Positions 1 to 64,000 of a stretch of DNA of 64,000 bases are shown one piece after another (the first letter of the stretch is position 1; every line of letters starts with the position of its first letter). Both the position numbers and the translations under genes were made by a program. The stretch is taken from contig HG799467.1 of NCBI GenBank assembly GCA_000531095.1, forward strand, positions 270,536 through 334,535, given 5' to 3'. The notes under the pieces are model-generated. The model saw nothing but the letters and a program-made list of their open reading frames with translations, ran no database searches and was not told where the DNA came from. Source of the DNA: Gemmata massiliana. Lineage in GTDB: Bacteria > Planctomycetota > Planctomycetia > Gemmatales > Gemmataceae.

Positions 1-550
1 GCACGAAGAGCACTTTGACCGGCCAGCCCGGAACGAGCACCGGGCGCGGGTCGTTTTTGCCGCGCACCGACGAAACGCCCCACACCGCGCCCGAGCAACT
101 CACCGCGATCATCAAAAAGAGTGTGTGACGCAGGCGGTCGCCGCCGTTGTGAAGACCCGGGTTGAGGTTCCACACGGAGAGGGCACAGATCCATACGATC
201 AGCCCCGAAACGAGTGGGCGCCAGCCGATTAATAGTGCAACTGCCGAAGCGATCCACACGCCGAACAGCGCTTGCCCGCCCCATTCGGCCGGGAGCCAGC
301 GCAAAACCGACCAGTACATGTGGTCGGCACGGAACCGACCGTCGTAGAGGCGCTGGCTAATTGCGTCCGGTCCGAAGAACGCAGTGAAGTGTGGCAGGTA
401 TTCGACAAAGATGTCCACGAGCAGCACAAGTGCCGTCGCGATCCGGAGCGCGGCGACGCGCTCGGCGGGCACCCGTTCGGTCCACCAGTTCCACCGTGAC
501 AGCGGCCACGGGAACCAGGGCTGTGTGCCGATGAGTCGCGCGCTACTCAC
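1..550 (-). CDS. HTTM-domain membrane protein (vitamin K-dependent carboxylase-like), partial
   Basis: Open minus-strand frame running off the left window edge; only about 183 N-terminal codons are present. Translation from a GTG at 548-550 gives hydrophobic segments and the stretch NPGLHNGGDRLRHTLFLM, which is typical of HTTM (horizontally transferred transmembrane, gamma-carboxylase-like) proteins of planctomycetes. The GTG start overlaps the stop of the upstream gene by four bases (GTGA), which implies translational coupling. The family is an integral membrane domain related to vitamin K-dependent gamma-glutamyl carboxylase, but the bacterial activity is mostly unknown. Family assignment comes from this motif, the hydrophobic pattern and the partner gene. 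The C-terminal half is outside the window. Confidence 0.7.
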   Translation of the reverse strand, partial: MSSARLIGTQPWFPWPLSRWNWWTERVPAERVAALRIATALVLLVDIFVEYLPHFTAFFGPDAISQRLYDGRFRADHMYWSVLRWLPAEWGGQALFGVWIASAVALLIGWRPLVSGLIVWICALSVWNLNPGLHNGGDRLRHTLFLMIAVSCSGAVWGVSSVRGKNDPRPVLVPGWPVKVLFV

Positions 551-1329
551 GGCGCCACCCCCACCGGAACGAACTCCATTTTCGTCACGTCGAACGCATC
601 GACCGCGTTGGTGTCGGGCCACCACCGGGCGAACGGGCGCTCGGTCACCGTGCGCGGGGAATCGTGCGGTTCATCCGGATTCGGCGTGGTGATGTACCGG
701 TGTTTCAGAATCACCACATGCGGGCGGTCGCGGTGCGGGTTGTCGGCGAGGTACTCTTTTAAACGCGAATCGAGCCAGGCGCGGATCTCGCGGCGCGAGG
801 CACGCACGATGTCCGGCAGATCGGACCAGAGGTCCGGCCGTTCCGCAATTATCTCTGGGGATGCGTACCACACCGGAATCACGAATTGCGACTCAAAGTG
901 AAAGTGCCGGCACTGAACAAGTGGGGCGCGGTACGCGGTGCTTATGTAAGTTCGTGGTTCGTAGTGCGACAGCAGCGTATCGCGGGTGCCGTCGTCCCAT
1001 TGAAATTCTGTGCTCGCAAACACCGAGTACGGTGGCGTACCCGGCGCGAACATCGCCCATCCTTGCTCCTGCCCGGATACTTCGGACCAGAACGTGAGTA
1101 GCTCACTGGCACGCTCCGCGGTCCGCTGGAGCGGTTCGGACGTGGTGAACGTTCCTTTGGCTTGGTAACCGTAGGTGATCGGTTCGAGTGGCGGCTCGGA
1201 CGGGCGGAGCGGTACGAACACCACGAAATTCGCAGCAACGATGTAAACGAGTTGCCATGTGGCGAACAGCCCCACCAGTACGGCGAAGCCGCGGCGCACG
1301 CGCGACGGATTCGGGTTCGGGTCTGTCAT
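547..1329 (-). CDS. Hypothetical membrane-anchored partner of the HTTM protein
   Basis: About 260 residues. The chosen ATG (1327-1329) gives MTDPNPNPSRVRRG, then a hydrophobic segment around residues 13-35 that would be a membrane anchor or uncleaved signal, followed by a soluble domain rich in Trp, Arg and Glu. An in-frame start further upstream would add 14 residues. The stop overlaps the start of the HTTM gene by four bases, so the two are very probably one operon, and the pairing suggests a shared membrane function. No enzymatic motif was recognised. Confidence 0.7.
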   Translation of the reverse strand: MTDPNPNPSRVRRGFAVLVGLFATWQLVYIVAANFVVFVPLRPSEPPLEPITYGYQAKGTFTTSEPLQRTAERASELLTFWSEVSGQEQGWAMFAPGTPPYSVFASTEFQWDDGTRDTLLSHYEPRTYISTAYRAPLVQCRHFHFESQFVIPVWYASPEIIAERPDLWSDLPDIVRASRREIRAWLDSRLKEYLADNPHRDRPHVVILKHRYITTPNPDEPHDSPRTVTERPFARWWPDTNAVDAFDVTKMEFVPVGVAP

Positions 1330-1466
1330 CGGGTGGTCGCGAGTAACGGGTGTTTCGGAAACGTAGCACACCTTCGGGCACGCGGCCGGCTACACCTTTC
1401 CTCCCATGCGTAAAATGCCCGTATCAGGTTCCCGCGTTCACGGACCACAGACTCACGGACCGTTCG

Positions 1467-2489
1467 ATGACAACCGCAACTTCGGTTCCCGCGCCGGCAG
1501 AGTACCAGTCCGCACTCACGGGCGCGGCGCTTTTCGATACTTCCGGGGCCGCCAAACTCCTACTAACCGGCCCCGATGCGCCGATGTTCCTCGGCAACCT
1601 CAGTACCAACGACATTAAGGCGCTTCCATTGGGTGGTGGAGTCGAGGCGTACTTCTGCGATGCACGAGCGAAGGTGAAGTTCCAGGCGTGGATCTATCAC
1701 GTTCGACTGAGCGATGCCCGCCACGCGATGTGGATCGAAACGACCCCCGGGCGCAACACAGAACTGGTGCAATACCTCGACCGATACCTCATCTCGGAGC
1801 AGGTTGAAATCGCTGATCGCACCGCGGACTTCGCGCAGTTCCACCTCGCCGGGCCGAAGGCCGCGGCCGTACTCGGTGCCGCGCTCGGAGAAGCGGTGCC
1901 GGAACTGCCCGAGTTCGCCCACATGGAACGCACGTTCGGGCGCGACGCGACGTGCTCCCTGCGCCGGCGCGATCAACTCGGCGTGCCGGGGTTTGACATC
2001 GTGTGCCGAACGGACGTTGCCGATGGCGTGAAACGCATGCTCCTCGCCGCGGGTGCGACTCCAGCCGGTGCGGATACGTTCGAGACGCTTCGTATCGAGG
2101 CCGGCGCGCCGATCTTCGGGAAAGACATCGACGAGAATCGGTTCGTGATGGAGGTGGGGTACGCGCTGCGTGCGGTCAGTTACGCGAAGGGTTGCTACTT
2201 GGGACAAGAGCCGATCGTGATGGCCCGCGACCGCGCCGGGCACGTGAACCGCGCGTTCTTGGGCCTGAAGGTGCTAGAAGGCGGCCCGCTCCCGGCCGGG
2301 GCGAAGGTGTTTCGCGACGGCCAGGAGGTCGGGTTGGTCACGTCGAGTTGTCAGTCCCCGCGGCTCGGTGTCCCGGTTGCGCTCGCGTACCTCAAGTGGA
2401 AGCACCAGGAACCCGGCACGCGGATGGAAGCCGAAACTCCAGCGGGGCGGCAACCGGTGGAAGTGTTGGGGCTTCCGCCGGTGAAGTGA
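1467..2489 (+). CDS. ygfZ: YgfZ/GcvT-like folate-binding protein
   Basis: About 340 residues of the aminomethyltransferase fold. The decisive motif is KGCYLGQEPI near residue 245, which matches the K-G-C-Y-x-G-Q-E signature of YgfZ, a tetrahydrofolate-binding protein that helps maintain Fe-S enzymes. The ATG at 1467 is preferred over the earlier in-frame start because the residues upstream of it look like non-coding sequence. True GcvT (glycine cleavage T protein) is less likely because of the YgfZ signature and the absence of gcvH/gcvP neighbours. A role in Fe-S repair would fit a genome rich in Fe-S redox proteins, but that is inference. Confidence 0.8.
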   Translation: MTTATSVPAPAEYQSALTGAALFDTSGAAKLLLTGPDAPMFLGNLSTNDIKALPLGGGVEAYFCDARAKVKFQAWIYHVRLSDARHAMWIETTPGRNTELVQYLDRYLISEQVEIADRTADFAQFHLAGPKAAAVLGAALGEAVPELPEFAHMERTFGRDATCSLRRRDQLGVPGFDIVCRTDVADGVKRMLLAAGATPAGADTFETLRIEAGAPIFGKDIDENRFVMEVGYALRAVSYAKGCYLGQEPIVMARDRAGHVNRAFLGLKVLEGGPLPAGAKVFRDGQEVGLVTSSCQSPRLGVPVALAYLKWKHQEPGTRMEAETPAGRQPVEVLGLPPVK

Positions 2490-2501
2490 CGACAGCGAAA
2501 T

Positions 2502-2954
2502 TCAGCACGTCCCGGGCCGCACTGTGAGGACCGGGCACGTAGCGTGGCGCACGACCATTTCTGCTACACTGCCGAGCAGCACGCGGGCGATTCCCTCGCG
2601 CCCGTGTGTGGCGATGCACACGAGATCGACGTTCAGGTCTTTTACGGCTTCGACGATCTCTTGTTCCGGTGAACCGAGCCGCACTTCCGCACGCGGCTTG
2701 TACTTTTCCAGCTTCATTGCAGTAATGAGGTTCGCCAGACCGATTTTGCCGGATTCGGTGAGTGCGTCGAGATCGGCCATCGGCGTGGGCGTTGGCATCA
2801 CCGCGTCCGGGAGCGCGAGGACCGTATCCGGAACGACGTGGAGCAGGACAAGTTCGGCCTCGAACCTGTCGGCAAGCTCGGCCGCGTACCGCACGGCCGG
2901 GGTCGCGCACTCGCTGAAGTCGGTCGGAACGAGAATGCGGCGAATGGTAATCAT
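2502..2954 (-). CDS. Universal stress protein (UspA family)
   Basis: 150 residues, the normal size for a single-domain UspA protein. It starts MITIRRILVPTDFSE, the usual first beta-strand plus nucleotide-contacting Asp. It ends with THGREGIARVLLGSVAE, close to the family G-2x-G-9x-G(S/T) ATP-binding motif, although the first Gly is Ala here. The C-terminus CPVLTVRP is also typical. Convergent with the YgfZ-like gene. Probably a soluble ATP-binding stress protein; its target cannot be told from sequence. Confidence 0.88.
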   Translation of the reverse strand: MITIRRILVPTDFSECATPAVRYAAELADRFEAELVLLHVVPDTVLALPDAVMPTPTPMADLDALTESGKIGLANLITAMKLEKYKPRAEVRLGSPEQEIVEAVKDLNVDLVCIATHGREGIARVLLGSVAEMVVRHATCPVLTVRPGTC

Positions 2955-2985
2955 GGCGTGGCTCCTTTCGGGCTACACCCACATT

Positions 2986-3834
2986 CTACCGCGATTCACC
3001 GCGCGTGAGTTGCTGATACCCTTCTCGAATTGCCCGCGTGATCGGTCCTTCACTTCCAGTACGAATGTGTTTTCCGTCCACGCGCACGATGCCGACGACG
3101 CCGCACGCCGTGCCTGCAATGAACGCCTCTTCCGCGGTGAGCAGGTCTTCGAGCGTGACCGTGTATTCCGCAACGACCAGCCCCGCGTCGCCGGCCATTC
3201 CTGCGATCGCGTACCCGGTCGCGTCTTCCGATTGCCCGCCCGCAACGACGAGCGCGCCGTCTTTCACCACGAACAGGAAGCCTTCCGTGGCGCCGACGAG
3301 GTGTCCCGCCTGATCCCGGAACAGTGCTTCGAGGCAGCCATTTTGCAGCGCGTGCTGCTTCGCGCGAACGACGTGGAGCTGATTCAGCGTGCGGGAACGG
3401 TGGGCCGGGTTCTCGGTGTCGAGCACAAGCGGAGAAACGACCGCGTGCAGCCCGTGTCCGGCGAGTTCGTGCGGGAACGGCTGGTACTCCTCCGCGATCA
3501 CGATCACTTGCGGTTCGATCTTTCGGGGGTCCGGGCCGATCGTTCCCGGGCCGCGCGTAACGATGACGCGAACGTACCCCTCGGTTCGGTTGTTCGCTTT
3601 CGCTGTGGCTTCGATCGCCGCGAGCAGTTCCGCTTCTGATAACGGAATATCGATACCCACGGCCTGGGCCGCGGCGAAGAGGATGCGGAGGTGGTGTGAG
3701 GCGCGAAATAGCGCGCCGTTGAAGACACGCAGGTGCTCCCACACGCCGTCGCCATAGAGGAGGCCGTGATCGAACGGGCTGACGCGGGCGTCGAGCTTGT
3801 CGGTGAGCGTGCCGTTGAGCCAGAGAAGAGACAT
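2986..3834 (-). CDS. Class IV (branched-chain/D-amino acid type) aminotransferase-like protein
   Basis: 282 residues, the usual length for fold-type IV PLP enzymes (IlvE, DAAT, PabC). The N-terminus has the family block SPFDHGLLYGDGVWEHLRVF, and the region GATEGFLFVVKDG matches the x-x-T-E-x-x-N-L-F cofactor block. In the segment that normally carries the Schiff-base lysine (I-K-x-L-N-x-L in PabC), this protein reads SRTLNQL, with Arg148 (CGC) at the lysine position. If the alignment is right, the canonical PLP lysine is missing. It is therefore safest called aminotransferase-like rather than IlvE. Stand-alone gene between uspA-like and lolD-like genes. Confidence 0.75.
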   Translation of the reverse strand: MSLLWLNGTLTDKLDARVSPFDHGLLYGDGVWEHLRVFNGALFRASHHLRILFAAAQAVGIDIPLSEAELLAAIEATAKANNRTEGYVRVIVTRGPGTIGPDPRKIEPQVIVIAEEYQPFPHELAGHGLHAVVSPLVLDTENPAHRSRTLNQLHVVRAKQHALQNGCLEALFRDQAGHLVGATEGFLFVVKDGALVVAGGQSEDATGYAIAGMAGDAGLVVAEYTVTLEDLLTAEEAFIAGTACGVVGIVRVDGKHIRTGSEGPITRAIREGYQQLTRGESR

Positions 3835-3926
3835 GTTCGATTTCGATTCGCGATTGAAGATTGACAGGGGCGCCGCTCAGTAAGCTAATGCCCCCCAATC
3901 TCCAATCGCAATTCTCAAATCGAAAA

Positions 3927-4658
3927 TTACACGGCGGCTAATCGCGGTTGAAAGGACGGGCGCGGGGCCGGCGTGTCGTCGGTAACGACCCCACCCACCA
4001 TTCGCACCACGCGGTCCGTTGCGGACACGATTTCCATGTTGTGCGTGACCATCACGATCGTCACGCCCTTGTTGTGGTTGATGTCGCGCAGGAGGCGCAC
4101 GATCTCGCTCCCGGCTGCGGTGTCGAGGTTCCCGGTCGGCTCGTCGGCGAGCAGGACGCGGGGGTCCATCAGCAGTGCGCGGGCGATCGCGGTGCGCTGC
4201 ATCTCCCCGCCGGACAACTCGCGCGGGCGGTGCTTCAGCCGGTGCTTCAGCCCGACCAGTTCGAGCAACTCCTCGGCCCGCCGGCGCCACTGGCGGCGCG
4301 TCTGCCACCAGGTGAGCACCGAGTGCCCGATGTACGCCGGCATCAGCACGTTGTCGACCGCGTTGAGTTCCGGGAGCAGGTGGTAGAACTGGAAGATGTA
4401 GCCGAACGTGCGGTTCCGCAGGCGGTCGCGGTCGCGGGACGGGAGGTTGTCGATGCGCTTCCCGTCGAGCAGCACGCGCCCCGCGTCCGGGGCGTCGAGC
4501 GTGCCGATCAGGTGCAGCAGCGTGCTCTTCCCGGAGCCGGACGCGCCGACGATGCTCAGGAACTCGCCCGTCTGCACTTCGAGGTCCAGCCCGTTCAGCA
4601 CCCGCACCTGAACGGCGTGCCGGCGGTACGTCTTTTCGAGCTTTACGGCGGTCAGCAT
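3927..4658 (-). CDS. lolD: ABC transporter ATP-binding protein, LolD type
   Basis: 243 residues. Walker A GASGSGKST, Q-loop region FQFYHLLPEL, signature LSGGEMQR and Walker B VLLADEPTGNLD are all intact. The order and the ending of Walker B are typical of LolD/MacB ATPases that power lipoprotein or efflux permeases. A GGAG ribosome site sits six bases before the ATG. It lies downstream of the large permease gene on the same strand and is probably its ATPase. Between the two is a palindromic repeat at 4708-4763. Confidence 0.87.
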   Translation of the reverse strand: MLTAVKLEKTYRRHAVQVRVLNGLDLEVQTGEFLSIVGASGSGKSTLLHLIGTLDAPDAGRVLLDGKRIDNLPSRDRDRLRNRTFGYIFQFYHLLPELNAVDNVLMPAYIGHSVLTWWQTRRQWRRRAEELLELVGLKHRLKHRPRELSGGEMQRTAIARALLMDPRVLLADEPTGNLDTAAGSEIVRLLRDINHNKGVTIVMVTHNMEIVSATDRVVRMVGGVVTDDTPAPRPSFQPRLAAV

Positions 4659-4707
4659 TTTCGTCTCCGGGCGAACGGCCGGCGTGAGCCGGCTGGTAGT
4701 TTTGCTC

Positions 4708-4763
4708 GTGGCACAGGCCTCTGGCCTGTGGAGGCGCTACCACAGGCCAGAGGCCTGTGCCAC
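4708..4763. repeat. Dispersed palindromic repeat, 23-bp arms (copy 1)
   Basis: Perfect 23-bp inverted repeat: arms 4708-4730 and 4741-4763, starting GTGGCACAGGCCTCTGGCCT, with a 10-base loop. The same arms recur at 30472-30526 with a different 9-base loop, so this is a mobile or REP-like family. It sits between the permease and its ATPase gene, where its transcript would form a strong hairpin. Confidence 0.9.
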
Positions 4764-4820
4764 CACCACAAGACGCATCACCTCAACACCGTAACTCGCG
4801 TTCTCACGCCGGCCGCTCGC

Positions 4821-6431
4821 CTACTCGAAGCGGAGCGCCCGGACCGGTTGCAGCGTCGCCGCGCGCCAGGCCGGGAGCAGGCTGAACGTGGACGCGATGA
4901 GTACGGCCCCGACGTTCACGCTCACTACGGTCAGTAACTCAACGTTGGTTGGGATTTCCTTGAAGTAGTACACGTCCTTCGGGAACAGGGCGGCGCCCGT
5001 TTGGCGTGTCATGAACGCTTCGATCTCGTTGATGTACCGGGTGATGGTCAGTCCCAGTGCGGTGCCCAGACCGCACCCGACGGTGCCGAGTAGCAATCCG
5101 TAGCCGAGGAAGATGCTCATCACGCCCCAACTGCTCGCGCCCAGCGACTTCATGATACCGATGTCGCGGTACTTCTCGCTCACGATCATGGTGAAGATCG
5201 CGAGGATGCTGAACCCGGCCACGCCGACGATCATGAACAGGAGTATGTTCAGGATTTTGCGCTCCACCTCGATCGCGGACAGCAGCGGCCCCTGGAGTTC
5301 TTCCCAGGTAGCGACCTTGGCCTCGCGGTGCGGGAAGTATTTCCGCAACTCCTCGCACACGGCCGCCTTATCCCGGTCGTAGTTCTTCAGCCGGAGCTGG
5401 AACGCCGTTGCCCGGTCCGCCATGCCGCGGATGCTCTGCAACTGTTCGAGCGGCACGTAGACGTAGCTCTGGTCGTACTCGCTCATCTCCGTCTTCAGGT
5501 AGTCGGCCACATAGAAGCTGCCCCACACGGGCTTGAGGTCTTCACCGCCCGCAGTCGTGAGGATCACGTTGTCGCCCGGCGACAGCGCGACCTCTTCCAC
5601 CATTTGGCCTTCTTTGTTGTGGTACCGGAAGTGCGCGAGGCTGTGCCCCACGATGACGCCGTGCATCTTCGGCTTCGGGATGCCGACGTCGACGTCCATC
5701 TTCGGTTCGGGAATCGCGTCGGGTAGCGGCGGGATCGCCGTCTTCACGGCTTTCGACTGAACGACTTGAGGGGCCTCACGGTCGTGGCGCCGCCGGTTCC
5801 ACTCGACGCGCTGGAGCGCTTCCGGGGTGAGGTCGAAATTCGGGTGCGGCGAGCCCTTTTGACGATCGAGGTATTCGGAGAACCCGCCCACCGCGGCGCG
5901 GCCCTCCGGGTCGATACCGATCAGTCGCACCGGTTTGGCAACGGTCCGGCCGTAGTCGTCGCGGAACTGGAGAACGGCGAACGTTTCGATGGTGGGCGTG
6001 ACGGCTTCGATCTTGTCGCCCACGGGACCGGTCTGGATCTCGTGCGCGATCCCGGCCGGGGTCAGGTACCGTCGGGTCGTGAGTGTTTTGCCGTCCGTTG
6101 TTTCGATGACCAGCGCGTGCGGGGTCTGTTGCCGGCTCACCTCGATCGATCCGCCGCGAATCATCCGTGAGTCGGCGCCGAACTTCTTGGCCTCGTCTGC
6201 CGTGAGGTCGCGCGTCTCTTCGCGGACGATCTCGAACCCGTCGGGGCGGTCTGTGTCTACTACGACATCGGACAGAACCCCGTGGAGCCGGTCCTTGAGC
6301 TTAGTGCTGAACCCGCTCATGACCGCGTTCACCACGATCAGTGTCGCCACGCCGAGCATCACGCTCACGATGCAGATGAACGCCAAGTAGCGGGTTTGCA
6401 AGTAGCGGACGCAGAGGAGCAGCTTGTACAC
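4821..6431 (-). CDS. FtsX-family permease (LolC/LolE-like)
   Basis: About 536 residues from a GTG at 6429-6431, chosen because GGAAGGA lies five bases upstream; the longer ORF adds 30 unlikely residues. Begins VYKLLLCVRYLQTRYLAF, then a transmembrane segment (about residues 20-42), a large periplasmic domain, and three membrane segments in the last 170 residues, with the typical FtsX stretch YRDIGIMKSLGAS. The periplasmic domain is larger than in E. coli LolC. With the LolD-like ATPase downstream it probably forms a lipoprotein-releasing or related envelope transporter. Substrate unknown. Confidence 0.82.
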   Translation of the reverse strand: MYKLLLCVRYLQTRYLAFICIVSVMLGVATLIVVNAVMSGFSTKLKDRLHGVLSDVVVDTDRPDGFEIVREETRDLTADEAKKFGADSRMIRGGSIEVSRQQTPHALVIETTDGKTLTTRRYLTPAGIAHEIQTGPVGDKIEAVTPTIETFAVLQFRDDYGRTVAKPVRLIGIDPEGRAAVGGFSEYLDRQKGSPHPNFDLTPEALQRVEWNRRRHDREAPQVVQSKAVKTAIPPLPDAIPEPKMDVDVGIPKPKMHGVIVGHSLAHFRYHNKEGQMVEEVALSPGDNVILTTAGGEDLKPVWGSFYVADYLKTEMSEYDQSYVYVPLEQLQSIRGMADRATAFQLRLKNYDRDKAAVCEELRKYFPHREAKVATWEELQGPLLSAIEVERKILNILLFMIVGVAGFSILAIFTMIVSEKYRDIGIMKSLGASSWGVMSIFLGYGLLLGTVGCGLGTALGLTITRYINEIEAFMTRQTGAALFPKDVYYFKEIPTNVELLTVVSVNVGAVLIASTFSLLPAWRAATLQPVRALRFE

Positions 6432-6579
6432 GGCAGTCCTTCCGACCAGTGTGCGCGCGAGTGTGGTGGGAACACGGTCGCGGGTGCTTGTAACAAGACC
6501 GGCGGTCGAGGAAAAGGCCAAGAGCGAGGGGGCAAAGAAGGTAGGACAGAGAACAAGAGCGGGCAGAGATTTGGGTTTC

Positions 6580-6738
6580 AGCCCCGGATGGGGCGAGGGT
6601 GAGTAGCCAGGGGTGGAGCGCTAGCGCAACCCCTGGCAGACTCCCAGGAATTCCGGTGTTTGAGCATTTTTCATTGCGACAAGTTCGCCAGGGGTTGCGC
6701 TAGCGCTCCACCCCTGGCTACTCGCCCCATCCGGGGCT
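6580..6738. repeat. Long imperfect inverted repeat (arms about 52-58 bp)
   Basis: Left arm 6580-6637 and right arm 6687-6738 are reverse complements apart from a 5-base indel (GGTGA in the left arm). The core is AGCCAGGGGTGGAGCGCTAG in the left arm. Each arm is itself partly palindromic (CCAGGGGT ... ACCCCTGG). The 49-base centre has no coding potential. The element lies upstream of the LolC-like gene and downstream of an unknown gene, both on the minus strand. Confidence 0.88.
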
Positions 6739-6753
6739 ACAAATACATCGGCC

Positions 6754-7200
6754 TTATTCCTTACTGCCCAAAACCTGGACACCGAAACCGTTTAGGTCGA
6801 TGTCTTCGCCCTTTTCGGCTTCCCCAGGACCGCCGCGGTCGATCGATAGGCGCAAGTACGCCCAGATGCTCGTTTTTTCGCCCTGCATGTCGTACCCGCT
6901 CGCGTCCGTGTCGGCTTCCAATAACCAGCGCCAGCTTCTGCGCTCGTCTTTTCCGCCGTCGGTGGCTTCTTCCTGCCAGCCTTTCAGCACGCGCGACAAG
7001 TTCTGGAGCGCGGACCGCCAGCTCTTGTTCTCGGTAATGTGCATGCGCACCTCGTCCGGGGCCGCCTCAATGGAGACGTTGGCCACCGTTTTGAGGGCGT
7101 CGAAGAGCTTGTGCTCGATCGCGGAGCAGCGCCACGGCGACCACAGATAAAAGGTCACGCTCGGCGCTTCCATCACTAACCCGAACAGGTCCACCCGCAT
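6754..7200 (-). CDS. Hypothetical protein, 148 aa
   Basis: Start chosen at the ATG (7198-7200) preceded by GGAGAG; translation begins MRVDLFGLVMEAPSVTFYLW. A soluble protein rich in Trp, Glu and Asp, with no signal peptide, no clear motif and a charged C-terminus. Codon use looks normal for the region and the ribosome site is good, so the gene is probably real. Divergent from the phosphoesterase gene. Function not recognised. Confidence 0.6.
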   Translation of the reverse strand: MRVDLFGLVMEAPSVTFYLWSPWRCSAIEHKLFDALKTVANVSIEAAPDEVRMHITENKSWRSALQNLSRVLKGWQEEATDGGKDERRSWRWLLEADTDASGYDMQGEKTSIWAYLRLSIDRGGPGEAEKGEDIDLNGFGVQVLGSKE

Positions 7201-7282
7201 GGCGGCTCTCCGCGTGTCAATCAAATAACATACCAGTAGTGCAATTTAGCTCGGAACGAACACCCGGAGAAGGTGAGAGGTG

Positions 7283-8113
7283 ATGCAATTGCCCGCCCGA
7301 GTCGACTACCCCGTGATCGCGATCGGTGACTTGCACGGGCGCGTCGAGTGGCTCGACAAGCTCGTCGCGAAGTTGCGCACGCGCCCCGAATGGCCGACCG
7401 CGAAACTCGTCTTCCTCGGCGACCTCGTGGACCGGCACCCCACGGTGAAGGATCTCGTCTCGCGCGTAATCGAGTTAATCACCGAGAAACCCGGGAGCAC
7501 GTGTGTGATGGGCAATCACGATCTGGCACTCGTGAAAGCGACCGGGTTGGACGGCCCGCCCTCTGAGTCGTGGGTGCGCCGCTACGCGACCAACTACGAC
7601 CACAACTGGACGTTCCGCAGTTACTTGGGGCGCACAGCGGACTACATGCCGCCGGGGAAGTGGGAACAGGAACTTGCCGAACTGAAAGCCGCGATGCCGG
7701 AGGAACACCGGGCGTTTCTCGCGAACTTGCCGTGGGTCGCCGAGGCCGAGGGGCACATCTTCCTGCACAACGGGTTGTCGCCGGAACTGGACTGCCCCGC
7801 GCCGGTCCAGTTGGCGTGTGCGCACAACAAAATCTGGGACCGAGCGGTGGTGAACCCGCGGTTCGGGACCGACACCGATCGGATGTTCAACCCGGAGTAC
7901 CCGGTGTGGCTCGGCGCGGACAAGCGGCTCTCGGAGCGCCCGCTCCCGCTATCGGGGAAAGTGCAAGTGAGTGGGCATATCAAGCTCGATGTGCCCGACG
8001 CGAATCGCGTCCGCATTCGCATCGACACGAGCGGCGGTGTGCGCGAACCGCTCACCGCCTGCGTCCTCACCGGCCCGGGCGCGGAGCCGGTGTTCGTGTT
8101 CAGCAACGAGTGA
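7283..8113 (+). CDS. Calcineurin-like metallophosphoesterase (PPP/ApaH-like)
   Basis: About 276 residues. Metal-binding motifs in order: GDLHG (near residue 16), GDLVDR (near 46), GNHD (near 77), and later HNG and SGH blocks that supply the remaining His ligands. This set defines PPP-family protein phosphatases and ApaH-type hydrolases. Either the GTG at 7280 or the ATG at 7283 can start; both lie at good distance from GGAGAAGG. Cytoplasmic. Substrate (phosphoprotein or dinucleoside polyphosphate) not decided by sequence. Confidence 0.85.
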   Translation: MQLPARVDYPVIAIGDLHGRVEWLDKLVAKLRTRPEWPTAKLVFLGDLVDRHPTVKDLVSRVIELITEKPGSTCVMGNHDLALVKATGLDGPPSESWVRRYATNYDHNWTFRSYLGRTADYMPPGKWEQELAELKAAMPEEHRAFLANLPWVAEAEGHIFLHNGLSPELDCPAPVQLACAHNKIWDRAVVNPRFGTDTDRMFNPEYPVWLGADKRLSERPLPLSGKVQVSGHIKLDVPDANRVRIRIDTSGGVREPLTACVLTGPGAEPVFVFSNE

Positions 8114-8116
8114 GAC

Positions 8117-8659
8117 TCAGCGCAAGCCGGCTCCCGCGATGCCGGCGATCAACGCAATTGGAACGACGATAACGATGGTAATCGCAATGTAGATAAGGAT
8201 TTCAAACAGCACCACGAGACAGGCGCGAGGGAACGTAGTCGGCAGCATCGCGGTCCGAATGCCCGCGTTAATTAGAAAGCCGATCGCAAGATTGATTGCT
8301 AATATTGCTATGAATATTGGTAGATTATTGGCTCCGGCTCCTAACATCGCGACCTCGAATACCTTGTTCACGACAAAGTTTATGATGCCGTTCACGATTG
8401 CAATCACGAGTGCCCGGCCCAGGGGAGGCGCCGGGATTGCGGTCTTCGCGATTCGCTTCCGTGACCGCCGGGGGCGCTCTTCATCCCAATCGTCACCGTA
8501 ATCGTCGTAGTCGTCGTAATCGTCGTACCGGCTGCGCGGCGGCAGGCACTTGTTCGCGATCGCAACTCCGCCCATAAGAACGGCGGCCGCGATTAATAGG
8601 GCGACGGGGATAACGATGAGCAAGGCGATGCAAATAAAACCAAGGGCGGCTCCGGCCAC
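8117..8659 (-). CDS. Small multi-span membrane protein with acidic linker (paralogue A)
   Basis: About 180 residues from a GTG (8657-8659) with GGAG six bases upstream; the ORF stays open further upstream but that part lacks protein character. Two N-terminal hydrophobic segments, a hydrophilic linker with RYDDYDDYDDYGDDWDEE, then three hydrophobic segments. The C-terminal part (MLPTTFPRACLVVLFE) resembles the next gene (VTLPTSFGRAALVAFLN), so the two are probably tandem paralogues. No known family recognised. Confidence 0.6.
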   Translation of the reverse strand: MAGAALGFICIALLIVIPVALLIAAAVLMGGVAIANKCLPPRSRYDDYDDYDDYGDDWDEERPRRSRKRIAKTAIPAPPLGRALVIAIVNGIINFVVNKVFEVAMLGAGANNLPIFIAILAINLAIGFLINAGIRTAMLPTTFPRACLVVLFEILIYIAITIVIVVPIALIAGIAGAGLR

Positions 8660-8789
8660 GGCGATCTCCGAACGGAATATCGGATCAAAGTCGACACAGT
8701 GAGTCGATGACTTATTGTTTGATGTGTACGCGATTATAAGGTTGCGCCGGTTTTCCGCAAGCACCGACCCGGTTTTGTGCTGACGTTTG

Positions 8790-9320
8790 TCACGGCCCGA
8801 CCGCGCTCCAGGCGAGGGACACCGCGGCGCCAACCACGAGCGCGATAACAAACGCGATCGCGTAGTTCAGGAACGCGACCAGTGCGGCGCGCCCGAAGCT
8901 GGTCGGCAGTGTAACCACGAGGAGCAGCGCCAGCGCCAGGTACGAAGCGGGCAGGCTGAAGCAAAGTAGGATGAGAGGACCGAGCCATTCGCTCCGCGCG
9001 CCCATGTCGTCGAACGCGAGTGCCATAAGCCCGCCCAGTATCCCGTAGCAACAGGCGTGAACGACTCCCCAAAGGAAGGTAATGAGCATCCCGGTCGCGA
9101 TACCCGGCTCGGGAATGGTGCGGTCGGCGTTCTTGCGCGCTCCCGGTCCGGGTTCGCCGGAGTCCCAGTCGTCCCACTGACCGAAGGTGTCCTCGTCGGT
9201 TCGCTTTGTTGGTTTGAGGATGCGGTTCGCGAGCGCCGTGGCCGCGCGCAGAATCGCCGAACCGATCAGCAGACCGAGGAACAACCCGAGCAGTACGCCC
9301 CCGCACCCGAATAAGAACAT
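8790..9320 (-). CDS. Small multi-span membrane protein (paralogue B)
   Basis: 176 residues. N-terminal hydrophobic segment (MFLFGCGGVLLGLFLGLLIG), an acidic/charged linker (about residues 38-70), and three to four C-terminal membrane segments ending LVVGAAVSLAW. Shares topology and the LPT(S/T)F-RA motif with the neighbour downstream. The pair may form a membrane complex or be a simple tandem duplication. Function not recognised. Confidence 0.65.
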   Translation of the reverse strand: MFLFGCGGVLLGLFLGLLIGSAILRAATALANRILKPTKRTDEDTFGQWDDWDSGEPGPGARKNADRTIPEPGIATGMLITFLWGVVHACCYGILGGLMALAFDDMGARSEWLGPLILLCFSLPASYLALALLLVVTLPTSFGRAALVAFLNYAIAFVIALVVGAAVSLAWSAVGP

Positions 9321-9397
9321 TTGCGGCCACCGCGTGACAGGATGGATGCCGCATCGTACCCCGTGCGTTGTGCGCGGGCTATCGGATTCGGGAGCGC

Positions 9398-9583
9398 CTA
9401 TTCTTCGCCAATCAAACCTTTGATGAACGCGACAGGACCGGCGGGTAGGTAGATGATCCGGTTGTTCATCGGCCCCGCGACGAACCAGGCGACCACGACC
9501 ACTATCGACTCATGGCACGCATTTGCGCCGCGCACTTTATTCTGGGCGTGGTTGATACAACACCCGTGAGACGAGGTACTCAA
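9398..9583 (-). CDS. Possible small membrane peptide
   Basis: A 61-codon frame whose second half (VVVVAWFVAGPMNNRIIYLP, then a short hydrophobic C-terminus) could be a single-span peptide. No good ribosome site was seen and the N-terminal half has no protein character; the real start might be an internal GTG. Listed because it fills the gap between the membrane gene and the transporter. Could equally be non-coding. Confidence 0.2.
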   Translation of the reverse strand: MSTSSHGCCINHAQNKVRGANACHESIVVVVAWFVAGPMNNRIIYLPAGPVAFIKGLIGEE

Positions 9584-9594
9584 CGGGGGATGCG

Positions 9595-10860
9595 ATGCTC
9601 GGTTCGGTGCCAGGACGGCTCGCCGCGATGATGTTCCTGCAATATTTCGGCGTCGCGGCGCTCACGGTGCCACTCACCCGGTACCTCCAGACCGCCGCGG
9701 ACGCGGGCGGGCTGGGGTTCAAACCCACACACGTCGGTTACATCTACATGACGTTCTGCATCGGTGCGATCGTGGCGCCGATGGTCGTGGGGCTGCTCGC
9801 CGATCGTTGGTTCGCGGTGGACCGGGTGATCGCGGCGGCGCACGCGCTGATGGCGGCGCTCATGGGCGGCGCGGCGGTCTGGTGCGACACCTACGACGGC
9901 GCCGCGGCGAACCCCGAGGACGTGGTTTGGCCCCTGTTCGTGCTCGTGCTCGGCTACGCGATCGGTACGCAAATCACACTCACACTCGCCGTCGTGATTA
10001 GCTTCCGCAACCTGCCCGACGGGAGCGGGTCGTTTTGGTACGTGCGCCTCGTCGGTACGGTCGGGTGGATCTTCGCGGGGATCGTGACGGGCTGGGTCAT
10101 GAACCCGGTTTCGCCGCAACCGCTGTACCTGTCTGCGGTCACGTCGGCTATTCTTGCGGCGTTCGCGCTGGCACTTCCGCACACGCCGCCCAAAGGTCAC
10201 GGGCGCCCGATCCGCGAGGTGATCGGGTTGCCCGCGCTCAAGATGTTCCGCGACCGGTCGTTCGTGGTGTTCGCGGGCATCTTGCTGCTGTGCAACATGA
10301 TGAACCAGTTCTACGGCCTGTTCGTGTCCCCGTACTTGAAGGATCTCGGGGTCGAAGTGGACCTCGGCGCTTACGGGCGGCTCGCGCCGGAAGTCATCAT
10401 GGCGCTCGCGCAGGTGTGCGAGGTCGGGTGCATGGCTGCGACGCCGTGGTTACTGCGCCGGTTTGCAATGAAGCACCTGATGCTGCTCGGGCTGGCCGGT
10501 TTGCTCCTGCGGAACACCCTTTTGTACGTCGCGAACGTGCCGTCGGTGGTGGCGGTCGCGTTGCCGATGCACGGGTGGGGGTATGCGTTTTACGGGCTGC
10601 TCGGGTCGTACTTCGTGGACCGCGAAGCCCCACCGCACCTGCGGGCCGGCGCGCAATCGCTAGTCACATTCCTGGGGAGCGGGCCGGCCGTATTGGTGGG
10701 GAACATCATGGCCGGCAATGTGGTGCAGGCGAACCGAGTCGAAAACGTCACGAACTGGTCGGCGGTGTGGATCGTGCCGCTGGTGGGGTACGCGGTCGCG
10801 CTGGTGGTGTTCGCGGCACTGTTCCGCGAACCACCTTCGGCGTCGGACGAAGAAGAGTAA
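9595..10860 (+). CDS. MFS transporter, nucleoside:H+ symporter (NupG) type
   Basis: 421 residues with about twelve hydrophobic segments. The N-terminal block QYFGVAALTVPLTRYLQ and the central S-F-R-N-L-P-x-G-S-x-x-F-W-Y-V-R-x-x-G-T-x-G-W-I block are characteristic of the NupG/XapB nucleoside symporter subfamily. It acts in the inner membrane to import nucleosides or a related compound. The acidic C-terminus (SASDEEE) is cytoplasmic. Single gene convergent with the GGDEF gene. Confidence 0.78.
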   Translation: MLGSVPGRLAAMMFLQYFGVAALTVPLTRYLQTAADAGGLGFKPTHVGYIYMTFCIGAIVAPMVVGLLADRWFAVDRVIAAAHALMAALMGGAAVWCDTYDGAAANPEDVVWPLFVLVLGYAIGTQITLTLAVVISFRNLPDGSGSFWYVRLVGTVGWIFAGIVTGWVMNPVSPQPLYLSAVTSAILAAFALALPHTPPKGHGRPIREVIGLPALKMFRDRSFVVFAGILLLCNMMNQFYGLFVSPYLKDLGVEVDLGAYGRLAPEVIMALAQVCEVGCMAATPWLLRRFAMKHLMLLGLAGLLLRNTLLYVANVPSVVAVALPMHGWGYAFYGLLGSYFVDREAPPHLRAGAQSLVTFLGSGPAVLVGNIMAGNVVQANRVENVTNWSAVWIVPLVGYAVALVVFAALFREPPSASDEEE

Positions 10861-10870
10861 CGACTTCGCG

Positions 10871-11962
10871 CTACGCCGCTGGAGGCGGGATGAGGCGGAT
10901 GATGGCGCGGTTCCGGCTGGCTTCTTTGGCTTCCTTCAGTGTCTGAGCGGCGATCTCGCGGAGCTGCTCGTAGCCCGCGGGCGTACCGTCTTCTGCGACC
11001 GCCACACCGATGCTGACCGTCATGCGGATCGTGTGGCCCAAATAAACAGTCTGCGCGGCTTCGACGCTCGTCCGCAGTCGCTCCGCGAGTGCTTCGGCCC
11101 CAACGACGTCCGTTCCCGGGGCGAGAACCATGAACTCTTCGCCACCCACGCGGCCTAATGTGTCGATCGTTCGGATCGACGATTGTAGAATCCCCGCGAG
11201 CCACACGAGCACCTGGTCGCCGGCGATCTGCGAATAGTCCTTGTTCACGCGGCCGAAGTGGTCCGCATCGATCCAGAGGACTGCGATTGGTCCCGGAAGC
11301 CGGGTGCGGCGCTGGAGTTCCTTGCGTGCGATGGCGTCGATGGCGCGGCGGTTGGCCAGCCCGGTCAGGGGATCGGTCGCGGCCATCCGCTCCAGAATCA
11401 GGTTCGCCTGCTGGAGTTGCCCCAAAGCGTGTTCGAGTTCCTGGGTGCGCGTCTGAACGCGCTGTTCCAGTTCAAGATTCAGTTTCCGCAGTTCGTCGAG
11501 CAGGTGTTCGTGGCTGCGTTCGAGCAGCAGGCTCCGGGAGATTGCCCGAAGTGTTTGGAGTAAGTCTTCTGATCGCCAGGGCTTAAGTACGAGGCGGTGG
11601 ACCTGGCTGTGGTTAATGGCGTCGACGGCGTCCTGCATCCGGGCCGTGCCAGTAATCAGCACTCGGGCGGTTCGCGGGGCGGTTCGGCGCACCCAATCGA
11701 GGAGCGAAAGCCCCGTTTCGTCGGGTAACTGTAGATCCGACAGGACGATATCAACGGACCGCTTCGAGAGCGTGACCCGCGCCTGCTCGGCGCTGCACGC
11801 GGTGATAACGTCAAAATCCCCCCCGAGTTGGCCCGTGAGAATGGCCAGGATCGCGGGGTCGTCATCGACAGCGAGGACCGAACACTTGTACCGGGTCACG
11901 TTCATGAACGGTCCCGCTCCCACTCCCACCGAAGCGGAAGCTCGCGGTAGCATGGTTTCCAT
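10871..11962 (-). CDS. Response regulator diguanylate cyclase (REC-coiled coil-GGDEF)
   Basis: 363 residues. An N-terminal receiver domain has the acidic pocket (AVDDDP) and phosphoacceptor Asp in VLSDLQLPDETG. A coiled-coil linker (about residues 155-205) follows, then a GGDEF domain with LTGLANRRA, D-A-D-H-F and the active-site motif GGEEF. RTID, five residues before GGEEF, fits the RxxD allosteric inhibition site. The protein should make cyclic di-GMP when phosphorylated. The start could also be the ATG at 11905 (MNVTRYKC). No adjacent histidine kinase, so its partner is elsewhere. Confidence 0.88.
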   Translation of the reverse strand: METMLPRASASVGVGAGPFMNVTRYKCSVLAVDDDPAILAILTGQLGGDFDVITACSAEQARVTLSKRSVDIVLSDLQLPDETGLSLLDWVRRTAPRTARVLITGTARMQDAVDAINHSQVHRLVLKPWRSEDLLQTLRAISRSLLLERSHEHLLDELRKLNLELEQRVQTRTQELEHALGQLQQANLILERMAATDPLTGLANRRAIDAIARKELQRRTRLPGPIAVLWIDADHFGRVNKDYSQIAGDQVLVWLAGILQSSIRTIDTLGRVGGEEFMVLAPGTDVVGAEALAERLRTSVEAAQTVYLGHTIRMTVSIGVAVAEDGTPAGYEQLREIAAQTLKEAKEASRNRAIIRLIPPPAA

Positions 11963-12513
11963 GAGGGAAATCTAGAACACAACCGGCCGTGTCGTCGCGC
12001 CACGATCACAACTTTGAGCGAGGAGGAAGAAGTAACCGGTCAGGTGGTCGGGGAAGTTTGCAAAATGGCGCAGGTGGTTGGCGTGTCACGTCTCGGAAGA
12101 TGAATGATAACCGAGCTTGAAAATCGAGTGAAGGTGGCCTCAAGAAAAAGTCGATTTTGTGTGTCTTGACGCTTGATCGGCGAAGAAATACCGCCTACAA
12201 TCGGGCTGACAAATGGGGGTGGACCCCGGAAAACCACGCGACACGAGCCGTATTGCCGCCGGCTCGAGTGAGCACTCTCGCGAAGCTACTCGTTCGACGG
12301 AATCGCTTTCGCCCGGCTGACTTATGACTCGCCGGATCGGGGGACGAAACTGTTGGTTCGCAGAGGTACTCAACTCGAGTCGGGGATTTTTTTTCCCCTC
12401 GCGAAAAATTTAATATGCGAGGCAACGCCACCGCTGTGTCCCGTTTGTAAGTCCGGTGCGAAAACCCGGTAACCATCCACGAACCTCATCTGACGTAACA
12501 GGAAACGGCCACC
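11963..12513. other. Intergenic region upstream of the sigma factor gene
   Basis: About 550 bases between two divergent genes without a convincing ORF. It includes an AT-rich patch near 12388-12420 (runs of T, then AAAAATTTAATATGCG) that could be a promoter for the sigma factor gene, but no clean -35/-10 pair was assigned. Nothing else seen. Confidence 0.4.
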
Positions 12514-13521
12514 ATGAAGACTGCTAGGCGTAAGCGATCCGGTCAATCTGCGAAGGTCGATGACACCTCTCTCACGACTTTCTCCTCGGACCTGCTGACG
12601 CCCGAAGAAGAACGTGAATTGCTCACGAGCTTCTGGGATTGCAAGAGCGAACTGGTGCGTGTGCTGCTCCGCCACTACCCGAACGAACTCCGTGCCGTGC
12701 GCCCGCCGCTCGAACCGTGGCCGATGGCCCAGTTCATCCGCGAACACTGCACGGATGCACGCTGCGACGTGATCGCCGTTCGGCGCCTCCGCGACCGTTA
12801 CGTTCACTACAAGCACCGGCTCGCGAGCGCCAACATCCGCCTCGCCGCCCACGTTGCTAAGCGCTTCCGCCACCACAGCTTGGCCTACTCCGACCTCCTC
12901 CAAGAAGCGGTTTGCGGCCTGATGCAGGCCATCGACCGCTTCGACGTGAGCCACGGCACCCGGCTCGCGACCTATGCGACGTGGTGGATTCGCCAGACGC
13001 TCCAGATCGCGGTCGCTCGTCAGTCGCACCTCGTGAGCCTCAGCCCGCACCACCTTCAGGAACTCGGTCTCCTCCAACAGGAGAGCGAAGCCCTTGCTCA
13101 CGGCGGCAAGCACCTGCCCAGCCCGCAAGAACTCGCCAGCCGCACCGGTAGCTCGCTCGAGCACCTCACGCACCTCCAGACCGCGACCCGCACCCCCGTC
13201 AGCCTCAACGCCGTCCTCGACGACGACAGCGATTTCAAGCTGACCGAGGCCATGCCGGACACGGGCACCCTGGTGATGCAGGAGAACAACGAGCGCCAAG
13301 AGGCCCTCGGGTTCCTGATGGAAAACCTCCGGCCCCGTGAGCGCAAGGTGCTGGACCTCCGCTTCGGGCTGACCGGCAACGGCACCCACAGCCTGCGCCA
13401 GATCGGTCATCTGCTCCGGATCTCGAAGGAGCGCGTGCGCCAGATCCAGAACCGGGCGCTGGAAAAGCTCAAGGCCAACGCCGAGCGCGTGGGCTGGGAG
13501 CCGACCCTGCTCCTGGAGTAA
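12514..13521 (+). CDS. RNA polymerase sigma factor, sigma-70 family (groups 1-2 type)
   Basis: 335 residues. Region 2 contains DLLQEAVCGLMQAIDRFD and the promoter-melting/-10 recognition block RLATYATWWIRQTLQ. Region 3 follows, and region 4 ends with the helix-turn-helix SLRQIGHLLRISKERVRQIQ. Region 1.1 is absent and the N-terminus is short, so this looks like an alternative RpoD-like factor rather than the principal one. Ribosome site AGGAAA ten bases before ATG. Followed by a strong intrinsic terminator, so monocistronic. Confidence 0.9.
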   Translation: MKTARRKRSGQSAKVDDTSLTTFSSDLLTPEEERELLTSFWDCKSELVRVLLRHYPNELRAVRPPLEPWPMAQFIREHCTDARCDVIAVRRLRDRYVHYKHRLASANIRLAAHVAKRFRHHSLAYSDLLQEAVCGLMQAIDRFDVSHGTRLATYATWWIRQTLQIAVARQSHLVSLSPHHLQELGLLQQESEALAHGGKHLPSPQELASRTGSSLEHLTHLQTATRTPVSLNAVLDDDSDFKLTEAMPDTGTLVMQENNERQEALGFLMENLRPRERKVLDLRFGLTGNGTHSLRQIGHLLRISKERVRQIQNRALEKLKANAERVGWEPTLLLE

Positions 13522-13546
13522 GTTCTGCGCTTGTGATACTCTGAAG

Positions 13547-13581
13547 GCCCGCCCCGTTCACGTGACGGGGCGGGCATTTTT
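13547..13581 (+). terminator. Rho-independent terminator of the sigma factor gene
   Basis: Perfect 11-bp GC-rich stem: GCCCGCCCCGT at 13547-13557 pairs with 13565-13575, loop TCACGTG, followed by ATTTTT. It lies 26 bases after the sigma factor stop codon. Confidence 0.92.
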
Positions 13582-13597
13582 CGTTTTCGGAGCAGTC

Positions 13598-14479
13598 GTG
13601 AACGATTCCTCGCCCTGTCAGGCCAACGAACCGTTCCGCGTGCGATCGATTGCACGCGACGAGATGCGGCTCTTTTTCGAGTGGGCCAACGGTGAGGGGT
13701 GGAACCCCGGGCGGTTCGACGGACCGTGCTTCCACGACGCCGACCCGGGCGGGATGCTCGTCGCTGAACTGCAGGGCGAACCGGTCGCGTCGATTTCGTG
13801 CGTGCGCTACCCCGACAACTTCGGGTTCGTCGGTCACTACATTGTGCGACCAGAGTTTCGGGGGCGCGGACTGGGACTGCGCTTGTGGACCGCGGGACTA
13901 GCTCGGCTCGCCGGGTGCAACGTCGGACTGGACGGCGTGCTCGATCAGGTCGCAAATTACGAACGGTCGGGCTTTCGTACTTCGCACCACCACGTTCGTT
14001 ACGGTGGGAGTGTTGGCGGGGCGCCGGTGGTGATTCCTCCCGCTCTCAAACAGGTTCCACTCGATGCTGTGCCGTTCGCGGACGTGCTCGCTTACGATCG
14101 CGAGTGCTTCCCCGTGGATCGGGCCGTGTTTCTCCGAGGTTGGGTCGCGCAACCGGAGTCCGTGGCTCTCGGAGTTTTGCGTGGTGGGGCACTGGCCGGT
14201 TTCGGGATCGCGCGGGCCGCCGTCAGCGGGCACAAGATCGGGCCATTGTTTGCGGACGATGTGCAGGTGGCCGAGGTTCTTCTGCTGGGATTGGCGAAGG
14301 AAGTCGGTGGACCGGTAGTGATCGACGTCCCCGACACTTCAGTGCAGGCTTACGCGGAGCCGCTGGTCCAAGGGCTTGGGATGACGGAAGTGTTTCGCTG
14401 CGCCCGAATGTACACACGCGGTCGCCCCGCAATGGCGGACCACAAAGTGTTCGGAAACACGTCACTCGAATTGGGCTGA
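13598..14479 (+). CDS. GNAT-family N-acetyltransferase
   Basis: About 293 residues from a GTG (13598) with GGAG five bases upstream; the longer frame would overlap the terminator. The N-terminal GNAT domain has the acetyl-CoA binding motif RPEFRGRGLGLRLW around residues 90-103 and the preceding FVGHYIV strand. The C-terminal half (from about residue 150) looks like a second acetyltransferase-like domain, as in YitI-type two-domain proteins. Acceptor unknown. Independent transcription unit after the terminator. Confidence 0.82.
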   Translation: MNDSSPCQANEPFRVRSIARDEMRLFFEWANGEGWNPGRFDGPCFHDADPGGMLVAELQGEPVASISCVRYPDNFGFVGHYIVRPEFRGRGLGLRLWTAGLARLAGCNVGLDGVLDQVANYERSGFRTSHHHVRYGGSVGGAPVVIPPALKQVPLDAVPFADVLAYDRECFPVDRAVFLRGWVAQPESVALGVLRGGALAGFGIARAAVSGHKIGPLFADDVQVAEVLLLGLAKEVGGPVVIDVPDTSVQAYAEPLVQGLGMTEVFRCARMYTRGRPAMADHKVFGNTSLELG

Positions 14480-14569
14480 ACTTCTGGTACCTGGGGCCAC
14501 GGGCACCTTGCCCGCTCTTCTAACGATGGAGTGCGGGCGGTGTGCCCGCGATCGCAGGACTGGCTGCCT

Positions 14570-15094
14570 CTACTGCGCAACCCGCCACTTCTCGGTGTCG
14601 AAGAAGATCGTCGCGACGCCATCTGTTGCGGCCAAACCACTTGCGGGGATATCCGCGTGTCGGCCGATCACGACGCTGATCGCGCGCGAGTAGCCGCCCT
14701 TCGGGGTGTCGCGGAACTTCGTCAGAAGTGCCTGATCCGCGCTTACCGCATTCGGATTCGAGAGGAACGCGAACGACACGGCCGCGAGTCGTTCGTCCGC
14801 AGCGCCGCGTTCGCCGAGTTTCCAGAACAGGAGATCGGGCGTCCGCGGACCCGCGTCCGGATCGCCCTGAATGAGTACGTGGCCGAGACCGCGTTGCACC
14901 GGGACCGCCTGATCCCAGAGCCTGCGGAACTCGTGGTAGAACTCCATCACGAACGACCGCTCACGGACCTTCCGCGCCGCGGGCGGCTCCTCGGCTTCGC
15001 TCGGCGAATACGCCAGCCCCTGCGCCGCGGCGAACCGCGGGTGCATCAGGTTCAGTGCTTCAGCGACGAGAGCGAGAAACGGGTCGGTTATCAA
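14570..15094 (-). CDS. Hypothetical protein, 174 aa
   Basis: The open frame extends to 15163, but a TTG at 15092-15094 has GGAGAG nicely placed before it and starts LITDPFLALVAEALN, so this start is preferred. Soluble; central block FVMEFYHEFRRLWDQ and a later TPDLLFWKLGE block, which superficially recalls nuclease-fold proteins (no claim made). Lies about 75 bases after another unknown gene on the same strand, probably an operon. Function not recognised. Confidence 0.6.
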   Translation of the reverse strand: MITDPFLALVAEALNLMHPRFAAAQGLAYSPSEAEEPPAARKVRERSFVMEFYHEFRRLWDQAVPVQRGLGHVLIQGDPDAGPRTPDLLFWKLGERGAADERLAAVSFAFLSNPNAVSADQALLTKFRDTPKGGYSRAISVVIGRHADIPASGLAATDGVATIFFDTEKWRVAQ

Positions 15095-15169
15095 GGTTCT
15101 CTCCAAAATCCCCGCTTGCTCTCCGGCTCGGCAGTGGAGCTTCTCGCGGGCAGAGGGAGGCAAACCGGC

Positions 15170-15733
15170 TCACGCGCCTGTGGGCTTGAACCCGATGGCA
15201 TCGCCGGAAACGCGCAGGTACCACGCTAAGCTGGAATCCTCGTCCTCGTAAACTGTTATCTCGCACGGGTCGGTCAGAGGGACGCCGGTGAACAGATCTG
15301 CGTGCGCGTCGAATACCACCCGCATTACGTTCCGCCCGATCGCCTCCACCGTGTCCCGCCAGCCTTCTTGGTACCCGTCCCGGATCGCGTGAAGGGTCAC
15401 GTCGTGACCGCCGTCATCGCGCACCCGCATATCCACCGATCCGGACAGGCTGTTGAGTAGTTCCCAACTCGGGATGGTCACGTGCTCTCCGTAGCTGGCT
15501 CGGTCGACCGTCTCGGAGTAGTCGGTTGGGTAGATGGCCCTGTTAAATTCGTAGGCCAGATTCGAGATGAGCCGAACGACCAAACGGGCGCCTTCCACCC
15601 AGAACCCGACCTCGATTGCGTTCACCGGTCGTTGAGCGAACCGCTGGGCGTAGCGGGTTGAGGCTTGGCGCACCAGGGCCGCAATGATCGGCTGCTCCTG
15701 GCGGAGGTCGTAGGTGTACACTTCGTCGGACAT
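15170..15733 (-). CDS. Hypothetical protein, 187 aa
   Basis: Starts MSDEVYTYDLRQEQPIIAAL. Soluble, mixed alpha/beta composition, with no signal peptide and no recognised motif. Probably cotranscribed with the following unknown gene (14570-15094) and perhaps with the mfnB-like gene 67 bases upstream on the same strand. Function not recognised. Confidence 0.65.
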   Translation of the reverse strand: MSDEVYTYDLRQEQPIIAALVRQASTRYAQRFAQRPVNAIEVGFWVEGARLVVRLISNLAYEFNRAIYPTDYSETVDRASYGEHVTIPSWELLNSLSGSVDMRVRDDGGHDVTLHAIRDGYQEGWRDTVEAIGRNVMRVVFDAHADLFTGVPLTDPCEITVYEDEDSSLAWYLRVSGDAIGFKPTGA

Positions 15734-15800
15734 CGATTCGCCCCGCGCCCGTTTGCGGAAAGCGGGAATCCGTCGCGCCGGGCCCCGTGAGGCGGGTCGG

Positions 15801-16514
15801 TCACGACACTTTCACCCCGGCGAGGACTTCTTTCCACTTCTTGACGCGGGTCGCGTCGATGACACCATCGCGCTTGCCCGCGGCGCACGCCGAAGACCGC
15901 ACCGCGAAGTAATCCGGCACAACGCCCTTGAGTTGCTTGATCTGCTCCGGGCGCAGCGAACCGCCGATGGACACGGTCGTGTAGACGCGCTTCAGTCCGT
16001 CCACCAAACCGGCGATCTCTTTCGCGGTCATGAAGTCGAGCAGCGTCTTGCCGTCCTTGCCCCACGTATCGAGCAGGAATGCCTTGAAGCGGAAGCGCTT
16101 GGCGAATTTGGCGACTTCCGCGGGCGGGACCGATTTCGCGCGCTCCCAGTCCGCGTAGGCGACTGCGACCATTTCCGTGCCAATGGGGAGTTCGCGCCGC
16201 GTATCGAGGAGGTCTTCGCCCCACCCCGGCGTCGGTGCGTACCCGGCGAGCCCCCACTTCACGTACTGGAGCGGCAGTTCGAGGTGCCAGTGGGCCTCGG
16301 TGATGGCATTGGACGACCACTCGCCGAGCGCGGCGCTCACGGAAACCTGCCCGTCGACTGCGTCGATGACGGCGGACACCACCTCGGCTTCGGCCGGGGC
16401 GAGCGCGCCCTTTGCGGGCTCTTTCACGTCAATCAGGTCGGCTCCGCCGGCCAGTGCTGCCGCAACTTCGTCCGCCGACCGCACGCTCACCAGTAGTCCG
16501 GGTGTCGCACTCAT
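15801..16514 (-). CDS. mfnB: (5-formylfuran-3-yl)methyl phosphate synthase-like protein (MfnB/DUF556)
   Basis: 237 residues, the normal family length. The N-terminus LLVSVRSADEVAAALAGGAD, then DVKEPAKGALAPA, matches the MfnB TIM-barrel signature, and the SIGGSL and FAVRSSAC blocks near the C-terminus fit the phosphate-binding end. MfnB makes the furan precursor of methanofuran from glyceraldehyde 3-phosphate. Gemmata and other planctomycetes are known to hold tetrahydromethanopterin-linked C1 genes, and this gene fits that pathway. A GGAAGGA ribosome site lies before the ATG. No other C1 gene is in the window. Confidence 0.85.
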   Translation of the reverse strand: MSATPGLLVSVRSADEVAAALAGGADLIDVKEPAKGALAPAEAEVVSAVIDAVDGQVSVSAALGEWSSNAITEAHWHLELPLQYVKWGLAGYAPTPGWGEDLLDTRRELPIGTEMVAVAYADWERAKSVPPAEVAKFAKRFRFKAFLLDTWGKDGKTLLDFMTAKEIAGLVDGLKRVYTTVSIGGSLRPEQIKQLKGVVPDYFAVRSSACAAGKRDGVIDATRVKKWKEVLAGVKVS

Positions 16515-17123
16515 GACAGGGTGATTCCTTCCGTGAAACCAAATTCGGACTTTGAAGTACGAAATTGGAAATATTTTCCCGCCTCATTTCGGGTTCGATA
16601 CTTCCAGTTTCGTGCGTCCGGCGTCTGCCGGTACCGGGTGATTCCTTCCACCGCGGGGCACAAAGTCCGTCCGGGTCGGACATGATAAGCGATTGTGCCT
16701 GCAAGTTGGAACCCGAACCCGAAAAGCCCGCCGAACTGGAATCCACGGGGCTTGTCGTGCGGGGCCAAAGTTTTCTTCCGCCCGGGAACGGCAATTCGCG
16801 CCCGTTCTTCGGATCGAGACTTGAGGGACGGGAGACGGGGGCAAAATCGGTCCGGAAATGGGGAGCGACCGAGTCTACATTTCGATTCATTTCATGCCGT
16901 ACATGAAGAGGATACGCTCAGGTTCTTGCACTAAAATCGCAAGATACCTCGCAAAAGTGGTGGGTGATTCAGATGTGGCGTGAACGAGTTTCGGCTCGTC
17001 CGAAGCACATTTTTGCCAAACCTCACACCCTGAACTACAAACTAGTAGCCCCCGACTACGCACCCGTTCGTGCCGAGAGTCGGTCGGTGGTTGTGGTTTG
17101 GCTATTCAAGGCGGCCCCTACTC
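16515..17123. other. Intergenic region between mfnB-like and kinase-tubulin genes
   Basis: About 600 bases with no convincing gene. Short frames here have atypical composition. A 13-base direct repeat GGGTGATTCCTTC occurs at the 5' end of the mfnB-like gene (near 16519) and again near 16637, so a second ribosome-site-like copy lies farther upstream. It probably holds the divergent promoters. Confidence 0.4.
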
Positions 17124-20100
17124 ATGCCGGTTCGCTTGGTCAGCCAGGAAGAACTCCCACACCCGCTCAACGGGTACCGGCTGATCGAGCGCCTCGGCCG
17201 GGGCGGGTTCGGCGAAGTTTGGAAGATCGAAGCGCCGGGCGGGATGCTCAAGGCGGCCAAGTTCGTTTTCGGCGACCTCGACGCGATGGACGAGGACAGC
17301 CGCCCGGCCGAGCAGGAGCTGAAGGCGCTCGAACGGGTGAAACTGATCCGCCACCCGTACATTCTCACCCTCGAACAGTTCCGCATTATCGACGGCCAGC
17401 TCATCATCGTGATGGAGCTGGCCGACCGCAACCTCTGGGACCGGTTCCGCGAGTGCCGCGGACAGGGTCTGCCGGGCATCCCGCGCGACGAGCTTCTCCG
17501 CTACATGGACGAAGCCGCCGAGGGGCTCGATCTGATGAACAACTACTATCAGATCCAGCACCTGGACGTGAAGCCGCAGAACCTGTTCCTCATCTTCAAC
17601 CACATCAAGGTCGCCGACTTCGGGCTGGCGAAGGTGCTCGAAGGCGTCCGCGCGACCGTGACCGGCGGCGTGACCCCGGTGTACGCGGCCCCCGAAACGT
17701 TCGAGGGGTGGGTGTCGCGGTTCTCCGACCAGTACAGCCTCGCGATCGTGTTCCAGGAACTGCTCACCGGGCACCGGCCGTTTAACGGAGCGAACACGCG
17801 CGCGCTGCTGATGCAGCACATCAACGGCACGCCGGACCTGAACGCCCTCCCCGTCGGGGACCGCGCCGTGATCGGGCGCGCGCTCGCCAAGAAGCCGGAC
17901 GACCGGTGGCCGAGCTGCACGGAGATGATCCGCGCCCTGCGGACGAGCGGGCTGCCGCCCGCGCCCTCGACGCCGATCAGCCCCTCGCGCCCCGGCCGGT
18001 CCATACCCGGTTCGGGCGCGCCCACGATGCCGAACCCGTCCGGGCACGCGCTCGCCGACTCGATCCAGGCCACGCGGATGGCCGGCCAGGGGCAGGGGCG
18101 CCTCAACGCGGAACAGACCCCCAGCCGCGAACAGACCCCGCCGCCGACGCACCTGCCCCCGCTCATCAAGCCCGGTCAGAGCGCGAACCATACCCCGCTG
18201 CCGGCGCTCGTTCCGCCCGGCTCCGGCGCGCGGCTCGTGACCCCCGCTCCGCCGTCCACCCAGCACCCGTCTCAGACGCTCAACCGGCCCGTGGTGCTTC
18301 AGACCGGGCGCATGGGGAGCCTGGGCATCGCGCCTCCCGAGCGGTCCGGCGACGGCGCCCTGTTCCCCGCGCTCCTCGTCGCCATCGGGCAGACCGGGTA
18401 CCGCGTCGCGGAACAACTCAAGCGGGTGATCGCCGACCGGTACGGTTCGGTCGAACGGGTGCCCAACGTGCGCATCCTGTACATCGACACCGACCCGGAA
18501 GCCGGTGTCCCACAAGCGCCCGACGTGCCCGCGGCGCTGACCGCGCGCGAAATCATCCCGGCCCGGCTGAACCGCTCGACCCACTACATGCAACGGGACT
18601 CGCTCTTGCCCGTCGAACAGTGGATGCCGACCGGCTCGCTCTACAAGCTCCCGCGGAACCCCGGCCCGGCCGCGGGGGTGCGCACCTTCGGCCGGCTCGC
18701 GCTCTTCGACCACTACCGCACCATCGCCCAGCGCGTGCGCCAGGAGATCGAAACGTTCCTGACCGACGACGCGCTGATGCAGGCCGATAAGGTCACGAAG
18801 CTCGGGCTGCGGACCAACCGCCCGCGCGCGTACATCGTGACGGGGCTGGCGGGCGGCACCGGCAGCGGGATGTTCCTCGACATGGCGTACCTGGTGCGCC
18901 ACGAACTGCGCCAGGTCGGGTACCTGCGGCCGGAAGTGGTCGGCATGTTCTTCGTGCCGCCGGCGGACGTGACGGCGCCGCGCTCGACGGCGCTGGCGAA
19001 CACCTACGCGGCGCTGTCCGAGTTGCACCACTTCCAGGCGCGGAAGTCCCGGTACCAGACGACGTTCGACAAGTCCGAAGCCCCGGTCACCGACAGCGAG
19101 CCGCCGTTCGCGCGGACGATGGTGGCGCAGCTCCCGAAGGCGGTGAGCGCGGACGGCGCGCGCCCGGTGCTCGCGGCTGCGGCGCGCGTCCTGTACCACG
19201 AGCTGCTCACACCGGCCGGGCGCGTGGCTGATGAAGGGCGCGACGTGTACCGCCACGCCTACCCGACCGATACGCCCTCGTGCCAGACGTTCGGCCTGTT
19301 CCGGCTGAGTTGGCCGCGCCCGGAGGTACTCGGCGCGGCGACCCGGCGCTTCGCGCAGCGGCAGCTCCAGCGCTGGACCGGTCGGGACGCGGGCCACCTG
19401 CGCGAACACATCGCCGGCTGGCTCGGCCAGCAGTGGGCCGATCGGAAGCTGTCGTTCGAGTCCATCGTCGAATCGCTCCACGAGGCCGCGCGCGACAGTT
19501 TGCGCGAGGACCCCGAGCGCGTCTTCGATGCGTTCATCGACCCGCTGCGCACGCGCACGCCGTCCGGCGGGCGGTTGGACGCGACGTCCGCGTGCGCGGT
19601 CCTCGACCAGCTCATCAAACTGGTCGGCAAACCGGACTGCGAGAACGACCCGCAGCCGAGCTCGCTCCAGGCCGCGATGAGCGCCCGGTTCGAGGGGCTG
19701 GTGAAGGAAACCGAGGGGCACATCTCGGTGATGGCCGCGACGTTCCTGGAAGTGCCGCAGTACCGCTTGCCGGGCGCGGAAGAAGCCGTGCGGCAGATGA
19801 GCGAGAAGCTGAAAACGCAGGTGGAAGCGCTGGAGCCGGTGCGCGCCGACCTCAACAAAGAGGTCGGTGCGATCTACGGGCGCCTGTTGCAGGCGATCGG
19901 CGGGTTGGGGAGCACGGGACTCAGTGCGATGACGCGCAAGGTGAACGCGGCCGACGTCACCGACCTGATGCGCCAGTACACCAAGAAGCGCCTGCAACTG
20001 CACGTGCTCGACCTGGCGCTGTCCGTGTTCCGCAAGCTCGCGGGCAACGCCCCCGAGTACCTGCGCGAGATCAACTTCTGCCGGTCCACGCTGAGCGAAA

Positions 20101-20780
20101 TGCACGCGGCCCTCACGCGGCTCGGGGCGTCGGCCAACGCGGACGCTTCGCCGGGCAAGCTGATCCTCCCGGACGGGTGCAAGAACCTGGACGAGGCCGC
20201 CGACCAGTTCCTCGCCGCGCTCGCGCCCGAAGACCTGCTCGCGTTCGACCAGTCGCTCCAGAAGGACATCACGCGCAAGTTCCGCGGGCTGGGCAACGTA
20301 TGCCTCAAGCCGCTCGAAAAGGGACCGGTGTTCCGCGACATGCTGCTGAACAAGGCCCGCGACTTCCTCGACGCGCGCCTCGACCACTCCGACCCGGCCA
20401 CGGTGTTTTTCCGCTCGCGCTCGGAGAACGGTACCGCACAGCCGCTGTTGGGTGAGGCATTTGAAGAGGCGGCTCCGGACCTCGTGCCGAACGTGTACCC
20501 GCGGCCCTACGAGATGGTGGTGCTGGCCGCCCCGACCGGGGCCGACGGGGAACGGCTGCAGGAACTCGCCAAGGTCGTGCTCCCCAACACGGAGTTCGTC
20601 GGCGCGCCGTTACCGGACGACATCTGCTTCTACCGTGAGTTCCCGCAACTCACGTTGACGGACCTCCCGCAGTTGGGCGATTACGCGCGTGAAGCGTACC
20701 AGCTCATGAAGGTGGGCGGGAACTCTTCGCACTCGCGCATGGATGTACCCTGGCAGCCGCCGGGAATGTCCGGAATGTAG
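17124..20780 (+). CDS. Hanks-type Ser/Thr kinase fused to a tubulin/FtsZ-like GTPase domain
   Basis: 1218 residues from the ATG at 17124. Residues about 15-275 form a protein kinase: glycine loop LGRGGFGEVW, Lys46 in AAKF, catalytic Asp148 in QHLDVKPQN (Leu replaces the Arg of HRD), DFG at 165-167, and an APE-like AAPE. A Pro-rich linker of about 130 residues follows. From about residue 415 a tubulin-like domain begins (ALLVAIGQTGYRVAEQLK), with the phosphate-binding GGTGSG at 577-582 and an ILYIDTD strand before it. This fits the bacterial 'tubulin-like' (Tubulin_2) family rather than FtsZ. The remaining 600 residues are largely helical. No transmembrane segment. A Cys-dependent phosphatase gene follows 120 bases downstream. 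Confidence 0.8.
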   Translation: MPVRLVSQEELPHPLNGYRLIERLGRGGFGEVWKIEAPGGMLKAAKFVFGDLDAMDEDSRPAEQELKALERVKLIRHPYILTLEQFRIIDGQLIIVMELADRNLWDRFRECRGQGLPGIPRDELLRYMDEAAEGLDLMNNYYQIQHLDVKPQNLFLIFNHIKVADFGLAKVLEGVRATVTGGVTPVYAAPETFEGWVSRFSDQYSLAIVFQELLTGHRPFNGANTRALLMQHINGTPDLNALPVGDRAVIGRALAKKPDDRWPSCTEMIRALRTSGLPPAPSTPISPSRPGRSIPGSGAPTMPNPSGHALADSIQATRMAGQGQGRLNAEQTPSREQTPPPTHLPPLIKPGQSANHTPLPALVPPGSGARLVTPAPPSTQHPSQTLNRPVVLQTGRMGSLGIAPPERSGDGALFPALLVAIGQTGYRVAEQLKRVIADRYGSVERVPNVRILYIDTDPEAGVPQAPDVPAALTAREIIPARLNRSTHYMQRDSLLPVEQWMPTGSLYKLPRNPGPAAGVRTFGRLALFDHYRTIAQRVRQEIETFLTDDALMQADKVTKLGLRTNRPRAYIVTGLAGGTGSGMFLDMAYLVRHELRQVGYLRPEVVGMFFVPPADVTAPRSTALANTYAALSELHHFQARKSRYQTTFDKSEAPVTDSEPPFARTMVAQLPKAVSADGARPVLAAAARVLYHELLTPAGRVADEGRDVYRHAYPTDTPSCQTFGLFRLSWPRPEVLGAATRRFAQRQLQRWTGRDAGHLREHIAGWLGQQWADRKLSFESIVESLHEAARDSLREDPERVFDAFIDPLRTRTPSGGRLDATSACAVLDQLIKLVGKPDCENDPQPSSLQAAMSARFEGLVKETEGHISVMAATFLEVPQYRLPGAEEAVRQMSEKLKTQVEALEPVRADLNKEVGAIYGRLLQAIGGLGSTGLSAMTRKVNAADVTDLMRQYTKKRLQLHVLDLALSVFRKLAGNAPEYLREINFCRSTLSEMHAALTRLGASANADASPGKLILPDGCKNLDEAADQFLAALAPEDLLAFDQSLQKDITRKFRGLGNVCLKPLEKGPVFRDMLLNKARDFLDARLDHSDPATVFFRSRSENGTAQPLLGEAFEEAAPDLVPNVYPRPYEMVVLAAPTGADGERLQELAKVVLPNTEFVGAPLPDDICFYREFPQLTLTDLPQLGDYAREAYQLMKVGGNSSHSRMDVPWQPPGMSGM

Positions 20781-20835
20781 GAACAACTCCGCTTTAATGA
20801 GAGACGTCACGCGCTACCCGCTTGTAAACACTTGC

Positions 20836-20859
20836 GGTTCGCCCATACATTGGCGAACC
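20836..20859. other. Small perfect hairpin
   Basis: GGTTCGCC (20836-20843), 8-base loop, GGCGAACC (20852-20859). It lies between the kinase-tubulin gene and the phosphatase gene. There is no T-run, so it is not a standard terminator; it may be an attenuator, an operator or chance. Confidence 0.45.
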
Positions 20860-20900
20860 ACGAGTGCTACAGCGGGTAGAGCTATTCTGGGTCGCGAGCG

Positions 20901-21320
20901 ATGCGTCAAATCTCGGGGTACCCGCTGTGGGTCGGGAGCGTCGCGGATATCCGTGACCTTCGCGGTGTGCTGTCTGCGGGGATCGAAGCGGTCGTTGATC
21001 TCGCGCTGAACGAACCCGTCGCCACTGTCACGCGGGAGTTGGTGTACTGCCGGTTCCCGCTGGTCGACGGCGCGGGGAACCCGCACTGGGTGCTGCGTGC
21101 TGCGGTAGAAGCGGTCGCCGGGTTCGTGCGGGCCGGGGTTCCCACGCTTGTGTTTTGCGGTGCCGGGATGAGCCGGTCGCCAACGATCGCCGCCGCCGCA
21201 CTTTCGGTCGCGAGTAATCGAATGCCGGGCGAGTGCTTGGAACTCGTTACGGGCACAGGACCGCACGACGTTTCGGCCGGCTTATGGAACGATGTTATTG
21301 CGGCACTTCGACGGGACTGA
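20901..21320 (+). CDS. Dual-specificity/protein-tyrosine phosphatase-like protein
   Basis: 139 residues. The signature loop CGAGMSRSPT gives the C-x5-R P-loop of Cys-dependent phosphatases (C-G-A-G-M-S-R), and the upstream general-acid region is in YCRFPLVDGAGN, as in small dual-specificity phosphatases. Soluble and single domain. It follows the kinase-tubulin gene on the same strand by 120 bases, so reversing that kinase's phosphorylation is a plausible role (inference). The DUF1015 gene follows closely. Confidence 0.78.
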   Translation: MRQISGYPLWVGSVADIRDLRGVLSAGIEAVVDLALNEPVATVTRELVYCRFPLVDGAGNPHWVLRAAVEAVAGFVRAGVPTLVFCGAGMSRSPTIAAAALSVASNRMPGECLELVTGTGPHDVSAGLWNDVIAALRRD

Positions 21321-21396
21321 TCGCGTTTCCTCCGCTCCCGCGCAATATCAGTACAATGATTTCTATTCTCTTTCGCGGGGTAGGAGCGTTTTTGCA

Positions 21397-22700
21397 ATGG
21401 CTGATATTCGAGGATTTCGTGGGTTCCGGTACGATTTGGGCTCCGTTGGGACGCTCTCCGATGTGGTCGCGCCGCCGTATGACGTGATCGATCCCGCGCT
21501 CCAGCAGAAACTCTACGACAGCAGCCCGTACAACGCGATCCGCCTCGAACTCACCCGCGACGAACCGGGCGACGACGAGCAAACGAACAAGTACACCCGC
21601 GCCGGCAACACCCTCCGCGAATGGGTCGTCGAGAACGCCGTGCGCCAGGACACGGCGCGCGGGCTGTACGTGTACGAACAGGAGTACACCGTCGAGGGGC
21701 AGACGTTCGTGCGCCGCGGGTTCCTGGCCCGCGTGCGGCTCGAACCGTTCGGCAGCGGGAAGATCTACCCGCACGAACAAACGATGTCCGGTCCGAAGGA
21801 AGACCGGCTGAAGCTCTACCGCGCGACCGGTTCAACCTGTCGCCGATCTTCGGCCTGTACCGGACGACGGCACCGTGTTCGCGCCGCTGGAGCAAACTCA
21901 TCCGGTCCGCGCCGCCGATCGTCGCGCGCGACCACCTCGGTGTCATTAACCGCCTCTGGGTGGTCACCGACTCCGCGACCATCAGCAAAGTGATCGGCGC
22001 GATGGGGCCGAAACCGGTGTACATCGCGGACGGGCACCACCGCTACGAAACCGGCCTGAAGTACCTCGAAGAACGGCGCGCGGCCGGCGAAGTGGCCGAC
22101 GACGAGGCCGCGCCGAACTTCTGCTTGATGATGCTCGTCGGGATGAGCGACCCGGGCCTGCTCATTCTGCCGACACACCGGCTCGTGAGCGGGTTGGCCG
22201 CGGACCTCACCGCGCCGCAACTGGAGGGCGTACTCGCGGAGCACTTCGACGTCCTGGAACGCACCGATACGAACGCGCAAGCCGCGTGGGAACACGTGCT
22301 GATGGACGGGTCGCAGTCCACGTTCGCGTTCGGGACCGTGGCCGACGGCCTGTGGACGGTCGCGAAGCTCCGCGACAAGGACGTAATGGCGTCGCTGGCC
22401 CCGGACCAGAGCGAGGACTGGCGCGAACTGGGCGTGAGCATCCTGCACAAGCTCGTGCTCGATCGCTTGCTCCGGGACAAGATCGGCGGGACGCCAGTTT
22501 GCAAATACGTTCACCTTCTGAGCGAGGTGACCGACGCGACCGCGAAGAAGGAGTGCCAGCTCGCGTGCCTCGTGCCGCCGGTGGGAATGAGCCACGTCGA
22601 GCAGATCTCGGAGCACGGCGAGAAGATGCCGCCGAAGTCGACGTACTTCTACCCGAAGTTGCTTACCGGGCTGGTGTTCAATTCGCTCAAGAAGGACTAA
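21397..22700 (+). CDS. DUF1015 family protein, frameshifted (probable sequencing errors)
   Basis: The start ATG (21397) has AGGAG ten bases upstream and gives MADIRGFRGFRYDLGSVGTL, then VVAPPYDVI, the DUF1015 hallmark. The frame breaks inside KLYRAT at about 21828 and resumes as RFNLSPIFGLY. It breaks again at about 21860 (PDDGTVFAPLEQ is in the third frame), then returns at about 21895 to LIRSAPPIVARDHLGVINRLW and stays open to 22700. Adding one C at each of the first two points and removing one A from AAA (21894-21896) restores about 434 residues, the usual length. ADGHHRYET and the C-terminal half are well conserved. Function of the family unknown. Confidence 0.8.
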
Positions 22701-22704
22701 AACC

Positions 22705-23016
22705 GTGGCCCGCACGCGACCCGGCGCGCCGGACGAGGACGACGAAGACGAGTTCGACGGCGACGATTACGACGCCGAGACCGACTACGACCCGGAAGAC
22801 CCGGAGACCTATCCGGCCGGGTTGTACGTCGACGACTCGCGCGCGTTCGTACCGTGCCCGTACTGTCGCGCCGAGATCGACGAGGAAGCGGAGCAGTGCC
22901 TGAAGTGCGGGATGTTCGTCTCCCGGGAAGACGCACCGAGCGACCGAAAGTCGCCGGTGTGGATCGTGCTCATGGTGCTCGCGCTGCTCGCGGTAATGGC
23001 AATGGCCCTGGGCTGA
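22705..23016 (+). CDS. Small zinc-ribbon membrane protein
   Basis: 103 residues from a GTG four bases after the DUF1015 stop, so probably cotranscribed. Very acidic N-terminus (about residues 9-38), then a zinc-ribbon pair CPYC and CLKCG (four Cys), and a C-terminal transmembrane helix ending VLALLAVMAMALG. Likely a tail-anchored regulatory or scaffold protein. Function unknown. Confidence 0.72.
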   Translation: MARTRPGAPDEDDEDEFDGDDYDAETDYDPEDPETYPAGLYVDDSRAFVPCPYCRAEIDEEAEQCLKCGMFVSREDAPSDRKSPVWIVLMVLALLAVMAMALG

Positions 23017-23061
23017 ACCGGGCGTTTCAGATCACCGTTTGTCAGATCGCAATACGCACGT

Positions 23062-23091
23062 CTACCACGTCCAATCGACGCGGTAGACGTG
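23062..23091. repeat. 30-bp direct repeat, left copy
   Basis: Begins CTACCACGTCCAATCGACGC. Identical over 30 bases to 23716-23745, which is the 3' end of the downstream Ser/Thr kinase gene (its stop codon and last codons). The copy here lies outside any gene. Together the two bracket a 624-base insert with one orphan gene. Confidence 0.95.
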
Positions 23092-23311
23092 TACCATCAA
23101 TCAAAGCCAAGAGGCAGAACGCGCAAAAGACGACGAACGTGCCACCGCGTTACGGGATTTGGTGTTGGAGCCACAAAAAGCGGAATCCGAACCGACAGCA
23201 CCGGTGCAGCAGAAGGCTGCGGCGCGGAAACGTGGCGGCAGTTCTAGAGCAAAATACTTCCCGCCAAATGCGAAAGTGGTAGGTCGACTACGGCGACAAG
23301 AGGCTCCTCAG

Positions 23312-23659
23312 ATGGCCGACGCTCCCGACTTCGAGATCCTACCCGCTGGCGAGATGCGGAAGAAGTATGGGCTAACAGTCAACAACCGGCAGACAATCCG
23401 ATTAGATCCGGTCGAGGTGCCGGAGCGGTTGCGGCACCTCATTCCGATCGCTGAGCGGTTCGGTATCTCGGACGATTTAATCCGAGCGGATTTCATAGCG
23501 AAAGCCCTTCCCGCAGAGTTGGCTGAACTCCGGCGTATGGTTCAGGAATTCGCGGTCCCCTTGGACGACTGGTTGGCTGGGCCTGCTGCGGATGGCCCCA
23601 GCTTCTCTGCCGAGTACATCGCCTTCACGTGTATGAGGATGGCTGCGGACGGCTGCTGA
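23312..23659 (+). CDS. Hypothetical protein, 115 aa (orphan between direct repeats)
   Basis: Start at ATG 23312 (MADAPDFEILPAGEMRKKYG) with GAGG about eight bases upstream. The frame extends upstream to 23159 through a Lys/Ala-rich stretch that may or may not be translated. Soluble and mostly helical. The surrounding insert looks less GC-rich than its neighbours. It lies between two perfect 30-bp direct repeats, so it may be the cargo of a small insertion. Function not recognised. Confidence 0.55.
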   Translation: MADAPDFEILPAGEMRKKYGLTVNNRQTIRLDPVEVPERLRHLIPIAERFGISDDLIRADFIAKALPAELAELRRMVQEFAVPLDDWLAGPAADGPSFSAEYIAFTCMRMAADGC

Positions 23660-23715
23660 GGGATGATCTCTTCTGAAAAACTTTCACTTTCTTGGCAGTA
23701 TTCAGATGTTGCCGC

Positions 23716-23745
23716 CTACCACGTCCAATCGACGCGGTAGACGTG
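23716..23745. repeat. 30-bp direct repeat, right copy (3' end of kinase gene)
   Basis: Identical to 23062-23091. This copy includes the kinase stop codon (CTA on the plus strand). Within the unit, CTACC-A-CGTC and GACG-C-GGTAG form an imperfect hairpin around CAATC, a symmetry often seen at recombination sites. Confidence 0.95.
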
Positions 23746-25677
23746 GTTCGCTTTGGGACCGGGGATCTCCCAGTACAGCCAACTCTTGTCCTCGGCCGCG
23801 ACGGTGATGAGCGGGCCGGTGTACGGGCGCGGGTCTTCGCGCTTCGTCGGGTCTTCGCGCTTCGTCGGTGCGTAGAAGAACTTGTGCTCGCGGAACGGGC
23901 GGTTCTCGGGGAACAGCACCAGCATGGACGCCTTCACCGAACCCTCGTAGCCGATCACCCCGAACCACTGTTCGTTGAGCGACTGGAGCGAGTTCCAGTA
24001 CGTGCTGGTGTACCTCAGCGTGAACTCCTGCTTCACCGGGATGTCGCGCACGTCGAGTACGAGCTGTCGCACTTTCATCGCCTGGTCGCCCACGAAACCG
24101 GGGCGCTCCGTGCTGAACGCGCGGGCCTTCTTGGGCGTCGGCAGCACCGCACGGTTGACCACGTCGCGCCCCGTCGTCCGCGTTTCGATGCGCAGTTCGT
24201 CGGCCGGGGTGATTTTCATCATCTCGCGCCGGGTGAAGTACACCACCGAGCACTCGTCGTTCGGGTCGTTCGGGTCCAGTTGCTTCCACCCGCGCATGTC
24301 GATGACCCGTTCGTCCTTGAACACGTTGAACCGCGAGTAGTCCGTTGGCGGCAGTTCGGCGTGCGCCGCCAACTTGTGCGGCGACGTGCGGTCCGGTTTG
24401 GGTTCCGCGAGTCGGAGCGCGCGGACCTGATTGGCTACCTCTTGGCGCAAGAGCACCAACGCGGCGTCCGGTTCCTTGGTTTTTCCCGAGTCGGCGTTCG
24501 CGACGGGCGTATCCGGTGGTTGGGGCTGTTGGCGGTTCAGTGGGGACGGGAGGAGCCACGCGGCGAGGATCAGTACGACGAGTACGCTGACGGCGGCGAC
24601 CGGGCGCCACCACCGGTGGGCCAGCTTCGTGCTCGTGTACCACAACCCGGTGCGCGGGCCGAGGAGCACTTCGCCGTTGAGGTACCGCTGGAGGTCGTCG
24701 GCCAGCGCCGCGGCGCTCGCGTACCGTTCGTGTGGTTCCTTTGCCAAACACTTCTGGCAGATCAAGTCGAGGTCGCGGGGCACACCGGGGGCGCGGCGCG
24801 TGGCCAACTCTGGTTCGTCGCTAATCACCTGCCGAATCACGGACCAAACATCGCGGCCCTTGAAGGGCACGGACCCGCACAGACACTCGTACAGGATGAC
24901 GCCCAGTGCGTACACGTCGGACGCCGGGCCGATGTTCTTCGTCTCGCCCTTCGCTTGTTCGGGCGACATGTAGGCCGGCGTACCCATCACGGCGCCGGTC
25001 TGCGTGAGTTCGGCGCCGTCGCGCTTCGCCAGTCCGAAGTCCATGACCTTCGGCTCGCCCCACGGTTCCGAAGTGGCGTCGCGTGAATCGAGCAACACGT
25101 TGTGCGGTTTGAGGTCACGGTGAACGATCCCGCGGTCGTGGGCGGCTTGTACGCCGCGCGCGATCTTGACCACGAGTTCCGCCGCCGCGCGCGGGGCCAT
25201 CTTCCCGGACGCGCGGAGGCGCTGGGCGAGGCTCCCGCCCTCCAGACACTCCATCGCCATGTACGGGCACCCGTGTGCCTCGCCACTGTCGAAGATCTGA
25301 ATCACGTTCGCGTGGCGAATATCGGCGACCGCCTGGGCTTCCGTGACGAACCGGGCGATGTCGCGCGCGTCGGCGTGCCCGCTGTTCAGAACCATCTTGA
25401 GCGCGACGACGCGGTTCAGCTTGAGGTGCCGGGCCTTGTACACGACCCCCATCCCCCCGCGCCCGAGTTCGCCGATGATCTCGTAGCCCGCGATGGCGCT
25501 CCCTGGACCCGGTGGCGCGATCGTGGCCGTCACGCGCTGGATCTGGTCGGGCGTCTGCGCGAGCGTTTCGGCGTGCGGCGCGGACTCGATGCTGCTCATC
25601 GCGGAAGCGACGGCAGTGACGGTCGGGTCGCCGGAGGGCACGACGGCTCGCGGAGCCTGTTGGGTTTCGTCGCTCAT
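23716..25677 (-). CDS. Membrane-anchored Ser/Thr protein kinase
   Basis: About 653 residues from ATG 25675-25677 (MSDETQQAPRAV). Kinase domain at about residues 60-330: glycine loop LGRGGMGVVYKA, VALK lysine, HRDLKPHN, DFG, and SPEQ in the activation segment; all catalytic residues are canonical. A single transmembrane helix (about residues 357-376, AVSVLVVLILAAWLL) precedes a periplasmic domain of about 270 residues of unknown fold, perhaps a ligand sensor. It contains a short tandem repeat (REDPTKREDP, an 18-base duplication). The last codons coincide with the 30-bp direct repeat. Confidence 0.88.
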   Translation of the reverse strand: MSDETQQAPRAVVPSGDPTVTAVASAMSSIESAPHAETLAQTPDQIQRVTATIAPPGPGSAIAGYEIIGELGRGGMGVVYKARHLKLNRVVALKMVLNSGHADARDIARFVTEAQAVADIRHANVIQIFDSGEAHGCPYMAMECLEGGSLAQRLRASGKMAPRAAAELVVKIARGVQAAHDRGIVHRDLKPHNVLLDSRDATSEPWGEPKVMDFGLAKRDGAELTQTGAVMGTPAYMSPEQAKGETKNIGPASDVYALGVILYECLCGSVPFKGRDVWSVIRQVISDEPELATRRAPGVPRDLDLICQKCLAKEPHERYASAAALADDLQRYLNGEVLLGPRTGLWYTSTKLAHRWWRPVAAVSVLVVLILAAWLLPSPLNRQQPQPPDTPVANADSGKTKEPDAALVLLRQEVANQVRALRLAEPKPDRTSPHKLAAHAELPPTDYSRFNVFKDERVIDMRGWKQLDPNDPNDECSVVYFTRREMMKITPADELRIETRTTGRDVVNRAVLPTPKKARAFSTERPGFVGDQAMKVRQLVLDVRDIPVKQEFTLRYTSTYWNSLQSLNEQWFGVIGYEGSVKASMLVLFPENRPFREHKFFYAPTKREDPTKREDPRPYTGPLITVAAEDKSWLYWEIPGPKANHVYRVDWTW

Positions 25678-26055
25678 AAAGCCGGTGCGCAGGAGCAAAA
25701 GGCGGTACGAGTCACTTTAGCTTGTTTTGTGGGGCCGCGATAGGAGAACCGCCCGCATTACTTCTCACGCGACAGCGGAACGTGGCCCTTAAAACGCCAC
25801 GTCGAACACCCATTCGGAGCGCCGACCGGCGGCTCACCAAACTCCGGCCGCAAATGCGATGGCGGCGCTGTCACATCTCCGAGGAACGCCTTCGTGGGTT
25901 CATGGATAAGGCCACCAAAACTAATTCGGAATCTCGTTCGAGCGACCTGAAAGATCGGTCGCGAGTACGCCGTAGAAAGGGGGCCGGTGAGGTGCCCGCT
26001 CGTGTGAGTTCGCGGCACCGATACTACGCGAGATTCTCACCAAACAGGGGGGTGT
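25678..26055. other. Gap between kinase and unknown gene
   Basis: About 380 bases. Frames exist on both strands, including one ending CSTWRFKGHVPLSREK on the minus strand, but none has a good start or a recognisable family. It may contain a decayed gene; nothing firm seen. Confidence 0.3.
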
Positions 26056-26691
26056 ATGCCTTACACGTTGCCAAAAACGCTGCCCGCCGAATTACTCATT
26101 AACGGCAAGTCGTACAAGCTCGTGACCCCGAAGGAATCGGTCCGGCGCAAGGTCTGCAAAAGCAACAAGGACGGCTGGTTCTATTACTTCAATAAAGCGG
26201 TCGTGGACGGGCCGACTCTCGCCATTGGCAACAAGCGGCACTTCTCCGTGAAGAACGCGAAGGAGAACCGCTCCGTTCATATCTCAATGAAGTCGCACGG
26301 TACAACCGGGCCGAAGCGCGACAACATTATGATTTGGTACCGGTACGACAAACAGTGGACCGGGAACACGACCGAGGAGGCGGGTTGGGGGCGCACGAGT
26401 TTCCCCCACATGGACAAGAACCGGGTGGACAAGGCGGTCGATATGTTGACCGCGTTCCTGGAAGCGATGACCGCCGCCGCGGAGGGGAGGGCCGTGGCGG
26501 TGACACCGTGCCTGAGTCCGCCGCTCTCGACGATCCCGCTCATCTCCTCCAAGGAGTGGGAAGACTTCCAACCGGAAGAAGAGACGTTCACGACCTCGGT
26601 TGCGACCACGACGCCCACGAAGTCGGAAACCGCTGACTTCGACGACTGGGAGGCCGCGGCAGACGCTATGGGCATTACGGGTGGTAAGTAG
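26056..26691 (+). CDS. Hypothetical protein, 211 aa
   Basis: Starts MPYTLPKTLPAELLINGKSY. Residues about 1-140 form a basic, aromatic-rich domain (GWFYYFNK, IMIWYRYDKQW), and the last 60 residues are acidic and Thr/Ser-rich, probably disordered. No signal peptide. Domain not recognised. Stand-alone gene. Confidence 0.62.
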   Translation: MPYTLPKTLPAELLINGKSYKLVTPKESVRRKVCKSNKDGWFYYFNKAVVDGPTLAIGNKRHFSVKNAKENRSVHISMKSHGTTGPKRDNIMIWYRYDKQWTGNTTEEAGWGRTSFPHMDKNRVDKAVDMLTAFLEAMTAAAEGRAVAVTPCLSPPLSTIPLISSKEWEDFQPEEETFTTSVATTTPTKSETADFDDWEAAADAMGITGGK

Positions 26692-26830
26692 TCCGGTCGC
26701 GGGACGAGATAGGTGGATGTCGTTTCAGCCGGTGTGAGCCGGCTGTTCGCCCGGACGCTTCCGTGCGGTAATCGCTTATGCGGTGCGTGAATCGGGCCTG
26801 CGTGTCATTGCTATTGTCCGCAGCGAACAC

Positions 26831-27460
26831 CTACCGACCGGTCAGTGCTTCGCGGGGGTGTGGGGCTTGCTGACGAGGGGTAACGCCCATTACCCACGAC
26901 GGAGCGTCGCCGGGGGGAAACATGGCGACCGCGGTGATAACGGAATCGCCCTTTGGTGATTTCCGGAAACTGACGCACGCGCCTTTTTTCTTGTAGATGT
27001 AGTCGATTTTGACTTCGACCTTCTCTTCCGGCTCGTCGACGGGAAGGCGGAAGGTGACTTCCGGTTTGCCGAGTTTCTTCTCCACCGCGGTTATATCGTT
27101 GTCGAACGATAACTCCTCCGGGAGTTCGCCGACGTAACGCTTGTAGTCCGACGCCTTGTCGTTGAACATCCAAGCGGTGTGTAGGACGCTGTGGCAAAAT
27201 GCCAGTTCCAGCCCCTTCGACTTCCACCGGAGAGAGAAGAACTTTTCCTCCACGTTCTCGCGAACGTCCTGGTTCCAAAACTCGTAGTGGATTACCGGGT
27301 CTTCACCCATGTTGCGGCCGACGGCCCGCATTTCTTTACTCAGATGGCTTTTCCCAATCGCTTGCCTCACCGTCTGCGCACTCGGCCGCGGAGAATCTTT
27401 GGGTACCGGGGCGGCGACGATAGTTGTGGCGAACAGAAACACGCACGAAATACGGAGCAC
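26831..27460 (-). CDS. Exported hypothetical protein
   Basis: About 209 residues. The GTG at 27458-27460 is chosen because GAGGGG lies seven bases upstream and because it gives a compact signal peptide (LRISCVFLFATTIVAAPVPK). The mature part is soluble and Lys/Glu-rich, with paired strands such as KVEVKIDYIYKKKGACVSF. It could be a small periplasmic beta-rich protein. No known family recognised. Confidence 0.6.
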   Translation of the reverse strand: MLRISCVFLFATTIVAAPVPKDSPRPSAQTVRQAIGKSHLSKEMRAVGRNMGEDPVIHYEFWNQDVRENVEEKFFSLRWKSKGLELAFCHSVLHTAWMFNDKASDYKRYVGELPEELSFDNDITAVEKKLGKPEVTFRLPVDEPEEKVEVKIDYIYKKKGACVSFRKSPKGDSVITAVAMFPPGDAPSWVMGVTPRQQAPHPREALTGR

Positions 27461-27645
27461 GGTTCGCCCCCTCAAAAGGTTCTGCGCTAACGGGCACCGC
27501 GCGCGGTTTATGGGTGCCGAAGTGATAGTTTACTCGGACATAAACTCAGTTTGATAGTGAATTATTAAGGTCGCAGTGGCGGGTGCAAATAACAAATCCC
27601 GACGGGAAATACCCGCCGGGATTTGAATGTTATGTTCCGCACCGT

Positions 27646-30408
27646 TCAATCGTGCGTTTCGAGCCGGTGGAGGATCTCGTCGAGCAGGGCGGGGCCGGTT
27701 TTGCGGTACGCGGCCTCGTGCGGGCACGCCTGCACGCAGTACGGTTCGTCGCCGTTGCACAGGTCGCAGTTCACCGCGCGCCGGGCCGCGGTCATGTACG
27801 GGTTGCCGCCGGGAACGTCGGCCGCGGCCGGATTCGGGGTGCCACGCGGCACCATGTGAATCGCCCCGTAGGGGCAGTTCCGTTCGCACAGCCCGCACCC
27901 GATGCAGTGGTTCTCGATGACCACTTCCAGGTGGTTCCCGCGCCGGTGGATCGCGTCCACCGGGCACCCCTCCATGCAGTACGGCTTGTGGCACGACCGG
28001 CACGAGGTCGCCACCAGGAAGTCGCCGAACCGCAGCCCCTCGCGCAGCAGGCGGGCGTTGCCATCATGGGAGTCGGCACAGGCGCGGGTACACTCGTCGC
28101 ACCGGGTGCAACTCTTCAGGTCGAGCACCAGGAGCTTCTGGCCCTGGTACAAGCCCTGGCGGACGTAGTCGCGGAGCACCGCGGGCGGTGGGGCTTTCTC
28201 GACCCCGGGCACCGCGGGGCGCGGGGCGGACTTCATGCCGTCCTTGAGCGCCGGGAACCGGTCGCAGAGTTTGCGGAACACGGGACCGGGCACGCGCACG
28301 ACCTCGACCGGATCGAGCGCGGCGATGGTCGCGGTGCGGGTGCCGGGGCGATCGGACAGGAGGCCCGTTTCGCCGAACCCGTCGCCGACGGACAGGATGC
28401 GGAGCACCTGTTCGCCGCCCCCGGCCGTGGTGAAGACGCGCACGGTGCCGAGCCGGATGATGTAGAACGCGGCGGCCGTGTCGCCCTCGGCAATGATCGT
28501 TTCGCCCGCGGCGACGCGCCCGAACTGCACGCCCTCGGTGAGCAGGAACGTGACCGCCTGCTGGCGCTCCATCGTGTCGAGCAACTGGAAGAGGCGCCCG
28601 CTCTGCACGCCCGTCTGGATCGCGCGCAGGGTGTACATTTCCTGAATGTCTTCCCGCGCGGACGCGGCCCGCTGCATCATGTCGAGCATGTTGCGGGTGA
28701 TTTCGTACACGATGACCGGCCCGGACCGCGTGGGGTGCGGGGTGACGGTGGGCCAGCCGTTCTCGTCGGTCCCGAGCACGAGTTCACGGTTATCCGTCTC
28801 CGCGACGCCGATCACGCTCGCGACGCGCGGGCGCTGGGTGACGCACGTCATTTCCCCGAGTACCAGTTCGTCGCCCATCGCGACCTTCACGAGATCGCCG
28901 TACCCGGCCGCCTTCGTGTTGCTGGCCTTCTTGCCGAACAAGCTCGCGAAGAACCCGGGCTTCTGGGTTTGTACCGCGCCGCGGACGTAGATCTCGAACG
29001 TGCCCGAGCCTTGCAGCAGGAACGCGGTGCTCCCGTACTCGCCCTCCTCGCACAGCACCTTCTTTTCGCCCGGGGCGATCTCCCACTTGCGGACCGCGCC
29101 CTCGTTCCACTTCAGGTACGAGTACGGGATCGAGCGGAACGGGAACACGACCCGCGGGCCGCGCGTGGGGCTCTCGTAGAGCAGCCAGACCTGCTGCATC
29201 TCGTCGGCGGTGAGGAACCCGGACGACTTCGGGAACGACGTGTTCGGGTTCACCGGGATCTGCTCCGGCGAGTCCTCCCAGGCCCGCGGGCGCACGCGGC
29301 GCCGCAGCGAGAGCGCACCGGTCGGGCAACTGTTCATGCACTCGCCGCACTGCACGCAGGTTGAGTCGCGCATGATCGAGTCGAGGTCGAAGCTGATGCG
29401 CGTGCCGTACCCCTTGCCCGTGTGCCCGATCACCTTGAACGGCTTCACTTCCGAGCACGCACGCACGCACCGGTCGCACAGGATGCATCGGTCGTGGTCC
29501 ACCACCACGGTGCGCGACGAGTACGGGTAGTTGTCGTCAATCAGTGCGTTCCACTCTTCCCACGCGGGGCGCAGGTCGGACCGCTCCTCGTTCAGTTCTT
29601 TCGCTTCGAGGGTGGGGAGTAGCGGCAGTTCGATGCGCCGGGATTTGGGGATCGCTTCCTGCGCGGTGTTGCGGCTGGGCAGTTCCGGGGCGCGCTGGAG
29701 GCTGTCGCGAACTTTGAATTCTACCTCGTCGTCGCGGACCTCGATCACGCCGAGGGACCGTGCCACCGTGCTCAGTTCGTCTTCATAACGGCGGGTCGGG
29801 GTGAGCGGCTCATGGCAGTGGTCCGCGACCAGGAACTCGGCGAGCATGCGGATGGACGAGTTCACGTCGCCCGCGGCGCGCTCGATCACCTTTTCGTCGG
29901 CCGTGGTGCGCTTCTCCGGGTTGTAGCCCCACATCCCGGCGCGCGTGGTGACCACCATGTTCGTTTCGATGCGGTGCTGGCACGCGGGCACCAGCTTGCG
30001 CCCGGCCGTTAACTTGCCGCGCTTCATGCTGCTGATGTGGACCGAGCACATGCGGCACACGGCCACCGGCGCGACGTGGCGCTGGTGGCACAGCACGGGG
30101 ATGCGGCTCTTGAGTTCCTCGTCGGACCACAGACCCTGTTCGACGAGCGCGGCCGCGGCGTCGTAGATGGTCGTGGTGCGCGGGATCTCCTTACCGTCCG
30201 CGTCGCGGAGCACGTTGCCCTGGGAGTCGGTCTTCGGAACCGCGCGCGGCACCTCGACCGCGTACCCGTCGATGACGATGGTCACCAGGTCGTTGAAGCG
30301 GTCGCGCGTTTCCTTCTCGCGGCGCACGAGGACGTCGTTGTCGTCGCGGGCGAAGAGGGATTCCTCTTCGCGGCCGAGAGAGATATCGGGATCGGCGAAG
30401 TCGGGCAT
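27646..30408 (-). CDS. NuoG-like / tandem cNMP-binding / four-cluster ferredoxin fusion
   Basis: 920 residues. Residues about 40-170: 2Fe-2S domain of NuoG/FdhA type (C-x10-C-x2-C, then C). The usual His-Cys cluster motif after it is reduced to DHCHEPLTP. Residues about 315-385: two 4Fe-4S sites (CILCDRCVRAC and CVQCGECMNSC). Residues about 410-580 and 650-740: two cyclic-nucleotide-binding-type barrels (GEMT...RVAS and FGETGLLSDRPGTRTATI). Residues about 770-915: four 4Fe-4S sites of HycB/DmsB type (CTRCDECTRAC, CRSCHKPYCMEGC, CIGCGLCERNC, CDLCNGDEPYCVQAC). No molybdopterin domain. Follows the NuoEF fusion; together they should oxidise NADH and pass electrons to the membrane cytochromes (inference). 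Confidence 0.85.
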   Translation of the reverse strand: MPDFADPDISLGREEESLFARDDNDVLVRREKETRDRFNDLVTIVIDGYAVEVPRAVPKTDSQGNVLRDADGKEIPRTTTIYDAAAALVEQGLWSDEELKSRIPVLCHQRHVAPVAVCRMCSVHISSMKRGKLTAGRKLVPACQHRIETNMVVTTRAGMWGYNPEKRTTADEKVIERAAGDVNSSIRMLAEFLVADHCHEPLTPTRRYEDELSTVARSLGVIEVRDDEVEFKVRDSLQRAPELPSRNTAQEAIPKSRRIELPLLPTLEAKELNEERSDLRPAWEEWNALIDDNYPYSSRTVVVDHDRCILCDRCVRACSEVKPFKVIGHTGKGYGTRISFDLDSIMRDSTCVQCGECMNSCPTGALSLRRRVRPRAWEDSPEQIPVNPNTSFPKSSGFLTADEMQQVWLLYESPTRGPRVVFPFRSIPYSYLKWNEGAVRKWEIAPGEKKVLCEEGEYGSTAFLLQGSGTFEIYVRGAVQTQKPGFFASLFGKKASNTKAAGYGDLVKVAMGDELVLGEMTCVTQRPRVASVIGVAETDNRELVLGTDENGWPTVTPHPTRSGPVIVYEITRNMLDMMQRAASAREDIQEMYTLRAIQTGVQSGRLFQLLDTMERQQAVTFLLTEGVQFGRVAAGETIIAEGDTAAAFYIIRLGTVRVFTTAGGGEQVLRILSVGDGFGETGLLSDRPGTRTATIAALDPVEVVRVPGPVFRKLCDRFPALKDGMKSAPRPAVPGVEKAPPPAVLRDYVRQGLYQGQKLLVLDLKSCTRCDECTRACADSHDGNARLLREGLRFGDFLVATSCRSCHKPYCMEGCPVDAIHRRGNHLEVVIENHCIGCGLCERNCPYGAIHMVPRGTPNPAAADVPGGNPYMTAARRAVNCDLCNGDEPYCVQACPHEAAYRKTGPALLDEILHRLETHD

Positions 30409-30471
30409 GGTGGAAACTCACGCGGGCGCTGAACGAGTTCGGCGATTCCGGACGGTCGGGCTTTTCTGATT

Positions 30472-30526
30472 GTGGCACAGGCCTCTGGCCTGTGTTGCGG
30501 TTCCACAGGCCAGAGGCCTGTGCCAC
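30472..30526. repeat. Dispersed palindromic repeat, 23-bp arms (copy 2)
   Basis: Perfect inverted repeat 30472-30494 / 30504-30526, with the same arms as at 4708-4763. It lies between the NuoEF fusion gene and the NuoG-like gene, inside what should be one operon, so it may form an RNA hairpin that tunes the level of the downstream gene. Confidence 0.9.
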
Positions 30527-30555
30527 GGAAACAAGGCTGGTGCGCTCTCGTCGCC

Positions 30556-32604
30556 TCAGCCCCGCGGCTTCTTCTGGGTGTCTTCCATGAAGTACGAGAG
30601 CGCGGTGGCGAGCGGGATGGGTGCGACGTACCCCAACCCGCAGATCGACGTTAGCTGCAACGTCTTGGTGATTTCCTTTACGTCGGACTTGATGCGCTCG
30701 GCCTCCTCCCCGGCGACCGGCTTGCCGGAGTCGCGGCGCGTGAGGAGCTCCTGACCGATCTGCACCAGCTTCTGCGACCCGAGCCGGCACGGGATGCACT
30801 TGCCGCACGACTCGTTGCGGTAGAACTCGGTGTAGTTCACTGCTTGGTCGAGCAGGTCCACGTTGCCCGCGTAGACGGCGATCGCGGCGCCGAGCATCGG
30901 CTCGACCGGGAACCGTAGGGCGCCGTTCATGTGGCGGAAGAAGTTCAGGTCGAGCGGCACCTTCAGCAGGTCGAGTTCCGTTGCGCCCATCGGGATGTGG
31001 GTGCGGAGGAACCACGCCATGTAGTCGGCGTCCTGTGCGGAGCGCTCGCGGATCTTGGCGACCGCGTCCGCGCGCTTCTTCTCATCGAACTTCGGGTCGA
31101 TGGGGATCTTTGCGGGTAACAGCCCACCGGACGGACCGGATGCCGCGACCGCCCGGAGCGGCCCCGTGATCCCGCCGCAATACTTGTCGCCGGTGAACAG
31201 CTCACCCAGCGTCAGGCCAACCGCGACCTCGTAAACCCCGGGCCGGGCCACGTCGCCGCTCACGGAGAACAACCGGCGCCCGCCGAACTTGATCTTCGGG
31301 TCCGCGGCCAGGCGCCACCCGCCCATCTCGTACTTGTCGCCGCCGAACAGCACGATGCCCGGCGCCCAGGCGAGCGTCTCCACGTTGTTCACGACCGTGG
31401 GTCGGTCGCGCAGGCCGTTGGTTGTCAGTTCGGGCGGACGGTTGCGGGGCTGCCCGCGCCGGTCCTCCATTGCTTCGATGAGCGCGGACTGTTCACCGCA
31501 AATGTACCCACCGGGGCTTTCAAACACCTCGACCGAGAAGTTGCGCCCGGAGCCGAAGATGTTCTCGCCGCACGCGCCCATCTCGCGCGCCCGCTCGATC
31601 TCCTCGCGAACCGCGTGGATCTGTTCGTGGTACTCGTGGCGGATGAAGATGTATCCGGCCGATCCGCCGGTCATGAGGCCCGCGAGGATCACACCCTCCA
31701 CAACGAGGTGCGGCATCCGCAGCAAAATCTCGCGGTCCTTGAACGTGCCCGGCTCGCTCTCGTCGCCGTTGCACACGACATACTTTTCCGTCCCCGACTC
31801 ACGCCACACGTCGAGCCACTTCTGGTACGCGGGCGCGCCGGCCCCGCCCATCCCGAGCAGGTTGGACGTCTTCAGTTCCCACAGCAGCGGGTGGAACCGC
31901 TGGACGTAGTTCTCCAGATCCTTACCGCCCATGTCGCGGGGCGGGGGCACGAGCGGCCGGATCAGTTTCGACAGGTAATCGGTGAAGCGCTTGATGGCAC
32001 GGTAGTCGCGGGGCCAGCGCTGGCGCCCGTACACGTCCAGCGACCAGCCGGCCGCGGGAAGGGGAGGGTGGGCGTTGTCGCCGTCGGATGGAGGAGTCGT
32101 GTATCCGCGGTTCGAGTTCGTGTGCGGGGGGTATTCGGCGTCCGGGTCGGGAGCGGGTGGGTCGCGGTCGTCGGCCAGCGCGCGGAGCACCTCTTCCAGA
32201 TCCTGACCCGGGCGGTTCGCGTACACCCAGGCGTGAACGTCCTCGGGCATCGGGCGCTTCTCGACCCAGACGGCCGGCGCGCGGTCGCACCGGCCCAAGC
32301 ACGACACGCCCTCGACGCAGATCTTCTTCCCGGTGCGCTCCGACAGTTCGGCCGCGAGTACGGGCAATCCGGTCCGCTCGTTCAGGAGCGCTGCGGACCC
32401 GCGCAGGTGACACGTCATGTCGCGGCAGACGCGCATCTCGATGTCGGGCGGGTTGGTCCGTTCGAGCTTGAACGCGGGGAAGAAGCTGCTCACCTCTTCC
32501 AGCCGGTACATTGGCACGTCGATTTCGCGCGAAAGCTCCTTCAGCTCCTTATCGGGAAGGAAGCCGAACCGGTTTTGGATGTCGCGGAGCCGCTGGACGA
32601 TCAT
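30556..32604 (-). CDS. NuoE-NuoF fusion (NADH-binding flavin/Fe-S subunit)
   Basis: 682 residues. Residues 1-135: NuoE-like thioredoxin-fold 2Fe-2S domain with CRDMTC and CLGRC ligands. A Pro/Asp-rich linker covers about 140-190. Residues about 240-670: NuoF domain with FMN/NAD loop GMGGAGAPAYQKW, NGDESEPGTFKDRE, GGYICGEQSALIEAMED, a SLBB-like middle, and the 4Fe-4S site SCGKCIPC plus a later Cys in SICGLG. All cofactor residues appear intact, so the protein should accept electrons from NAD(P)H. It sits between the decahaem cytochrome and the NuoG-like fusion on one strand. Confidence 0.9.
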   Translation of the reverse strand: MIVQRLRDIQNRFGFLPDKELKELSREIDVPMYRLEEVSSFFPAFKLERTNPPDIEMRVCRDMTCHLRGSAALLNERTGLPVLAAELSERTGKKICVEGVSCLGRCDRAPAVWVEKRPMPEDVHAWVYANRPGQDLEEVLRALADDRDPPAPDPDAEYPPHTNSNRGYTTPPSDGDNAHPPLPAAGWSLDVYGRQRWPRDYRAIKRFTDYLSKLIRPLVPPPRDMGGKDLENYVQRFHPLLWELKTSNLLGMGGAGAPAYQKWLDVWRESGTEKYVVCNGDESEPGTFKDREILLRMPHLVVEGVILAGLMTGGSAGYIFIRHEYHEQIHAVREEIERAREMGACGENIFGSGRNFSVEVFESPGGYICGEQSALIEAMEDRRGQPRNRPPELTTNGLRDRPTVVNNVETLAWAPGIVLFGGDKYEMGGWRLAADPKIKFGGRRLFSVSGDVARPGVYEVAVGLTLGELFTGDKYCGGITGPLRAVAASGPSGGLLPAKIPIDPKFDEKKRADAVAKIRERSAQDADYMAWFLRTHIPMGATELDLLKVPLDLNFFRHMNGALRFPVEPMLGAAIAVYAGNVDLLDQAVNYTEFYRNESCGKCIPCRLGSQKLVQIGQELLTRRDSGKPVAGEEAERIKSDVKEITKTLQLTSICGLGYVAPIPLATALSYFMEDTQKKPRG

Positions 32605-32668
32605 CGAAGAACCTGATGGTTGGCGCCTGGAGTTCCAGAGAGCAGACGTCCGAAGACTCTGCCCTCTG

Positions 32669-34294
32669 CTACTTACTGCTGCCCTTGAGCCAGTTGAGCA
32701 GGTCGAGCGGTTTGCTCGCGTCCCGGGCCGGGGCGCCGCGCCCCTGGAGCGGGTGGTCGCCGTTGTGGTAGCGGTGGCAGTCGGTGCAGTTGTGCCGCGC
32801 GCCGCCGCCCAGGACGTCCGGGCTGTCGGACACCTTGATCTTCGTGCCGAGCGGCGAGTGGCACGCTCGGCAGGTGTTGATGCCCACGATCTGCACCGGC
32901 TCCGGTTTGTCCGCTTCCACCTTGGAGATGTAGTCGGCGCCCGTCCCCGGGTGGCACGTCGCGCACGTCGTTCCGCGGTGCGAAGCGTGGTTGAACTTCG
33001 CGTGCTTGAACCAGACCGTACGGTCCGGGACGGCCGTGACGCGGGGCTTGGCCTTTCCGTCGCCCGGCGTCATGGTGTGACACTTCGCGCAGCTTCCGGC
33101 AGGTTCAAAGAGCAGCCCCTCCGCGAGTCCGGCGAGCCGCTCGGCTTCTTGCCCCAAAGTGCGCGGAGCGAGGTTCTTCGGGGGCGCGTCGAGCTTGCCA
33201 CCGAGTTCGGGCGGCGCGTTCAGGGCCGGGTGCCCGCTGTCGCTCAGCCCCTTCAGGTAGCCGGCTTTCAGATCAGCGATGAGGTCGGTCGGTTGCTTGC
33301 GGTGCGGCACATCGAACCGCGGCACTTCAAACTTCTTTCCGTTGGCTTCGCTCACGCCCTCGTTCGCCTTCTGCGGGTGGCACGAGCGGCAGTGGGCCTC
33401 GAAGTTGACAGGGAGGAAGTACGCGCCCTCGGCACGCGGGGGGAGCAGGGCACGGGTCGGATCGTCCTTCGCGAGCGTGTCCTTGAGCGAGTTAAAGCCG
33501 GGGGAACCCACGCCCGAATCGAGCGCGTGGCAGGAGGCGCACTGGAGTTGCACCTTTACGTCGTCGGCCGCGCCGGGGGCGAACCGGGTAACGGCCGCGT
33601 CCCCGCCCAGTTCGCGGAGCCGCTTCACCGTCATCGCTTCTTTTCCGTCGGCCGTGTACGCCTGACCGGGGTTCATGTGGATGGCGTGGCTGAACTTGAG
33701 CGTGCGCGGGTTCGCGGAAGTGTCCAGCGAGCGGAACTCGGGGTGGTCCTTCACGAAGTTCGTGATCTCGTTCTGGTACGGTTCGCCGGCCTTGGACTTG
33801 TTCGACTCGTGCCACTTGCCGAGGTTCTCGTGGCACTGGTTACAGTCCTTGTCGGCCAATCGCACGAGCGAACTCAACCGCCCGTTGTGGTCGTGGTGGC
33901 AGTTGGAGCAGCGGTCGTGGAACGCACGGGCGCCCGCGTTCGCGGAGTCGTGGTGGCCGGGGCCGGAGTGACACTTTTCGCACGTCAGGTCGTGCCGGCG
34001 GTCGCGCGCGTTGAAGACGGACACCGGCCCCAGGTCTTTCAGCCCGTGGGCGACGTGGCACGCGGCACAATTGTCGTCGAAGGAAGCGTGCGGGTTCGAG
34101 AGCGGCCCGTGCGAGTGCGCGTACTGAACGCGCTGGACCGGCTGAACGACGTCCACCGCGGCCCACGCGCCGGCGGCGAGTAGAGCCATCCAACCGAGGG
34201 CGATCTTCCCGCGGCGCAGCGCGTCCGGCCGGCGGAAGTAGCCGCGCTTCCCGGTGAACCGGTCCGACAGGTCGCGACTTGGTGAACGAGGCAT
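32669..34294 (-). CDS. Decahaem c-type cytochrome, membrane-anchored
   Basis: About 541 residues from ATG 34292-34294 (MPRSPSRDLSDRF). An N-terminal anchor helix (KIALGWMALLAAGAWAAV, about residues 28-48) is followed by ten CxxCH haem-binding motifs: CAACH, CEKCH, CSNCH, CNQCH, CASCH, CRSCH, CAKCH, CATCH, CRACH and CTDCH, with many extra His for distal ligation. The spacing resembles cytochrome c7/c3-like multihaem conduits. It would act in the periplasm. Flanked by the cytochrome b gene upstream and the NuoEF fusion downstream, so probably the exit route for electrons. Confidence 0.9.
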   Translation of the reverse strand: MPRSPSRDLSDRFTGKRGYFRRPDALRRGKIALGWMALLAAGAWAAVDVVQPVQRVQYAHSHGPLSNPHASFDDNCAACHVAHGLKDLGPVSVFNARDRRHDLTCEKCHSGPGHHDSANAGARAFHDRCSNCHHDHNGRLSSLVRLADKDCNQCHENLGKWHESNKSKAGEPYQNEITNFVKDHPEFRSLDTSANPRTLKFSHAIHMNPGQAYTADGKEAMTVKRLRELGGDAAVTRFAPGAADDVKVQLQCASCHALDSGVGSPGFNSLKDTLAKDDPTRALLPPRAEGAYFLPVNFEAHCRSCHPQKANEGVSEANGKKFEVPRFDVPHRKQPTDLIADLKAGYLKGLSDSGHPALNAPPELGGKLDAPPKNLAPRTLGQEAERLAGLAEGLLFEPAGSCAKCHTMTPGDGKAKPRVTAVPDRTVWFKHAKFNHASHRGTTCATCHPGTGADYISKVEADKPEPVQIVGINTCRACHSPLGTKIKVSDSPDVLGGGARHNCTDCHRYHNGDHPLQGRGAPARDASKPLDLLNWLKGSSK

Positions 34295-34402
34295 CTTGCA
34301 CCCAGAAACAGTAAACAGTGTTCGGCGCGCTGGTGCCTGCGAGAGCACGGTGTAACGAGTTTAACCCGGCCCGAGCACCGAAAACCGTATACGGAACACG
34401 AA

Positions 34403-35284
34403 TCACCAATATTTCAGCGCCCGGACCGCGTGGAGAACCATCAGCGCGGTCATCGCCACCGAGAGCGGCAGGTGGACGAGGAGCCAGTTGTGCAGCCAGA
34501 AGTACAACTGGGCCTGCGCGTCCCACCGGCGCCGCAAGTTGGCCAGTTCCTGGAGCCGGTCGAGGTCGTTGCGGGCCTCGGGCGGGACCGCTTCGCGGAG
34601 CCGGGCGAACCGGCGCTCAGCCTCGGCCGGGGCCGTTAGCGGCGAGCGCGAGTGACTGCCCCGTTGCAGGTACGGCAGGAGTACGTCGTCGCGGAACGCT
34701 TCGAGTTCGACCGCGAGCGGCCCGCCGATGATCGGGTCGACCGCTTCCGCTTCCGGGGGAACGGTCGTCAGCCCGGTCACGATGCGGCGGGCCTCGTCCG
34801 CGTGGTACTCGCCGAGGCGATCGATCTGCGAAGCGATCGTTTCACCCGGGATGTCCGCGAGCATCTTCTGCGGGAGCCACTGCTGCATGATGAGCCCCCA
34901 CACGCCACTGAACGTGACGAGCAGGAACAGCACCAGCGTGACCGTGGCGAGCGGCCCCCCGAACCCGAAGCCCGCGTGGATCAGAATAACCGGCAGGCAG
35001 ATCAGCCCCATCCAGATGTGGAGCCGCATCCACAGCCGCGTGCGGCCCAGGCGCCACCGGCGCCACCGCTTGCGGAGGACAATCGCCATCTCGAAGAACA
35101 CGATGGCCCCGCCCACCACGCCGCACAGGACGCCGAACCCGCTGCTCGGCAGGGGCGGCCAGTCCCACAGCGTGACCAGCGCGCCGAGCCGGGCGAGGAT
35201 CACCCCGATGAGGGTGACCCCGACGGTGGCGATCACGATCGTGGTGATGCGCCGCTGCACGGTCTTCGTCTTGCCGAGAAGCAC
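34403..35284 (-). CDS. Membrane cytochrome b-like protein
   Basis: 293 residues starting at GTG (35282-35284) with GGAG six bases upstream. Four to five transmembrane segments. His residues sit in membrane helices in RLHIWMGLICLPVILIHAGF and in the C-terminal LHNWLLVHLPLSVAMTALMVLH, a pattern suited to two b-type haems. A hydrophilic cytoplasmic or periplasmic loop of about 110 residues lies between helices. First gene of the minus-strand redox operon. It probably transfers electrons between the quinone pool or Fe-S module and the decahaem cytochrome. Family name not certain. Confidence 0.75.
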   Translation of the reverse strand: MLLGKTKTVQRRITTIVIATVGVTLIGVILARLGALVTLWDWPPLPSSGFGVLCGVVGGAIVFFEMAIVLRKRWRRWRLGRTRLWMRLHIWMGLICLPVILIHAGFGFGGPLATVTLVLFLLVTFSGVWGLIMQQWLPQKMLADIPGETIASQIDRLGEYHADEARRIVTGLTTVPPEAEAVDPIIGGPLAVELEAFRDDVLLPYLQRGSHSRSPLTAPAEAERRFARLREAVPPEARNDLDRLQELANLRRRWDAQAQLYFWLHNWLLVHLPLSVAMTALMVLHAVRALKYW

Positions 35285-35715
35285 TCGCCGCTCCGGTTAG
35301 TTCGTTGCGCCTTGGGGTTAGGTTCAGGATAGTAACCCACTCAAACGGAGCGGTCAACATTCCAGAATCCGGGTTTCCGGGTCAGTGACACCGGGCCGTC
35401 ACTCCAGTCGGATTGCGCCGTCCATCCCGTTACGGTCCGTACCTTAGAACTCACTTTGACGATTTTCTCGTCTTGTTTGAATTTATTTGCCCGCACGCGG
35501 GGCAAAGAGGCCCTATGGTCGGAACTTGAAGGGCATTGGAGCCGAAAATGGCTCTTTTGTTGTGTGAAGAACCGGTGCTTGGTGTGCCGCCGCGGACGGT
35601 GCATACTCTGAAGCCGGGTGAACACTCTGGCCGAATGACCAGTAAATGCCGAGGAGAGGTGGCCCGGTCCGGGATTTTGACATCAGGTGTTGATGACGGG
35701 CGTGGTGGCTTGCAC

Positions 35716-35830
35716 CTACCCACCGCCCTTGCGGGCGGGGTTCACCAGGGGCGTGGCGGGGTGCCACGGGTGATGGGACTACCGGTTTTGCCAAAGTGCG
35801 GTGAACCCCGCCCGCAAGGGCGGTGGGTGG
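35716..35830. repeat. Inverted repeat, 30-bp arms
   Basis: Arms 35716-35745 and 35801-35830 match with one mismatch (core CCCACCGCCCTTGCGGGCGG), separated by 55 bases. Each arm also contains an inner palindrome CCGCCCTTGCGGGCGG. Distinct in sequence from the repeats at 4708 and 6580. Confidence 0.88.
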
Positions 35831-35982
35831 CAGACGCCCGTTGCAGGTGACCCGCACTCGTTGTTGGCGAATGTTAGCTACCGTACACGGTTGCCAGAAC
35901 GCCGAGATGGTGCCAAAGTACAGGAAATATTAGGAATTGGAGCCCTCTCGACGGACCGATGCGGCTCCCGTGGCCCGGAAAG

Positions 35983-35998
35983 GTTAGCAATTGTTAGC
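35983..35998. repeat. TTAGC repeat motif (copy 1)
   Basis: GTTAGCAATTGTTAGC, a direct repeat of GTTAGC with a short spacer. Identical to 57441-57456. Surrounding sequence in both places shows further TTAGC units and loose similarity over more than 100 bases. Located about 190 bases before the pentahaem cytochrome operon. Confidence 0.7.
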
Positions 35999-36188
35999 CG
36001 GGGGCGGACCGGTCGGAACGGAGGGCGGCTTCAGTTTGATTTTGCACTTAACGTGCGATCACGGGTGAAGTGTTCGTGTTGAATGGTGCTTGCCGTTGCA
36101 CCCGAAAACGCCGAACATGGTGAACGCGCCGGCCGGCGCATCGTAGCTCGCGGGTTTCTCAAACACTGACCCACATTCTCGGCTGACA

Positions 36189-37655
36189 ATGAATCTCAGC
36201 GCGCGTACAGTTGCTCTCACGCTAGCCGGAGTGATCCCCGGCGTTGCACTCGCGTTGGCTGCTGCCCGGGTCGCCCCGACCGCCACAATCAGCCTCCCCG
36301 TACCCGAGGCGCGTGCGGCGAGCAGCGAAGGGGCCGGGAACGCTAACAGGCAAGCCATCGGTATGTCCGGGTGCCTCGCGGCGGCGTGTCACGGAGCGCC
36401 CGCGGGCAAGGTGCTGAACGGTGAGCGCGGGATCGATTGCTGGCAAAGCTCGGGGAGTTGTTGGGCCGCGGCCGATCCGCACACCGCGGCGTACAGCCTG
36501 TTGACCGACAACCCGCGGCGCCCGCTGAAGATCACGGCCGCGAAGATCATGGCGAAGTACGCGCCGGGGAAGAAGGCGACCGAGGACGCTCGCTGCCTCG
36601 CGTGCCACACCAATCCGGCGCTCGCGCGGGAGGAACTGATTCCCGATGCGAACGCTCTTGTATTGCGCGAGCAAGGGGTGAGTTGCGAGGCGTGCCACGG
36701 CAACGCCAGCGTGTGGCTCCAACCGCACACCGCGTGGAAGGGAGATCGGGCGAAGGTCTACGCAGACACGGGAATGAAGCCGCTGTACGACCTGGGCGAG
36801 CGGGCGCTTGCGTGTGCCGGGTGTCACGTCGGTGCCCCGGCCGAGAACGGGCTGCCGGTTCGTGACATGAATCACGACATGATTGCAGCCGGGCACCCGC
36901 GCCTGAACTTCGACTTCGCCGAGTACCAGCGCCGGTTGCCGCAACACTGGCAGGAGAAGGACCGCACGAAGAGCAGTTACTCGCCGATCGTGCCGAACGA
37001 GGCGAAGGTCTGGTTCGTCGGGCGCGTGGCCCACGCCGAGGCCGCGTGCAAGTTGCTCGAAGACCGCGCGAAACGGTCACTCGACGCGAACGAGCACCGA
37101 ACGCCGTGGCCGGAGTTCGCCGAGTTCAACTGTGCGTCGTGCCACCACAACCTCCGCATACCGGGGAAGAGCGAGAAGTACGGCGACTGGCGGAAGAGTT
37201 CCGAGTACCTCGGCGAGCGCCCGATCGGTGTTCCCCCGTGGCAGATGATTTGGCCGCTGACGTCCGCGGCGGGCATCGAGTCGCCGAAGCGGGATCAGGC
37301 GCTCTTAAAGACTGTGGTTCTCGCAATGGAGTCGCCGCGCCCCGCAAAGGCGGACAAGGCGCAAGGCGTTGCGAAAACCACAGGAGAGCAGGCCGGAAAC
37401 TTGCGGCGCGAACTCGTGTCGCAGCCCGGTGAACAGGTCGAAGCGCGGGCACGAGCCTTCTTCCCCCGAGGGGCGCTGAACCTACCCGAGTGGGACAGCG
37501 CGACACAGGTGTTTTTCGGCCTCGCGGCGCTGGAATACGCTCGCGGGAAACCGAGCGACACCGTGGTGAAGAAGTACCGCAGCGGCGTGACCGCGTTCCG
37601 CGATCAGGACTGGGATCGGCTAGAGAGCGCTTTCAAAGCGATTCACGAGAAGTGA
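36189..37655 (+). CDS. Pentahaem c-type cytochrome (c554-like), first of three
   Basis: 488 residues with an N-terminal signal/anchor (VALTLAGVIPGVALALAAA). Haem sites: CLAAACH (a C-x4-C-H site), CLACH, CEACH, CAGCH and CASCH, so four standard sites plus one wide one. The block RDMNHDMIAAGHPRLNFD is shared with the next gene. The C-terminal 170 residues lack haem motifs and are helical. Resembles the cytochrome c554 family used in nitrogen and multihaem electron chains. Periplasmic. First gene of a three-cytochrome operon. Confidence 0.88.
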   Translation: MNLSARTVALTLAGVIPGVALALAAARVAPTATISLPVPEARAASSEGAGNANRQAIGMSGCLAAACHGAPAGKVLNGERGIDCWQSSGSCWAAADPHTAAYSLLTDNPRRPLKITAAKIMAKYAPGKKATEDARCLACHTNPALAREELIPDANALVLREQGVSCEACHGNASVWLQPHTAWKGDRAKVYADTGMKPLYDLGERALACAGCHVGAPAENGLPVRDMNHDMIAAGHPRLNFDFAEYQRRLPQHWQEKDRTKSSYSPIVPNEAKVWFVGRVAHAEAACKLLEDRAKRSLDANEHRTPWPEFAEFNCASCHHNLRIPGKSEKYGDWRKSSEYLGERPIGVPPWQMIWPLTSAAGIESPKRDQALLKTVVLAMESPRPAKADKAQGVAKTTGEQAGNLRRELVSQPGEQVEARARAFFPRGALNLPEWDSATQVFFGLAALEYARGKPSDTVVKKYRSGVTAFRDQDWDRLESAFKAIHEK

Positions 37656-37675
37656 CACCCAAACGGATTCCCCGC

Positions 37676-39223
37676 ATGGATGCGCCGGACACGAACCGCG
37701 GGTTTAACGTGCGTGCCGTTCCCCTCATCGCGGTAACACTCGTCGCAATCGTCGCGGGCGTGTTCAACACGGCGCAGTCGCACCAACCACCGACCGCCGC
37801 GGTCGCGATCGTCGCACCAACAGCTAAACCTTACGGCGTCGATAAGGTCGATTTCAAAGAGCCGTTCACGTACCGCGCGAGCACCTCGTGTTCGGCATCG
37901 GCGTGTCACGGTGGAGGGGCGATCGGGAAGGTCGGGAGCGAGCACTCGACCTGGGCGCGTGAAGCGGTTTCGGCCGGAACGAGCGACCCGCACTCCAAAG
38001 CGTACAGCGTGCTGTTCAACCCCGTCTCCGTGAAGATGGGCAAGGCGCTTGGAATCAAGGAGCCGCACAAGGACGCCCGGTGCCTCGCGTGTCACGCGGT
38101 CGATAGTGTGAAAGACTCCGCGACCCACGACCAGATTCTGGCCGAGGGCGTCGGCTGCGGTGCGTGTCACGGTCCCGCGGACAAGTGGATCGCGGAGCAC
38201 ACGCTCCCGTCGTGGAAGATCCGTAGCAACCAGGAGAAGTGGACCGAGTTCGGGTTCGTGCCGACGAAGAACCTCGTGGCCCGTGCGCTGAACTGCGCGA
38301 GCTGCCACGTCGGGGACAGCGAGCGCGACATGAACCACGACTTCATCGCGGCCGGGCACCCGCGGCTCGCGTTCGAGCCGGCCCGGTTCCACTTCCAACC
38401 GGATTACCGCAAGCACTGGACCGAAAAGGGCGATCCTCTCAGCTTTGAAGTGCGCATGTGGGTCATCGGGCAAGCCGCGACGCTGCGGGCGTCGGTGAAC
38501 TTGCTCCACGAGCGGGCGAAGAAGGCCGACGCGCCGAACGAGAAGGCGCCGTGGCCGGAGTTCAGCGGTTACAGTTGCTACGCCTGCCACCAAACGATCG
38601 GTGACACGGAAACACGCGGGAGCCTGAGTGCGACTCCGCGCACGCCCGGCGTGCCGGGGTGGGAGGTCTGGTCGAACACGACGGTTGATGTGGCGGCGAA
38701 GTCTTGCGAACTCGCGTTCCCCGGGCTAAGCTCGCCCGAGTTACGCGACGTGAAGCTGCCGGCGGTCGAGGAACTACGCAAGTTCATGGGGGCGAAGCGG
38801 GCGCCCGCGCCGGGCGAGGTCGCGAAGCGTGCGAAAGCGGCCGTGGTCGAACTCGATACGTGGCTCGCGCACCTGCAAGCCGCCGAGGACCGCGGGCCGA
38901 GCTTCGTCGGGCGCGACGCGCCCGCGAAAATCGCACACCGGCTCGCGACAAATGCTCTATCTTCGGACGGGAAGGTGCTCGCGGATCACGACTGGGATTC
39001 ACTGGCGGCGAACTACCTGGGCACGGCGGCCATGTACCACGCGGCCGGCGGTAAAGCGGGAACAGGTGCCGGGTGGCACGACCCGCTGACCGCGATCGAC
39101 AAGAAACTGCGGTTCCCGCCGATCGCGAACGGGCCGGTGAAGTTCGACCGGCTCAGACTGGACCCGATCCGCGACAGCTTCGAGTCACTGCGCAACAAGA
39201 CGGGCACACCGGAGGGGAAGTGA
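37676..39223 (+). CDS. Pentahaem c-type cytochrome (c554-like), second of three
   Basis: About 515 residues from ATG 37676 (MDAPDTNRGFNVRAV), 20 bases after the previous stop. An N-terminal membrane segment (PLIAVTLVAIVAGVF) is followed by CSASACH (again C-x4-C-H), CLACH, CGACH, CASCH and CYACH. Shares RDMNHDFIAAGHPRLAF and overall layout with the gene before. The C-terminal half is helical without haem sites. Ends TGATG, overlapping the next start by one base, so translation of the next gene is coupled. Confidence 0.88.
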   Translation: MDAPDTNRGFNVRAVPLIAVTLVAIVAGVFNTAQSHQPPTAAVAIVAPTAKPYGVDKVDFKEPFTYRASTSCSASACHGGGAIGKVGSEHSTWAREAVSAGTSDPHSKAYSVLFNPVSVKMGKALGIKEPHKDARCLACHAVDSVKDSATHDQILAEGVGCGACHGPADKWIAEHTLPSWKIRSNQEKWTEFGFVPTKNLVARALNCASCHVGDSERDMNHDFIAAGHPRLAFEPARFHFQPDYRKHWTEKGDPLSFEVRMWVIGQAATLRASVNLLHERAKKADAPNEKAPWPEFSGYSCYACHQTIGDTETRGSLSATPRTPGVPGWEVWSNTTVDVAAKSCELAFPGLSSPELRDVKLPAVEELRKFMGAKRAPAPGEVAKRAKAAVVELDTWLAHLQAAEDRGPSFVGRDAPAKIAHRLATNALSSDGKVLADHDWDSLAANYLGTAAMYHAAGGKAGTGAGWHDPLTAIDKKLRFPPIANGPVKFDRLRLDPIRDSFESLRNKTGTPEGK

Positions 39224-40989
39224 TGACGACGGGATACGCGGGTCGGGCCGCGCGCGCGGTCGGGCTAGCGGGGGCGTTCGCCGGCCTCGTGATCGGGCTC
39301 GTCGTTTCCTCCGCGTCGGTGCGGCCGGTGGGCGCCACGCAGAAGGACGAAAAGAAAGCCGATTACCCACGCCCGGGCGCCTCGGACAAGGCACAGCACG
39401 GTCTGCTCGGCGCGGCCGAGTGCAAGAACTGTCACTCGGAAACCAAACCGCAGGATAAGGAACTGTACCAACAGACGAAAGGGTACGAGTTCATTCGGTT
39501 GTCTGAGAACATCATCTGGAGCACCCACGACCTGCACTCCACTGCGTACCGAAGTCTCTTGACCGACCGAACCGTCAAGAACAAGAAGGACAAGCCGAAC
39601 GCGACCGCGCAGCGGATGGAAGACAACCTGCGGAAGTACAAGGGCGACACGTACACGGTCGCGAACGACATCGGGTGCTTGGCGTGCCACGCGAGTACCA
39701 AAGCGCCGTTGGCGCGAACCCCGCACACCGAATGGAAACCGACCTCGTTCTCGACCACCGAGGGCGTCGGGTGCGAGATGTGCCACGGGCACGGCACCAT
39801 GTACGAGCGAACGCACCGGGCCAGCCGCGACGACGATACCCCCAACCCGCCGACGGAAAAGGTGGTGGACTGGCGGAGCTTCCCGACCGCGCTCAAGAGC
39901 GAATGGGGGCTGACCAACTTGCGCGACCCGGCCACGGCGACGCACACGTGCGCCTCGTGCCACATCGGGAACAAGGACGAGGGCCGGTTCGTCACCCACG
40001 ATTGGTACGCGGCCGGGCACCCGCCGCTCCCGCCACTCGACCTGATGGCCTACGCCCGTGAGCAACCCCGGCACTGGGGCTTCGCGCACGAGATGCCGTA
40101 CATCACCAGCCTCGCGAGCAAGGCCGCGACAAAGGACAAGGCCTTCGCCCTGTACCACTACCGACAGGACGAGTCGTTCGTCGCCCGACGGTTCGCCGAG
40201 TCGTCGCTCGCCACTCTCGGCGCAACAGCGAGCCTCGGCTCGCAACTCGCTGCCGACGCGAAGGCCAAGGCCGATGGCCTCGATTTCGCCGCGTTCGACT
40301 GCTACTCGTGCCACCACAATTTGAAGTACCCCAGCGAGCGCCAGGACCGCGGGTACGTCGGGCGCCCCGGGCGCCCGCTCTACCGCCCGGCCGCGTTCGC
40401 GCTCGCCCGGCTCGTTCTCAGCCACGCGGCCGGGATGAAGGGGCCGGACCTCAAGACCGCAGTGGCCGAACTCGACGCGGCCGAACTCGCGCTGGCCGAT
40501 GCGTTCACCGCCAAGACCTACGGCGACCCGGACAAGGTCAAAACGGCGACCGCGAACATCGCCAAGTGGAGCGAGGACGTGCGGAAGAAGCTCGAAGCCG
40601 TGCGGTACACGCCCGAGGAGACCAAGCGGTTGTTTGAAATGGTCAAGGCCGCCGCGACCGACGAGAAGAGGCCCGTCGGTGACCCGGAAGTGGCACAGCT
40701 CTACACATGGGCCATCGAAACGCTGTTCATCGACTTGCAGTCGAAGGAAAAAACGGACAAGCGGGAGGAACCGAAGGCGCTAATCGAGATGCGGACCAAA
40801 CTCGACGGTACGATCGTGACGCGGCTCCGGCCGAACGCGGCCTTCTATTACGAGCAGGGCGTGACCGGCGGTATTCCCGGGCCGACCGTCGAATCGGTCG
40901 ATAACCGGCTCAAGGTGCGCATGGAAACGTTCAACTCGTTCCGCCGCGACCCGTTCCGCAAGGCGCTGGGAGAAATCAAGCTCCCGTAA
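39223..40989 (+). CDS. Pentahaem c-type cytochrome (c554-like), third of three
   Basis: About 588 residues from ATG 39223, with GGAGGGG a few bases upstream and a one-base overlap with the previous stop. Signal/anchor in residues about 10-32 (GLAGAFAGLVIGLVVSSASV). Five standard haem sites: CKNCH, CLACH, CEMCH, CASCH and CYSCH; unlike its two relatives the first is not the C-x4-C-H type. DWYAAGHPPLPPLD corresponds to the AAGHPRL block. A long helical C-terminus. Followed by a strong hairpin. Confidence 0.88.
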   Translation: MTTGYAGRAARAVGLAGAFAGLVIGLVVSSASVRPVGATQKDEKKADYPRPGASDKAQHGLLGAAECKNCHSETKPQDKELYQQTKGYEFIRLSENIIWSTHDLHSTAYRSLLTDRTVKNKKDKPNATAQRMEDNLRKYKGDTYTVANDIGCLACHASTKAPLARTPHTEWKPTSFSTTEGVGCEMCHGHGTMYERTHRASRDDDTPNPPTEKVVDWRSFPTALKSEWGLTNLRDPATATHTCASCHIGNKDEGRFVTHDWYAAGHPPLPPLDLMAYAREQPRHWGFAHEMPYITSLASKAATKDKAFALYHYRQDESFVARRFAESSLATLGATASLGSQLAADAKAKADGLDFAAFDCYSCHHNLKYPSERQDRGYVGRPGRPLYRPAAFALARLVLSHAAGMKGPDLKTAVAELDAAELALADAFTAKTYGDPDKVKTATANIAKWSEDVRKKLEAVRYTPEETKRLFEMVKAAATDEKRPVGDPEVAQLYTWAIETLFIDLQSKEKTDKREEPKALIEMRTKLDGTIVTRLRPNAAFYYEQGVTGGIPGPTVESVDNRLKVRMETFNSFRRDPFRKALGEIKLP

Positions 40990-41003
40990 GGTGGCACAAA
41001 AAC

Positions 41004-41044
41004 GCGAGGGGGTGACCGCATCAGGTTTGCGGTCACCCCCTCGC
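41004..41044 (-). terminator. Strong hairpin terminator between convergent genes
   Basis: Perfect 16-bp stem: 41004-41019 (GCGAGGGGGTGACCGC) pairs with 41029-41044; 9-base loop. On the minus strand the stem is followed by GTTTTTG, a proper U-tract for the surface protein gene. On the plus strand only CTGCTTT follows, so it may also end the cytochrome operon. Confidence 0.88.
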
Positions 41045-41068
41045 TGCTTTACATCGTCAATTTCGTAA

Positions 41069-42868
41069 TCAGCTCACTACGACGGATTGTGGTGAGCCGA
41101 GGGTTGCCACGTTTCCGGCGTTGTCGGTTGCCTTCGCGTTCACAGTGTAGGTGCCGGGGACCGTGAGGGCGTAGCTCCAGGTCGCGAAGTTGTCCGTTGT
41201 CGTGGCCAGGAGGAACACTTCCGTCGCGCTGTCGAACGCGCTGCCGGAGTAGTACATCCCGGTGCCGTTCACGTCCAGAATGCTGACCTCCACCTTCTGG
41301 ACGCCCGACGCGCCGGCCGTGTCGCTGCTCGTTCCGGTGACCTCGGCGGTGCCGGTTGCGTCTACCGTTACCGCGGGCGGGGTCGTGTCGTACACGAAGC
41401 TGAACTGGTTCGTCGCGTTCTGGTTGCCCGCCACGTCGACCGCGGCGCCCGCCGGGACCGAGACCGTGACGGTGCCGTCCGCAGTCGGGGTCACGTCGAT
41501 CGTGAAGACCCGGCCCGTGGTCACGGTCTGGAAGTTCGACTTCGTCCCGTTCGTGACGGTGACGTCGTCCGTGGTGAAGTCGGTCACGTCCTCGCTGAAG
41601 GTGATCGTCACCGTCACGAGGCCCTGGTTCGTCGGGACGCTCGGGCTCGTGGTGAAGACGATGGTCGGCGCGGCCGCGTCGACTATCAACCCGGTCGCGT
41701 TCGACGCTGAGCCGATGTTGCCGGCCGCGTCGGTGGCGGTCACGGAAACCGAGTACGTGCCGTCGGCGAGTGCGTCGGTGAGGTTCACGCCCCAAGTGGT
41801 GCCGGACACGGACGCTGTGTAAAGGCTCCCGTTGACGGTCACCTGCACGGTCGCCGACGAGTCGTCCACGGTGCCGGTGATGGTCGGGCTCGCGCTGTTG
41901 GTCGTCAGCGCGTTGATTGCGACGACCGGGGCCACGCTGTCGTAGGTCAGTTCCACGGTGTTCGACAGCAGGTTCCCGTTGCCGTTCGCGTCGACCGCGG
42001 CGTTCGCGCCGACCGTCACGGACACGGCCCCTTGGCCCGTCGGGGTGACCTCGATCAGGTACACCCGGGCGTCCTGTGCGGTGAACGACGTGATGGTGCC
42101 GTTGTTCACCGTGACGTCCGATGCGTCGAACCCGGTCACGTCCGCGTCGAAGGTGACCGTCAGCGCAATGGGGCTGGTGTTGGTCTGGGCCGGGACCGTG
42201 GTCGTCACGAGGACCGTCGGACCCGAGTCGCTCGTGTCCACGGTCGGGCGCGTGCCGCTGGTGACGCCGATCGTTGCCGGGCGCGCGATGGTGGACCCGC
42301 GGTTCTCGAAGTAGTCGCTGCCCGCGGGGTTGAAGATACCGAAGTCCGTGACACCGATGCTCGACGCGATCACGGTGTCGTCGCCGGCGCCGGTGTCGAG
42401 GTACACGTACCGGCGGAACACGGACCCGTTGAGGATCACGGTGTCGTTACCGGCCCCGGTCGCCAGGGTGCTCTCGGAGCGGTGCCCGGCGTCCGAAATG
42501 CCCAAGGTGTCGTTCCCGTCGCCCGTGTCGACGTTGAGCGTGCCCTTGTTGCGCGTGCTCGTCACGAGCAGTTGGTCGTCGCCCCCGAACATCCGGATGT
42601 AGAGGTCGTGCTTGATCCCGCTCACCGAGATCGGACCGGCCTGCCCGTTGATCGTGGTCGTGTCGTCGAGCGCGCGGATGGTCACGCTGCTGCGGCCGGT
42701 GCCCGCGATCCAGATCTGGTTGCCCAGGTCGTCGCCCGCGACGTAGAGCGTACCGTCGAACAACATGACTTGCACGTTACCGGCCGGGACCGTGCGGTCT
42801 TCTAACCACTCCACACGGGGTACGAACCGTCCAGTCTTCGGCCGCTCACCACGTTCGCCCAAATTCAT
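41069..42868 (-). CDS. Exported surface protein with LEDR motif, Ca-type repeats and Ig-like domains
   Basis: 599 residues. The N-terminus has RFVPRVEWLEDRTVPAGN, the planctomycete-specific L-E-D/P-R sorting motif of giant surface proteins. Residues about 85-180 contain RTX-like acidic repeats (GGDDQLLV, DTGDGNDTLGI, LATGAGNDTVI, LDTGAGDDTVI). From about 215 on, several bacterial Ig-like repeats follow, two of them similar (ADVTGFDASDVTV and EDVTDFTTDDVTV). Very few Lys or Cys, typical of cell-surface adhesins. The gene ends before a strong terminator and has no obvious partner. Confidence 0.82.
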   Translation of the reverse strand: MNLGERGERPKTGRFVPRVEWLEDRTVPAGNVQVMLFDGTLYVAGDDLGNQIWIAGTGRSSVTIRALDDTTTINGQAGPISVSGIKHDLYIRMFGGDDQLLVTSTRNKGTLNVDTGDGNDTLGISDAGHRSESTLATGAGNDTVILNGSVFRRYVYLDTGAGDDTVIASSIGVTDFGIFNPAGSDYFENRGSTIARPATIGVTSGTRPTVDTSDSGPTVLVTTTVPAQTNTSPIALTVTFDADVTGFDASDVTVNNGTITSFTAQDARVYLIEVTPTGQGAVSVTVGANAAVDANGNGNLLSNTVELTYDSVAPVVAINALTTNSASPTITGTVDDSSATVQVTVNGSLYTASVSGTTWGVNLTDALADGTYSVSVTATDAAGNIGSASNATGLIVDAAAPTIVFTTSPSVPTNQGLVTVTITFSEDVTDFTTDDVTVTNGTKSNFQTVTTGRVFTIDVTPTADGTVTVSVPAGAAVDVAGNQNATNQFSFVYDTTPPAVTVDATGTAEVTGTSSDTAGASGVQKVEVSILDVNGTGMYYSGSAFDSATEVFLLATTTDNFATWSYALTVPGTYTVNAKATDNAGNVATLGSPQSVVVS

Positions 42869-43021
42869 GTTGATTCGCCCTAGTGAAAAATCGGTCCCGG
42901 ACGGCTCGGGGCGGAACCGTTACCCGGAAGCTAAACGGAGGCGCGGACCGGACGCGGACCGCACCGGCAGCGATTTAACTGTTCTGTTAGCACGGAGTAT
43001 CGTGCGGAAATGATGAGAAAT

Positions 43022-43055
43022 GCTCCGCAACTTACAATTGTGTCAGTTGCGGAGC
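43022..43055 (-). terminator. Probable hairpin terminator of the Rieske gene
   Basis: Perfect 11-bp stem GCTCCGCAACT (43022-43032) with 43045-43055, 12-base loop, about 70 bases after the Rieske stop codon on the minus strand. The downstream tract (ATTTCTCATCATTT) is only moderately T-rich. Confidence 0.55.
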
Positions 43056-43125
43056 TTTGTGCAATTAAGAACTAATGAGAGTGGCCGCCTTTTGTGCAGC
43101 GCGGACAAATTCTGAACGCGCCGCG

Positions 43126-44280
43126 CTACCCGGCGCAGACCCCGTTCGCGCGCGCGCCTTCGGGCGCGGGCACCTGGGGCAGTTCGCGCGGGCCGCGCGC
43201 GTTGTCGAGCACGAACTTCTGGAAGTGGTACACGCGCTCCTCGCGCGTGCCGATCACCCCGGGGTGCGGGCTGACCTCCATCCCGCGCTGCACGCCCGCG
43301 TAGATCGACCCGTCCTCGGCGAACACCTTCTTGGCGATCATCGTCGAGATGGACCGGAGCGCGCGGTACAGCGCCCACGCCAGCGGGTTCTGCCGGTGCC
43401 CGCGCAGCGTGAAGAAGATGGACCGGTAGCGGCACGACGTCGGGCCGGTCGGGAACACGCACTGCATCATGCGGAACGAGTCGAGCGAACTGCCGGTCGC
43501 GTGCGGGTGCAGCACGCGGTGCCAGTATTCGTTGGTCACCGGCTCACCCATTCGGCGCACGATCCAGTCTTGCGCGTAGGTCGCGAACTCGCGCGGCGGG
43601 ACCGTTTTGAACGACGTGAACCGGTCGGTCAGTTCGTGCCACGCATTTTCTTCCTGCGGGAACTCTTTGAACGTGTAGGGGTGGACTTCCGGGATGTGGT
43701 ACGACTCCAGCGAGTTCTCGAGCACCACCTTCCAGTTGCACGCGAAGTCCTTCTCCCACGTCCCGGCGTGCCGGTACGCCCCACCGTAGTCCTGCCACAC
43801 GTCCCACAGCGGACCGATCCACTCGCGGAGCGACGGGCCGCTCTCGTTGAAGTTGACGAACACGAGGTCGCCGCACGTGTCTACGCGGAACCGGCGCAGG
43901 CACGAGTTGTCGCGGTCCCAGGGGCGGAACGCCTTCGCGTCCGGGATCTTCCCCGTACCACCGTCCTTGTTGAATTCCCACCCGTGGTACTGGCAGCGGA
44001 GCTTCTCCGCGTTCCCGCGTGCTTTGTCCGTCAGGCGGCTGTGGCGGTGCGGGCACACGTTCAGGAACGCGCGCAGTTCGCCGTCGAAGTTGCGGATCAG
44101 GATCGGCGTGTCGAGCAGGTCGAACGTGAGGAAGTCGCCCGGTTTCGCGAGGTCGCTTTTCACAGCGAGAGGGTGCCAGGCCGGATGAAAGAGGTGACGG
44201 AGTTCCGCGCGGTACTGTTCTTCGGACGTATAGTGGTGCGGCCGCAGGAGGTGCTTGAGGTGGTGCTGATTGGTGAACAT
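43126..44280 (-). CDS. Rieske non-haem iron oxygenase, alpha-subunit type
   Basis: 384 residues. Rieske 2Fe-2S ligands C76-x-H78 (CPHRHS) and C96-x2-H99 (CQYHGW). The catalytic-domain motif NWKVVLENSLESYHIPEVHP gives the bridging acidic residue and the two His of the mononuclear iron. Layout fits the family that includes choline monooxygenase and ring-hydroxylating dioxygenases. No reductase or ferredoxin gene next to it. It faces the lipid synthase cluster across the S49 gene and could modify its product, but the opposite strand makes that a guess. Confidence 0.88.
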   Translation of the reverse strand: MFTNQHHLKHLLRPHHYTSEEQYRAELRHLFHPAWHPLAVKSDLAKPGDFLTFDLLDTPILIRNFDGELRAFLNVCPHRHSRLTDKARGNAEKLRCQYHGWEFNKDGGTGKIPDAKAFRPWDRDNSCLRRFRVDTCGDLVFVNFNESGPSLREWIGPLWDVWQDYGGAYRHAGTWEKDFACNWKVVLENSLESYHIPEVHPYTFKEFPQEENAWHELTDRFTSFKTVPPREFATYAQDWIVRRMGEPVTNEYWHRVLHPHATGSSLDSFRMMQCVFPTGPTSCRYRSIFFTLRGHRQNPLAWALYRALRSISTMIAKKVFAEDGSIYAGVQRGMEVSPHPGVIGTREERVYHFQKFVLDNARGPRELPQVPAPEGARANGVCAG

Positions 44281-44415
44281 CGTTGCAACGCGGCGCGTGG
44301 GATTCGGAACACGATACGCGGAACCGGTGTAACTGGGATACCTCCCAGAACCCGCAACCTTTGTATCTTTCTATTCAGTGTTCCGAATTCCACGCGCCGC
44401 GCCAGATATTTCCGC

Positions 44416-45450
44416 TTATTTGCCGCCCAACTTCTCAATCGAGAGTTCCGGCTGCCACAGGCTCAGGAACGTGGGCATCTTCGCGCGGTCGAGGCCCGGC
44501 AGACTCGGGAACAGCCCCGACCCCTGGAGCGGCACGTTGGCGGTGACCGCGTAGATGGAGCGGGCCGGGTCGTTAGTGCGGCGGTACATCACCGCACCGG
44601 GCCGCACGTTCGTGCCGGGGCAGCCGATCCCCGCCGCGAGTTGCAGCGCTTCGTCCAGGTCGCCGATGTGGTCGACCAACCCGCGTGCCTTCGCCTGCGA
44701 GCCGGTGAAGATGCGGCCGTCGAACGCGGTCGCGTCCGTTGCGGCCGGGCGCGACCGCTTCACATCGGCAATGATCTGGTTGTGGAACTCGTCGGCCATC
44801 GCCTGGAGGATGGCTTTTTCCCCTTCGGTCAGCGCCCGGGCGGAGGTGCCGATGTCGGAGAACTCGCCCGACTTGATCGCTTGCGGAATTACGTTGAACT
44901 GCGCCATCAGGTCGCGCAGGTTGAACAAATTGAGGATCACCCCGAGTCCGCCGGTGACGGTGGCGGGACCGGCGACGATTTGGTCGGCGCCGGCTGCCAA
45001 GTAATAAGCGCCGCCCGCAGCGGTATCCATCAAGCACGCGACCACGGGCAGGTGCGTGCGCTCTTTGAACCGTTCGAGATCGTGCCGCATCGAAATACAC
45101 GCCGCGACGCCGCCGCCGGGGCTGTTAATGCGGAGCACGACGGCCTTTACGCACGTGTCGCAGGCGACCGCTTCGAGTTTCTCGCGAAACAGAGCGACCG
45201 GGTTTTCGCCACACGATAACGGGCCGACGAACGGAGTGTTAAGAATCAGACCATCGACATCAACTATCGCGATCCGGCTCGCGCCGGGTTGGACGACAAC
45301 TGGTTTAACGGGACCGGCACTGGGGCTGACCGGGGGCGTATCGAGGCGGGTTTCGACCTGCCCCGCGACCCGGGTCTTGACCACAAAACGGTCACTCCCA
45401 CACCCCACGAGGAGCGGAATTGTCAGAATTGCAAGAAAAATATTGCGCAT
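44416..45450 (-). CDS. S49 (SppA-like) peptidase-family lipoprotein, possibly inactive
   Basis: 344 residues. Lipoprotein signal with lipobox LLVGC (Cys17). S49 fold blocks: VVLRINSPGGG, then MDTAAGGAYYLAAGADQIVA, GGLGVI and IKSGEFSDIGTSARALT. The usual nucleophile block is A-S-G-G/A-Y-Y; here it reads AAGGAYY, so the Ser appears to be Gly146 or Ala145. The Lys of the IKSG block is kept. It may be a pseudo-enzyme or may use another residue. Divergent from the synthase gene. Confidence 0.78.
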   Translation of the reverse strand: MRNIFLAILTIPLLVGCGSDRFVVKTRVAGQVETRLDTPPVSPSAGPVKPVVVQPGASRIAIVDVDGLILNTPFVGPLSCGENPVALFREKLEAVACDTCVKAVVLRINSPGGGVAACISMRHDLERFKERTHLPVVACLMDTAAGGAYYLAAGADQIVAGPATVTGGLGVILNLFNLRDLMAQFNVIPQAIKSGEFSDIGTSARALTEGEKAILQAMADEFHNQIIADVKRSRPAATDATAFDGRIFTGSQAKARGLVDHIGDLDEALQLAAGIGCPGTNVRPGAVMYRRTNDPARSIYAVTANVPLQGSGLFPSLPGLDRAKMPTFLSLWQPELSIEKLGGK

Positions 45451-45788
45451 GCTCCGTCCCCGTCTTTCGATCCGTGAATTGCCTCTTGCGCCCGTGTTAT
45501 CGGTACAACCGCCCTTGCCGAATTACCCTAATTCCGACACAACAGTTGAACTTGTTACAACCTGCCCTTTGGGAGTGTGCCGCGGGACCGTTCCAGGGAC
45601 TTCCATTTGAACTAAGTCCTAATGTGCCATAGGTCTCCACACTGCCCAGTTTGCCAAACTGACGTTGACTTCCGATACTGACGGTTAAGGCGCAGCCGAA
45701 TGTCGGCCCTGATGCGCCATTGGTGCCGGAGCGTGAACCGGCGAACCGACATCCCCGGACAGGGAGGTCCAGCCCTTCGAGGCGAGTG
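45451..45788. promoter_or_regulatory. Divergent control region between S49 gene and lipid synthase cluster
   Basis: 338 bases between divergent starts, so it should hold both promoters. A dyad CAGTTTGCCAAACTG (45647-45661; 6-bp arms) is a possible operator, and two related 15-16-base stretches lie at CCTAATGTGCCATAGG and CCTGATGCGCCATTGG. No -35/-10 pair was assigned. Confidence 0.4.
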
Positions 45789-48700
45789 ATGGAACCGCGC
45801 GACCTCATCGTTTTGACCCCTTCGGGAGCCGCCGACCCGTCACTCGCTATTGCCGCCTGCCGTGCAGGTGCGCGTGGCGTGTTGGACCTGGAGTTCGGCT
45901 CCCGCTTACTTGCGTCCCAAGCACTTACGAAACTCGCCCGGTTCGCAACCGGGTACGGTGTTCAGCTCCGCACGGACGCCACAGATCTGTTTGACCTCCT
46001 CGGTCAATTCAAACCCGCGTTCGTGATTCTCGCCGGGGCCGATCACCCCACTCTTGCAGCGCGTATGCGGGATCTGAATGCCGCGGGCATCGAAGTTTTG
46101 CGCGAAGCCACGAGCGTCGCGGAAGCATCGCGCGCGGTCGAACTCGGGGCGAAGGGCATCGTCCTGAAGGGCCACGAGGCCGGCGGGCGCGTCGGCGCCG
46201 ATACGTCGTTCGTGCTGCTCCAGCGGTGGCGCCGGTTCGCGGATAAGAACAGCGTGACGGTCCCATTTTGGGTGCGTGGGGGACTCGGGGCGAATACGGC
46301 GGCTGCGTGTGTCGCGGGCGGCGCGCGCGGTGGCGTTCTCGATTCGCAGGTGCTCCTCACGCACGAAACTCCTCTGCGCGAAGCCGCGCGGAAGCGCGTC
46401 GCGGGGTTGGACGGGAGCGAGACGCTCGTTCTCGGCGCGCGACTCGGTGAAGGCTACCGCATCTACGCGCGTCCGGATTGCGCCGGTGCGCAGGAACTTC
46501 GCGAAGGAAAGACGAGCGCCTCCAGCAACGCGACACTTTCCGCGGAAGAAAAGCTGACCGCGTGGCGCGAAGCGGTTCGCATGCGCGTCGCCGCTGATCC
46601 GTCCGCGGGCGTGTGGCTCTGCGGTCAGGACATCGTGACCGCGGCGCCGCTCGCGGCGAAGGGGTTGACCGTTGCGGGTGTGGTGCAGGCAATCTGCGCC
46701 CGCGTAACGCACCAACTGGAAGCGGCGAAGCGACTGAAGCACCTCGCGCCGGACTCATCGCTCGCGAAATCACACGGGACAAAGTACCCGATTCTGCAAG
46801 GGCCGATGACCCGCGTCAGCGACACGGCCGCGTTCGCGGACAGTGTGGCCGCGGGCGGTGCGCTGCCGTTCCTGGCGCTGGCGCTACTGCGCAAAGCGGA
46901 AACGGAAAAGCTCCTCGCGGAAACGAAGACGAAGCTCGGTGCGAAGCCGTGGGGCGTCGGCATCCTCGGCTTCGTGCCCAACGAGATCCGCAGCGAACAA
47001 CTCGAAGCGATTCGCAAGTACAAGCCGCCGTTCGCGATCATTGCAGGTGGGCGCCCGGACCAGGCCCGCGAACTCGAAACGCAGGGCATCCCGACGTACT
47101 TGCACGTTCCGTCGCCCGGCCTGCTGAAGATGTTCCTCAAGGACGGTTCCCGGAGGTTCATCTTCGAGGGGCAGGAGTGCGGCGGTCACATCGGCCCGCG
47201 CGCGAGTTTTGCGCTGTGGGAAGCGATGGTCGAAGTCCTGCTCGAAAACATCGGCAACAAGCCCGCGGACGACCTGCACGTTGTTTTTGCCGGCGGCATT
47301 CACGACGCGCTCTCTGCGAACATGGTCGCGGTGCTGAGCGCGTCGCTCGCCGAAAAGGGTGTGAAGGTCGGTGTGCTGCTCGGGACCGCGTACCTGTTCA
47401 CGAAGGAAGCGGTGCGCGGCGGCGCGATCACGGAGCGCTTCCAGAAGGAAGCCCTCGCGTGCGCGGACACTGTGCTGCTCGAAACCGGCCCGGGGCACGC
47501 GATCCGCTGTATCCCGACGCCCTACGCGGACGTGTTCGAGTCCGAGAAGCGGAAGCTGAAGGCCGAAGGCAAGACGCCGTTGGAAGTCGGCATTGCCCTT
47601 GAGCGCATGAACCTCGGGCGGCTCCGGGTCGCGAGCAAGGGCGTGGACCGCGCGCCGTCCGTGAACGGTAACGGGAGCGGTCTCGCCGACGTGAGTGCGG
47701 ACGAGCAGTTCGCACGCGGCATGTACATGATCGGGCAGATCGCCGCGCTCCACGATAAAGTCACGACTATCGCCGAACTGCACGCGAACGTGACCGACAG
47801 CATCATCCTGCCCGAATCGGCCGTTCGCACCCAGGATGTCGAACTGCCCGCGCCGCCGCCGTGCGACGTCGCGATCGTCGGGTTGTCGTGCTTCTACCCG
47901 CAATCCACTTCGCTGTGGCAGTACTGGGAAAACATCCTCGCGAAGACGAACGCCGTCATCGAGATCCCGCCGACGCACTGGGACTGGCGGCCGTACTACG
48001 ATCCCGACCCCCGCGCCAAAGACAAGATGGTGTCGAAGTGGGGCGGGTTCATGTCGGACATCACGTTCGACCCGCTCAAGTACGGGATCACGCCCAAGAG
48101 CATCCCGAACATCGAGCCGCTGCAACTGCTGCTGCTCGAAGGCGTGAACCAGGCGCTTGCTGACGCGGGCTACCTGGATCGGCCGTTCGCCCGCGAACGC
48201 ACCTGCGCCATCCTGGGCGTCGGTGGCGGCGGGATGCCGCTGTCCGTCGCATACGGGTTCCGCGCGTGTATGCCGCTGCTCGATTCGATTCCCGGCGTGC
48301 CGGTGAAGTCGAACGAGATCGTCGCGCTGGGCGAGGGCATGCTGCCGGAATGGACGGAAGACTCCTTCCCCGGCATCTTGCTGAACGTCGCGGCCGGGCG
48401 GGTCGCGAACCGGTTCAACCTCGGCGGCCCGAACATGGCGATCGACGCCGCGTGCGGGTCGTCGTTGGCCGCGCTGTACGCCGGTGTTCGTGAACTGAAC
48501 GACGGCACGAGCGACGTCGCGATCGTGATGGGTGGCGACGCAGTGCAGACGCCCTACGCCTATGTCGCGTTCTCGAAGACGCACGCGCTCAGCCCGAAGG
48601 GGCGGTGCCGGCCGTTCGACGCGGACGCCGACGGTATCGCACTCGCCGAGGGCGTCGGTATTGCGGTGCTGAAGCGACTCGCGGACGCGGAACGCGACGG

Positions 48701-51700
48701 CGACCGGATTTACGCCGTCATCAAGGGGGTCGGGGCTTCCAGCGACGGCCGCGACAAGGGACTCACCGCGCCGCGTGCGGAAGGTCAGCTCCGCGCGCTG
48801 CACCGGGCCTACGCTCAGGCTCGCGTGAACCCGGCGAACGTCGCGCTCGTGGAAGCGCACGGCACCGGGACCGTGGTCGGCGACCAGACCGAGGCTCGCG
48901 CGATTGGCCAGTTGATGCGCGATGCCGGGGGCGACCCGCAGTCGTGCGCGATCGGTTCGGTGAAGTCGATGATCGGGCACAGTAAGTGTGCCGCCGGCCT
49001 CGCGGGGCTCATCAAGACCGCGTTCGCGCTGCACCACAAGGTGCTCCCGCCCACGCTGGTCGAGACGCCGAACCCGAAGGCGAATCTCGAAGGCGGACCG
49101 CTGTACCTGAACACCGAAGCGAAGCCGTGGGTCCACGGGGCAGAGCACCCGCGAACCGCCGGCGTGAGCGCGTTCGGTTTCGGTGGCACGAACTTCCACA
49201 CGGTGCTCGAAGAGTACACTGGCGACTACCTGAACCGCCCGAACACCGGGATTCGTCAGTGGCCGACGGAACTCTTCGTGTGGCGCCGAGCGGACAAGGC
49301 CGCGATCACCACGAGCCTGAAGAGCGTGCGCGACGCGATCGTTGCTGGCGCACGACCGGCGCTGGCCGATCTCGCGGCGAGCGTGTGGCAGAGCAGCAAA
49401 ACGGCACCGGCCGGTAACGCGACACTCGCGGTGATTGCGTCCTCGCTCGACGACCTCAAGGAAAAGCTCGACGCGGCCCTCGAAGCGCTGCCCAAAGCGA
49501 CCGAGACGTGCACGGACCCGCGCGGGATCTACTTCGCCGCGAAGTCCGCGCCCGCGGGCAAGGTCGCGTTCCTGTTCCCGGGGCAGGGATCGCAGTACCC
49601 GGACATGCTCGCGCAGGTCGCGATGACGTTCTCCGAGGTGCGCGACGTTCTCGACCGGGCGGAAGCCGCACTCGACGCCGATCTCGACAAGCCGCTGAGC
49701 CGGTTCATCTACCCGCCGTCGTCGTTCACACCGGAACACGAGGCCACGAATCGCAACGAGCTGCGCCGGACGGAAATCGCGCAGTCGAGCATCGGTGCGA
49801 CGAGCATCGGCATGTTTCGGTTGCTCACGTCGCTCGGGATCGAAGCCGATTTCTTCGCGGGCCACAGTTACGGCGAGTACGCGGCGCTTACGGCGGCCGG
49901 GGCGCTCTCCGAAGACGACCTGATGCACCTGTCGTTCAAGCGCGGCTTGGCGATTCGTGAAGCCGCGATCAACGCCCCGGGCGGGATGATCGCGGCGGAC
50001 AACACCGCCGAGGCGATCGCGCCGGTGCTGAAGGGCATCGCCGATGTGTGGATCGCGAACCACAACTCGCCGACCCAAACCGTGATCGCGGGTACCGAAG
50101 CCGGGGTCAAGGTCGCCGCGGAGAAGCTCCAGGCGGCGGGGATCCGCTCGCAGCGGATCGCGGTCGCGTGCGGGTTCCACTCGCCGCTCATCGCGGGGGC
50201 GAAGCCGGCGCTGGCCGCCGCTCTTTCGCGGGCCACGTTCACGGCCCCGAGTAAGCCAGTGTTCTCGAACACGAGTGCCGTGCCGCACCCGGCCGACGGG
50301 AGCGTGATCGCGAAGCAACTCGCGGAGCACCTCGTGTCGCCGGTGCGATTCGCGGACGAAATTCGTGCGATGCACGAGGCCGGCGCGCGGGTCTTCGTGG
50401 AGGTCGGGCCGCAAGCGGTTCTGACCGGACTCACGGGCCAGATCCTCGCGGGCCGACCGCACCTCGCGCTCGCGAGCGACGCGAAGTCCCGCCCGGGGCT
50501 GGTGCAACTCGCCCACCTGCTCGGGCAACTGCTCGCGGTCGGTGTATCGGCCAACCTCGACCGCCTCTTCGTGGGCCGGAACGTGCAAGCGTTCGACCTC
50601 GCGAAGCTCAACGCGGACACCGGCAAGCCGAAACTCGCGCCGACGACGTGGCTCGTCAACGGCATTCGGAGCAAACCGCTGAACGCGCCCGAACCGCGGT
50701 TGCTGGGGCAAGCACTTCCGGCCAACGCTGCGGCCCGGAACGAAGCCCCGCGGCCCGATACGAACGGCAAGGCGAAGCCGAAACCGGTGCAGCCCGAAAG
50801 TTCGACCAAGCCCGTGCCCCCGCCCGCGCCGACCCCCGCTCCGAAGTCACCCGCGCCCAACGCTGCCGCTCTACCGCCCGCTGTCACCACGCCCTCACGA
50901 GCGATGATGCACAACACCGAAACTCAACCCGCTCTGTCGGTCCCCTCCACTAACGGGCACGCGCATCATCATGCCGCGCCCGATGGTGCCGCAGCCGTGA
51001 TGATGCGGTTCCAGGAGGTGATGGGGCGCTTCCTCGATACGCAGAAGTCCGTGATGCTCGGCTTCCTCGGCGCGCCCAACGCGGCCGCCACCGCTCCCGC
51101 GCCGCACACGAACGGCCACGCCGCGTACCCCGTGGTGCCGCACACGAACGGGCACAGCTACACGAACGGGAATGGCAACGGCCACGCCCACACCAACGGT
51201 CACGCCCACACGAACGGGCACGCGACCCCGATGCCGGTTCCCGCGCTGGCGACCAACCGCATCGCGACGCCAGTGGTTGCCCGGCCGCAAGCGCCGGCGC
51301 CCGTCGTCAGCAACAAGGCCGAAACGAACGGCAAACACGCGCCGGTTGCCGAAGCCGCGCCCGTGGCCGTTCCCGCGCCGGCGAAGAAGCCCGCGGGCGG
51401 TGCGTTGGACCGCGATACGCTGCTCGCCCGGTTGCTCGACCTCGTGAGCGAGCGCACCGGTTACCCGAAGGAAGCGCTGAGCATCGACCTCGACCTCGAA
51501 GCCGACCTGGGGGTCGATTCGATCAAGCGCGTCGAGGTGCTGGGCGCGCTCGCCGAGAGCATCGAGGCCGGTGCGGACGGCAAGCAGCCGAACCTGGAGA
51601 TGGAGAAGCTCTCTGTCATCAAGACGCTCCGCGGGATCGCCGACTACGTGATGGGTGCGCTGAACGAAGCCACGCCCGCGTCGGCTCCTTCGACGAATGG

Positions 51701-53366
51701 CAAGCACGAGGCCCCCGCGCTGCCTGCTGCCAGCGAAGCGCCCGCGACCCGGGCCAACGCGAACGGCGACTTTCACCCCGGCGCGCGACAGGGTGATGTT
51801 CAGCGGCTCGTGGTGCGCCTGATCGACGCGCCGCTCCCGATCCGGCCGACGTTCAGCCCGCCGACCGGCACCATCGTCATCACCGATGACGAACTCGGTG
51901 TCGCGCAAGAACTGGCCGACCGGCTCGCGGAACTCGACATCAAGACCGCGCTCGTTCGCATGGGCAAGAACGAGGGCTTCAACGCCGATCTGACCAACCC
52001 CGTTGCGGTGAGCGAACTGCTCGGCCGCGTGCGCGAGAAGTGCGGCGCGGTGTCCGGCCTGGTTCACCTGCTGCCGCTCGCGGAACCGCCCGCGGGCGAA
52101 ACCGATGAACAGCGGATGCGGCGCGAAGTGAAGTCGCTGTACCTGCTCGCTCGCGGGTTGGAAAACGACATCCGCGCGGCCGGGACGAACGGCTCTGCCG
52201 TGCTGCTCACGGTGACCGCGATGGGCGGCGCGATGGGGTACAGCGACGAACTGCCGAGCGAGTTCTTCGCCGGTCACGGTGGCATCGCCGGGTTCACCAA
52301 GTGCCTCGGGTACGAGTGGCCCGAAGTCACCGTTCGCGTCGTGGACGTGAACGCGGAAGCCGCCGCGCCGCGGCTCGTCGAGCAGCTCCTCGGCGAACTC
52401 GGTGACCCGGACGGCCCGTTCGAGGTTGGTCGCGACGGTGAGTTCCGCAAGACGTGGCAGGTCGATCCGGGACCGTTGGAGAAAGACACCCAGGCGATCG
52501 AGCTCGACGCGAACAGCACGGTGCTCGTCACCGGTGGCGCACGCGGCATCACCGCGAAGGTCGCGCTGGAAATCGCGTCGCGGTACAAGTCGAAGCTCGT
52601 GCTGGTCGGTAGCTCGCCCGCGCCGGCCGTCGAGAGCGCGGACACAGCCTCGCTTCAGACGCCGGCGGAGATCAAGGCCGCGCTATTGAAGCAACAACCC
52701 GGCGCGAAACCGGCCGCGGTCGAGGCCGCGTACAAGCGCCTGCTCAAGGACCGCGAGATCCGCGCCAACCTCGACGCGATCCGGACCGCGGGCGGTTCCG
52801 CTGAGTACCGCGCGGTCGATGTTCGTGACTCCGCCGCGTTCGGCGGCCTCATCGACGAACTGAACGCCAAAGGTGGGATCGCGGGTGTGATCCACGGTGC
52901 CGGGGTGATCGAAGACAAGCTCCTGCGCGACAAGACGCCGGAGTCCTTCGACCGCGTGTTCGGCACGAAGGTCGATAGCGCCCTGACGCTGACAAGGAAA
53001 CTCGATCCGGCCAAGCTGAAGTTCTTCGCGCTGTTCGCCTCGATCACGAGCCGCTACGGGAACCGCGGACAGTCGGACTACGCCGCCGCGAACGAAGTGC
53101 TCAGCAAGCTTGCGTGCGATCTCGACCGCAAGTGGCCGGGGCGCGTGGTGTCGGTCGCGTGGGGGCCGTGGGCCGAGGTCGGCATGGTCGCGGACCTGGA
53201 GAAGCACCTCGTGGCCCGTGGGCTGAAGCTCATCGAACCGGCCGTCGGCGCCGGGTTCGCGGTGGACGAAGTGATCTTCGGCACGAAGGGCGAACCGGAA
53301 GTCGTTGTGGCGGGTGGCACCGAATCGGCGCCGAAGCAGCGCGCCAGCGCACAACCCGTGGCGTAA
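45789..53366 (+). CDS. PUFA-synthase-like megasynthase: NPD-NPD-KS-AT-ACP-KR
   Basis: About 2525 residues; start ATG 45789 with GAGG six bases upstream. Residues about 5-330 and 345-640 are two flavin TIM-barrel (2-nitropropane dioxygenase/PfaD-type) domains, with LKGHEAGGRVG near 127 and EGQECGGHIG near 460. KS about 690-1140 (Cys in DAACGSS near 888; EAHGTGT near 1022; GSVKSMIGHSKC). AT about 1255-1560 (GHSYGEY near 1357). A His/Asn/Gly-rich linker follows. One ACP (LGVDSIKRVE near 1907), the motif used by PUFA synthases. KR about 2240-2520 (TGGARGI; YGNRGQSDYAAAN). No DH, which is encoded downstream. The stop codon lies inside a sequencing linker, so the true C-terminus is uncertain. Confidence 0.88.
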   Translation: MEPRDLIVLTPSGAADPSLAIAACRAGARGVLDLEFGSRLLASQALTKLARFATGYGVQLRTDATDLFDLLGQFKPAFVILAGADHPTLAARMRDLNAAGIEVLREATSVAEASRAVELGAKGIVLKGHEAGGRVGADTSFVLLQRWRRFADKNSVTVPFWVRGGLGANTAAACVAGGARGGVLDSQVLLTHETPLREAARKRVAGLDGSETLVLGARLGEGYRIYARPDCAGAQELREGKTSASSNATLSAEEKLTAWREAVRMRVAADPSAGVWLCGQDIVTAAPLAAKGLTVAGVVQAICARVTHQLEAAKRLKHLAPDSSLAKSHGTKYPILQGPMTRVSDTAAFADSVAAGGALPFLALALLRKAETEKLLAETKTKLGAKPWGVGILGFVPNEIRSEQLEAIRKYKPPFAIIAGGRPDQARELETQGIPTYLHVPSPGLLKMFLKDGSRRFIFEGQECGGHIGPRASFALWEAMVEVLLENIGNKPADDLHVVFAGGIHDALSANMVAVLSASLAEKGVKVGVLLGTAYLFTKEAVRGGAITERFQKEALACADTVLLETGPGHAIRCIPTPYADVFESEKRKLKAEGKTPLEVGIALERMNLGRLRVASKGVDRAPSVNGNGSGLADVSADEQFARGMYMIGQIAALHDKVTTIAELHANVTDSIILPESAVRTQDVELPAPPPCDVAIVGLSCFYPQSTSLWQYWENILAKTNAVIEIPPTHWDWRPYYDPDPRAKDKMVSKWGGFMSDITFDPLKYGITPKSIPNIEPLQLLLLEGVNQALADAGYLDRPFARERTCAILGVGGGGMPLSVAYGFRACMPLLDSIPGVPVKSNEIVALGEGMLPEWTEDSFPGILLNVAAGRVANRFNLGGPNMAIDAACGSSLAALYAGVRELNDGTSDVAIVMGGDAVQTPYAYVAFSKTHALSPKGRCRPFDADADGIALAEGVGIAVLKRLADAERDGDRIYAVIKGVGASSDGRDKGLTAPRAEGQLRALHRAYAQARVNPANVALVEAHGTGTVVGDQTEARAIGQLMRDAGGDPQSCAIGSVKSMIGHSKCAAGLAGLIKTAFALHHKVLPPTLVETPNPKANLEGGPLYLNTEAKPWVHGAEHPRTAGVSAFGFGGTNFHTVLEEYTGDYLNRPNTGIRQWPTELFVWRRADKAAITTSLKSVRDAIVAGARPALADLAASVWQSSKTAPAGNATLAVIASSLDDLKEKLDAALEALPKATETCTDPRGIYFAAKSAPAGKVAFLFPGQGSQYPDMLAQVAMTFSEVRDVLDRAEAALDADLDKPLSRFIYPPSSFTPEHEATNRNELRRTEIAQSSIGATSIGMFRLLTSLGIEADFFAGHSYGEYAALTAAGALSEDDLMHLSFKRGLAIREAAINAPGGMIAADNTAEAIAPVLKGIADVWIANHNSPTQTVIAGTEAGVKVAAEKLQAAGIRSQRIAVACGFHSPLIAGAKPALAAALSRATFTAPSKPVFSNTSAVPHPADGSVIAKQLAEHLVSPVRFADEIRAMHEAGARVFVEVGPQAVLTGLTGQILAGRPHLALASDAKSRPGLVQLAHLLGQLLAVGVSANLDRLFVGRNVQAFDLAKLNADTGKPKLAPTTWLVNGIRSKPLNAPEPRLLGQALPANAAARNEAPRPDTNGKAKPKPVQPESSTKPVPPPAPTPAPKSPAPNAAALPPAVTTPSRAMMHNTETQPALSVPSTNGHAHHHAAPDGAAAVMMRFQEVMGRFLDTQKSVMLGFLGAPNAAATAPAPHTNGHAAYPVVPHTNGHSYTNGNGNGHAHTNGHAHTNGHATPMPVPALATNRIATPVVARPQAPAPVVSNKAETNGKHAPVAEAAPVAVPAPAKKPAGGALDRDTLLARLLDLVSERTGYPKEALSIDLDLEADLGVDSIKRVEVLGALAESIEAGADGKQPNLEMEKLSVIKTLRGIADYVMGALNEATPASAPSTNGKHEAPALPAASEAPATRANANGDFHPGARQGDVQRLVVRLIDAPLPIRPTFSPPTGTIVITDDELGVAQELADRLAELDIKTALVRMGKNEGFNADLTNPVAVSELLGRVREKCGAVSGLVHLLPLAEPPAGETDEQRMRREVKSLYLLARGLENDIRAAGTNGSAVLLTVTAMGGAMGYSDELPSEFFAGHGGIAGFTKCLGYEWPEVTVRVVDVNAEAAAPRLVEQLLGELGDPDGPFEVGRDGEFRKTWQVDPGPLEKDTQAIELDANSTVLVTGGARGITAKVALEIASRYKSKLVLVGSSPAPAVESADTASLQTPAEIKAALLKQQPGAKPAAVEAAYKRLLKDREIRANLDAIRTAGGSAEYRAVDVRDSAAFGGLIDELNAKGGIAGVIHGAGVIEDKLLRDKTPESFDRVFGTKVDSALTLTRKLDPAKLKFFALFASITSRYGNRGQSDYAAANEVLSKLACDLDRKWPGRVVSVAWGPWAEVGMVADLEKHLVARGLKLIEPAVGAGFAVDEVIFGTKGEPEVVVAGGTESAPKQRASAQPVA
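51104..51232 (+). repeat. Degenerate coding minisatellite (HTNGHA linker)
   Basis: Imperfect tandem units of about 15-18 bases (CACACGAACGGCCACG-like), encoding HTNGHA-type repeats in the linker between AT and ACP. It should be a flexible, His-rich tether. Such tracts vary in length between strains and are hard to assemble. Confidence 0.75.
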
Positions 53367-53403
53367 TAACTTCGTATAGCATACATTGTACGAAGTTATA
53401 CGA
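53362..53403. other. loxP-type 454 paired-end linker left in the assembly
   Basis: 53366-53399 is a 34-bp lox site: left arm ATAACTTCGTATA, spacer GCATACAT, right arm TGTACGAAGTTAT (one mismatch from loxP). The flanks CGTA on the left and ACGA on the right extend the match to the 42-bp linker of 454 Titanium paired-end libraries. This is very unlikely to be natural planctomycete DNA. It supplies the TAA that ends the megasynthase ORF. Sequence left and right may not be adjacent in the genome. Confidence 0.9.
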
Positions 53404-53476
53404 TGATGCTCGGCTTCCTTGCGCTATTCCCGGTGACCCCTTCGGGGTCCAAAGGCAAAATGCCGGGGCGTTTGTT

Positions 53477-53664
53477 GTTTTCGCGGCCCCAACGGGGCCA
53501 CCGGGAATAGCCAGGGGTTTCAACCCCTGGTTCTTTTTCCGTTTTCGCGGCCCCAATGGGGCCACCGGAAGTAGTCAGGAGTTTCAACCCCTGGTTCTTT
53601 TCGTTGTTTCGTGGCCTCAATGGGCCACCGGGAATAGCCAGGAATTTCACCCCTGGTTCTATTA
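53477..53664. repeat. Three tandem 64-65-bp repeats with internal palindromes
   Basis: Units start at about 53477, 53541 and 53606 (GTTTTCGCGGCCCC, GTTTTCGCGGCCCC, GTTTCGTGGCCTC). Each has GGCCCCAAyGGGGCC, then ATAGCCAGGGGTTTCAACCC-like hairpin sequence; the third unit is decayed. They fill the space between the synthase and AT genes. Related CCAGGGGT/ACCCCTGG arms occur at 6580-6738. No spacers of unique sequence, so not a CRISPR. Confidence 0.85.
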
Positions 53665-53682
53665 ACGCGAACAATTTCTCTC

Positions 53683-55173
53683 ATGACTCAGACCCTCGCG
53701 CAACCGCAACCCCGCGTCATTCCTCCCGTGACCGGATGGGACACGGAAGTTTTCGTGCTGCGCGGTGACGATCGCGCTGCGCTGCGCCAGCGCGTTCTTG
53801 CGCTTGTGGAACAGGTCGAGCACCAGCCCGACGCCCCGCTCGTCGATTTCGCTGCGGCGCTCGCGCGCGAGGTTCAGCCCGGCGGCTCACGCCTCACGGT
53901 GGTTGCGGGTTCCCGGGCCGATCTGCTCACGCGCCTCAAACGCGCCGCGGACCGGCTGGGCGATCCGAAGACCAAGCAGATCCGGGACGCGAACGGCCTC
54001 TACTTTTTCGAGCAGCCGCTGGCAGAGCAGGGCACGGTCGCGTTCCTGTTCCCGGGCGAAGGCGCGCAGTACCTGAACATGCTCGCTGACCTGTGCTGCG
54101 TGTTCCCGGAGGTGGAAGAAACCTTCGCGTGGTGCGACCAGCTCGCGGCCGAGGCCGGGCGCCCGGAATCATCGCTGCGGCGCGTGCTGCACCTCCCGAC
54201 CGATGCCACCGCCGAGGACAAGGCCGCGGCCGAACTCGAACTCCGGGGGTTGGGGCCGTCCATCTTCGGGGTTCTGCTCGCGGACCAGGCGATCCTCCGT
54301 GTGCTCGAAAATCTGCAAATTCCGGTGTCCGCGATGGCCGGTCACAGCGCCGGCGAACTCGGCGCGCTGCTCGCGAGTGGTGCGATGAACGCCCGCGACC
54401 AGCACGGCTCGCGGTTGCCGGAAATCATGGAGATCATGCAGCGCCAGGAGAGCGACGCGGGCGGGCCGGAGGTCGTGCTGCTCGCGGTCGGCGCGAGCAA
54501 GGCGACGATCATGGAGGTCGCGAACGAGGTCGCGGGCGGCTCGGTGATCGTCGCGATGGACAACTGCCCGCACCAGTGCGTCGCGGTGGGGCCGGCGCAC
54601 CCGGTCGCCGCGGTCGAGGCTGCGCTCACGGAACGCGGGATCATTTGCGAGCGGCTGCCGTTCAAGCGCCCGTACCACACCCCGCTGTTCGAGCCGTACA
54701 TGGGGGCGCTCCGCGAACTGTTCGTGGGTGTGCCATTCAATCAAACGCAAACGGCGGTTTACTGCTGCTCGACCGGCGAACTGTTCCCGACCGACCCCGA
54801 CGCGATGCGAGCGCTCGCCGTGAACCACTGGGTCACCCCGGTCGAGTTCACGCGGATGATCGAGAGCATGCACCGCGACGGCGTGCGCCTTTTCGTCGAG
54901 TGCGGCCCGCGCGGGAACCTGTCGGCGTTCGTGGAAGACATCCTCCGGGGTAAGTCGTTCGCCGCGATCCCCGCGAACGTGCTCCGCAAGAGCGGCCCGA
55001 CGCAGATCAACCACATGGTTGCGCAACTGGTCGCGCACGGCGTGGACCTGAACTTGGGCTACCTGTACGCGGGGCGGGTGGGCGAAGAACCTAACCCCCT
55101 AACCCCTTCCCTAAGAAGGAAGGGGGAGAAATCCCAAACATCAGCGAATACACGCCGCAAGCGCCGGTTTTAA
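53683..55173 (+). CDS. Stand-alone acyltransferase (PfaB-like) of the lipid synthase cluster
   Basis: 496 residues. Malonyl/acyltransferase domain at about 115-440: FLFPGEGAQYLNM, active-site GHSAGELGALL, later FKRPYHTPLF and VECGPRGNLSAF. The N-terminal 100 residues resemble the linker that precedes AT domains. The last 29 residues (from EEPNPLTPSLRRKGEK) are encoded by a repeat element at 55090-55211 and are probably a recent extension. Domain order and place in the cluster fit the separate AT of PUFA-type synthases. Confidence 0.85.
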   Translation: MTQTLAQPQPRVIPPVTGWDTEVFVLRGDDRAALRQRVLALVEQVEHQPDAPLVDFAAALAREVQPGGSRLTVVAGSRADLLTRLKRAADRLGDPKTKQIRDANGLYFFEQPLAEQGTVAFLFPGEGAQYLNMLADLCCVFPEVEETFAWCDQLAAEAGRPESSLRRVLHLPTDATAEDKAAAELELRGLGPSIFGVLLADQAILRVLENLQIPVSAMAGHSAGELGALLASGAMNARDQHGSRLPEIMEIMQRQESDAGGPEVVLLAVGASKATIMEVANEVAGGSVIVAMDNCPHQCVAVGPAHPVAAVEAALTERGIICERLPFKRPYHTPLFEPYMGALRELFVGVPFNQTQTAVYCCSTGELFPTDPDAMRALAVNHWVTPVEFTRMIESMHRDGVRLFVECGPRGNLSAFVEDILRGKSFAAIPANVLRKSGPTQINHMVAQLVAHGVDLNLGYLYAGRVGEEPNPLTPSLRRKGEKSQTSANTRRKRRF

Positions 55174-55211
55174 GCCCCTCTCCGTTTAGGGGAGGGGTTG
55201 GGGAGGGGTTA
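55090..55211. repeat. C/G-rich inverted repeat invading the AT gene's 3' end
   Basis: Left arm about 55090-55126 (CCTAACCCCCTAACCCCTTC...) and imperfect right arm about 55175-55211 (CCCCTCTCCGTTTAGGGGAG...). The left arm is read through as the C-terminal tail of the AT protein and the stop lies just before the right arm. It looks like another dispersed palindromic repeat family. Confidence 0.75.
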
Positions 55212-55229
55212 CAAGCAGGTTCCTCCATC

Positions 55230-57027
55230 ATGAACGGTTACCTCGACGTGATGGAGCAGTTTCCTCGACGCCCAGCGCGAGGTGATGACGGCGTTCTTCC
55301 GCGGGCGCGGGCAGTCGGCCCCGCTGCCGCCGGAACTGTTCGCGCTCGCGGATCTCTCGATCCCGATCGATCCGGCGCCTCTTGCTCCGGCCGCACCCCG
55401 ACCGTTCGCACTCATCGAGAGCGTCATTCAACACGAGCCGGGGCGCGAGATCACGTTCCGCCGGGTGATGGACGAGCGCGAAGACCTGTACGCGGACGAT
55501 CACACGCTCGGCGGGCGCGGGGTCAGTCGGGAGAACCCGGCGCAGAACGGGCTCCCCGTACTCCCGATGACATTTAGCCTCGAAGCGATGTCCGAAGCGG
55601 CGGCGATGCTCGCGCCGGGCAAGGTCGTGATCGGGCTCCGCAACATCCGGCTGTTCCGGTGGCTGCCATTTGATGCCGAAACGACCACGCTCGAGGTGCG
55701 CGCTACGGTGTCGTCCGTGGACGAGGCGACCGGGACCGTCGAGGTCAAAGCGAACGTCCGCGACCTCGGCAACTCGTTCCTCCGCGACGGCGCGAACAAA
55801 GCGTCGTCCGAAGCGGTGATCGTACTCGCGGACCGGTACCCGGACCCCGCGCCCCCGCTGCCGTTCGATCTCACCGACGAAGTACCGTGCAAGTCCTCGA
55901 TCGAGGACTTGCGCCGGAACATGTTCCACGGCCCCGTCTTCCAGATGATTCGCACGCTCGATCGCACCGGGCGCGAGGGGATCGAGGGCACGCTCGAAGT
56001 ACAGTCGCGCGACACGTGGTTCCGCTCGAACAAAGACCCGCACTACGCGATCGACCCGGTGCTGATGGACGCCGCGATGCACATCCTCGGCGCGTGGCAC
56101 CTCGAACAGCCGGACTGGACCGGGCGCATCCTTCTGCCATTTGAGGTGCAGAAGGTCGAATACTTCGGCCCCACGCCGGAAATCGGTTCGCATCTGGTCG
56201 TGCGCGGGCACAACGAGCAGGAGTCGGCGCGGCACTTTCGCCACGGTCTGGAAGTGTTCGACACACAGGGACACTTGTGGCTGCGGCTCACGGGCGCGGG
56301 ATACTGGCGCTTCTATCTCCCGTTCGGGCACGTGAACTTCTTCGGCCCGAAGGACGAATATTACCTCAGTCGTTACTGGCCCGAAGCTGTGGGGACCAAG
56401 CCGAATTCCGAATCCGCGGCCCCGTTCGCGCGGTGCCACTTCATCGATCCGCCCGCGGACCTGAAGCAGCCGGTGCTGCGCGCGGCGGGCGCGTATGTGA
56501 CGATGACTCCGACCGAACTCGATACTTTCGGGAAGTGGACCGGGACCGACGCGGGCCTGAACGACTGGTTCTTCGGCCGGCTGCTCGCGAAAGACGCCGC
56601 CCGCGCCGCGTGGGTGCAGAAGTACGGCGAGACGATTTTCCCCGCCGACATGGAAACGGAAGAAGCCGACGGCCGCATTGTGTGCCGCCCGCGCGGGGCT
56701 GCTAAGAGTGAATCGTTCCCGCCCGTGAGTGTGGCCATCTCAGAAGGTACCGTGGCTGCCTTCTCCGCGTTCGCAAAACAGGTCGGTGTCGCGCTTCAAA
56801 CGATCCCGAAGAAAGCTTCGGCCGAAGTCGAACGGGACGCGCGGGCGCGAGTGGCGTGCGACGCGGTCGCGGACGCGCTGCGTATTCCTGCTGAAGGCTG
56901 TGTGCTCCATTCTCTCGACGCGAACACCGGGGCCGCGCTGGTGCGCGCAAGCGGTCAACGGTTCCGCGTTCAGACGGCGCGACAGAAGGAATCGGTCGTC
57001 GCTACCACTCTGTGCGAGGTAGCGTGA
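55230..57027 (+). CDS. Dehydratase protein of the lipid synthase with PPTase-like C-terminus (frameshifted)
   Basis: The likely start is ATG 55230 (MNGYLDVMEQF), but one extra C at 55263-55264 breaks the frame. Without it the protein continues LDAQREVMTAFFRGRG, matching the FLDTQKSVMLGF motif in the megasynthase. As printed, only the frame from GTG 55282 is open (581 residues). Residues about 70-370: double hot-dog dehydratase with DDHTLGGRG (catalytic His) and DPVLMDAAMH (catalytic Asp). Residues about 410-560: a region like 4'-phosphopantetheinyl transferases (WFFGRLLAKDAARAAW, then VSVAISEGTVAAFSAF), but with changes at key sites. The stop overlaps the next ATG (TGATG). Confidence 0.82.
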
Positions 57028-57302
57028 TGCGAACCACCGATGAACTGCTCGAAGCACTCGGGAACGTCGTTCGGCAGACGTTCCCCGATCGTGATTTCCC
57101 CGATTCCGTTGATCTCGATACGCGGGCGTTCGGCGACCTCGGGCTCGCGTCCATCGACCTCGTCGTGCTGGCCGAGCGGCTGGATGCACATTTCGGGCGC
57201 CGGTTGCCGTTCGGTGTCTTCCTGAAAGGTTTGCGGGATCGTGGCGCGGAAGACCTGTCACTCGGCGATTTGGTCGCTTTTTTGCAACAACACGCGGGGT
57301 AA
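57027..57302 (+). CDS. Acyl carrier protein of the lipid synthase cluster
   Basis: 91 residues, one-base overlap with the dehydratase stop (TGATG), so translationally coupled. Carrier signature FGDLGLASIDLVVLAERLD, with the Ser of LGLAS as the phosphopantetheine site. Acidic helix 2 typical of ACPs. Differs from the PUFA-type LGVDS carrier in the megasynthase, so it may hand over a starter or accept the finished chain. Confidence 0.85.
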   Translation: MRTTDELLEALGNVVRQTFPDRDFPDSVDLDTRAFGDLGLASIDLVVLAERLDAHFGRRLPFGVFLKGLRDRGAEDLSLGDLVAFLQQHAG

Positions 57303-57440
57303 GTTAGCCGAAAACGGCGAAAAATGGAGCAATGTTAGCCGTTGATGTGCGCTGCCGAACGTTGCAATGGCTCCAAGATGTTGAGGCGCCAGTTGTTAGC
57401 GCGTGTCTGATTCGGTAACTGCCCGCCACAGGCCCAAAAC

Positions 57441-57456
57441 GTTAGCAATTGTTAGC
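57441..57456. repeat. TTAGC repeat motif (copy 2)
   Basis: GTTAGCAATTGTTAGC, identical to 35983-35998. The surrounding 57303-57470 contains three more GTTAGC units and resembles the region before the pentahaem cytochrome operon (for example an AATGTTAGC start and GGCCC-AAA before the motif). Lies about 85 bases before the hydrolase ATG. Confidence 0.7.
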
Positions 57457-57541
57457 ACGGCAGGGGAAGAGAACGCACCGCCGTGCCGGGGCAATCCGAC
57501 AACACTCGGTCCACAAGACAGCAGCTCCAAGACGAGAAATC

Positions 57542-58378
57542 ATGCCCGAAGTTGAGGTCAACGGCACACGGCTCTTTTACCAGCAGTCCGGCGAAGGTCC
57601 GGACGTCGTACTGGTCCACGCGGTCACGAGTAACCAGGCCGTGTGGGTGTTCAGCGGGTTGGTGGAAGCGCTCGCGGCCGACTTCCGCGTAACCGCATAC
57701 GACATGCGCGGCCACGGCGCTAGCGCACGCCCGGCAACCGGATACACGTCGGCGGTGATGGCCGAAGACTTCCGTCAGTTTCATGCGGCTCTCGGACTGA
57801 AACCGGCGTTCCTTGTGGGGCACAGTTTCGGTGGCGTCGTGAGTATGCACGCCGCGGTCGTTGCGCCGGAGTGCGTGGCGGGTGTGCTGCTCTCGGACTC
57901 GTTCTTTCCCGGTTTGAAGCACATTGAACCGAATTTCGGCAAGATGGGAATTTGGGGCGATGTGCGAGAGACATTTGCTCGTGTCGGAGTCGAACTTGGC
58001 GACACGGTGGACTTCACCCGCCTCTTCCGTGAGACGGCCGCACTGTCTCCCGAAAAGATGAAGGAACTCGAAGACATTTATGGCGCGTTCGGCCGCGGGT
58101 GGTTGCGGCAGCTCCCGCGCCTCGCCGAAACGACGTGTGGCGATGAAGTTCTGGCCGAGGCCGGGCTCACGGAGCGGGTGCTCGCGGGGATCACGAAGCC
58201 GGTGGTCGCGCTGTACGACGAATTCTCCCCCTTCCTTGCCACATGCCGGTGGCTAGAACAACATCTTGCTAAGTGTGTGGCCGAGATCATCCCGGCCGCG
58301 AAGCACTTGGCAATGCTCGACAACACGGCGGGCTTCACGGACGCCGTAAAACGGCACCTGACGCGGCTCTCGCAGTAA
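57542..58378 (+). CDS. Alpha/beta hydrolase
   Basis: 278 residues. Typical fold blocks: LVHAVTSNQAVW oxyanion region, YDMRGHGAS, nucleophile elbow GHSFGG (Ser about 95), and a late His in AAKHLAML. Acid residue probably Asp in LYDEF. Cytoplasmic. It stands just after the synthase cluster and two bases before the exporter permease, so it may release or modify the lipid product (inference). An esterase, lactonase or thioesterase role is open. Confidence 0.8.
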   Translation: MPEVEVNGTRLFYQQSGEGPDVVLVHAVTSNQAVWVFSGLVEALAADFRVTAYDMRGHGASARPATGYTSAVMAEDFRQFHAALGLKPAFLVGHSFGGVVSMHAAVVAPECVAGVLLSDSFFPGLKHIEPNFGKMGIWGDVRETFARVGVELGDTVDFTRLFRETAALSPEKMKELEDIYGAFGRGWLRQLPRLAETTCGDEVLAEAGLTERVLAGITKPVVALYDEFSPFLATCRWLEQHLAKCVAEIIPAAKHLAMLDNTAGFTDAVKRHLTRLSQ

Positions 58379-58380
58379 CT

Positions 58381-59544
58381 ATGCACTTTGTCACGTTCAT
58401 CCTGAAGAACCTCACGCGGCGCCCGATCCGCACGGCCCTAACCGTTTTGGGGCTAGCGGTTACGGTCGGGAGCATGATCGCGTTCCTGGCGGTCAGCCAC
58501 AACGTGAAGGAGTCCGCGGAGCGGGCCGTTCGGGGCTTCGATCTCCAGGTCATGCAGGCCGGTAAATCGAGCGGGCTGAACAGCGATTTCAGCGAATACT
58601 TCGTCGAAGCGGCGCGGAAGCTCCCCGAGGTGTCGCAGGTGGCCGAGGGCGTTGCGGACATGGCGGACATGACGCGCGACGGCGGGGCGGTCGACGCGGT
58701 CCTGATCTTCGGGTGGCGGGCGGACAACTTCGCGTTCGACGAGTTGAAGTTCACCTCCGGGCGCAAGTTCGAGGCCGGCGAGCACCACAAGGTCATGCTC
58801 GGGAACATGTTGGCCGACAACCTCGGTAAGAAGGTCGGCGACAAACTGGTTCTCGGGGGCGACACCAAGAACCCCTACGAGGTGATCGGGGTCTACGAGA
58901 GCCCGCACATCTTCGAGCGGGGCGGGGCGATCGTCCCTTACAAGGATGCTCAAGTCATTACCGGTAAACGGGACCGCGTGACCGGCTTCTCGGTCCGCGT
59001 GCGGAAGGCGGGTGCCCAGGCCACGCCCGCCGAGGTGGAAGCGGCGCGGAAGAAGATCGAGGCGCTGGAAGACCCCAATGACACGACTGCTCGGCTCACG
59101 GCCCAGACGCCCGAAGACTTCGTGAAGTCGCTCCAGCAACTCAAACTCATGCGGGCCGTGTCGTGGTTGATCTCCGCGATCGCGCTGGCGATCGGCGTCA
59201 TCAGCATGTTGAACACGATGGCGATGTCGGTGCTGGAGCGCACGCAGGAGATCGGTATTCTGCGAGCGGTCGGCTGGCCCCCGCGCCGGGTGATCGGCAT
59301 GGTTCTGGGCGAGGCCGTGCTGATTGCTACCGCTGCTGCCGCTGGGGGGACGCTGATCGCACTTTTGGGAATGCAGGTTCTCACTCTCTCGCCGAAGGTG
59401 AACGGGTTCATCGAGCCGAACGTGGCCCCAATGGTGGTCGTTCAGGGCGCTCTCATCACCGTGTTCATCGGCGTGATCGGTGGCGCGTACCCCGCGTTCC
59501 GGGCGTCCCGCATGCTGCCAACGGAGGCGCTCCGCCATGACTGA
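58381..59544 (+). CDS. MacB/LolC-type FtsX permease
   Basis: 387 residues starting at ATG 58381, two bases after the hydrolase stop. First membrane helix at residues about 17-40 (TALTVLGLAVTVGSMIAFLA), a periplasmic domain of about 220 residues, then three helices with the conserved ERTQEIGILRAVGWPPRRVI block. The C-terminus PAFRASRMLPTEALRHD is the family ending. Overlaps the ATPase gene by eight bases. Together they form an exporter or lipoprotein-release system. Confidence 0.85.
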   Translation: MHFVTFILKNLTRRPIRTALTVLGLAVTVGSMIAFLAVSHNVKESAERAVRGFDLQVMQAGKSSGLNSDFSEYFVEAARKLPEVSQVAEGVADMADMTRDGGAVDAVLIFGWRADNFAFDELKFTSGRKFEAGEHHKVMLGNMLADNLGKKVGDKLVLGGDTKNPYEVIGVYESPHIFERGGAIVPYKDAQVITGKRDRVTGFSVRVRKAGAQATPAEVEAARKKIEALEDPNDTTARLTAQTPEDFVKSLQQLKLMRAVSWLISAIALAIGVISMLNTMAMSVLERTQEIGILRAVGWPPRRVIGMVLGEAVLIATAAAAGGTLIALLGMQVLTLSPKVNGFIEPNVAPMVVVQGALITVFIGVIGGAYPAFRASRMLPTEALRHD

Positions 59545-60259
59545 CGGCCCCGCCGCTCACCTGCTCTATGCCGACCAGGTGGTGAAGACCTACCCGGACG
59601 GGGACGTCCACGCGCTCAACGGGGTCACGCTCGGGGTGAAGGCCGGGCAGCACGTCGCCATCACCGGGCCGTCCGGGTGCGGTAAGTCCACGCTCCTGAA
59701 CCTGCTCGGTGTGCTCGACAAGCCCGACGCCGGTGAGGTGTACTTCCGCGGCGAACCGCTCTCGCGCCACCCGGACCTGAACAACTTCCGTGCCCGTCAG
59801 ATCGGGTTCGTGTTCCAGTCGTTCTTCCTGATCCCGACGTTGAGTGCACGCGAGAACGTGCAGGTGCCGATGTTCGAGGGGCCTCCCCGGAGCACCCGCG
59901 AGCGCGTGCGGAAGGCGGACGAGTTGCTCGAACTCGTGGGCATGGCGAAACGCGCCAACCACTTGCCGCTGAAGCTCTCGATCGGCGAGCGCCAGCGCGT
60001 GGCTCTGGCCCGCGCGCTCGCGAACGATCCGGCGATGCTCCTGGCGGACGAACCGACCGGGAACCTCGACTCGGACAACGCGGTCAAGGTGCTCGACCTT
60101 TTCGCGTCGCTCCAGAAGTCGCGCAACCTCGCGCTCGTGGTGGTCACGCACAGTGACGAGGTCGCCGAGCGTGCCGACCGCGTGATCCGCATGCGGGACG
60201 GGCGCGTGGTCAACGATTCCGGAACCGCCCGAGTGTCCACTTCCGGATGCGCGAGTTAA
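59537..60259 (+). CDS. ABC transporter ATP-binding protein, LolD/MacB type
   Basis: About 240 residues, start ATG 59537 overlapping the permease by eight bases. Walker A GPSGCGKST, Q-loop FQSFFLIPTL, Walker B MLLADEPTGNLDS, switch His in VVTHSDE. The signature is LSIGERQR rather than LSGGQ, one unusual residue. Partner of the preceding permease. Possibly exports the product of the nearby lipid synthase or lipoproteins; the context alone does not prove it. Confidence 0.87.
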   Translation: MTDGPAAHLLYADQVVKTYPDGDVHALNGVTLGVKAGQHVAITGPSGCGKSTLLNLLGVLDKPDAGEVYFRGEPLSRHPDLNNFRARQIGFVFQSFFLIPTLSARENVQVPMFEGPPRSTRERVRKADELLELVGMAKRANHLPLKLSIGERQRVALARALANDPAMLLADEPTGNLDSDNAVKVLDLFASLQKSRNLALVVVTHSDEVAERADRVIRMRDGRVVNDSGTARVSTSGCAS

Positions 60260-60455
60260 GGCGGGTATTCTTTTCGCGCCGGGCTGTCACTATCTTTGGG
60301 TCAGATAGCACTTTCAGAGACACTTTTTGCCAGTGCCTTAAGTGAAACGGGAGCGTGCTCGGTTACCCGGCGCTTTTTCTCGCGCACCCGCTCCGGCGCG
60401 CTACGATTGGGTTGACTGACGCCGGTTTGATTTGCCTCGCGCCCAGAGGATCGCG

Positions 60456-62039
60456 ATGTTCACGTTCGTGAAAGCACTCGAGACACTTGCCCCGCCCCCA
60501 CGAGCTTCACGATTGCTGCGGTTGACCGCGATGAAGTTCCCGCTGCTGCCCCAAGCGGCCGAGACGATGGCGCTCGGGATGGTCATCAGCGACGCCACCC
60601 GTCCCGATTACCCCATCGTGTACTGCAACCCCGGGTTCGAGCGTCTCACGGGCTACACGTCCGACGAAGTCGTGGGCCGCAACTGCCGGTTCCTCCAGGG
60701 GCCGGGTACCGACACCCAGGAACTCGAACGGCTCCGTCGTTCACTGCGAGAACACGCCGGGTGTTCGGTCGTGCTGCGGAACTACCGTAAAGACCGGACC
60801 CCGTTCTGGAACGCGCTCTCCGTGACACCGCTCGAAGACGAGACCGGAACGGTCACGCACTTCGTCGGCGTGCAGACCGACATCACCCACGTGAAGGAAC
60901 TCGAAGCGCAGTTCCTCCAGGCTCAGAAGATGGGAGTGGTCGGTCGGCTCACGGGCGGTGTGGCCCACGACTTCAACAACCTGCTCACCGTCATCAACGG
61001 GTTCGCCGAGGCCGTACTCGATCTGCTGCCGCCGGACAACCCGACCCGGGACATGGTCGCCGAGATCGCCGCGGCGGGTTCGCGTGCGGCCGGGCTGACG
61101 CGCCAGTTGCTCACGCTCAGCCGGAAGGGTGGCGCCCGCCGCGCGCACGCGGACCTGAACGCCGTGGTGAACTCGTGCAGCGGGATTCTGCGCCGGCTCC
61201 TCGGTTCGGGCGTCGAACTCCGCGCCGAACTCGCGCCGGATCTGCACCCCACCACCGCCGACCCCGGGCACGTCGAACAAGTGCTCATCAACCTTGTGGT
61301 GAACGCGCGCGACGCGATGCCCAACGGCGGCGCACTGACCGTTTCGACGGCCGACGCGCACGTGAAGAGTGACGATCCCCAGCACCCCAGGATTCCGGCT
61401 GGCATGTACGCGGTACTCCGGGTCGCGGACACCGGGCACGGGATGGACCCGGCGACTTTGAAACGCATCTTCGAGCCGTACTTCACGACGAAGCCCGCGG
61501 GGCGCGGGACCGGGTTGGGGCTATCGACGGTTTGGGACATCGTGCAAAAGAGCCAGGGGCACGTGTGCGTGGACTCGGAACTCGGGCGCGGGACCGAATT
61601 CCGGGTGTACCTGCCGCGCGTGGACGCGCTGCCGTTCGAGCCGCTCCCGGACTCCTCGGGCGAGCATCGCTTGCGCGGGTCGGAAACGGTTCTGATCGTA
61701 GACAGTGACACGTCCGTTCGGGCACTAATGACCCATGCGCTCCGCTCGCGGGGCTACACCGTACTTGCAGCGAGCGACCCGCAGGAAGCCACCGCGCTCG
61801 TGTCCGACCACCCCGGCACGATCGATCTGGTGGTTTGCGACCTGGTGCTCTCGGGCGAGTCGGGGAACGCGCTGGCCCGTCGGCTCCGGGTGGCCCGGCC
61901 GGATCTGGCGCTCCTGCTCACGTCGGGGTGCGTCGGCGAGGGGTGCGAAATACCGGACGCTGCGGCGCCGTTCCTGCCGAAACCGTTTACACCGGCCGGA
62001 CTCGCGACCGAAGTGCGCAAGGTGCTCGACCGGGGCTGA
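60456..62039 (+). CDS. LOV blue-light sensor histidine kinase with receiver domain
   Basis: About 527 residues; ATG 60456 preceded by AGAGGA. PAS/LOV domain at residues about 40-145, with the flavin-adduct motif GRNCRFLQG (Cys77) and NYRKDRTPFWN, then FVGVQTDIT. Histidine kinase domain: phosphoacceptor His171 in VAHDFNNLL, N-box NLVVNARDAMP, G-boxes DTGHGMD and GRGTGLGLS. C-terminal receiver with Asp462 in VCDLVLSGESG and the Lys of PKPF. All catalytic residues are kept, so it should be a light-regulated hybrid kinase. No obvious target nearby. Confidence 0.92.
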   Translation: MFTFVKALETLAPPPRASRLLRLTAMKFPLLPQAAETMALGMVISDATRPDYPIVYCNPGFERLTGYTSDEVVGRNCRFLQGPGTDTQELERLRRSLREHAGCSVVLRNYRKDRTPFWNALSVTPLEDETGTVTHFVGVQTDITHVKELEAQFLQAQKMGVVGRLTGGVAHDFNNLLTVINGFAEAVLDLLPPDNPTRDMVAEIAAAGSRAAGLTRQLLTLSRKGGARRAHADLNAVVNSCSGILRRLLGSGVELRAELAPDLHPTTADPGHVEQVLINLVVNARDAMPNGGALTVSTADAHVKSDDPQHPRIPAGMYAVLRVADTGHGMDPATLKRIFEPYFTTKPAGRGTGLGLSTVWDIVQKSQGHVCVDSELGRGTEFRVYLPRVDALPFEPLPDSSGEHRLRGSETVLIVDSDTSVRALMTHALRSRGYTVLAASDPQEATALVSDHPGTIDLVVCDLVLSGESGNALARRLRVARPDLALLLTSGCVGEGCEIPDAAAPFLPKPFTPAGLATEVRKVLDRG

Positions 62040-62128
62040 AGCCGGAGGGTTCGGCTTGCCGAATTCCGGTAACGCGGGTCTAATCCGCTCGCGTTTCCCC
62101 ACCGGGCGCGCGGACACGGAGGTCGAGC

Positions 62129-62905
62129 ATGCGCACCGCTATCGTTATCCCCGCGAGGTTCGCGTCGTCGCGGTTGCCCGGTAAGCCGCTCCTGCGCGAA
62201 ACCGGGAAGTACCTGATCCAACACGTCTTCGAGCAGGCGCAGAAGGCGAAGTGCGCGTCCGACGTGATCGTGGCCACCGACGACGACCGTATCTTCGCGG
62301 CCGTGCGTGAGTTCGGTGGTACCCCCGTGATGACGCGCGAGGACCACGTGTCCGGGACCGATCGCGTGGCCGAAGTTGCTGCGCGTCTTACTGCGGACGT
62401 GGTCATCAACTTGCAGGGCGACGAACCGCAACTGGACCCGGACGCGATCGATCTGCTCGCGGAACTGATGCGCGCACCCGGTTCGGACATGGCCACGCTC
62501 GCGGTGCCGATCACGGACGCGGAGACGTACCGCAACCCGAACGTGGTCAAGGTGGTGTGCGACGACCGTGGGCGCGCGCTGTACTTCTCGCGGTCACCGA
62601 TCCCGATGGTGCGCGACGGCGAACCGGACTTCACCGCTCGGCCCGCGCGGTTCCTTCAGCACCTGGGCGTGTACGCCTACCGGCGCGATTTCCTTCTCCG
62701 GATCGCGGGCGAACCGCCGCATCCGTTAGAGCAATCGGAAAAACTCGAACAGCTCCGCGTGCTCGGCACGGGTGGCACAATCATGCTCGGGCAGGTGCAC
62801 CGCGCGCACCGCGGTGTGGACACGCCGGCCGATTACGCCGATTTCGTGCGGTGGTACCGGCAGAACGGGGACAACGGGGCGGGGGGAACGCGCCGCGCGG
62901 CTTAA
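62129..62905 (+). CDS. kdsB: 3-deoxy-manno-octulosonate cytidylyltransferase (CMP-Kdo synthetase)
   Basis: 258 residues, usual family length. N-terminal nucleotide site IPARFASSRLPGKPL, then ATDDDRI, GTDRVAE, NLQGDEPQLDP and GVYAYRRDFL, all conserved in KdsB. It activates Kdo with CTP for lipopolysaccharide, implying a lipid A-type outer membrane. pyrG, which makes CTP, follows about 100 bases downstream, a common pairing. The short C-terminal tail (NGAGGTRRAA) is not conserved. Confidence 0.93.
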   Translation: MRTAIVIPARFASSRLPGKPLLRETGKYLIQHVFEQAQKAKCASDVIVATDDDRIFAAVREFGGTPVMTREDHVSGTDRVAEVAARLTADVVINLQGDEPQLDPDAIDLLAELMRAPGSDMATLAVPITDAETYRNPNVVKVVCDDRGRALYFSRSPIPMVRDGEPDFTARPARFLQHLGVYAYRRDFLLRIAGEPPHPLEQSEKLEQLRVLGTGGTIMLGQVHRAHRGVDTPADYADFVRWYRQNGDNGAGGTRRAA

Positions 62906-63005
62906 AAAACCTTTGCGCGAGCCGGCAATCTGTGCTGATTGGTTTGGCTCGGGGCGGGCGATATAGTGAAGTGATAGCCCGCCTCACGTTAAGGATCGCC
63001 GCACG

Positions 63006-64000
63006 ATGACTAAACACATTTTCGTTACTGGTGGCGTCGTCAGTTCGCTCGGAAAGGGCCTGACGTCCGCCTCCATCGGGTTGCTTTTGGAAAAACGTGG
63101 GCTGCGGGTGCGGTTGCAGAAACTCGATCCGTACCTCAACGTCGACCCGGGCACGATGTCGCCGTACCAGCACGGCGAGGTGTACGTCCTCGACGACGGC
63201 ACCGAGACCGACCTCGACCTCGGGCACTACGAGCGGTTCACGCACGCGGTGCTGAACAAGGACTGCAACTACACCACGGGCAAGATCTACCTCTCGGTCA
63301 TCGAGAAGGAGCGCCGGGGCGACTACCGCGGGAAGACCGTGCAGGTGATCCCGCACGTCACGGACGAGATCAAGGGCTGCATCAAGAAGATGGTCGCGCC
63401 GGACGTGGACGTGGTCATCACCGAGATCGGCGGGACCGTCGGCGACATCGAGGGCATGCCGTACTTCGAGGCGATCCGCCAGTACGCGCTCGACGTCGGC
63501 AAACACAATTGCCTGTTCGTTCACCTCACGCTCGTCCCGTACCTCAAGGCCGCCGGCGAACTGAAGACCAAGCCGACGCAGCGCAGCGTGCGCGACCTGC
63601 GCGAGATCGGCATCCAGCCGGACATCCTCATCTGCCGCACCGAGAAGGACATCCCGAAGGACGAGTGCGAGAAGATCGCGCTGTTCTGTAACGTCGAGCG
63701 GAACGCGGTGATCGAGGAGAAGGACAAGGAGTTCAGCATCTACGAGGTGCCGCTGAGCCTCGCGAACAACAAGCTCGACGAACTCGTTGTGGAGAAGCTG
63801 CACCTCACGCACGCGAAGCCGCTCGACATGAGCGAGTGGAGCACGATGCTCGAAAACATGCGGGCGCCCGAGCACGAGATCACCATCGGGTTCGTCGGCA
63901 AGTACGTGAAGCACCGCGACGCCTACAAGAGCGTGTACGAGTCGCTCGACCACGCCGGGATCGCCCACCGCACAAAGGTGCGGGTGCTGCGCATCGAGTC
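63006..64000 (+). CDS. pyrG: CTP synthase, N-terminal part (runs off window)
   Basis: Open from ATG 63006 to the right edge (about 331 residues of an expected 530-550). Synthetase domain with [20 protein letters not shown] (P-loop), [25 protein letters not shown], and the start of the linker to the glutaminase domain ([16 protein letters not shown]). Converts UTP to CTP using glutamine. The C-terminal class I amidotransferase domain is outside the window. Confidence 0.95.

Follow-up and report, generated by a model that had tools for sequence, protein, structure and literature searches.

A putative outward electron conduit with a cyclic-nucleotide-binding Fe-S hub encoded in Gemmata massiliana

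Which process is served by a locus that encodes a chain of electron carriers, from an NADH dehydrogenase module to periplasmic multihaem cytochromes, but no enzyme for a recognisable substrate? This question is raised by a redox island in the genome of Gemmata massiliana (9.27 Mb, 96.5% complete), which lies within positions 27646-40989 of the window, i.e. the whole 64,000-nucleotide stretch of DNA that was analysed. A first-pass annotation had described there a seven-gene set leading from NADH to multihaem cytochromes and lacking a linked catalytic subunit. Every gene was found at its position by analysis of the open reading frames, Pfam matches and motif counts, and, as described, no catalytic subunit for a known substrate is linked to them.

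Gene content and predicted cofactors

The genes form two divergent groups separated by a 904-base gap, with four genes on the minus strand and three on the plus strand:

34403-35284, minus strand: membrane dihaem cytochrome b (293 aa, GTG start, five predicted transmembrane helices)
32669-34294, minus strand: c-type cytochrome with exactly ten CXXCH (decahaem) and a single membrane anchor at the N-terminus
30556-32604, minus strand: NuoE-NuoF fusion, predicted NAD(P)H dehydrogenase (682 aa; FMN, [2Fe-2S], [4Fe-4S])
27646-30408, minus strand: Fe-S hub (920 aa) with NuoG-type head, two CNB domains and four-[4Fe-4S] tail, from Pfam, PDB sequence and fold searches
29254-30291, minus strand: hub head, ~residues 40-385 (PF13510, PF13187, PF22117)
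28789-29091, minus strand: CNB domain 1, cassette LGEMTCVTQRPRVAS (from alignment, boundaries approximate)
28258-28518, minus strand: CNB domain 2, residues 631-717, cassette FGETGLLSDRPGTRTATI (PF00027, E=5.5e-21)
27709-28131, minus strand: hub tail with four [4Fe-4S] motifs (PF00037/PF12838; TIGR02951; HydN/DmsB/HycB-like)
36189-37655, plus strand: pentahaem c554-like cytochrome 1, periplasmic, with N-terminal signal/anchor (PF13435, E=6e-10; 4 CXXCH + CX4CH)
37676-39223, plus strand: pentahaem c554-like cytochrome 2 (PF13435, E=8e-8; 4 CXXCH + CX4CH)
39220-40989, plus strand: pentahaem cytochrome 3 (PF13435, E=7.6e-5; 5 CXXCH)

Counted by motif, the island is predicted to hold one FMN, nine Fe-S clusters (two [2Fe-2S] and seven [4Fe-4S]) and 27 haems (2 b and 25 c). 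Between the two operons lies a REP-like palindromic element (window 35713-35830) with ~30-base arms around CACCGCCCTTGCGGGCGGGGTTCACC, for which 142 matches were found across the genome. Judged by eye, the island is flanked by a serine/threonine kinase-like protein (23716-25698) and an Ig-repeat surface-like protein (41069-42868), and a 384-aa protein with the Rieske-like motif CPHRHSRL...CQYHGWEF (43126-44280) is probably a ring-hydroxylating oxygenase.

The NuoE-NuoF fusion matched PF01257, PF01512 and PF10589, and its FMN motif, NuoE cluster Cys and N3 cluster Cys are all present. Its relatives among PDB sequences are HydB, NuoF and the beta subunit of formate dehydrogenase (Fdh). In most island NuoF sequences GMGGAG replaces the GRGGAG of complex I and Fdh, a difference that can serve as a signature of island NuoF; the glycine loop is altered (GMGGAGAP), and the predicted donor is either NADH or NADPH. 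Bifurcating enzymes of the BfuABC type have a NuoF-like subunit with extra C-terminal ferredoxin clusters; in the island protein, according to Pfam, the NuoF part stops after the N3 domain and no such clusters follow.

The first-pass annotation had spoken of a NuoEFG-like module and of a large Fe-S protein. NuoE, NuoF and a NuoG head are indeed encoded, but the term is too strong because NuoG is represented by its head alone; the remainder of the large protein, which is an Fe-S protein as described, consists of CNB and Fe-S parts, and its two CNB domains had been overlooked. The head aligns with NuoG of the organism's own complex I, with formate dehydrogenase FdhA and with HydA, and its clusters are assigned to C107, C118, C121 and C143 ([2Fe-2S]) and to C308-C318 and C351-C361 ([4Fe-4S]); the same alignment shows no Cys for a His-ligated cluster of the NuoG type. 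Because the same head precedes a molybdopterin domain in related Fdh loci, the CNB/Fe-S part occupies the position of a catalytic domain. Both by sequence and by fold, the best matches of the CNB domains are regulatory subunits of PKA and PKG, and the phosphate-binding cassette retains its Glu and Arg in nearly all of 15 hub orthologues, the exception being L044 in CNB domain 2; these domains probably sense cAMP or cGMP. The PDB matches of the tail are HycB3/HycB4 of HDCR, and all 28 cluster Cys of the hub (12 in the head and 16 in the tail) are invariant in 15 orthologues. The structure model of the hub is of low confidence in the Fe-S parts and usable in the CNB region alone. To our knowledge, no characterised redox enzyme has PKA-type CNB domains between its Fe-S clusters.

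For the decahaem cytochrome, the ATG at 34294 was preferred as start over the GTG at 34348 because its homologues begin with MPRSPS. None of the ten CXXCH varies among 19 homologues, the most distant at 25% identity, and further His residues are likewise invariant. Pfam gave weak matches to multihaem families; the island shows a weak similarity to PF22113 (MtrC/MtrF). Two distant families (loci L202 and L203) carry the decahaem gene as two reading frames, one with 4 haems and one with 6, and the gene of G016 (L053:6314-7954) has an apparent frameshift that places 6 and 3 haem motifs in separate frames, due to a sequencing error or a broken gene. The three plus-strand proteins all exceed the gathering score (20.8 bits) of PF13435, the cytochrome c554 family, and each has a fifth haem motif, so that the earlier label of pentahaem holds for each of them, with the detail that in two proteins one of the five motifs is CX4CH. 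The start of the third gene overlaps the second by 4 bases. Inspection by eye revealed no lipobox in the leaders of the pentahaem proteins.

Occurrence and partners in planctomycetes

The hub gene is present in 18 of 18 sister species, and in 15 of them the core of cytochrome b, decahaem, NuoE-NuoF and hub genes lies on one stretch, contig ends cutting G003, G015 and G018. Among the genomes examined, 36 from seven families (sister species included) have this core on one stretch, 25 of them with the pentahaem genes as well, and 27 from ten families have a core of cytochrome b, decahaem and hub genes without NuoE-NuoF; as the genomes were chosen from search hits, these counts should not be read as frequencies. 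Of 392 Planctomycetota genomes drawn evenly, 63 had the hub at E<=1e-40, mostly its CNB-plus-tail half, and a contig search with the hub protein yielded planctomycete records only. The genes are conserved together, contrary to one of the two outcomes that the first-pass annotation had named as refuting it: the gene order was found again across many genomes, and it is kept across families at 28-50% protein identity. The recurring order and the ten invariant decahaem CXXCH argue against a chance cluster. In G044, G037 and G095 the NuoE-NuoF/hub pair and the cytochrome b/decahaem pair are at separate places, and in the genomes of families f12 and f54 no cytochrome b and decahaem genes were seen beside NuoE-NuoF and hub.

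Two variants were also observed. In family f4 (L148-L152) the locus encodes a tetrahaem c554-like protein, a 573-579-aa CNB/Fe-S protein, a cytochrome b and a ~700-aa 10-haem protein, with no NuoE-NuoF, and in G141 a 680-aa protein with 17 CXXCH (L189:3785-5827) adjoins the NuoE-NuoF/hub pair.

In a tree from a quick search, in which long branches are present, 40 of the 45 island NuoE-NuoF sequences formed one supported clade, and the nearest relatives include planctomycete Fdh-type NuoE-NuoF. Two island sequences, both from family f57, grouped with the Fdh type, which suggests that NuoE-NuoF may have joined the core on more than one occasion.

A further multihaem protein is associated with the core, namely a cytochrome of 1351 aa with LVIVD repeats and ten haem motifs (9 CXXCH + 1 CX4CH), whose copy in the source genome is not linked to the island:

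G000:C7:313832-317860 (L208:7842-11897): LVIVD-repeat decahaem cytochrome

It is encoded in every sister species (partially in G007), and its gene adjoins the island in G005, G011, G016, G017, G079, G089 and several more distant genomes. When the f4 cores of G074 and G078, which are divergent, are scored as absent, the core was found in 34 of 34 genomes with the LVIVD cytochrome versus 2 of 25 without it (59 genomes; Fisher 2e-14, or 3e-9 outside the genus, P values that ignore shared ancestry). No open-access paper was found that contains both 'LVIVD' and 'multiheme'.

Nucleotide cyclases were searched around the hub genes as well. Those of the PF00211 type were found at 10 of 80 hub loci, in eight genera and never more than 3 kb from the hub gene, versus 0.7 expected (Poisson 5e-9, or 9e-7 with one locus per genus, again ignoring shared ancestry). 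In the source genome, a class III nucleotide cyclase (L208:5591-7522), homologues of which lie near hub genes elsewhere, is divergent to the LVIVD gene; this adjacency is not kept in the close sister G012 and was given little weight, because it is not general in the sister genomes. The putative cyclases of the source genome apparently retain the metal-binding Asp residues and lack the usual substrate Lys. The CNB domains, the core free of NuoE-NuoF, the LVIVD partner and the linked cyclases are all absent from the first-pass annotation.

Route and direction of the electrons

The crossing of the membrane depends on the cytochrome b, in which predicted haem ligands form an HX13H pair in each of two helices (H89/H103 in TM3 and H271/H285 in TM5). 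Across 22 homologues reaching as low as 19% identity, these four never vary and no other His is conserved throughout; a predicted cytoplasmic insert (~residues 145-256) precedes the last helix. A His pair in TM3 and another in TM5, each spaced by ~13 residues, are the pattern of the ferric-reductase superfamily: the ligands of NOX2 are H101/H115 in TM3 and H209/H222 in TM5 (PMC3591440), and DUF4405, PepSY-like and MsrQ-like proteins are reported to have a common four-His arrangement, with haem b spectra obtained from purified DUF4405 (PMC11334425). The homologues gave weak matches to PF14358 (DUF4405), PF01794 (ferric reductase) and PF03929 (PepSY); PF01794 matched 5 of the 22 members, with 2.5e-5 at best and 0.013 for the window protein, under the gathering score, and no Pfam match of the cytochrome b reached the gathering cut-off. 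Its AlphaFold model (pLDDT 82, pTM 0.62) had no PDB match by Foldseek at E<=0.001, its profile gave only chance-level matches among PDB sequences, and no cytochrome b was found in the plasmid search. The TM2-TM3 loop is rich in K/R in all members (mean net charge +5.7), and by the positive-inside rule H89 and H271 would therefore be near the cytoplasm and H103 and H285 near the periplasm.

From cofactor motifs, domain order, gene order and co-occurrence, we infer that the island encodes a membrane-spanning modular conduit, probably gated by cyclic nucleotides, that exports electrons from NAD(P)H in the manner of ferric reductases and MsrQ, a reading to which we give a probability of about 0.55. 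NAD(P)H would be oxidised in the cytoplasm at the FMN of NuoF, and the electrons would run through the NuoE/NuoF clusters into the hub, first its NuoG-type head and then its tail of four clusters, from there to the inner and then the outer b haem, the membrane being crossed on these two stacked haems, and on to the anchored decahaem protein, from which they would spread over the pentahaem cytochromes. The LVIVD cytochrome is a probable further recipient. Cyclic nucleotide binding to the two CNB domains, located between the hub clusters, would open or close the path. These protein contacts, the direction, the gating and the acceptor are predictions. Counted against the conduit are the missing gathering-level and PDB matches of the cytochrome b, the poor hub model outside the CNB domains, the altered glycine loop, the gene pairs that lie apart in some genomes and, as regards the cyclases, the adjacency absent from G012 and the missing substrate Lys. 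The b-type relatives move electrons outwards, and outward flow runs along the membrane potential, inward flow against it; the outward direction was chosen on these two grounds. As a canonical complex I is encoded elsewhere in the source genome (nuo cluster G000:C5:132000-147000), the island is unlikely to be the main entry of NADH.

Many dihaem cytochromes b handle quinones, and with a quinone site in this one the NuoE-NuoF/hub pair would reduce quinone, or quinol would feed the multihaem proteins; since the two gene pairs are at separate loci in some genomes, they may work apart. Its His pattern is however of the ferric-reductase type, and no above-cut-off Pfam match to a quinone-handling family was obtained, which makes such a branch unlikely.

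Of the three roles proposed in the first-pass annotation, the outward outlet fits best. Extracellular electron transfer, in which the decahaem, pentahaem and LVIVD cytochromes would lead across the outer membrane to minerals or partners, extends the conduit and is compatible with it, and the 25 extracytoplasmic c haems, the co-occurring large LVIVD cytochrome and the weak MtrC/MtrF similarity speak for it; however, a porin of the tested MtrB/PioB type (PF11854) was not found in the 96.5% complete genome, which leaves this role unsupported, and with leaders apparently devoid of a lipobox we hold it to be quite unlikely. The third role, a reverse path on which reduced periplasmic or extracellular donors would feed electrons inwards to make NAD(P)H, gains from the reversibility of all these carriers, from the NAD-reducing hydrogenase HoxF and the beta subunits of NAD-dependent Fdh among the NuoE-NuoF relatives and from the lack of a linked acceptor enzyme. 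It is nevertheless electrically unfavourable, since electrons moving inwards oppose the membrane potential and NADH is a stronger reductant than most c-type cytochromes; the island has no energy-coupling subunit according to Pfam, the organism has its canonical complex I, and we judge this path very unlikely. That the island is made of unrelated redox genes loosely grouped together, a view for which the separable sub-modules could be cited, is contradicted by the synteny across families at 28-50% identity and is scarcely credible.

Planctomycetes are mostly regarded as aerobic heterotrophs, and the outward conduit, if real, would give them a dedicated NADH outlet to the periplasm and would provide a redox enzyme with PKA-type CNB domains built in between Fe-S clusters, so that control of electron export by cAMP or cGMP becomes a testable question in this group. 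Found both with and without NuoE-NuoF in many families, the core is also a natural test of input-module swapping. A wider and rather doubtful proposal is that a cyclic-nucleotide-gated core of CNB/Fe-S hub, dihaem b and decahaem proteins is common to the phylum, with varied electron inputs grafted on, an Fdh-related NADH dehydrogenase in the Gemmata lineage, and with a periplasmic, possibly surface, multihaem network including the LVIVD cytochrome as output.

Comparison with known systems

The first-pass annotation did not recognise the set as a described complex and had named a close match to a characterised one as its other refuting outcome; Pfam, NCBIfam, PDB sequences and open-access papers yielded no such match. 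This novelty is provisional and refers to open-access papers for the literature and to planctomycetes for the occurrence. With complex I the island has NuoE, NuoF and the NuoG head in common; it was rejected as a complex I because the membrane pump and Q modules (NuoA-D, H-N) are absent from the island and a separate nuo cluster exists.

The diaphorases of NAD-dependent Fdh, HoxEFU and HydABC likewise have a NuoE-NuoF unit beside a NuoG-type 2Fe-2S + 2x[4Fe-4S] head. In the island, however, two CNB domains and a four-cluster tail replace the molybdenum or H-cluster domain, and the unit is accompanied by a cytochrome b and multihaem cytochromes. An Fdh was rejected on the absence of the molybdopterin domain (PF00384, PF01568), present in the relatives L083/L084, and a hydrogenase of the HydABC/HoxEFU type on that of the H-cluster domain PF02906, such as occurs in L087, and of NiFe subunits; NCBIfam NF040763 matched with 106 bits versus a cut-off of 765.

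The Mtr/Cbc systems resemble the island in their decahaem cytochromes, cytochrome b and the weak PF22113 similarity, whereas in the island the electrons apparently come from NADH and not from quinol, and Mtr-type extracellular transfer was rejected on the missing MtrB/PioB porin. With the ferric-reductase, MsrQ, PepSY and DUF4405 cytochromes, the cytochrome b shares four conserved His that are distributed over two helices, a pair of b haems and transmembrane electron transfer (PMC3591440, PMC11334425). It differs from them by its large insert before the last helix and the lack of a gathering-level Pfam match, and it is apparently fed by an Fe-S hub, with a decahaem protein as recipient.

In the Hmc, Tmc, DsrMKJOP and Nhc complexes of sulfate reducers, a membrane cytochrome b links periplasmic multihaem cytochromes to cytoplasmic Fe-S proteins. 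These are work-alikes, from which the island differs by its NADH input module, its CNB domains and the absence of an NrfD-like subunit (alternative complex III/Hmc-type), none being found among the seven proteins by Pfam and NCBIfam. The conduit would belong to a known kind of system, with the CNB hub as its unusual feature.

Follow-up and report, generated by a model that had tools for sequence, protein, structure and literature searches.

The window, as we call the whole 64,000-nucleotide stretch that was analyzed (G000:C6:270536-334535), comes from a genome of 9.27 Mb. At the center of the locus is a long open reading frame (45720/45789-53366, +; 2548 aa) whose product has the order NPD1-NPD2-KS-AT-ACP-KR: two TIM barrels of flavin-dependent type, followed by a ketosynthase (KS), an acyltransferase (AT), one acyl carrier protein (ACP) and a ketoreductase (KR). 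The start at 45789 (MEPRDLIVLTP) is common to the close relatives of this protein. Pfam reported the NMO model in two stretches, both the N- and C-terminal ketoacyl-synt models, Acyl_transf_1, PP-binding once and KR; the PfaA model TIGR02813 scored 1081.5 bits against the NCBIfam cut-off of 1010.1, which identifies a Pfa-type KS-AT-ACP-KR chain. The expected motifs were present in the KS, the AT, the second acyltransferase (AT2), the KR, the dehydratase (DH) and both ACPs. The Pfam domains, TIGR02813 and AlphaFold2 thus agree with the original prediction of a PfaA-like core behind two flavin barrels. As originally noted, the main chain has one ACP: there is a single PP-binding stretch with a single ACP motif, rather than the tandem ACPs of PfaA in marine PUFA synthases. 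Such an arrangement is normal for this class, in which one ACP motif is the commonest state (34 of 46 distant full-length proteins).

Features of the synthase locus; positions are those of the window.
Feature	Position	Strand	Remarks
NPD1	45789..46742	+	Complete FabK-fold barrel; EAGGRVG at 46176, with Arg replacing the catalytic His; no motif I Met; probable pseudo-enoyl-reductase
NPD2	46743..47798	+	Predicted FabK-type FMN enoyl reductase; motif I GPMTR (46800) and motif III ECGGHIG (47175) intact
Ketosynthase	47862..49214	+	Cys-His-His motifs at 48444, 48852 and 48963; in 21/21 full-length family proteins
Acyltransferase	49560..50474	+	GHSYGE (49860)
Single acyl carrier protein domain	51402..51644	+	GVDSI (51510)
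Ketoreductase	52518..53177	+	TGGARG; Ser and Tyr motifs
Second acyltransferase, AT2	53683..55173	+	GHSAGE at 54340; in relatives, one continuous protein with the DH
Interdomain linker	55090..55260	+	Differs from L050 and L051 by two 1-nt indels; the frame between these meets a stop
PS-DH dehydratase	55282..56331	+	DDHTLGGRG at 55495, DPVLMDAAMH at 56053; whole ORF 55282-57027
Vestigial phosphopantetheinyl transferase domain	56332..57027	+	Lacks the GxDxE and WCAKEA motifs of distant relatives
Free-standing second ACP, ACP2	57012..57302	+	LASID (57144)
Alpha/beta hydrolase, thioesterase-like	57449..58378	+	GHSFGG at 57818; in 19/29 family loci
MacB/FtsX-type ABC permease	58273..59544	+	In 18/29 family loci, several stretches ending before the gene
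LolD/MacB-type ABC ATPase	59480..60259	+	In 15/29 family loci, several stretches ending before the gene

The tandem barrels raised a question: are they two domains of the PfaD type, as originally predicted, or one domain that has been split? The AlphaFold2 model of the tandem, based on 78 sequences, contains two complete eight-stranded barrels in one confident arrangement (pLDDT 95.9, pTM 0.95), and the model of NPD1 alone has a pLDDT of 96.8. A single split domain, which the original prediction had named as a possible refutation, was therefore rejected. In the fold comparison, which covered Foldseek's own best chains, NPD2 matched FabK with a Z of 35.6 and an rmsd of 2.1 over 298 residues, and NPD1, modeled alone, did so with a Z of 33.1 and an rmsd of 2.6 over 291 residues. 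The FabK model TIGR03151 likewise matched the individual barrels (3.6e-12 for NPD1, 1.1e-20 for NPD2), at scores of 46 and 74 bits, respectively, that lie far below its equivalog cut-off of 453 bits. The PfaD model TIGR02814 reported neither barrel at E<=0.001; its positive control, the genome's other Pfa cluster (L049), gave 295 bits. A profile search of solved structures (alignment A2) listed FabK and nitronate monooxygenases and not PfaD. Because the FabK model matches each barrel and TIGR02814 matches neither, the PfaD identity was abandoned; the true PfaD of this genome is in its other cluster.

The two barrels differ at the active site. Published motifs of the family are APMxG and xEAGGH with the catalytic histidine (PMC13311796). 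At these places NPD2 has GPMTR and ECGGHIG, and NPD1 has TPSG and EAGGRVG. The catalytic histidine was found in NPD2 of all 103 homologues and in NPD1 of only three. That set consists of 115 loci minus 12 (among L079-L091) that repeat family genomes; in what remains, the window's own genome is represented once (L159) and one record occurs twice (L070/L137). Moreover, M340 and H467 of NPD2 were invariant in 78/78 sequences. As to the FMN-binding residues, whose inspection had been proposed, NPD2 is thus intact in FabK motifs I and III, while NPD1 has lost both the Met and the His. From these motifs NPD1 is probably a conserved pseudo-reductase, apparently inactive, that might still bind flavin, since its EAGG and GG glycine motifs, including some phosphate-site glycines, are retained.

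The greater divergence of the first barrel had been correctly anticipated: among the 78 sequences, mean pairwise identity was 35% for NPD1 and 58% for NPD2. In a barrel tree drawn from a subset of 26 loci, the NPD1s formed one group and the NPD2s another (SH-aLRT 98), and the mean path was 3.87 for NPD1 vs. 1.22 for NPD2, i.e., NPD1 has diverged about three times faster. As each barrel forms one group, it appears, within the limits of a quick tree with 26 loci, that the pair arose once and that its first half then lost the catalytic residue while keeping the fold.

The AT, DH and second ACP outside the main chain had been described as separate proteins. All three are present, but the separation of AT2 from DH amounts to two 1-nt indels, and wherever the stretch of a family locus includes both genes (23 of 29 loci), AT2 and DH share a single frame; in the other six, one or both genes are missing from the stretch. 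The same assembly also breaks pfaD into two frames, and we therefore suspect a sequencing error: the split in the window is probably an assembly or sequencing error or a very recent event, and the notion of naturally separate AT2 and DH proteins was rejected on these grounds. The linker at 55090-55215 contains G/C-rich, repeat-like stretches whose length varies among close relatives and which are in frame in L050 and L051. Beyond the DH, the phosphopantetheinyl transferase (PPTase) motifs GxDxE and WCAKEA, kept in L067, L089, L094, L104, L129, L142 and L148, have been lost from the window's PPTase domain; two other PPTases are encoded elsewhere in the genome. No similarity was found between ACP2 and the Streptomyces ACP with which it was compared.

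The hydrolase and ABC genes complete the cluster. A plasmid-borne copy of the synthase in Methylosinus also has an ABC permease, an ATPase, an adaptor and TolC nearby; its ATPase is 39% identical to that of the window, and the likeness of the permeases is weak (20%). Immediately after the ABC genes comes a hybrid sensor histidine kinase (60432-62039), whose PAS domain is also recognized by models of blue-light (LOV) kinases. Downstream of the cluster, at a distance of a few genes, 62129-62905 encodes a kdsB-like CMP-Kdo synthetase, in keeping with an envelope that bears LPS. Upstream of the cluster, two proteins encoded within 37490-40989 gave weak matches to multihaem cytochromes c.

We found the tandem synthase in 32 of 95 family genomes, including all 19 of the genus; among these 19, one match is partial at a contig end and one has the first barrel only. 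In this last locus (L078, G019:C31), NPD1 runs straight into the KS without NPD2, through either loss or an assembly fault. Across the order, 31 of 102 genomes matched at a stricter limit, and 8 of 392 did so in an even draw from the phylum. A scan of the whole collection returned at least 587 relatives, and NPD1, NPD2 and KS lie in one frame in 79 of the best 80 of these, the remaining locus running out at a contig end. These 80 were picked with a tandem-barrel query, and it is the adjoining KS alone that is independent of that choice. They represent about a dozen phyla (Planctomycetota, Pseudomonadota, Acidobacteriota, Actinomycetota, Cyanobacteriota, Chloroflexota, Thermodesulfobacteriota, Myxococcota and others) and include many MAGs; an architecture specific to planctomycetes was rejected on this evidence. 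Five records of the plasmid collection also matched, among them Beijerinckia indica ATCC 9039. Two MAGs of the anammox genus Brocadia (L104 and L111) carry tandem-NPD synthases together with a DH.

The second protein of the distant loci is commonly KS-AT2-DH, sometimes joined by a PPTase, and its KS falls in a separate group of the KS tree (34 rows of the 113 KS rows, themselves a subset). Among the 29 family loci, a second KS, outside the NPD protein, was found only in the paralogous clusters L070 and L071. In the Gemmata-type version, the second KS that its relatives have is gone, and so are their PPTase motifs. The two paralogous clusters (G092:C418 and G004:C18) are second, divergent tandem-NPD synthases that stand beside a window-type one and have kept the second KS.

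Domain order, motifs, modeled fold, conservation and neighborhood lead us to favor, as a rather probable reading, an iterative type I fatty-acid/polyketide synthase of a fused-reductase, secondary-lipid class, whose product would be mainly a saturated very-long-chain acyl group and not a PUFA. For such a synthase we infer the reaction order, the partner role of NPD1, saturation, chain length and export as follows. The AT would load malonyl onto the single ACP of the main chain, the KS would condense and the KR would then reduce; the DH of the second protein would dehydrate, and NPD2, as a predicted FMN enoyl reductase of the FabK type, would saturate the chain. AT2 may serve in starter loading or transfer, and ACP2 and the hydrolase in product release. 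NPD1, presumably incapable of catalyzing enoyl reduction, may act as the in-chain partner of NPD2, taking the place of one half of the usual homodimer. This partnership is suggested by the joint AlphaFold2 model and by a precedent in thraustochytrids, whose ER domains form ERb-ERc heterodimers (PMC13311796). The MacB-type ABC transporter could carry the finished lipid towards the envelope, because ABC genes adjoin the synthase both in family loci and in the Methylosinus copy. Several observations run against parts of this reading: NPD1 retains its glycine motifs, the residue that replaces the NPD1 histidine is not fixed across the class, the permease is only weakly like that of Methylosinus, ACP2 is not similar to the Streptomyces ACP, and G019 (L078), one fragmented genome, keeps NPD1 without NPD2, which does not suit a pure helper role.

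A rival reading is that NPD1 is more than a structural element and has acquired a function of its own, in catalysis or in binding (of flavin, NAD(P)H or an acyl group), around the substituted Arg or Trp. A barrel whose EAGG and GG motifs persist in many phyla, and in which Arg (59) or Trp (17) stands at the place of the histidine in 76 of 103 proteins, would suit such a function. We nevertheless consider it unlikely, because in the wider class the place is also taken by F, L, V, A, I, N and other residues and because NPD1 has diverged some threefold faster than NPD2. Still less probable is a PUFA synthase in which double bonds are retained by skipping reduction in some cycles, the two barrels serving different cycles. 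The TIGR02813 match would accord with it, and duplicated ER domains do exist in the thraustochytrid PUFA synthases (PMC13311796). However, NPD1 has no catalytic histidine, and the window's cluster has one ACP in its main chain and neither the KS-CLF and FabA-type dehydratase/isomerase domains of marine PUFA synthases (types A/B) nor a PfaD.

The PfaD and FabA domains instead sit in the genome's other cluster, L049 (G000:C4:754000-773900), which contains PfaD, KS pieces, an AT, KR-DH, PS-DH and a KS-rich, PfaBC-like protein. FabA-type domains were reported in two of its ORFs and in none of the proteins of the window's cluster. “PUFA-synthase-like”, the label first given to the window's cluster, is therefore a poor one, and with reductase and KS in the same chain, full reduction is the simplest expectation. 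The PfaD model matched 19/19 genomes of the genus (17/19 over the cut-off), while the pfaD of the window's assembly lies in two frames. L049 looks canonical, and several of its frames are broken, which suggests indel errors in the assembly. A system of the alkylresorcinol (Type P, ars) kind, in which a type III PKS from another locus would take over the acyl chain, is a further candidate. It would explain the front-end architecture and the single-ACP habit, which are those of Type P, and the genome does have a single type III PKS match at another site (L167, G000:C2:1215300). Yet tblastn with this type III PKS found none in the family loci L050-L078, in contrast to five of the best 80 of at least 587 loci, where one adjoins the synthase, and in the 113-row tree the window's KS and the type-III-linked KSs belong to separate clades; we thus regard it as improbable.

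The saturating synthase with NPD1 as partner of NPD2 hence remains our preferred reading. A bolder extension of it, which we offer tentatively and as rather doubtful, is that pan-bacterial iterative lipid synthases contain an ancient enoyl-reductase pair in which a pseudoenzyme barrel acts by holding, positioning or gating its active counterpart, this in-chain heterodimer setting reductase programming and chain length. The version of the Gemmata lineage, devoid of a second KS and of PPTase activity, would then make an unrecognized, exported very-long-chain envelope lipid throughout the genus, whose members would have a canonical Pfa system in addition.

Planctomycetes and methanotrophs are sources of very-long-chain or (omega-1)-hydroxy acids. 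In the open-access literature we found no source that links such acids of planctomycetes to this cluster and, as originally stated, no characterized product; the accessible text of PMC7828035 covers other lipids only. Nor did we find, in the main texts covered there, a description of a fused reductase tandem whose first barrel is inactive. The fused reductase-PfaA architecture itself is already in print (PMC13291983), and the main text of this source, in what it says of fused pfaDA, makes no mention of two barrels or of a missing histidine. The chemistry of the synthase is probably ordinary chain extension. What the locus adds is that the fused reductase of this lipid synthase class, widespread yet little studied among bacteria, resembles FabK and is accompanied by a conserved twin that is apparently inactive. 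The NPD1-NPD2 pair makes the role of a pseudo-reductase in megasynthases directly testable, in a lipid pathway that is kept in 19/19 genomes of the genus and for which we found no link between genes and product.

How does this synthase compare with known systems? With the marine PUFA synthases (PfaA-E) it shares the KS-AT-ACP-KR core; in those systems PfaD is separate and of another family, and there are several ACPs, a KS-CLF and dehydratase/isomerase domains (PMC3098273). FabK (TIGR03151; PDB 5gvh and 2z6i) resembles both barrels in fold and NPD2 in motifs, and is unlike NPD1, in which the His and Met motifs are missing. The fused pfaDA of Ottowia thiooxydans places the reductase ahead of PfaA and is accompanied by a pfaBC without KS-CLF, as in the window, although it is coupled to PKS-NRPS genes (PMC13291983). 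Fused pfaDA was also reported from Aquimarina and Flavobacterium and likened to Renibacterium (PMC13291983).

Among the surveyed types, comparison with which had been proposed, it is Type P whose front end is shared; the tandem ACPs, PfaD, KS-CLF and FabA-type domains of types A and B are lacking, as is an adjacent type III PKS. Shulse and Allen list B. indica ATCC 9039 and Azotobacter vinelandii as Type P, and the ars cluster was noted for its single ACP (PMC3098273). Of the Azotobacter proteins, ArsA produces C23-C25 acids, and ArsD is a PPTase (PMC4824345); we liken ArsA to the window's protein from its published description, the likeness at the sequence level resting on B. indica. The synthase on B. 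indica pBIND02 consists of both barrels and KS-AT-ACP-KR and is followed by two genes annotated as encoding proteins with a 3-oxoacyl-ACP synthase III C-terminal domain, which we took for the type III PKSs of Type P, and by a PPTase protein. Like the window, it has tandem FabK-like barrels fused to KS-AT-ACP-KR and no second KS beside them. The window's cluster also carries the Type P combination of a reductase-fused KS-AT-ACP-KR chain and a DH-PPTase protein, the latter found in the related L148 and L129 as well, with its own PPTase part degenerate. Type P, for its part, has an annotated PPTase, with type III PKS genes lying between it and the synthase. The window's cluster differs from it in having no type III PKS and in carrying AT2, a free ACP, a hydrolase and the ABC genes.
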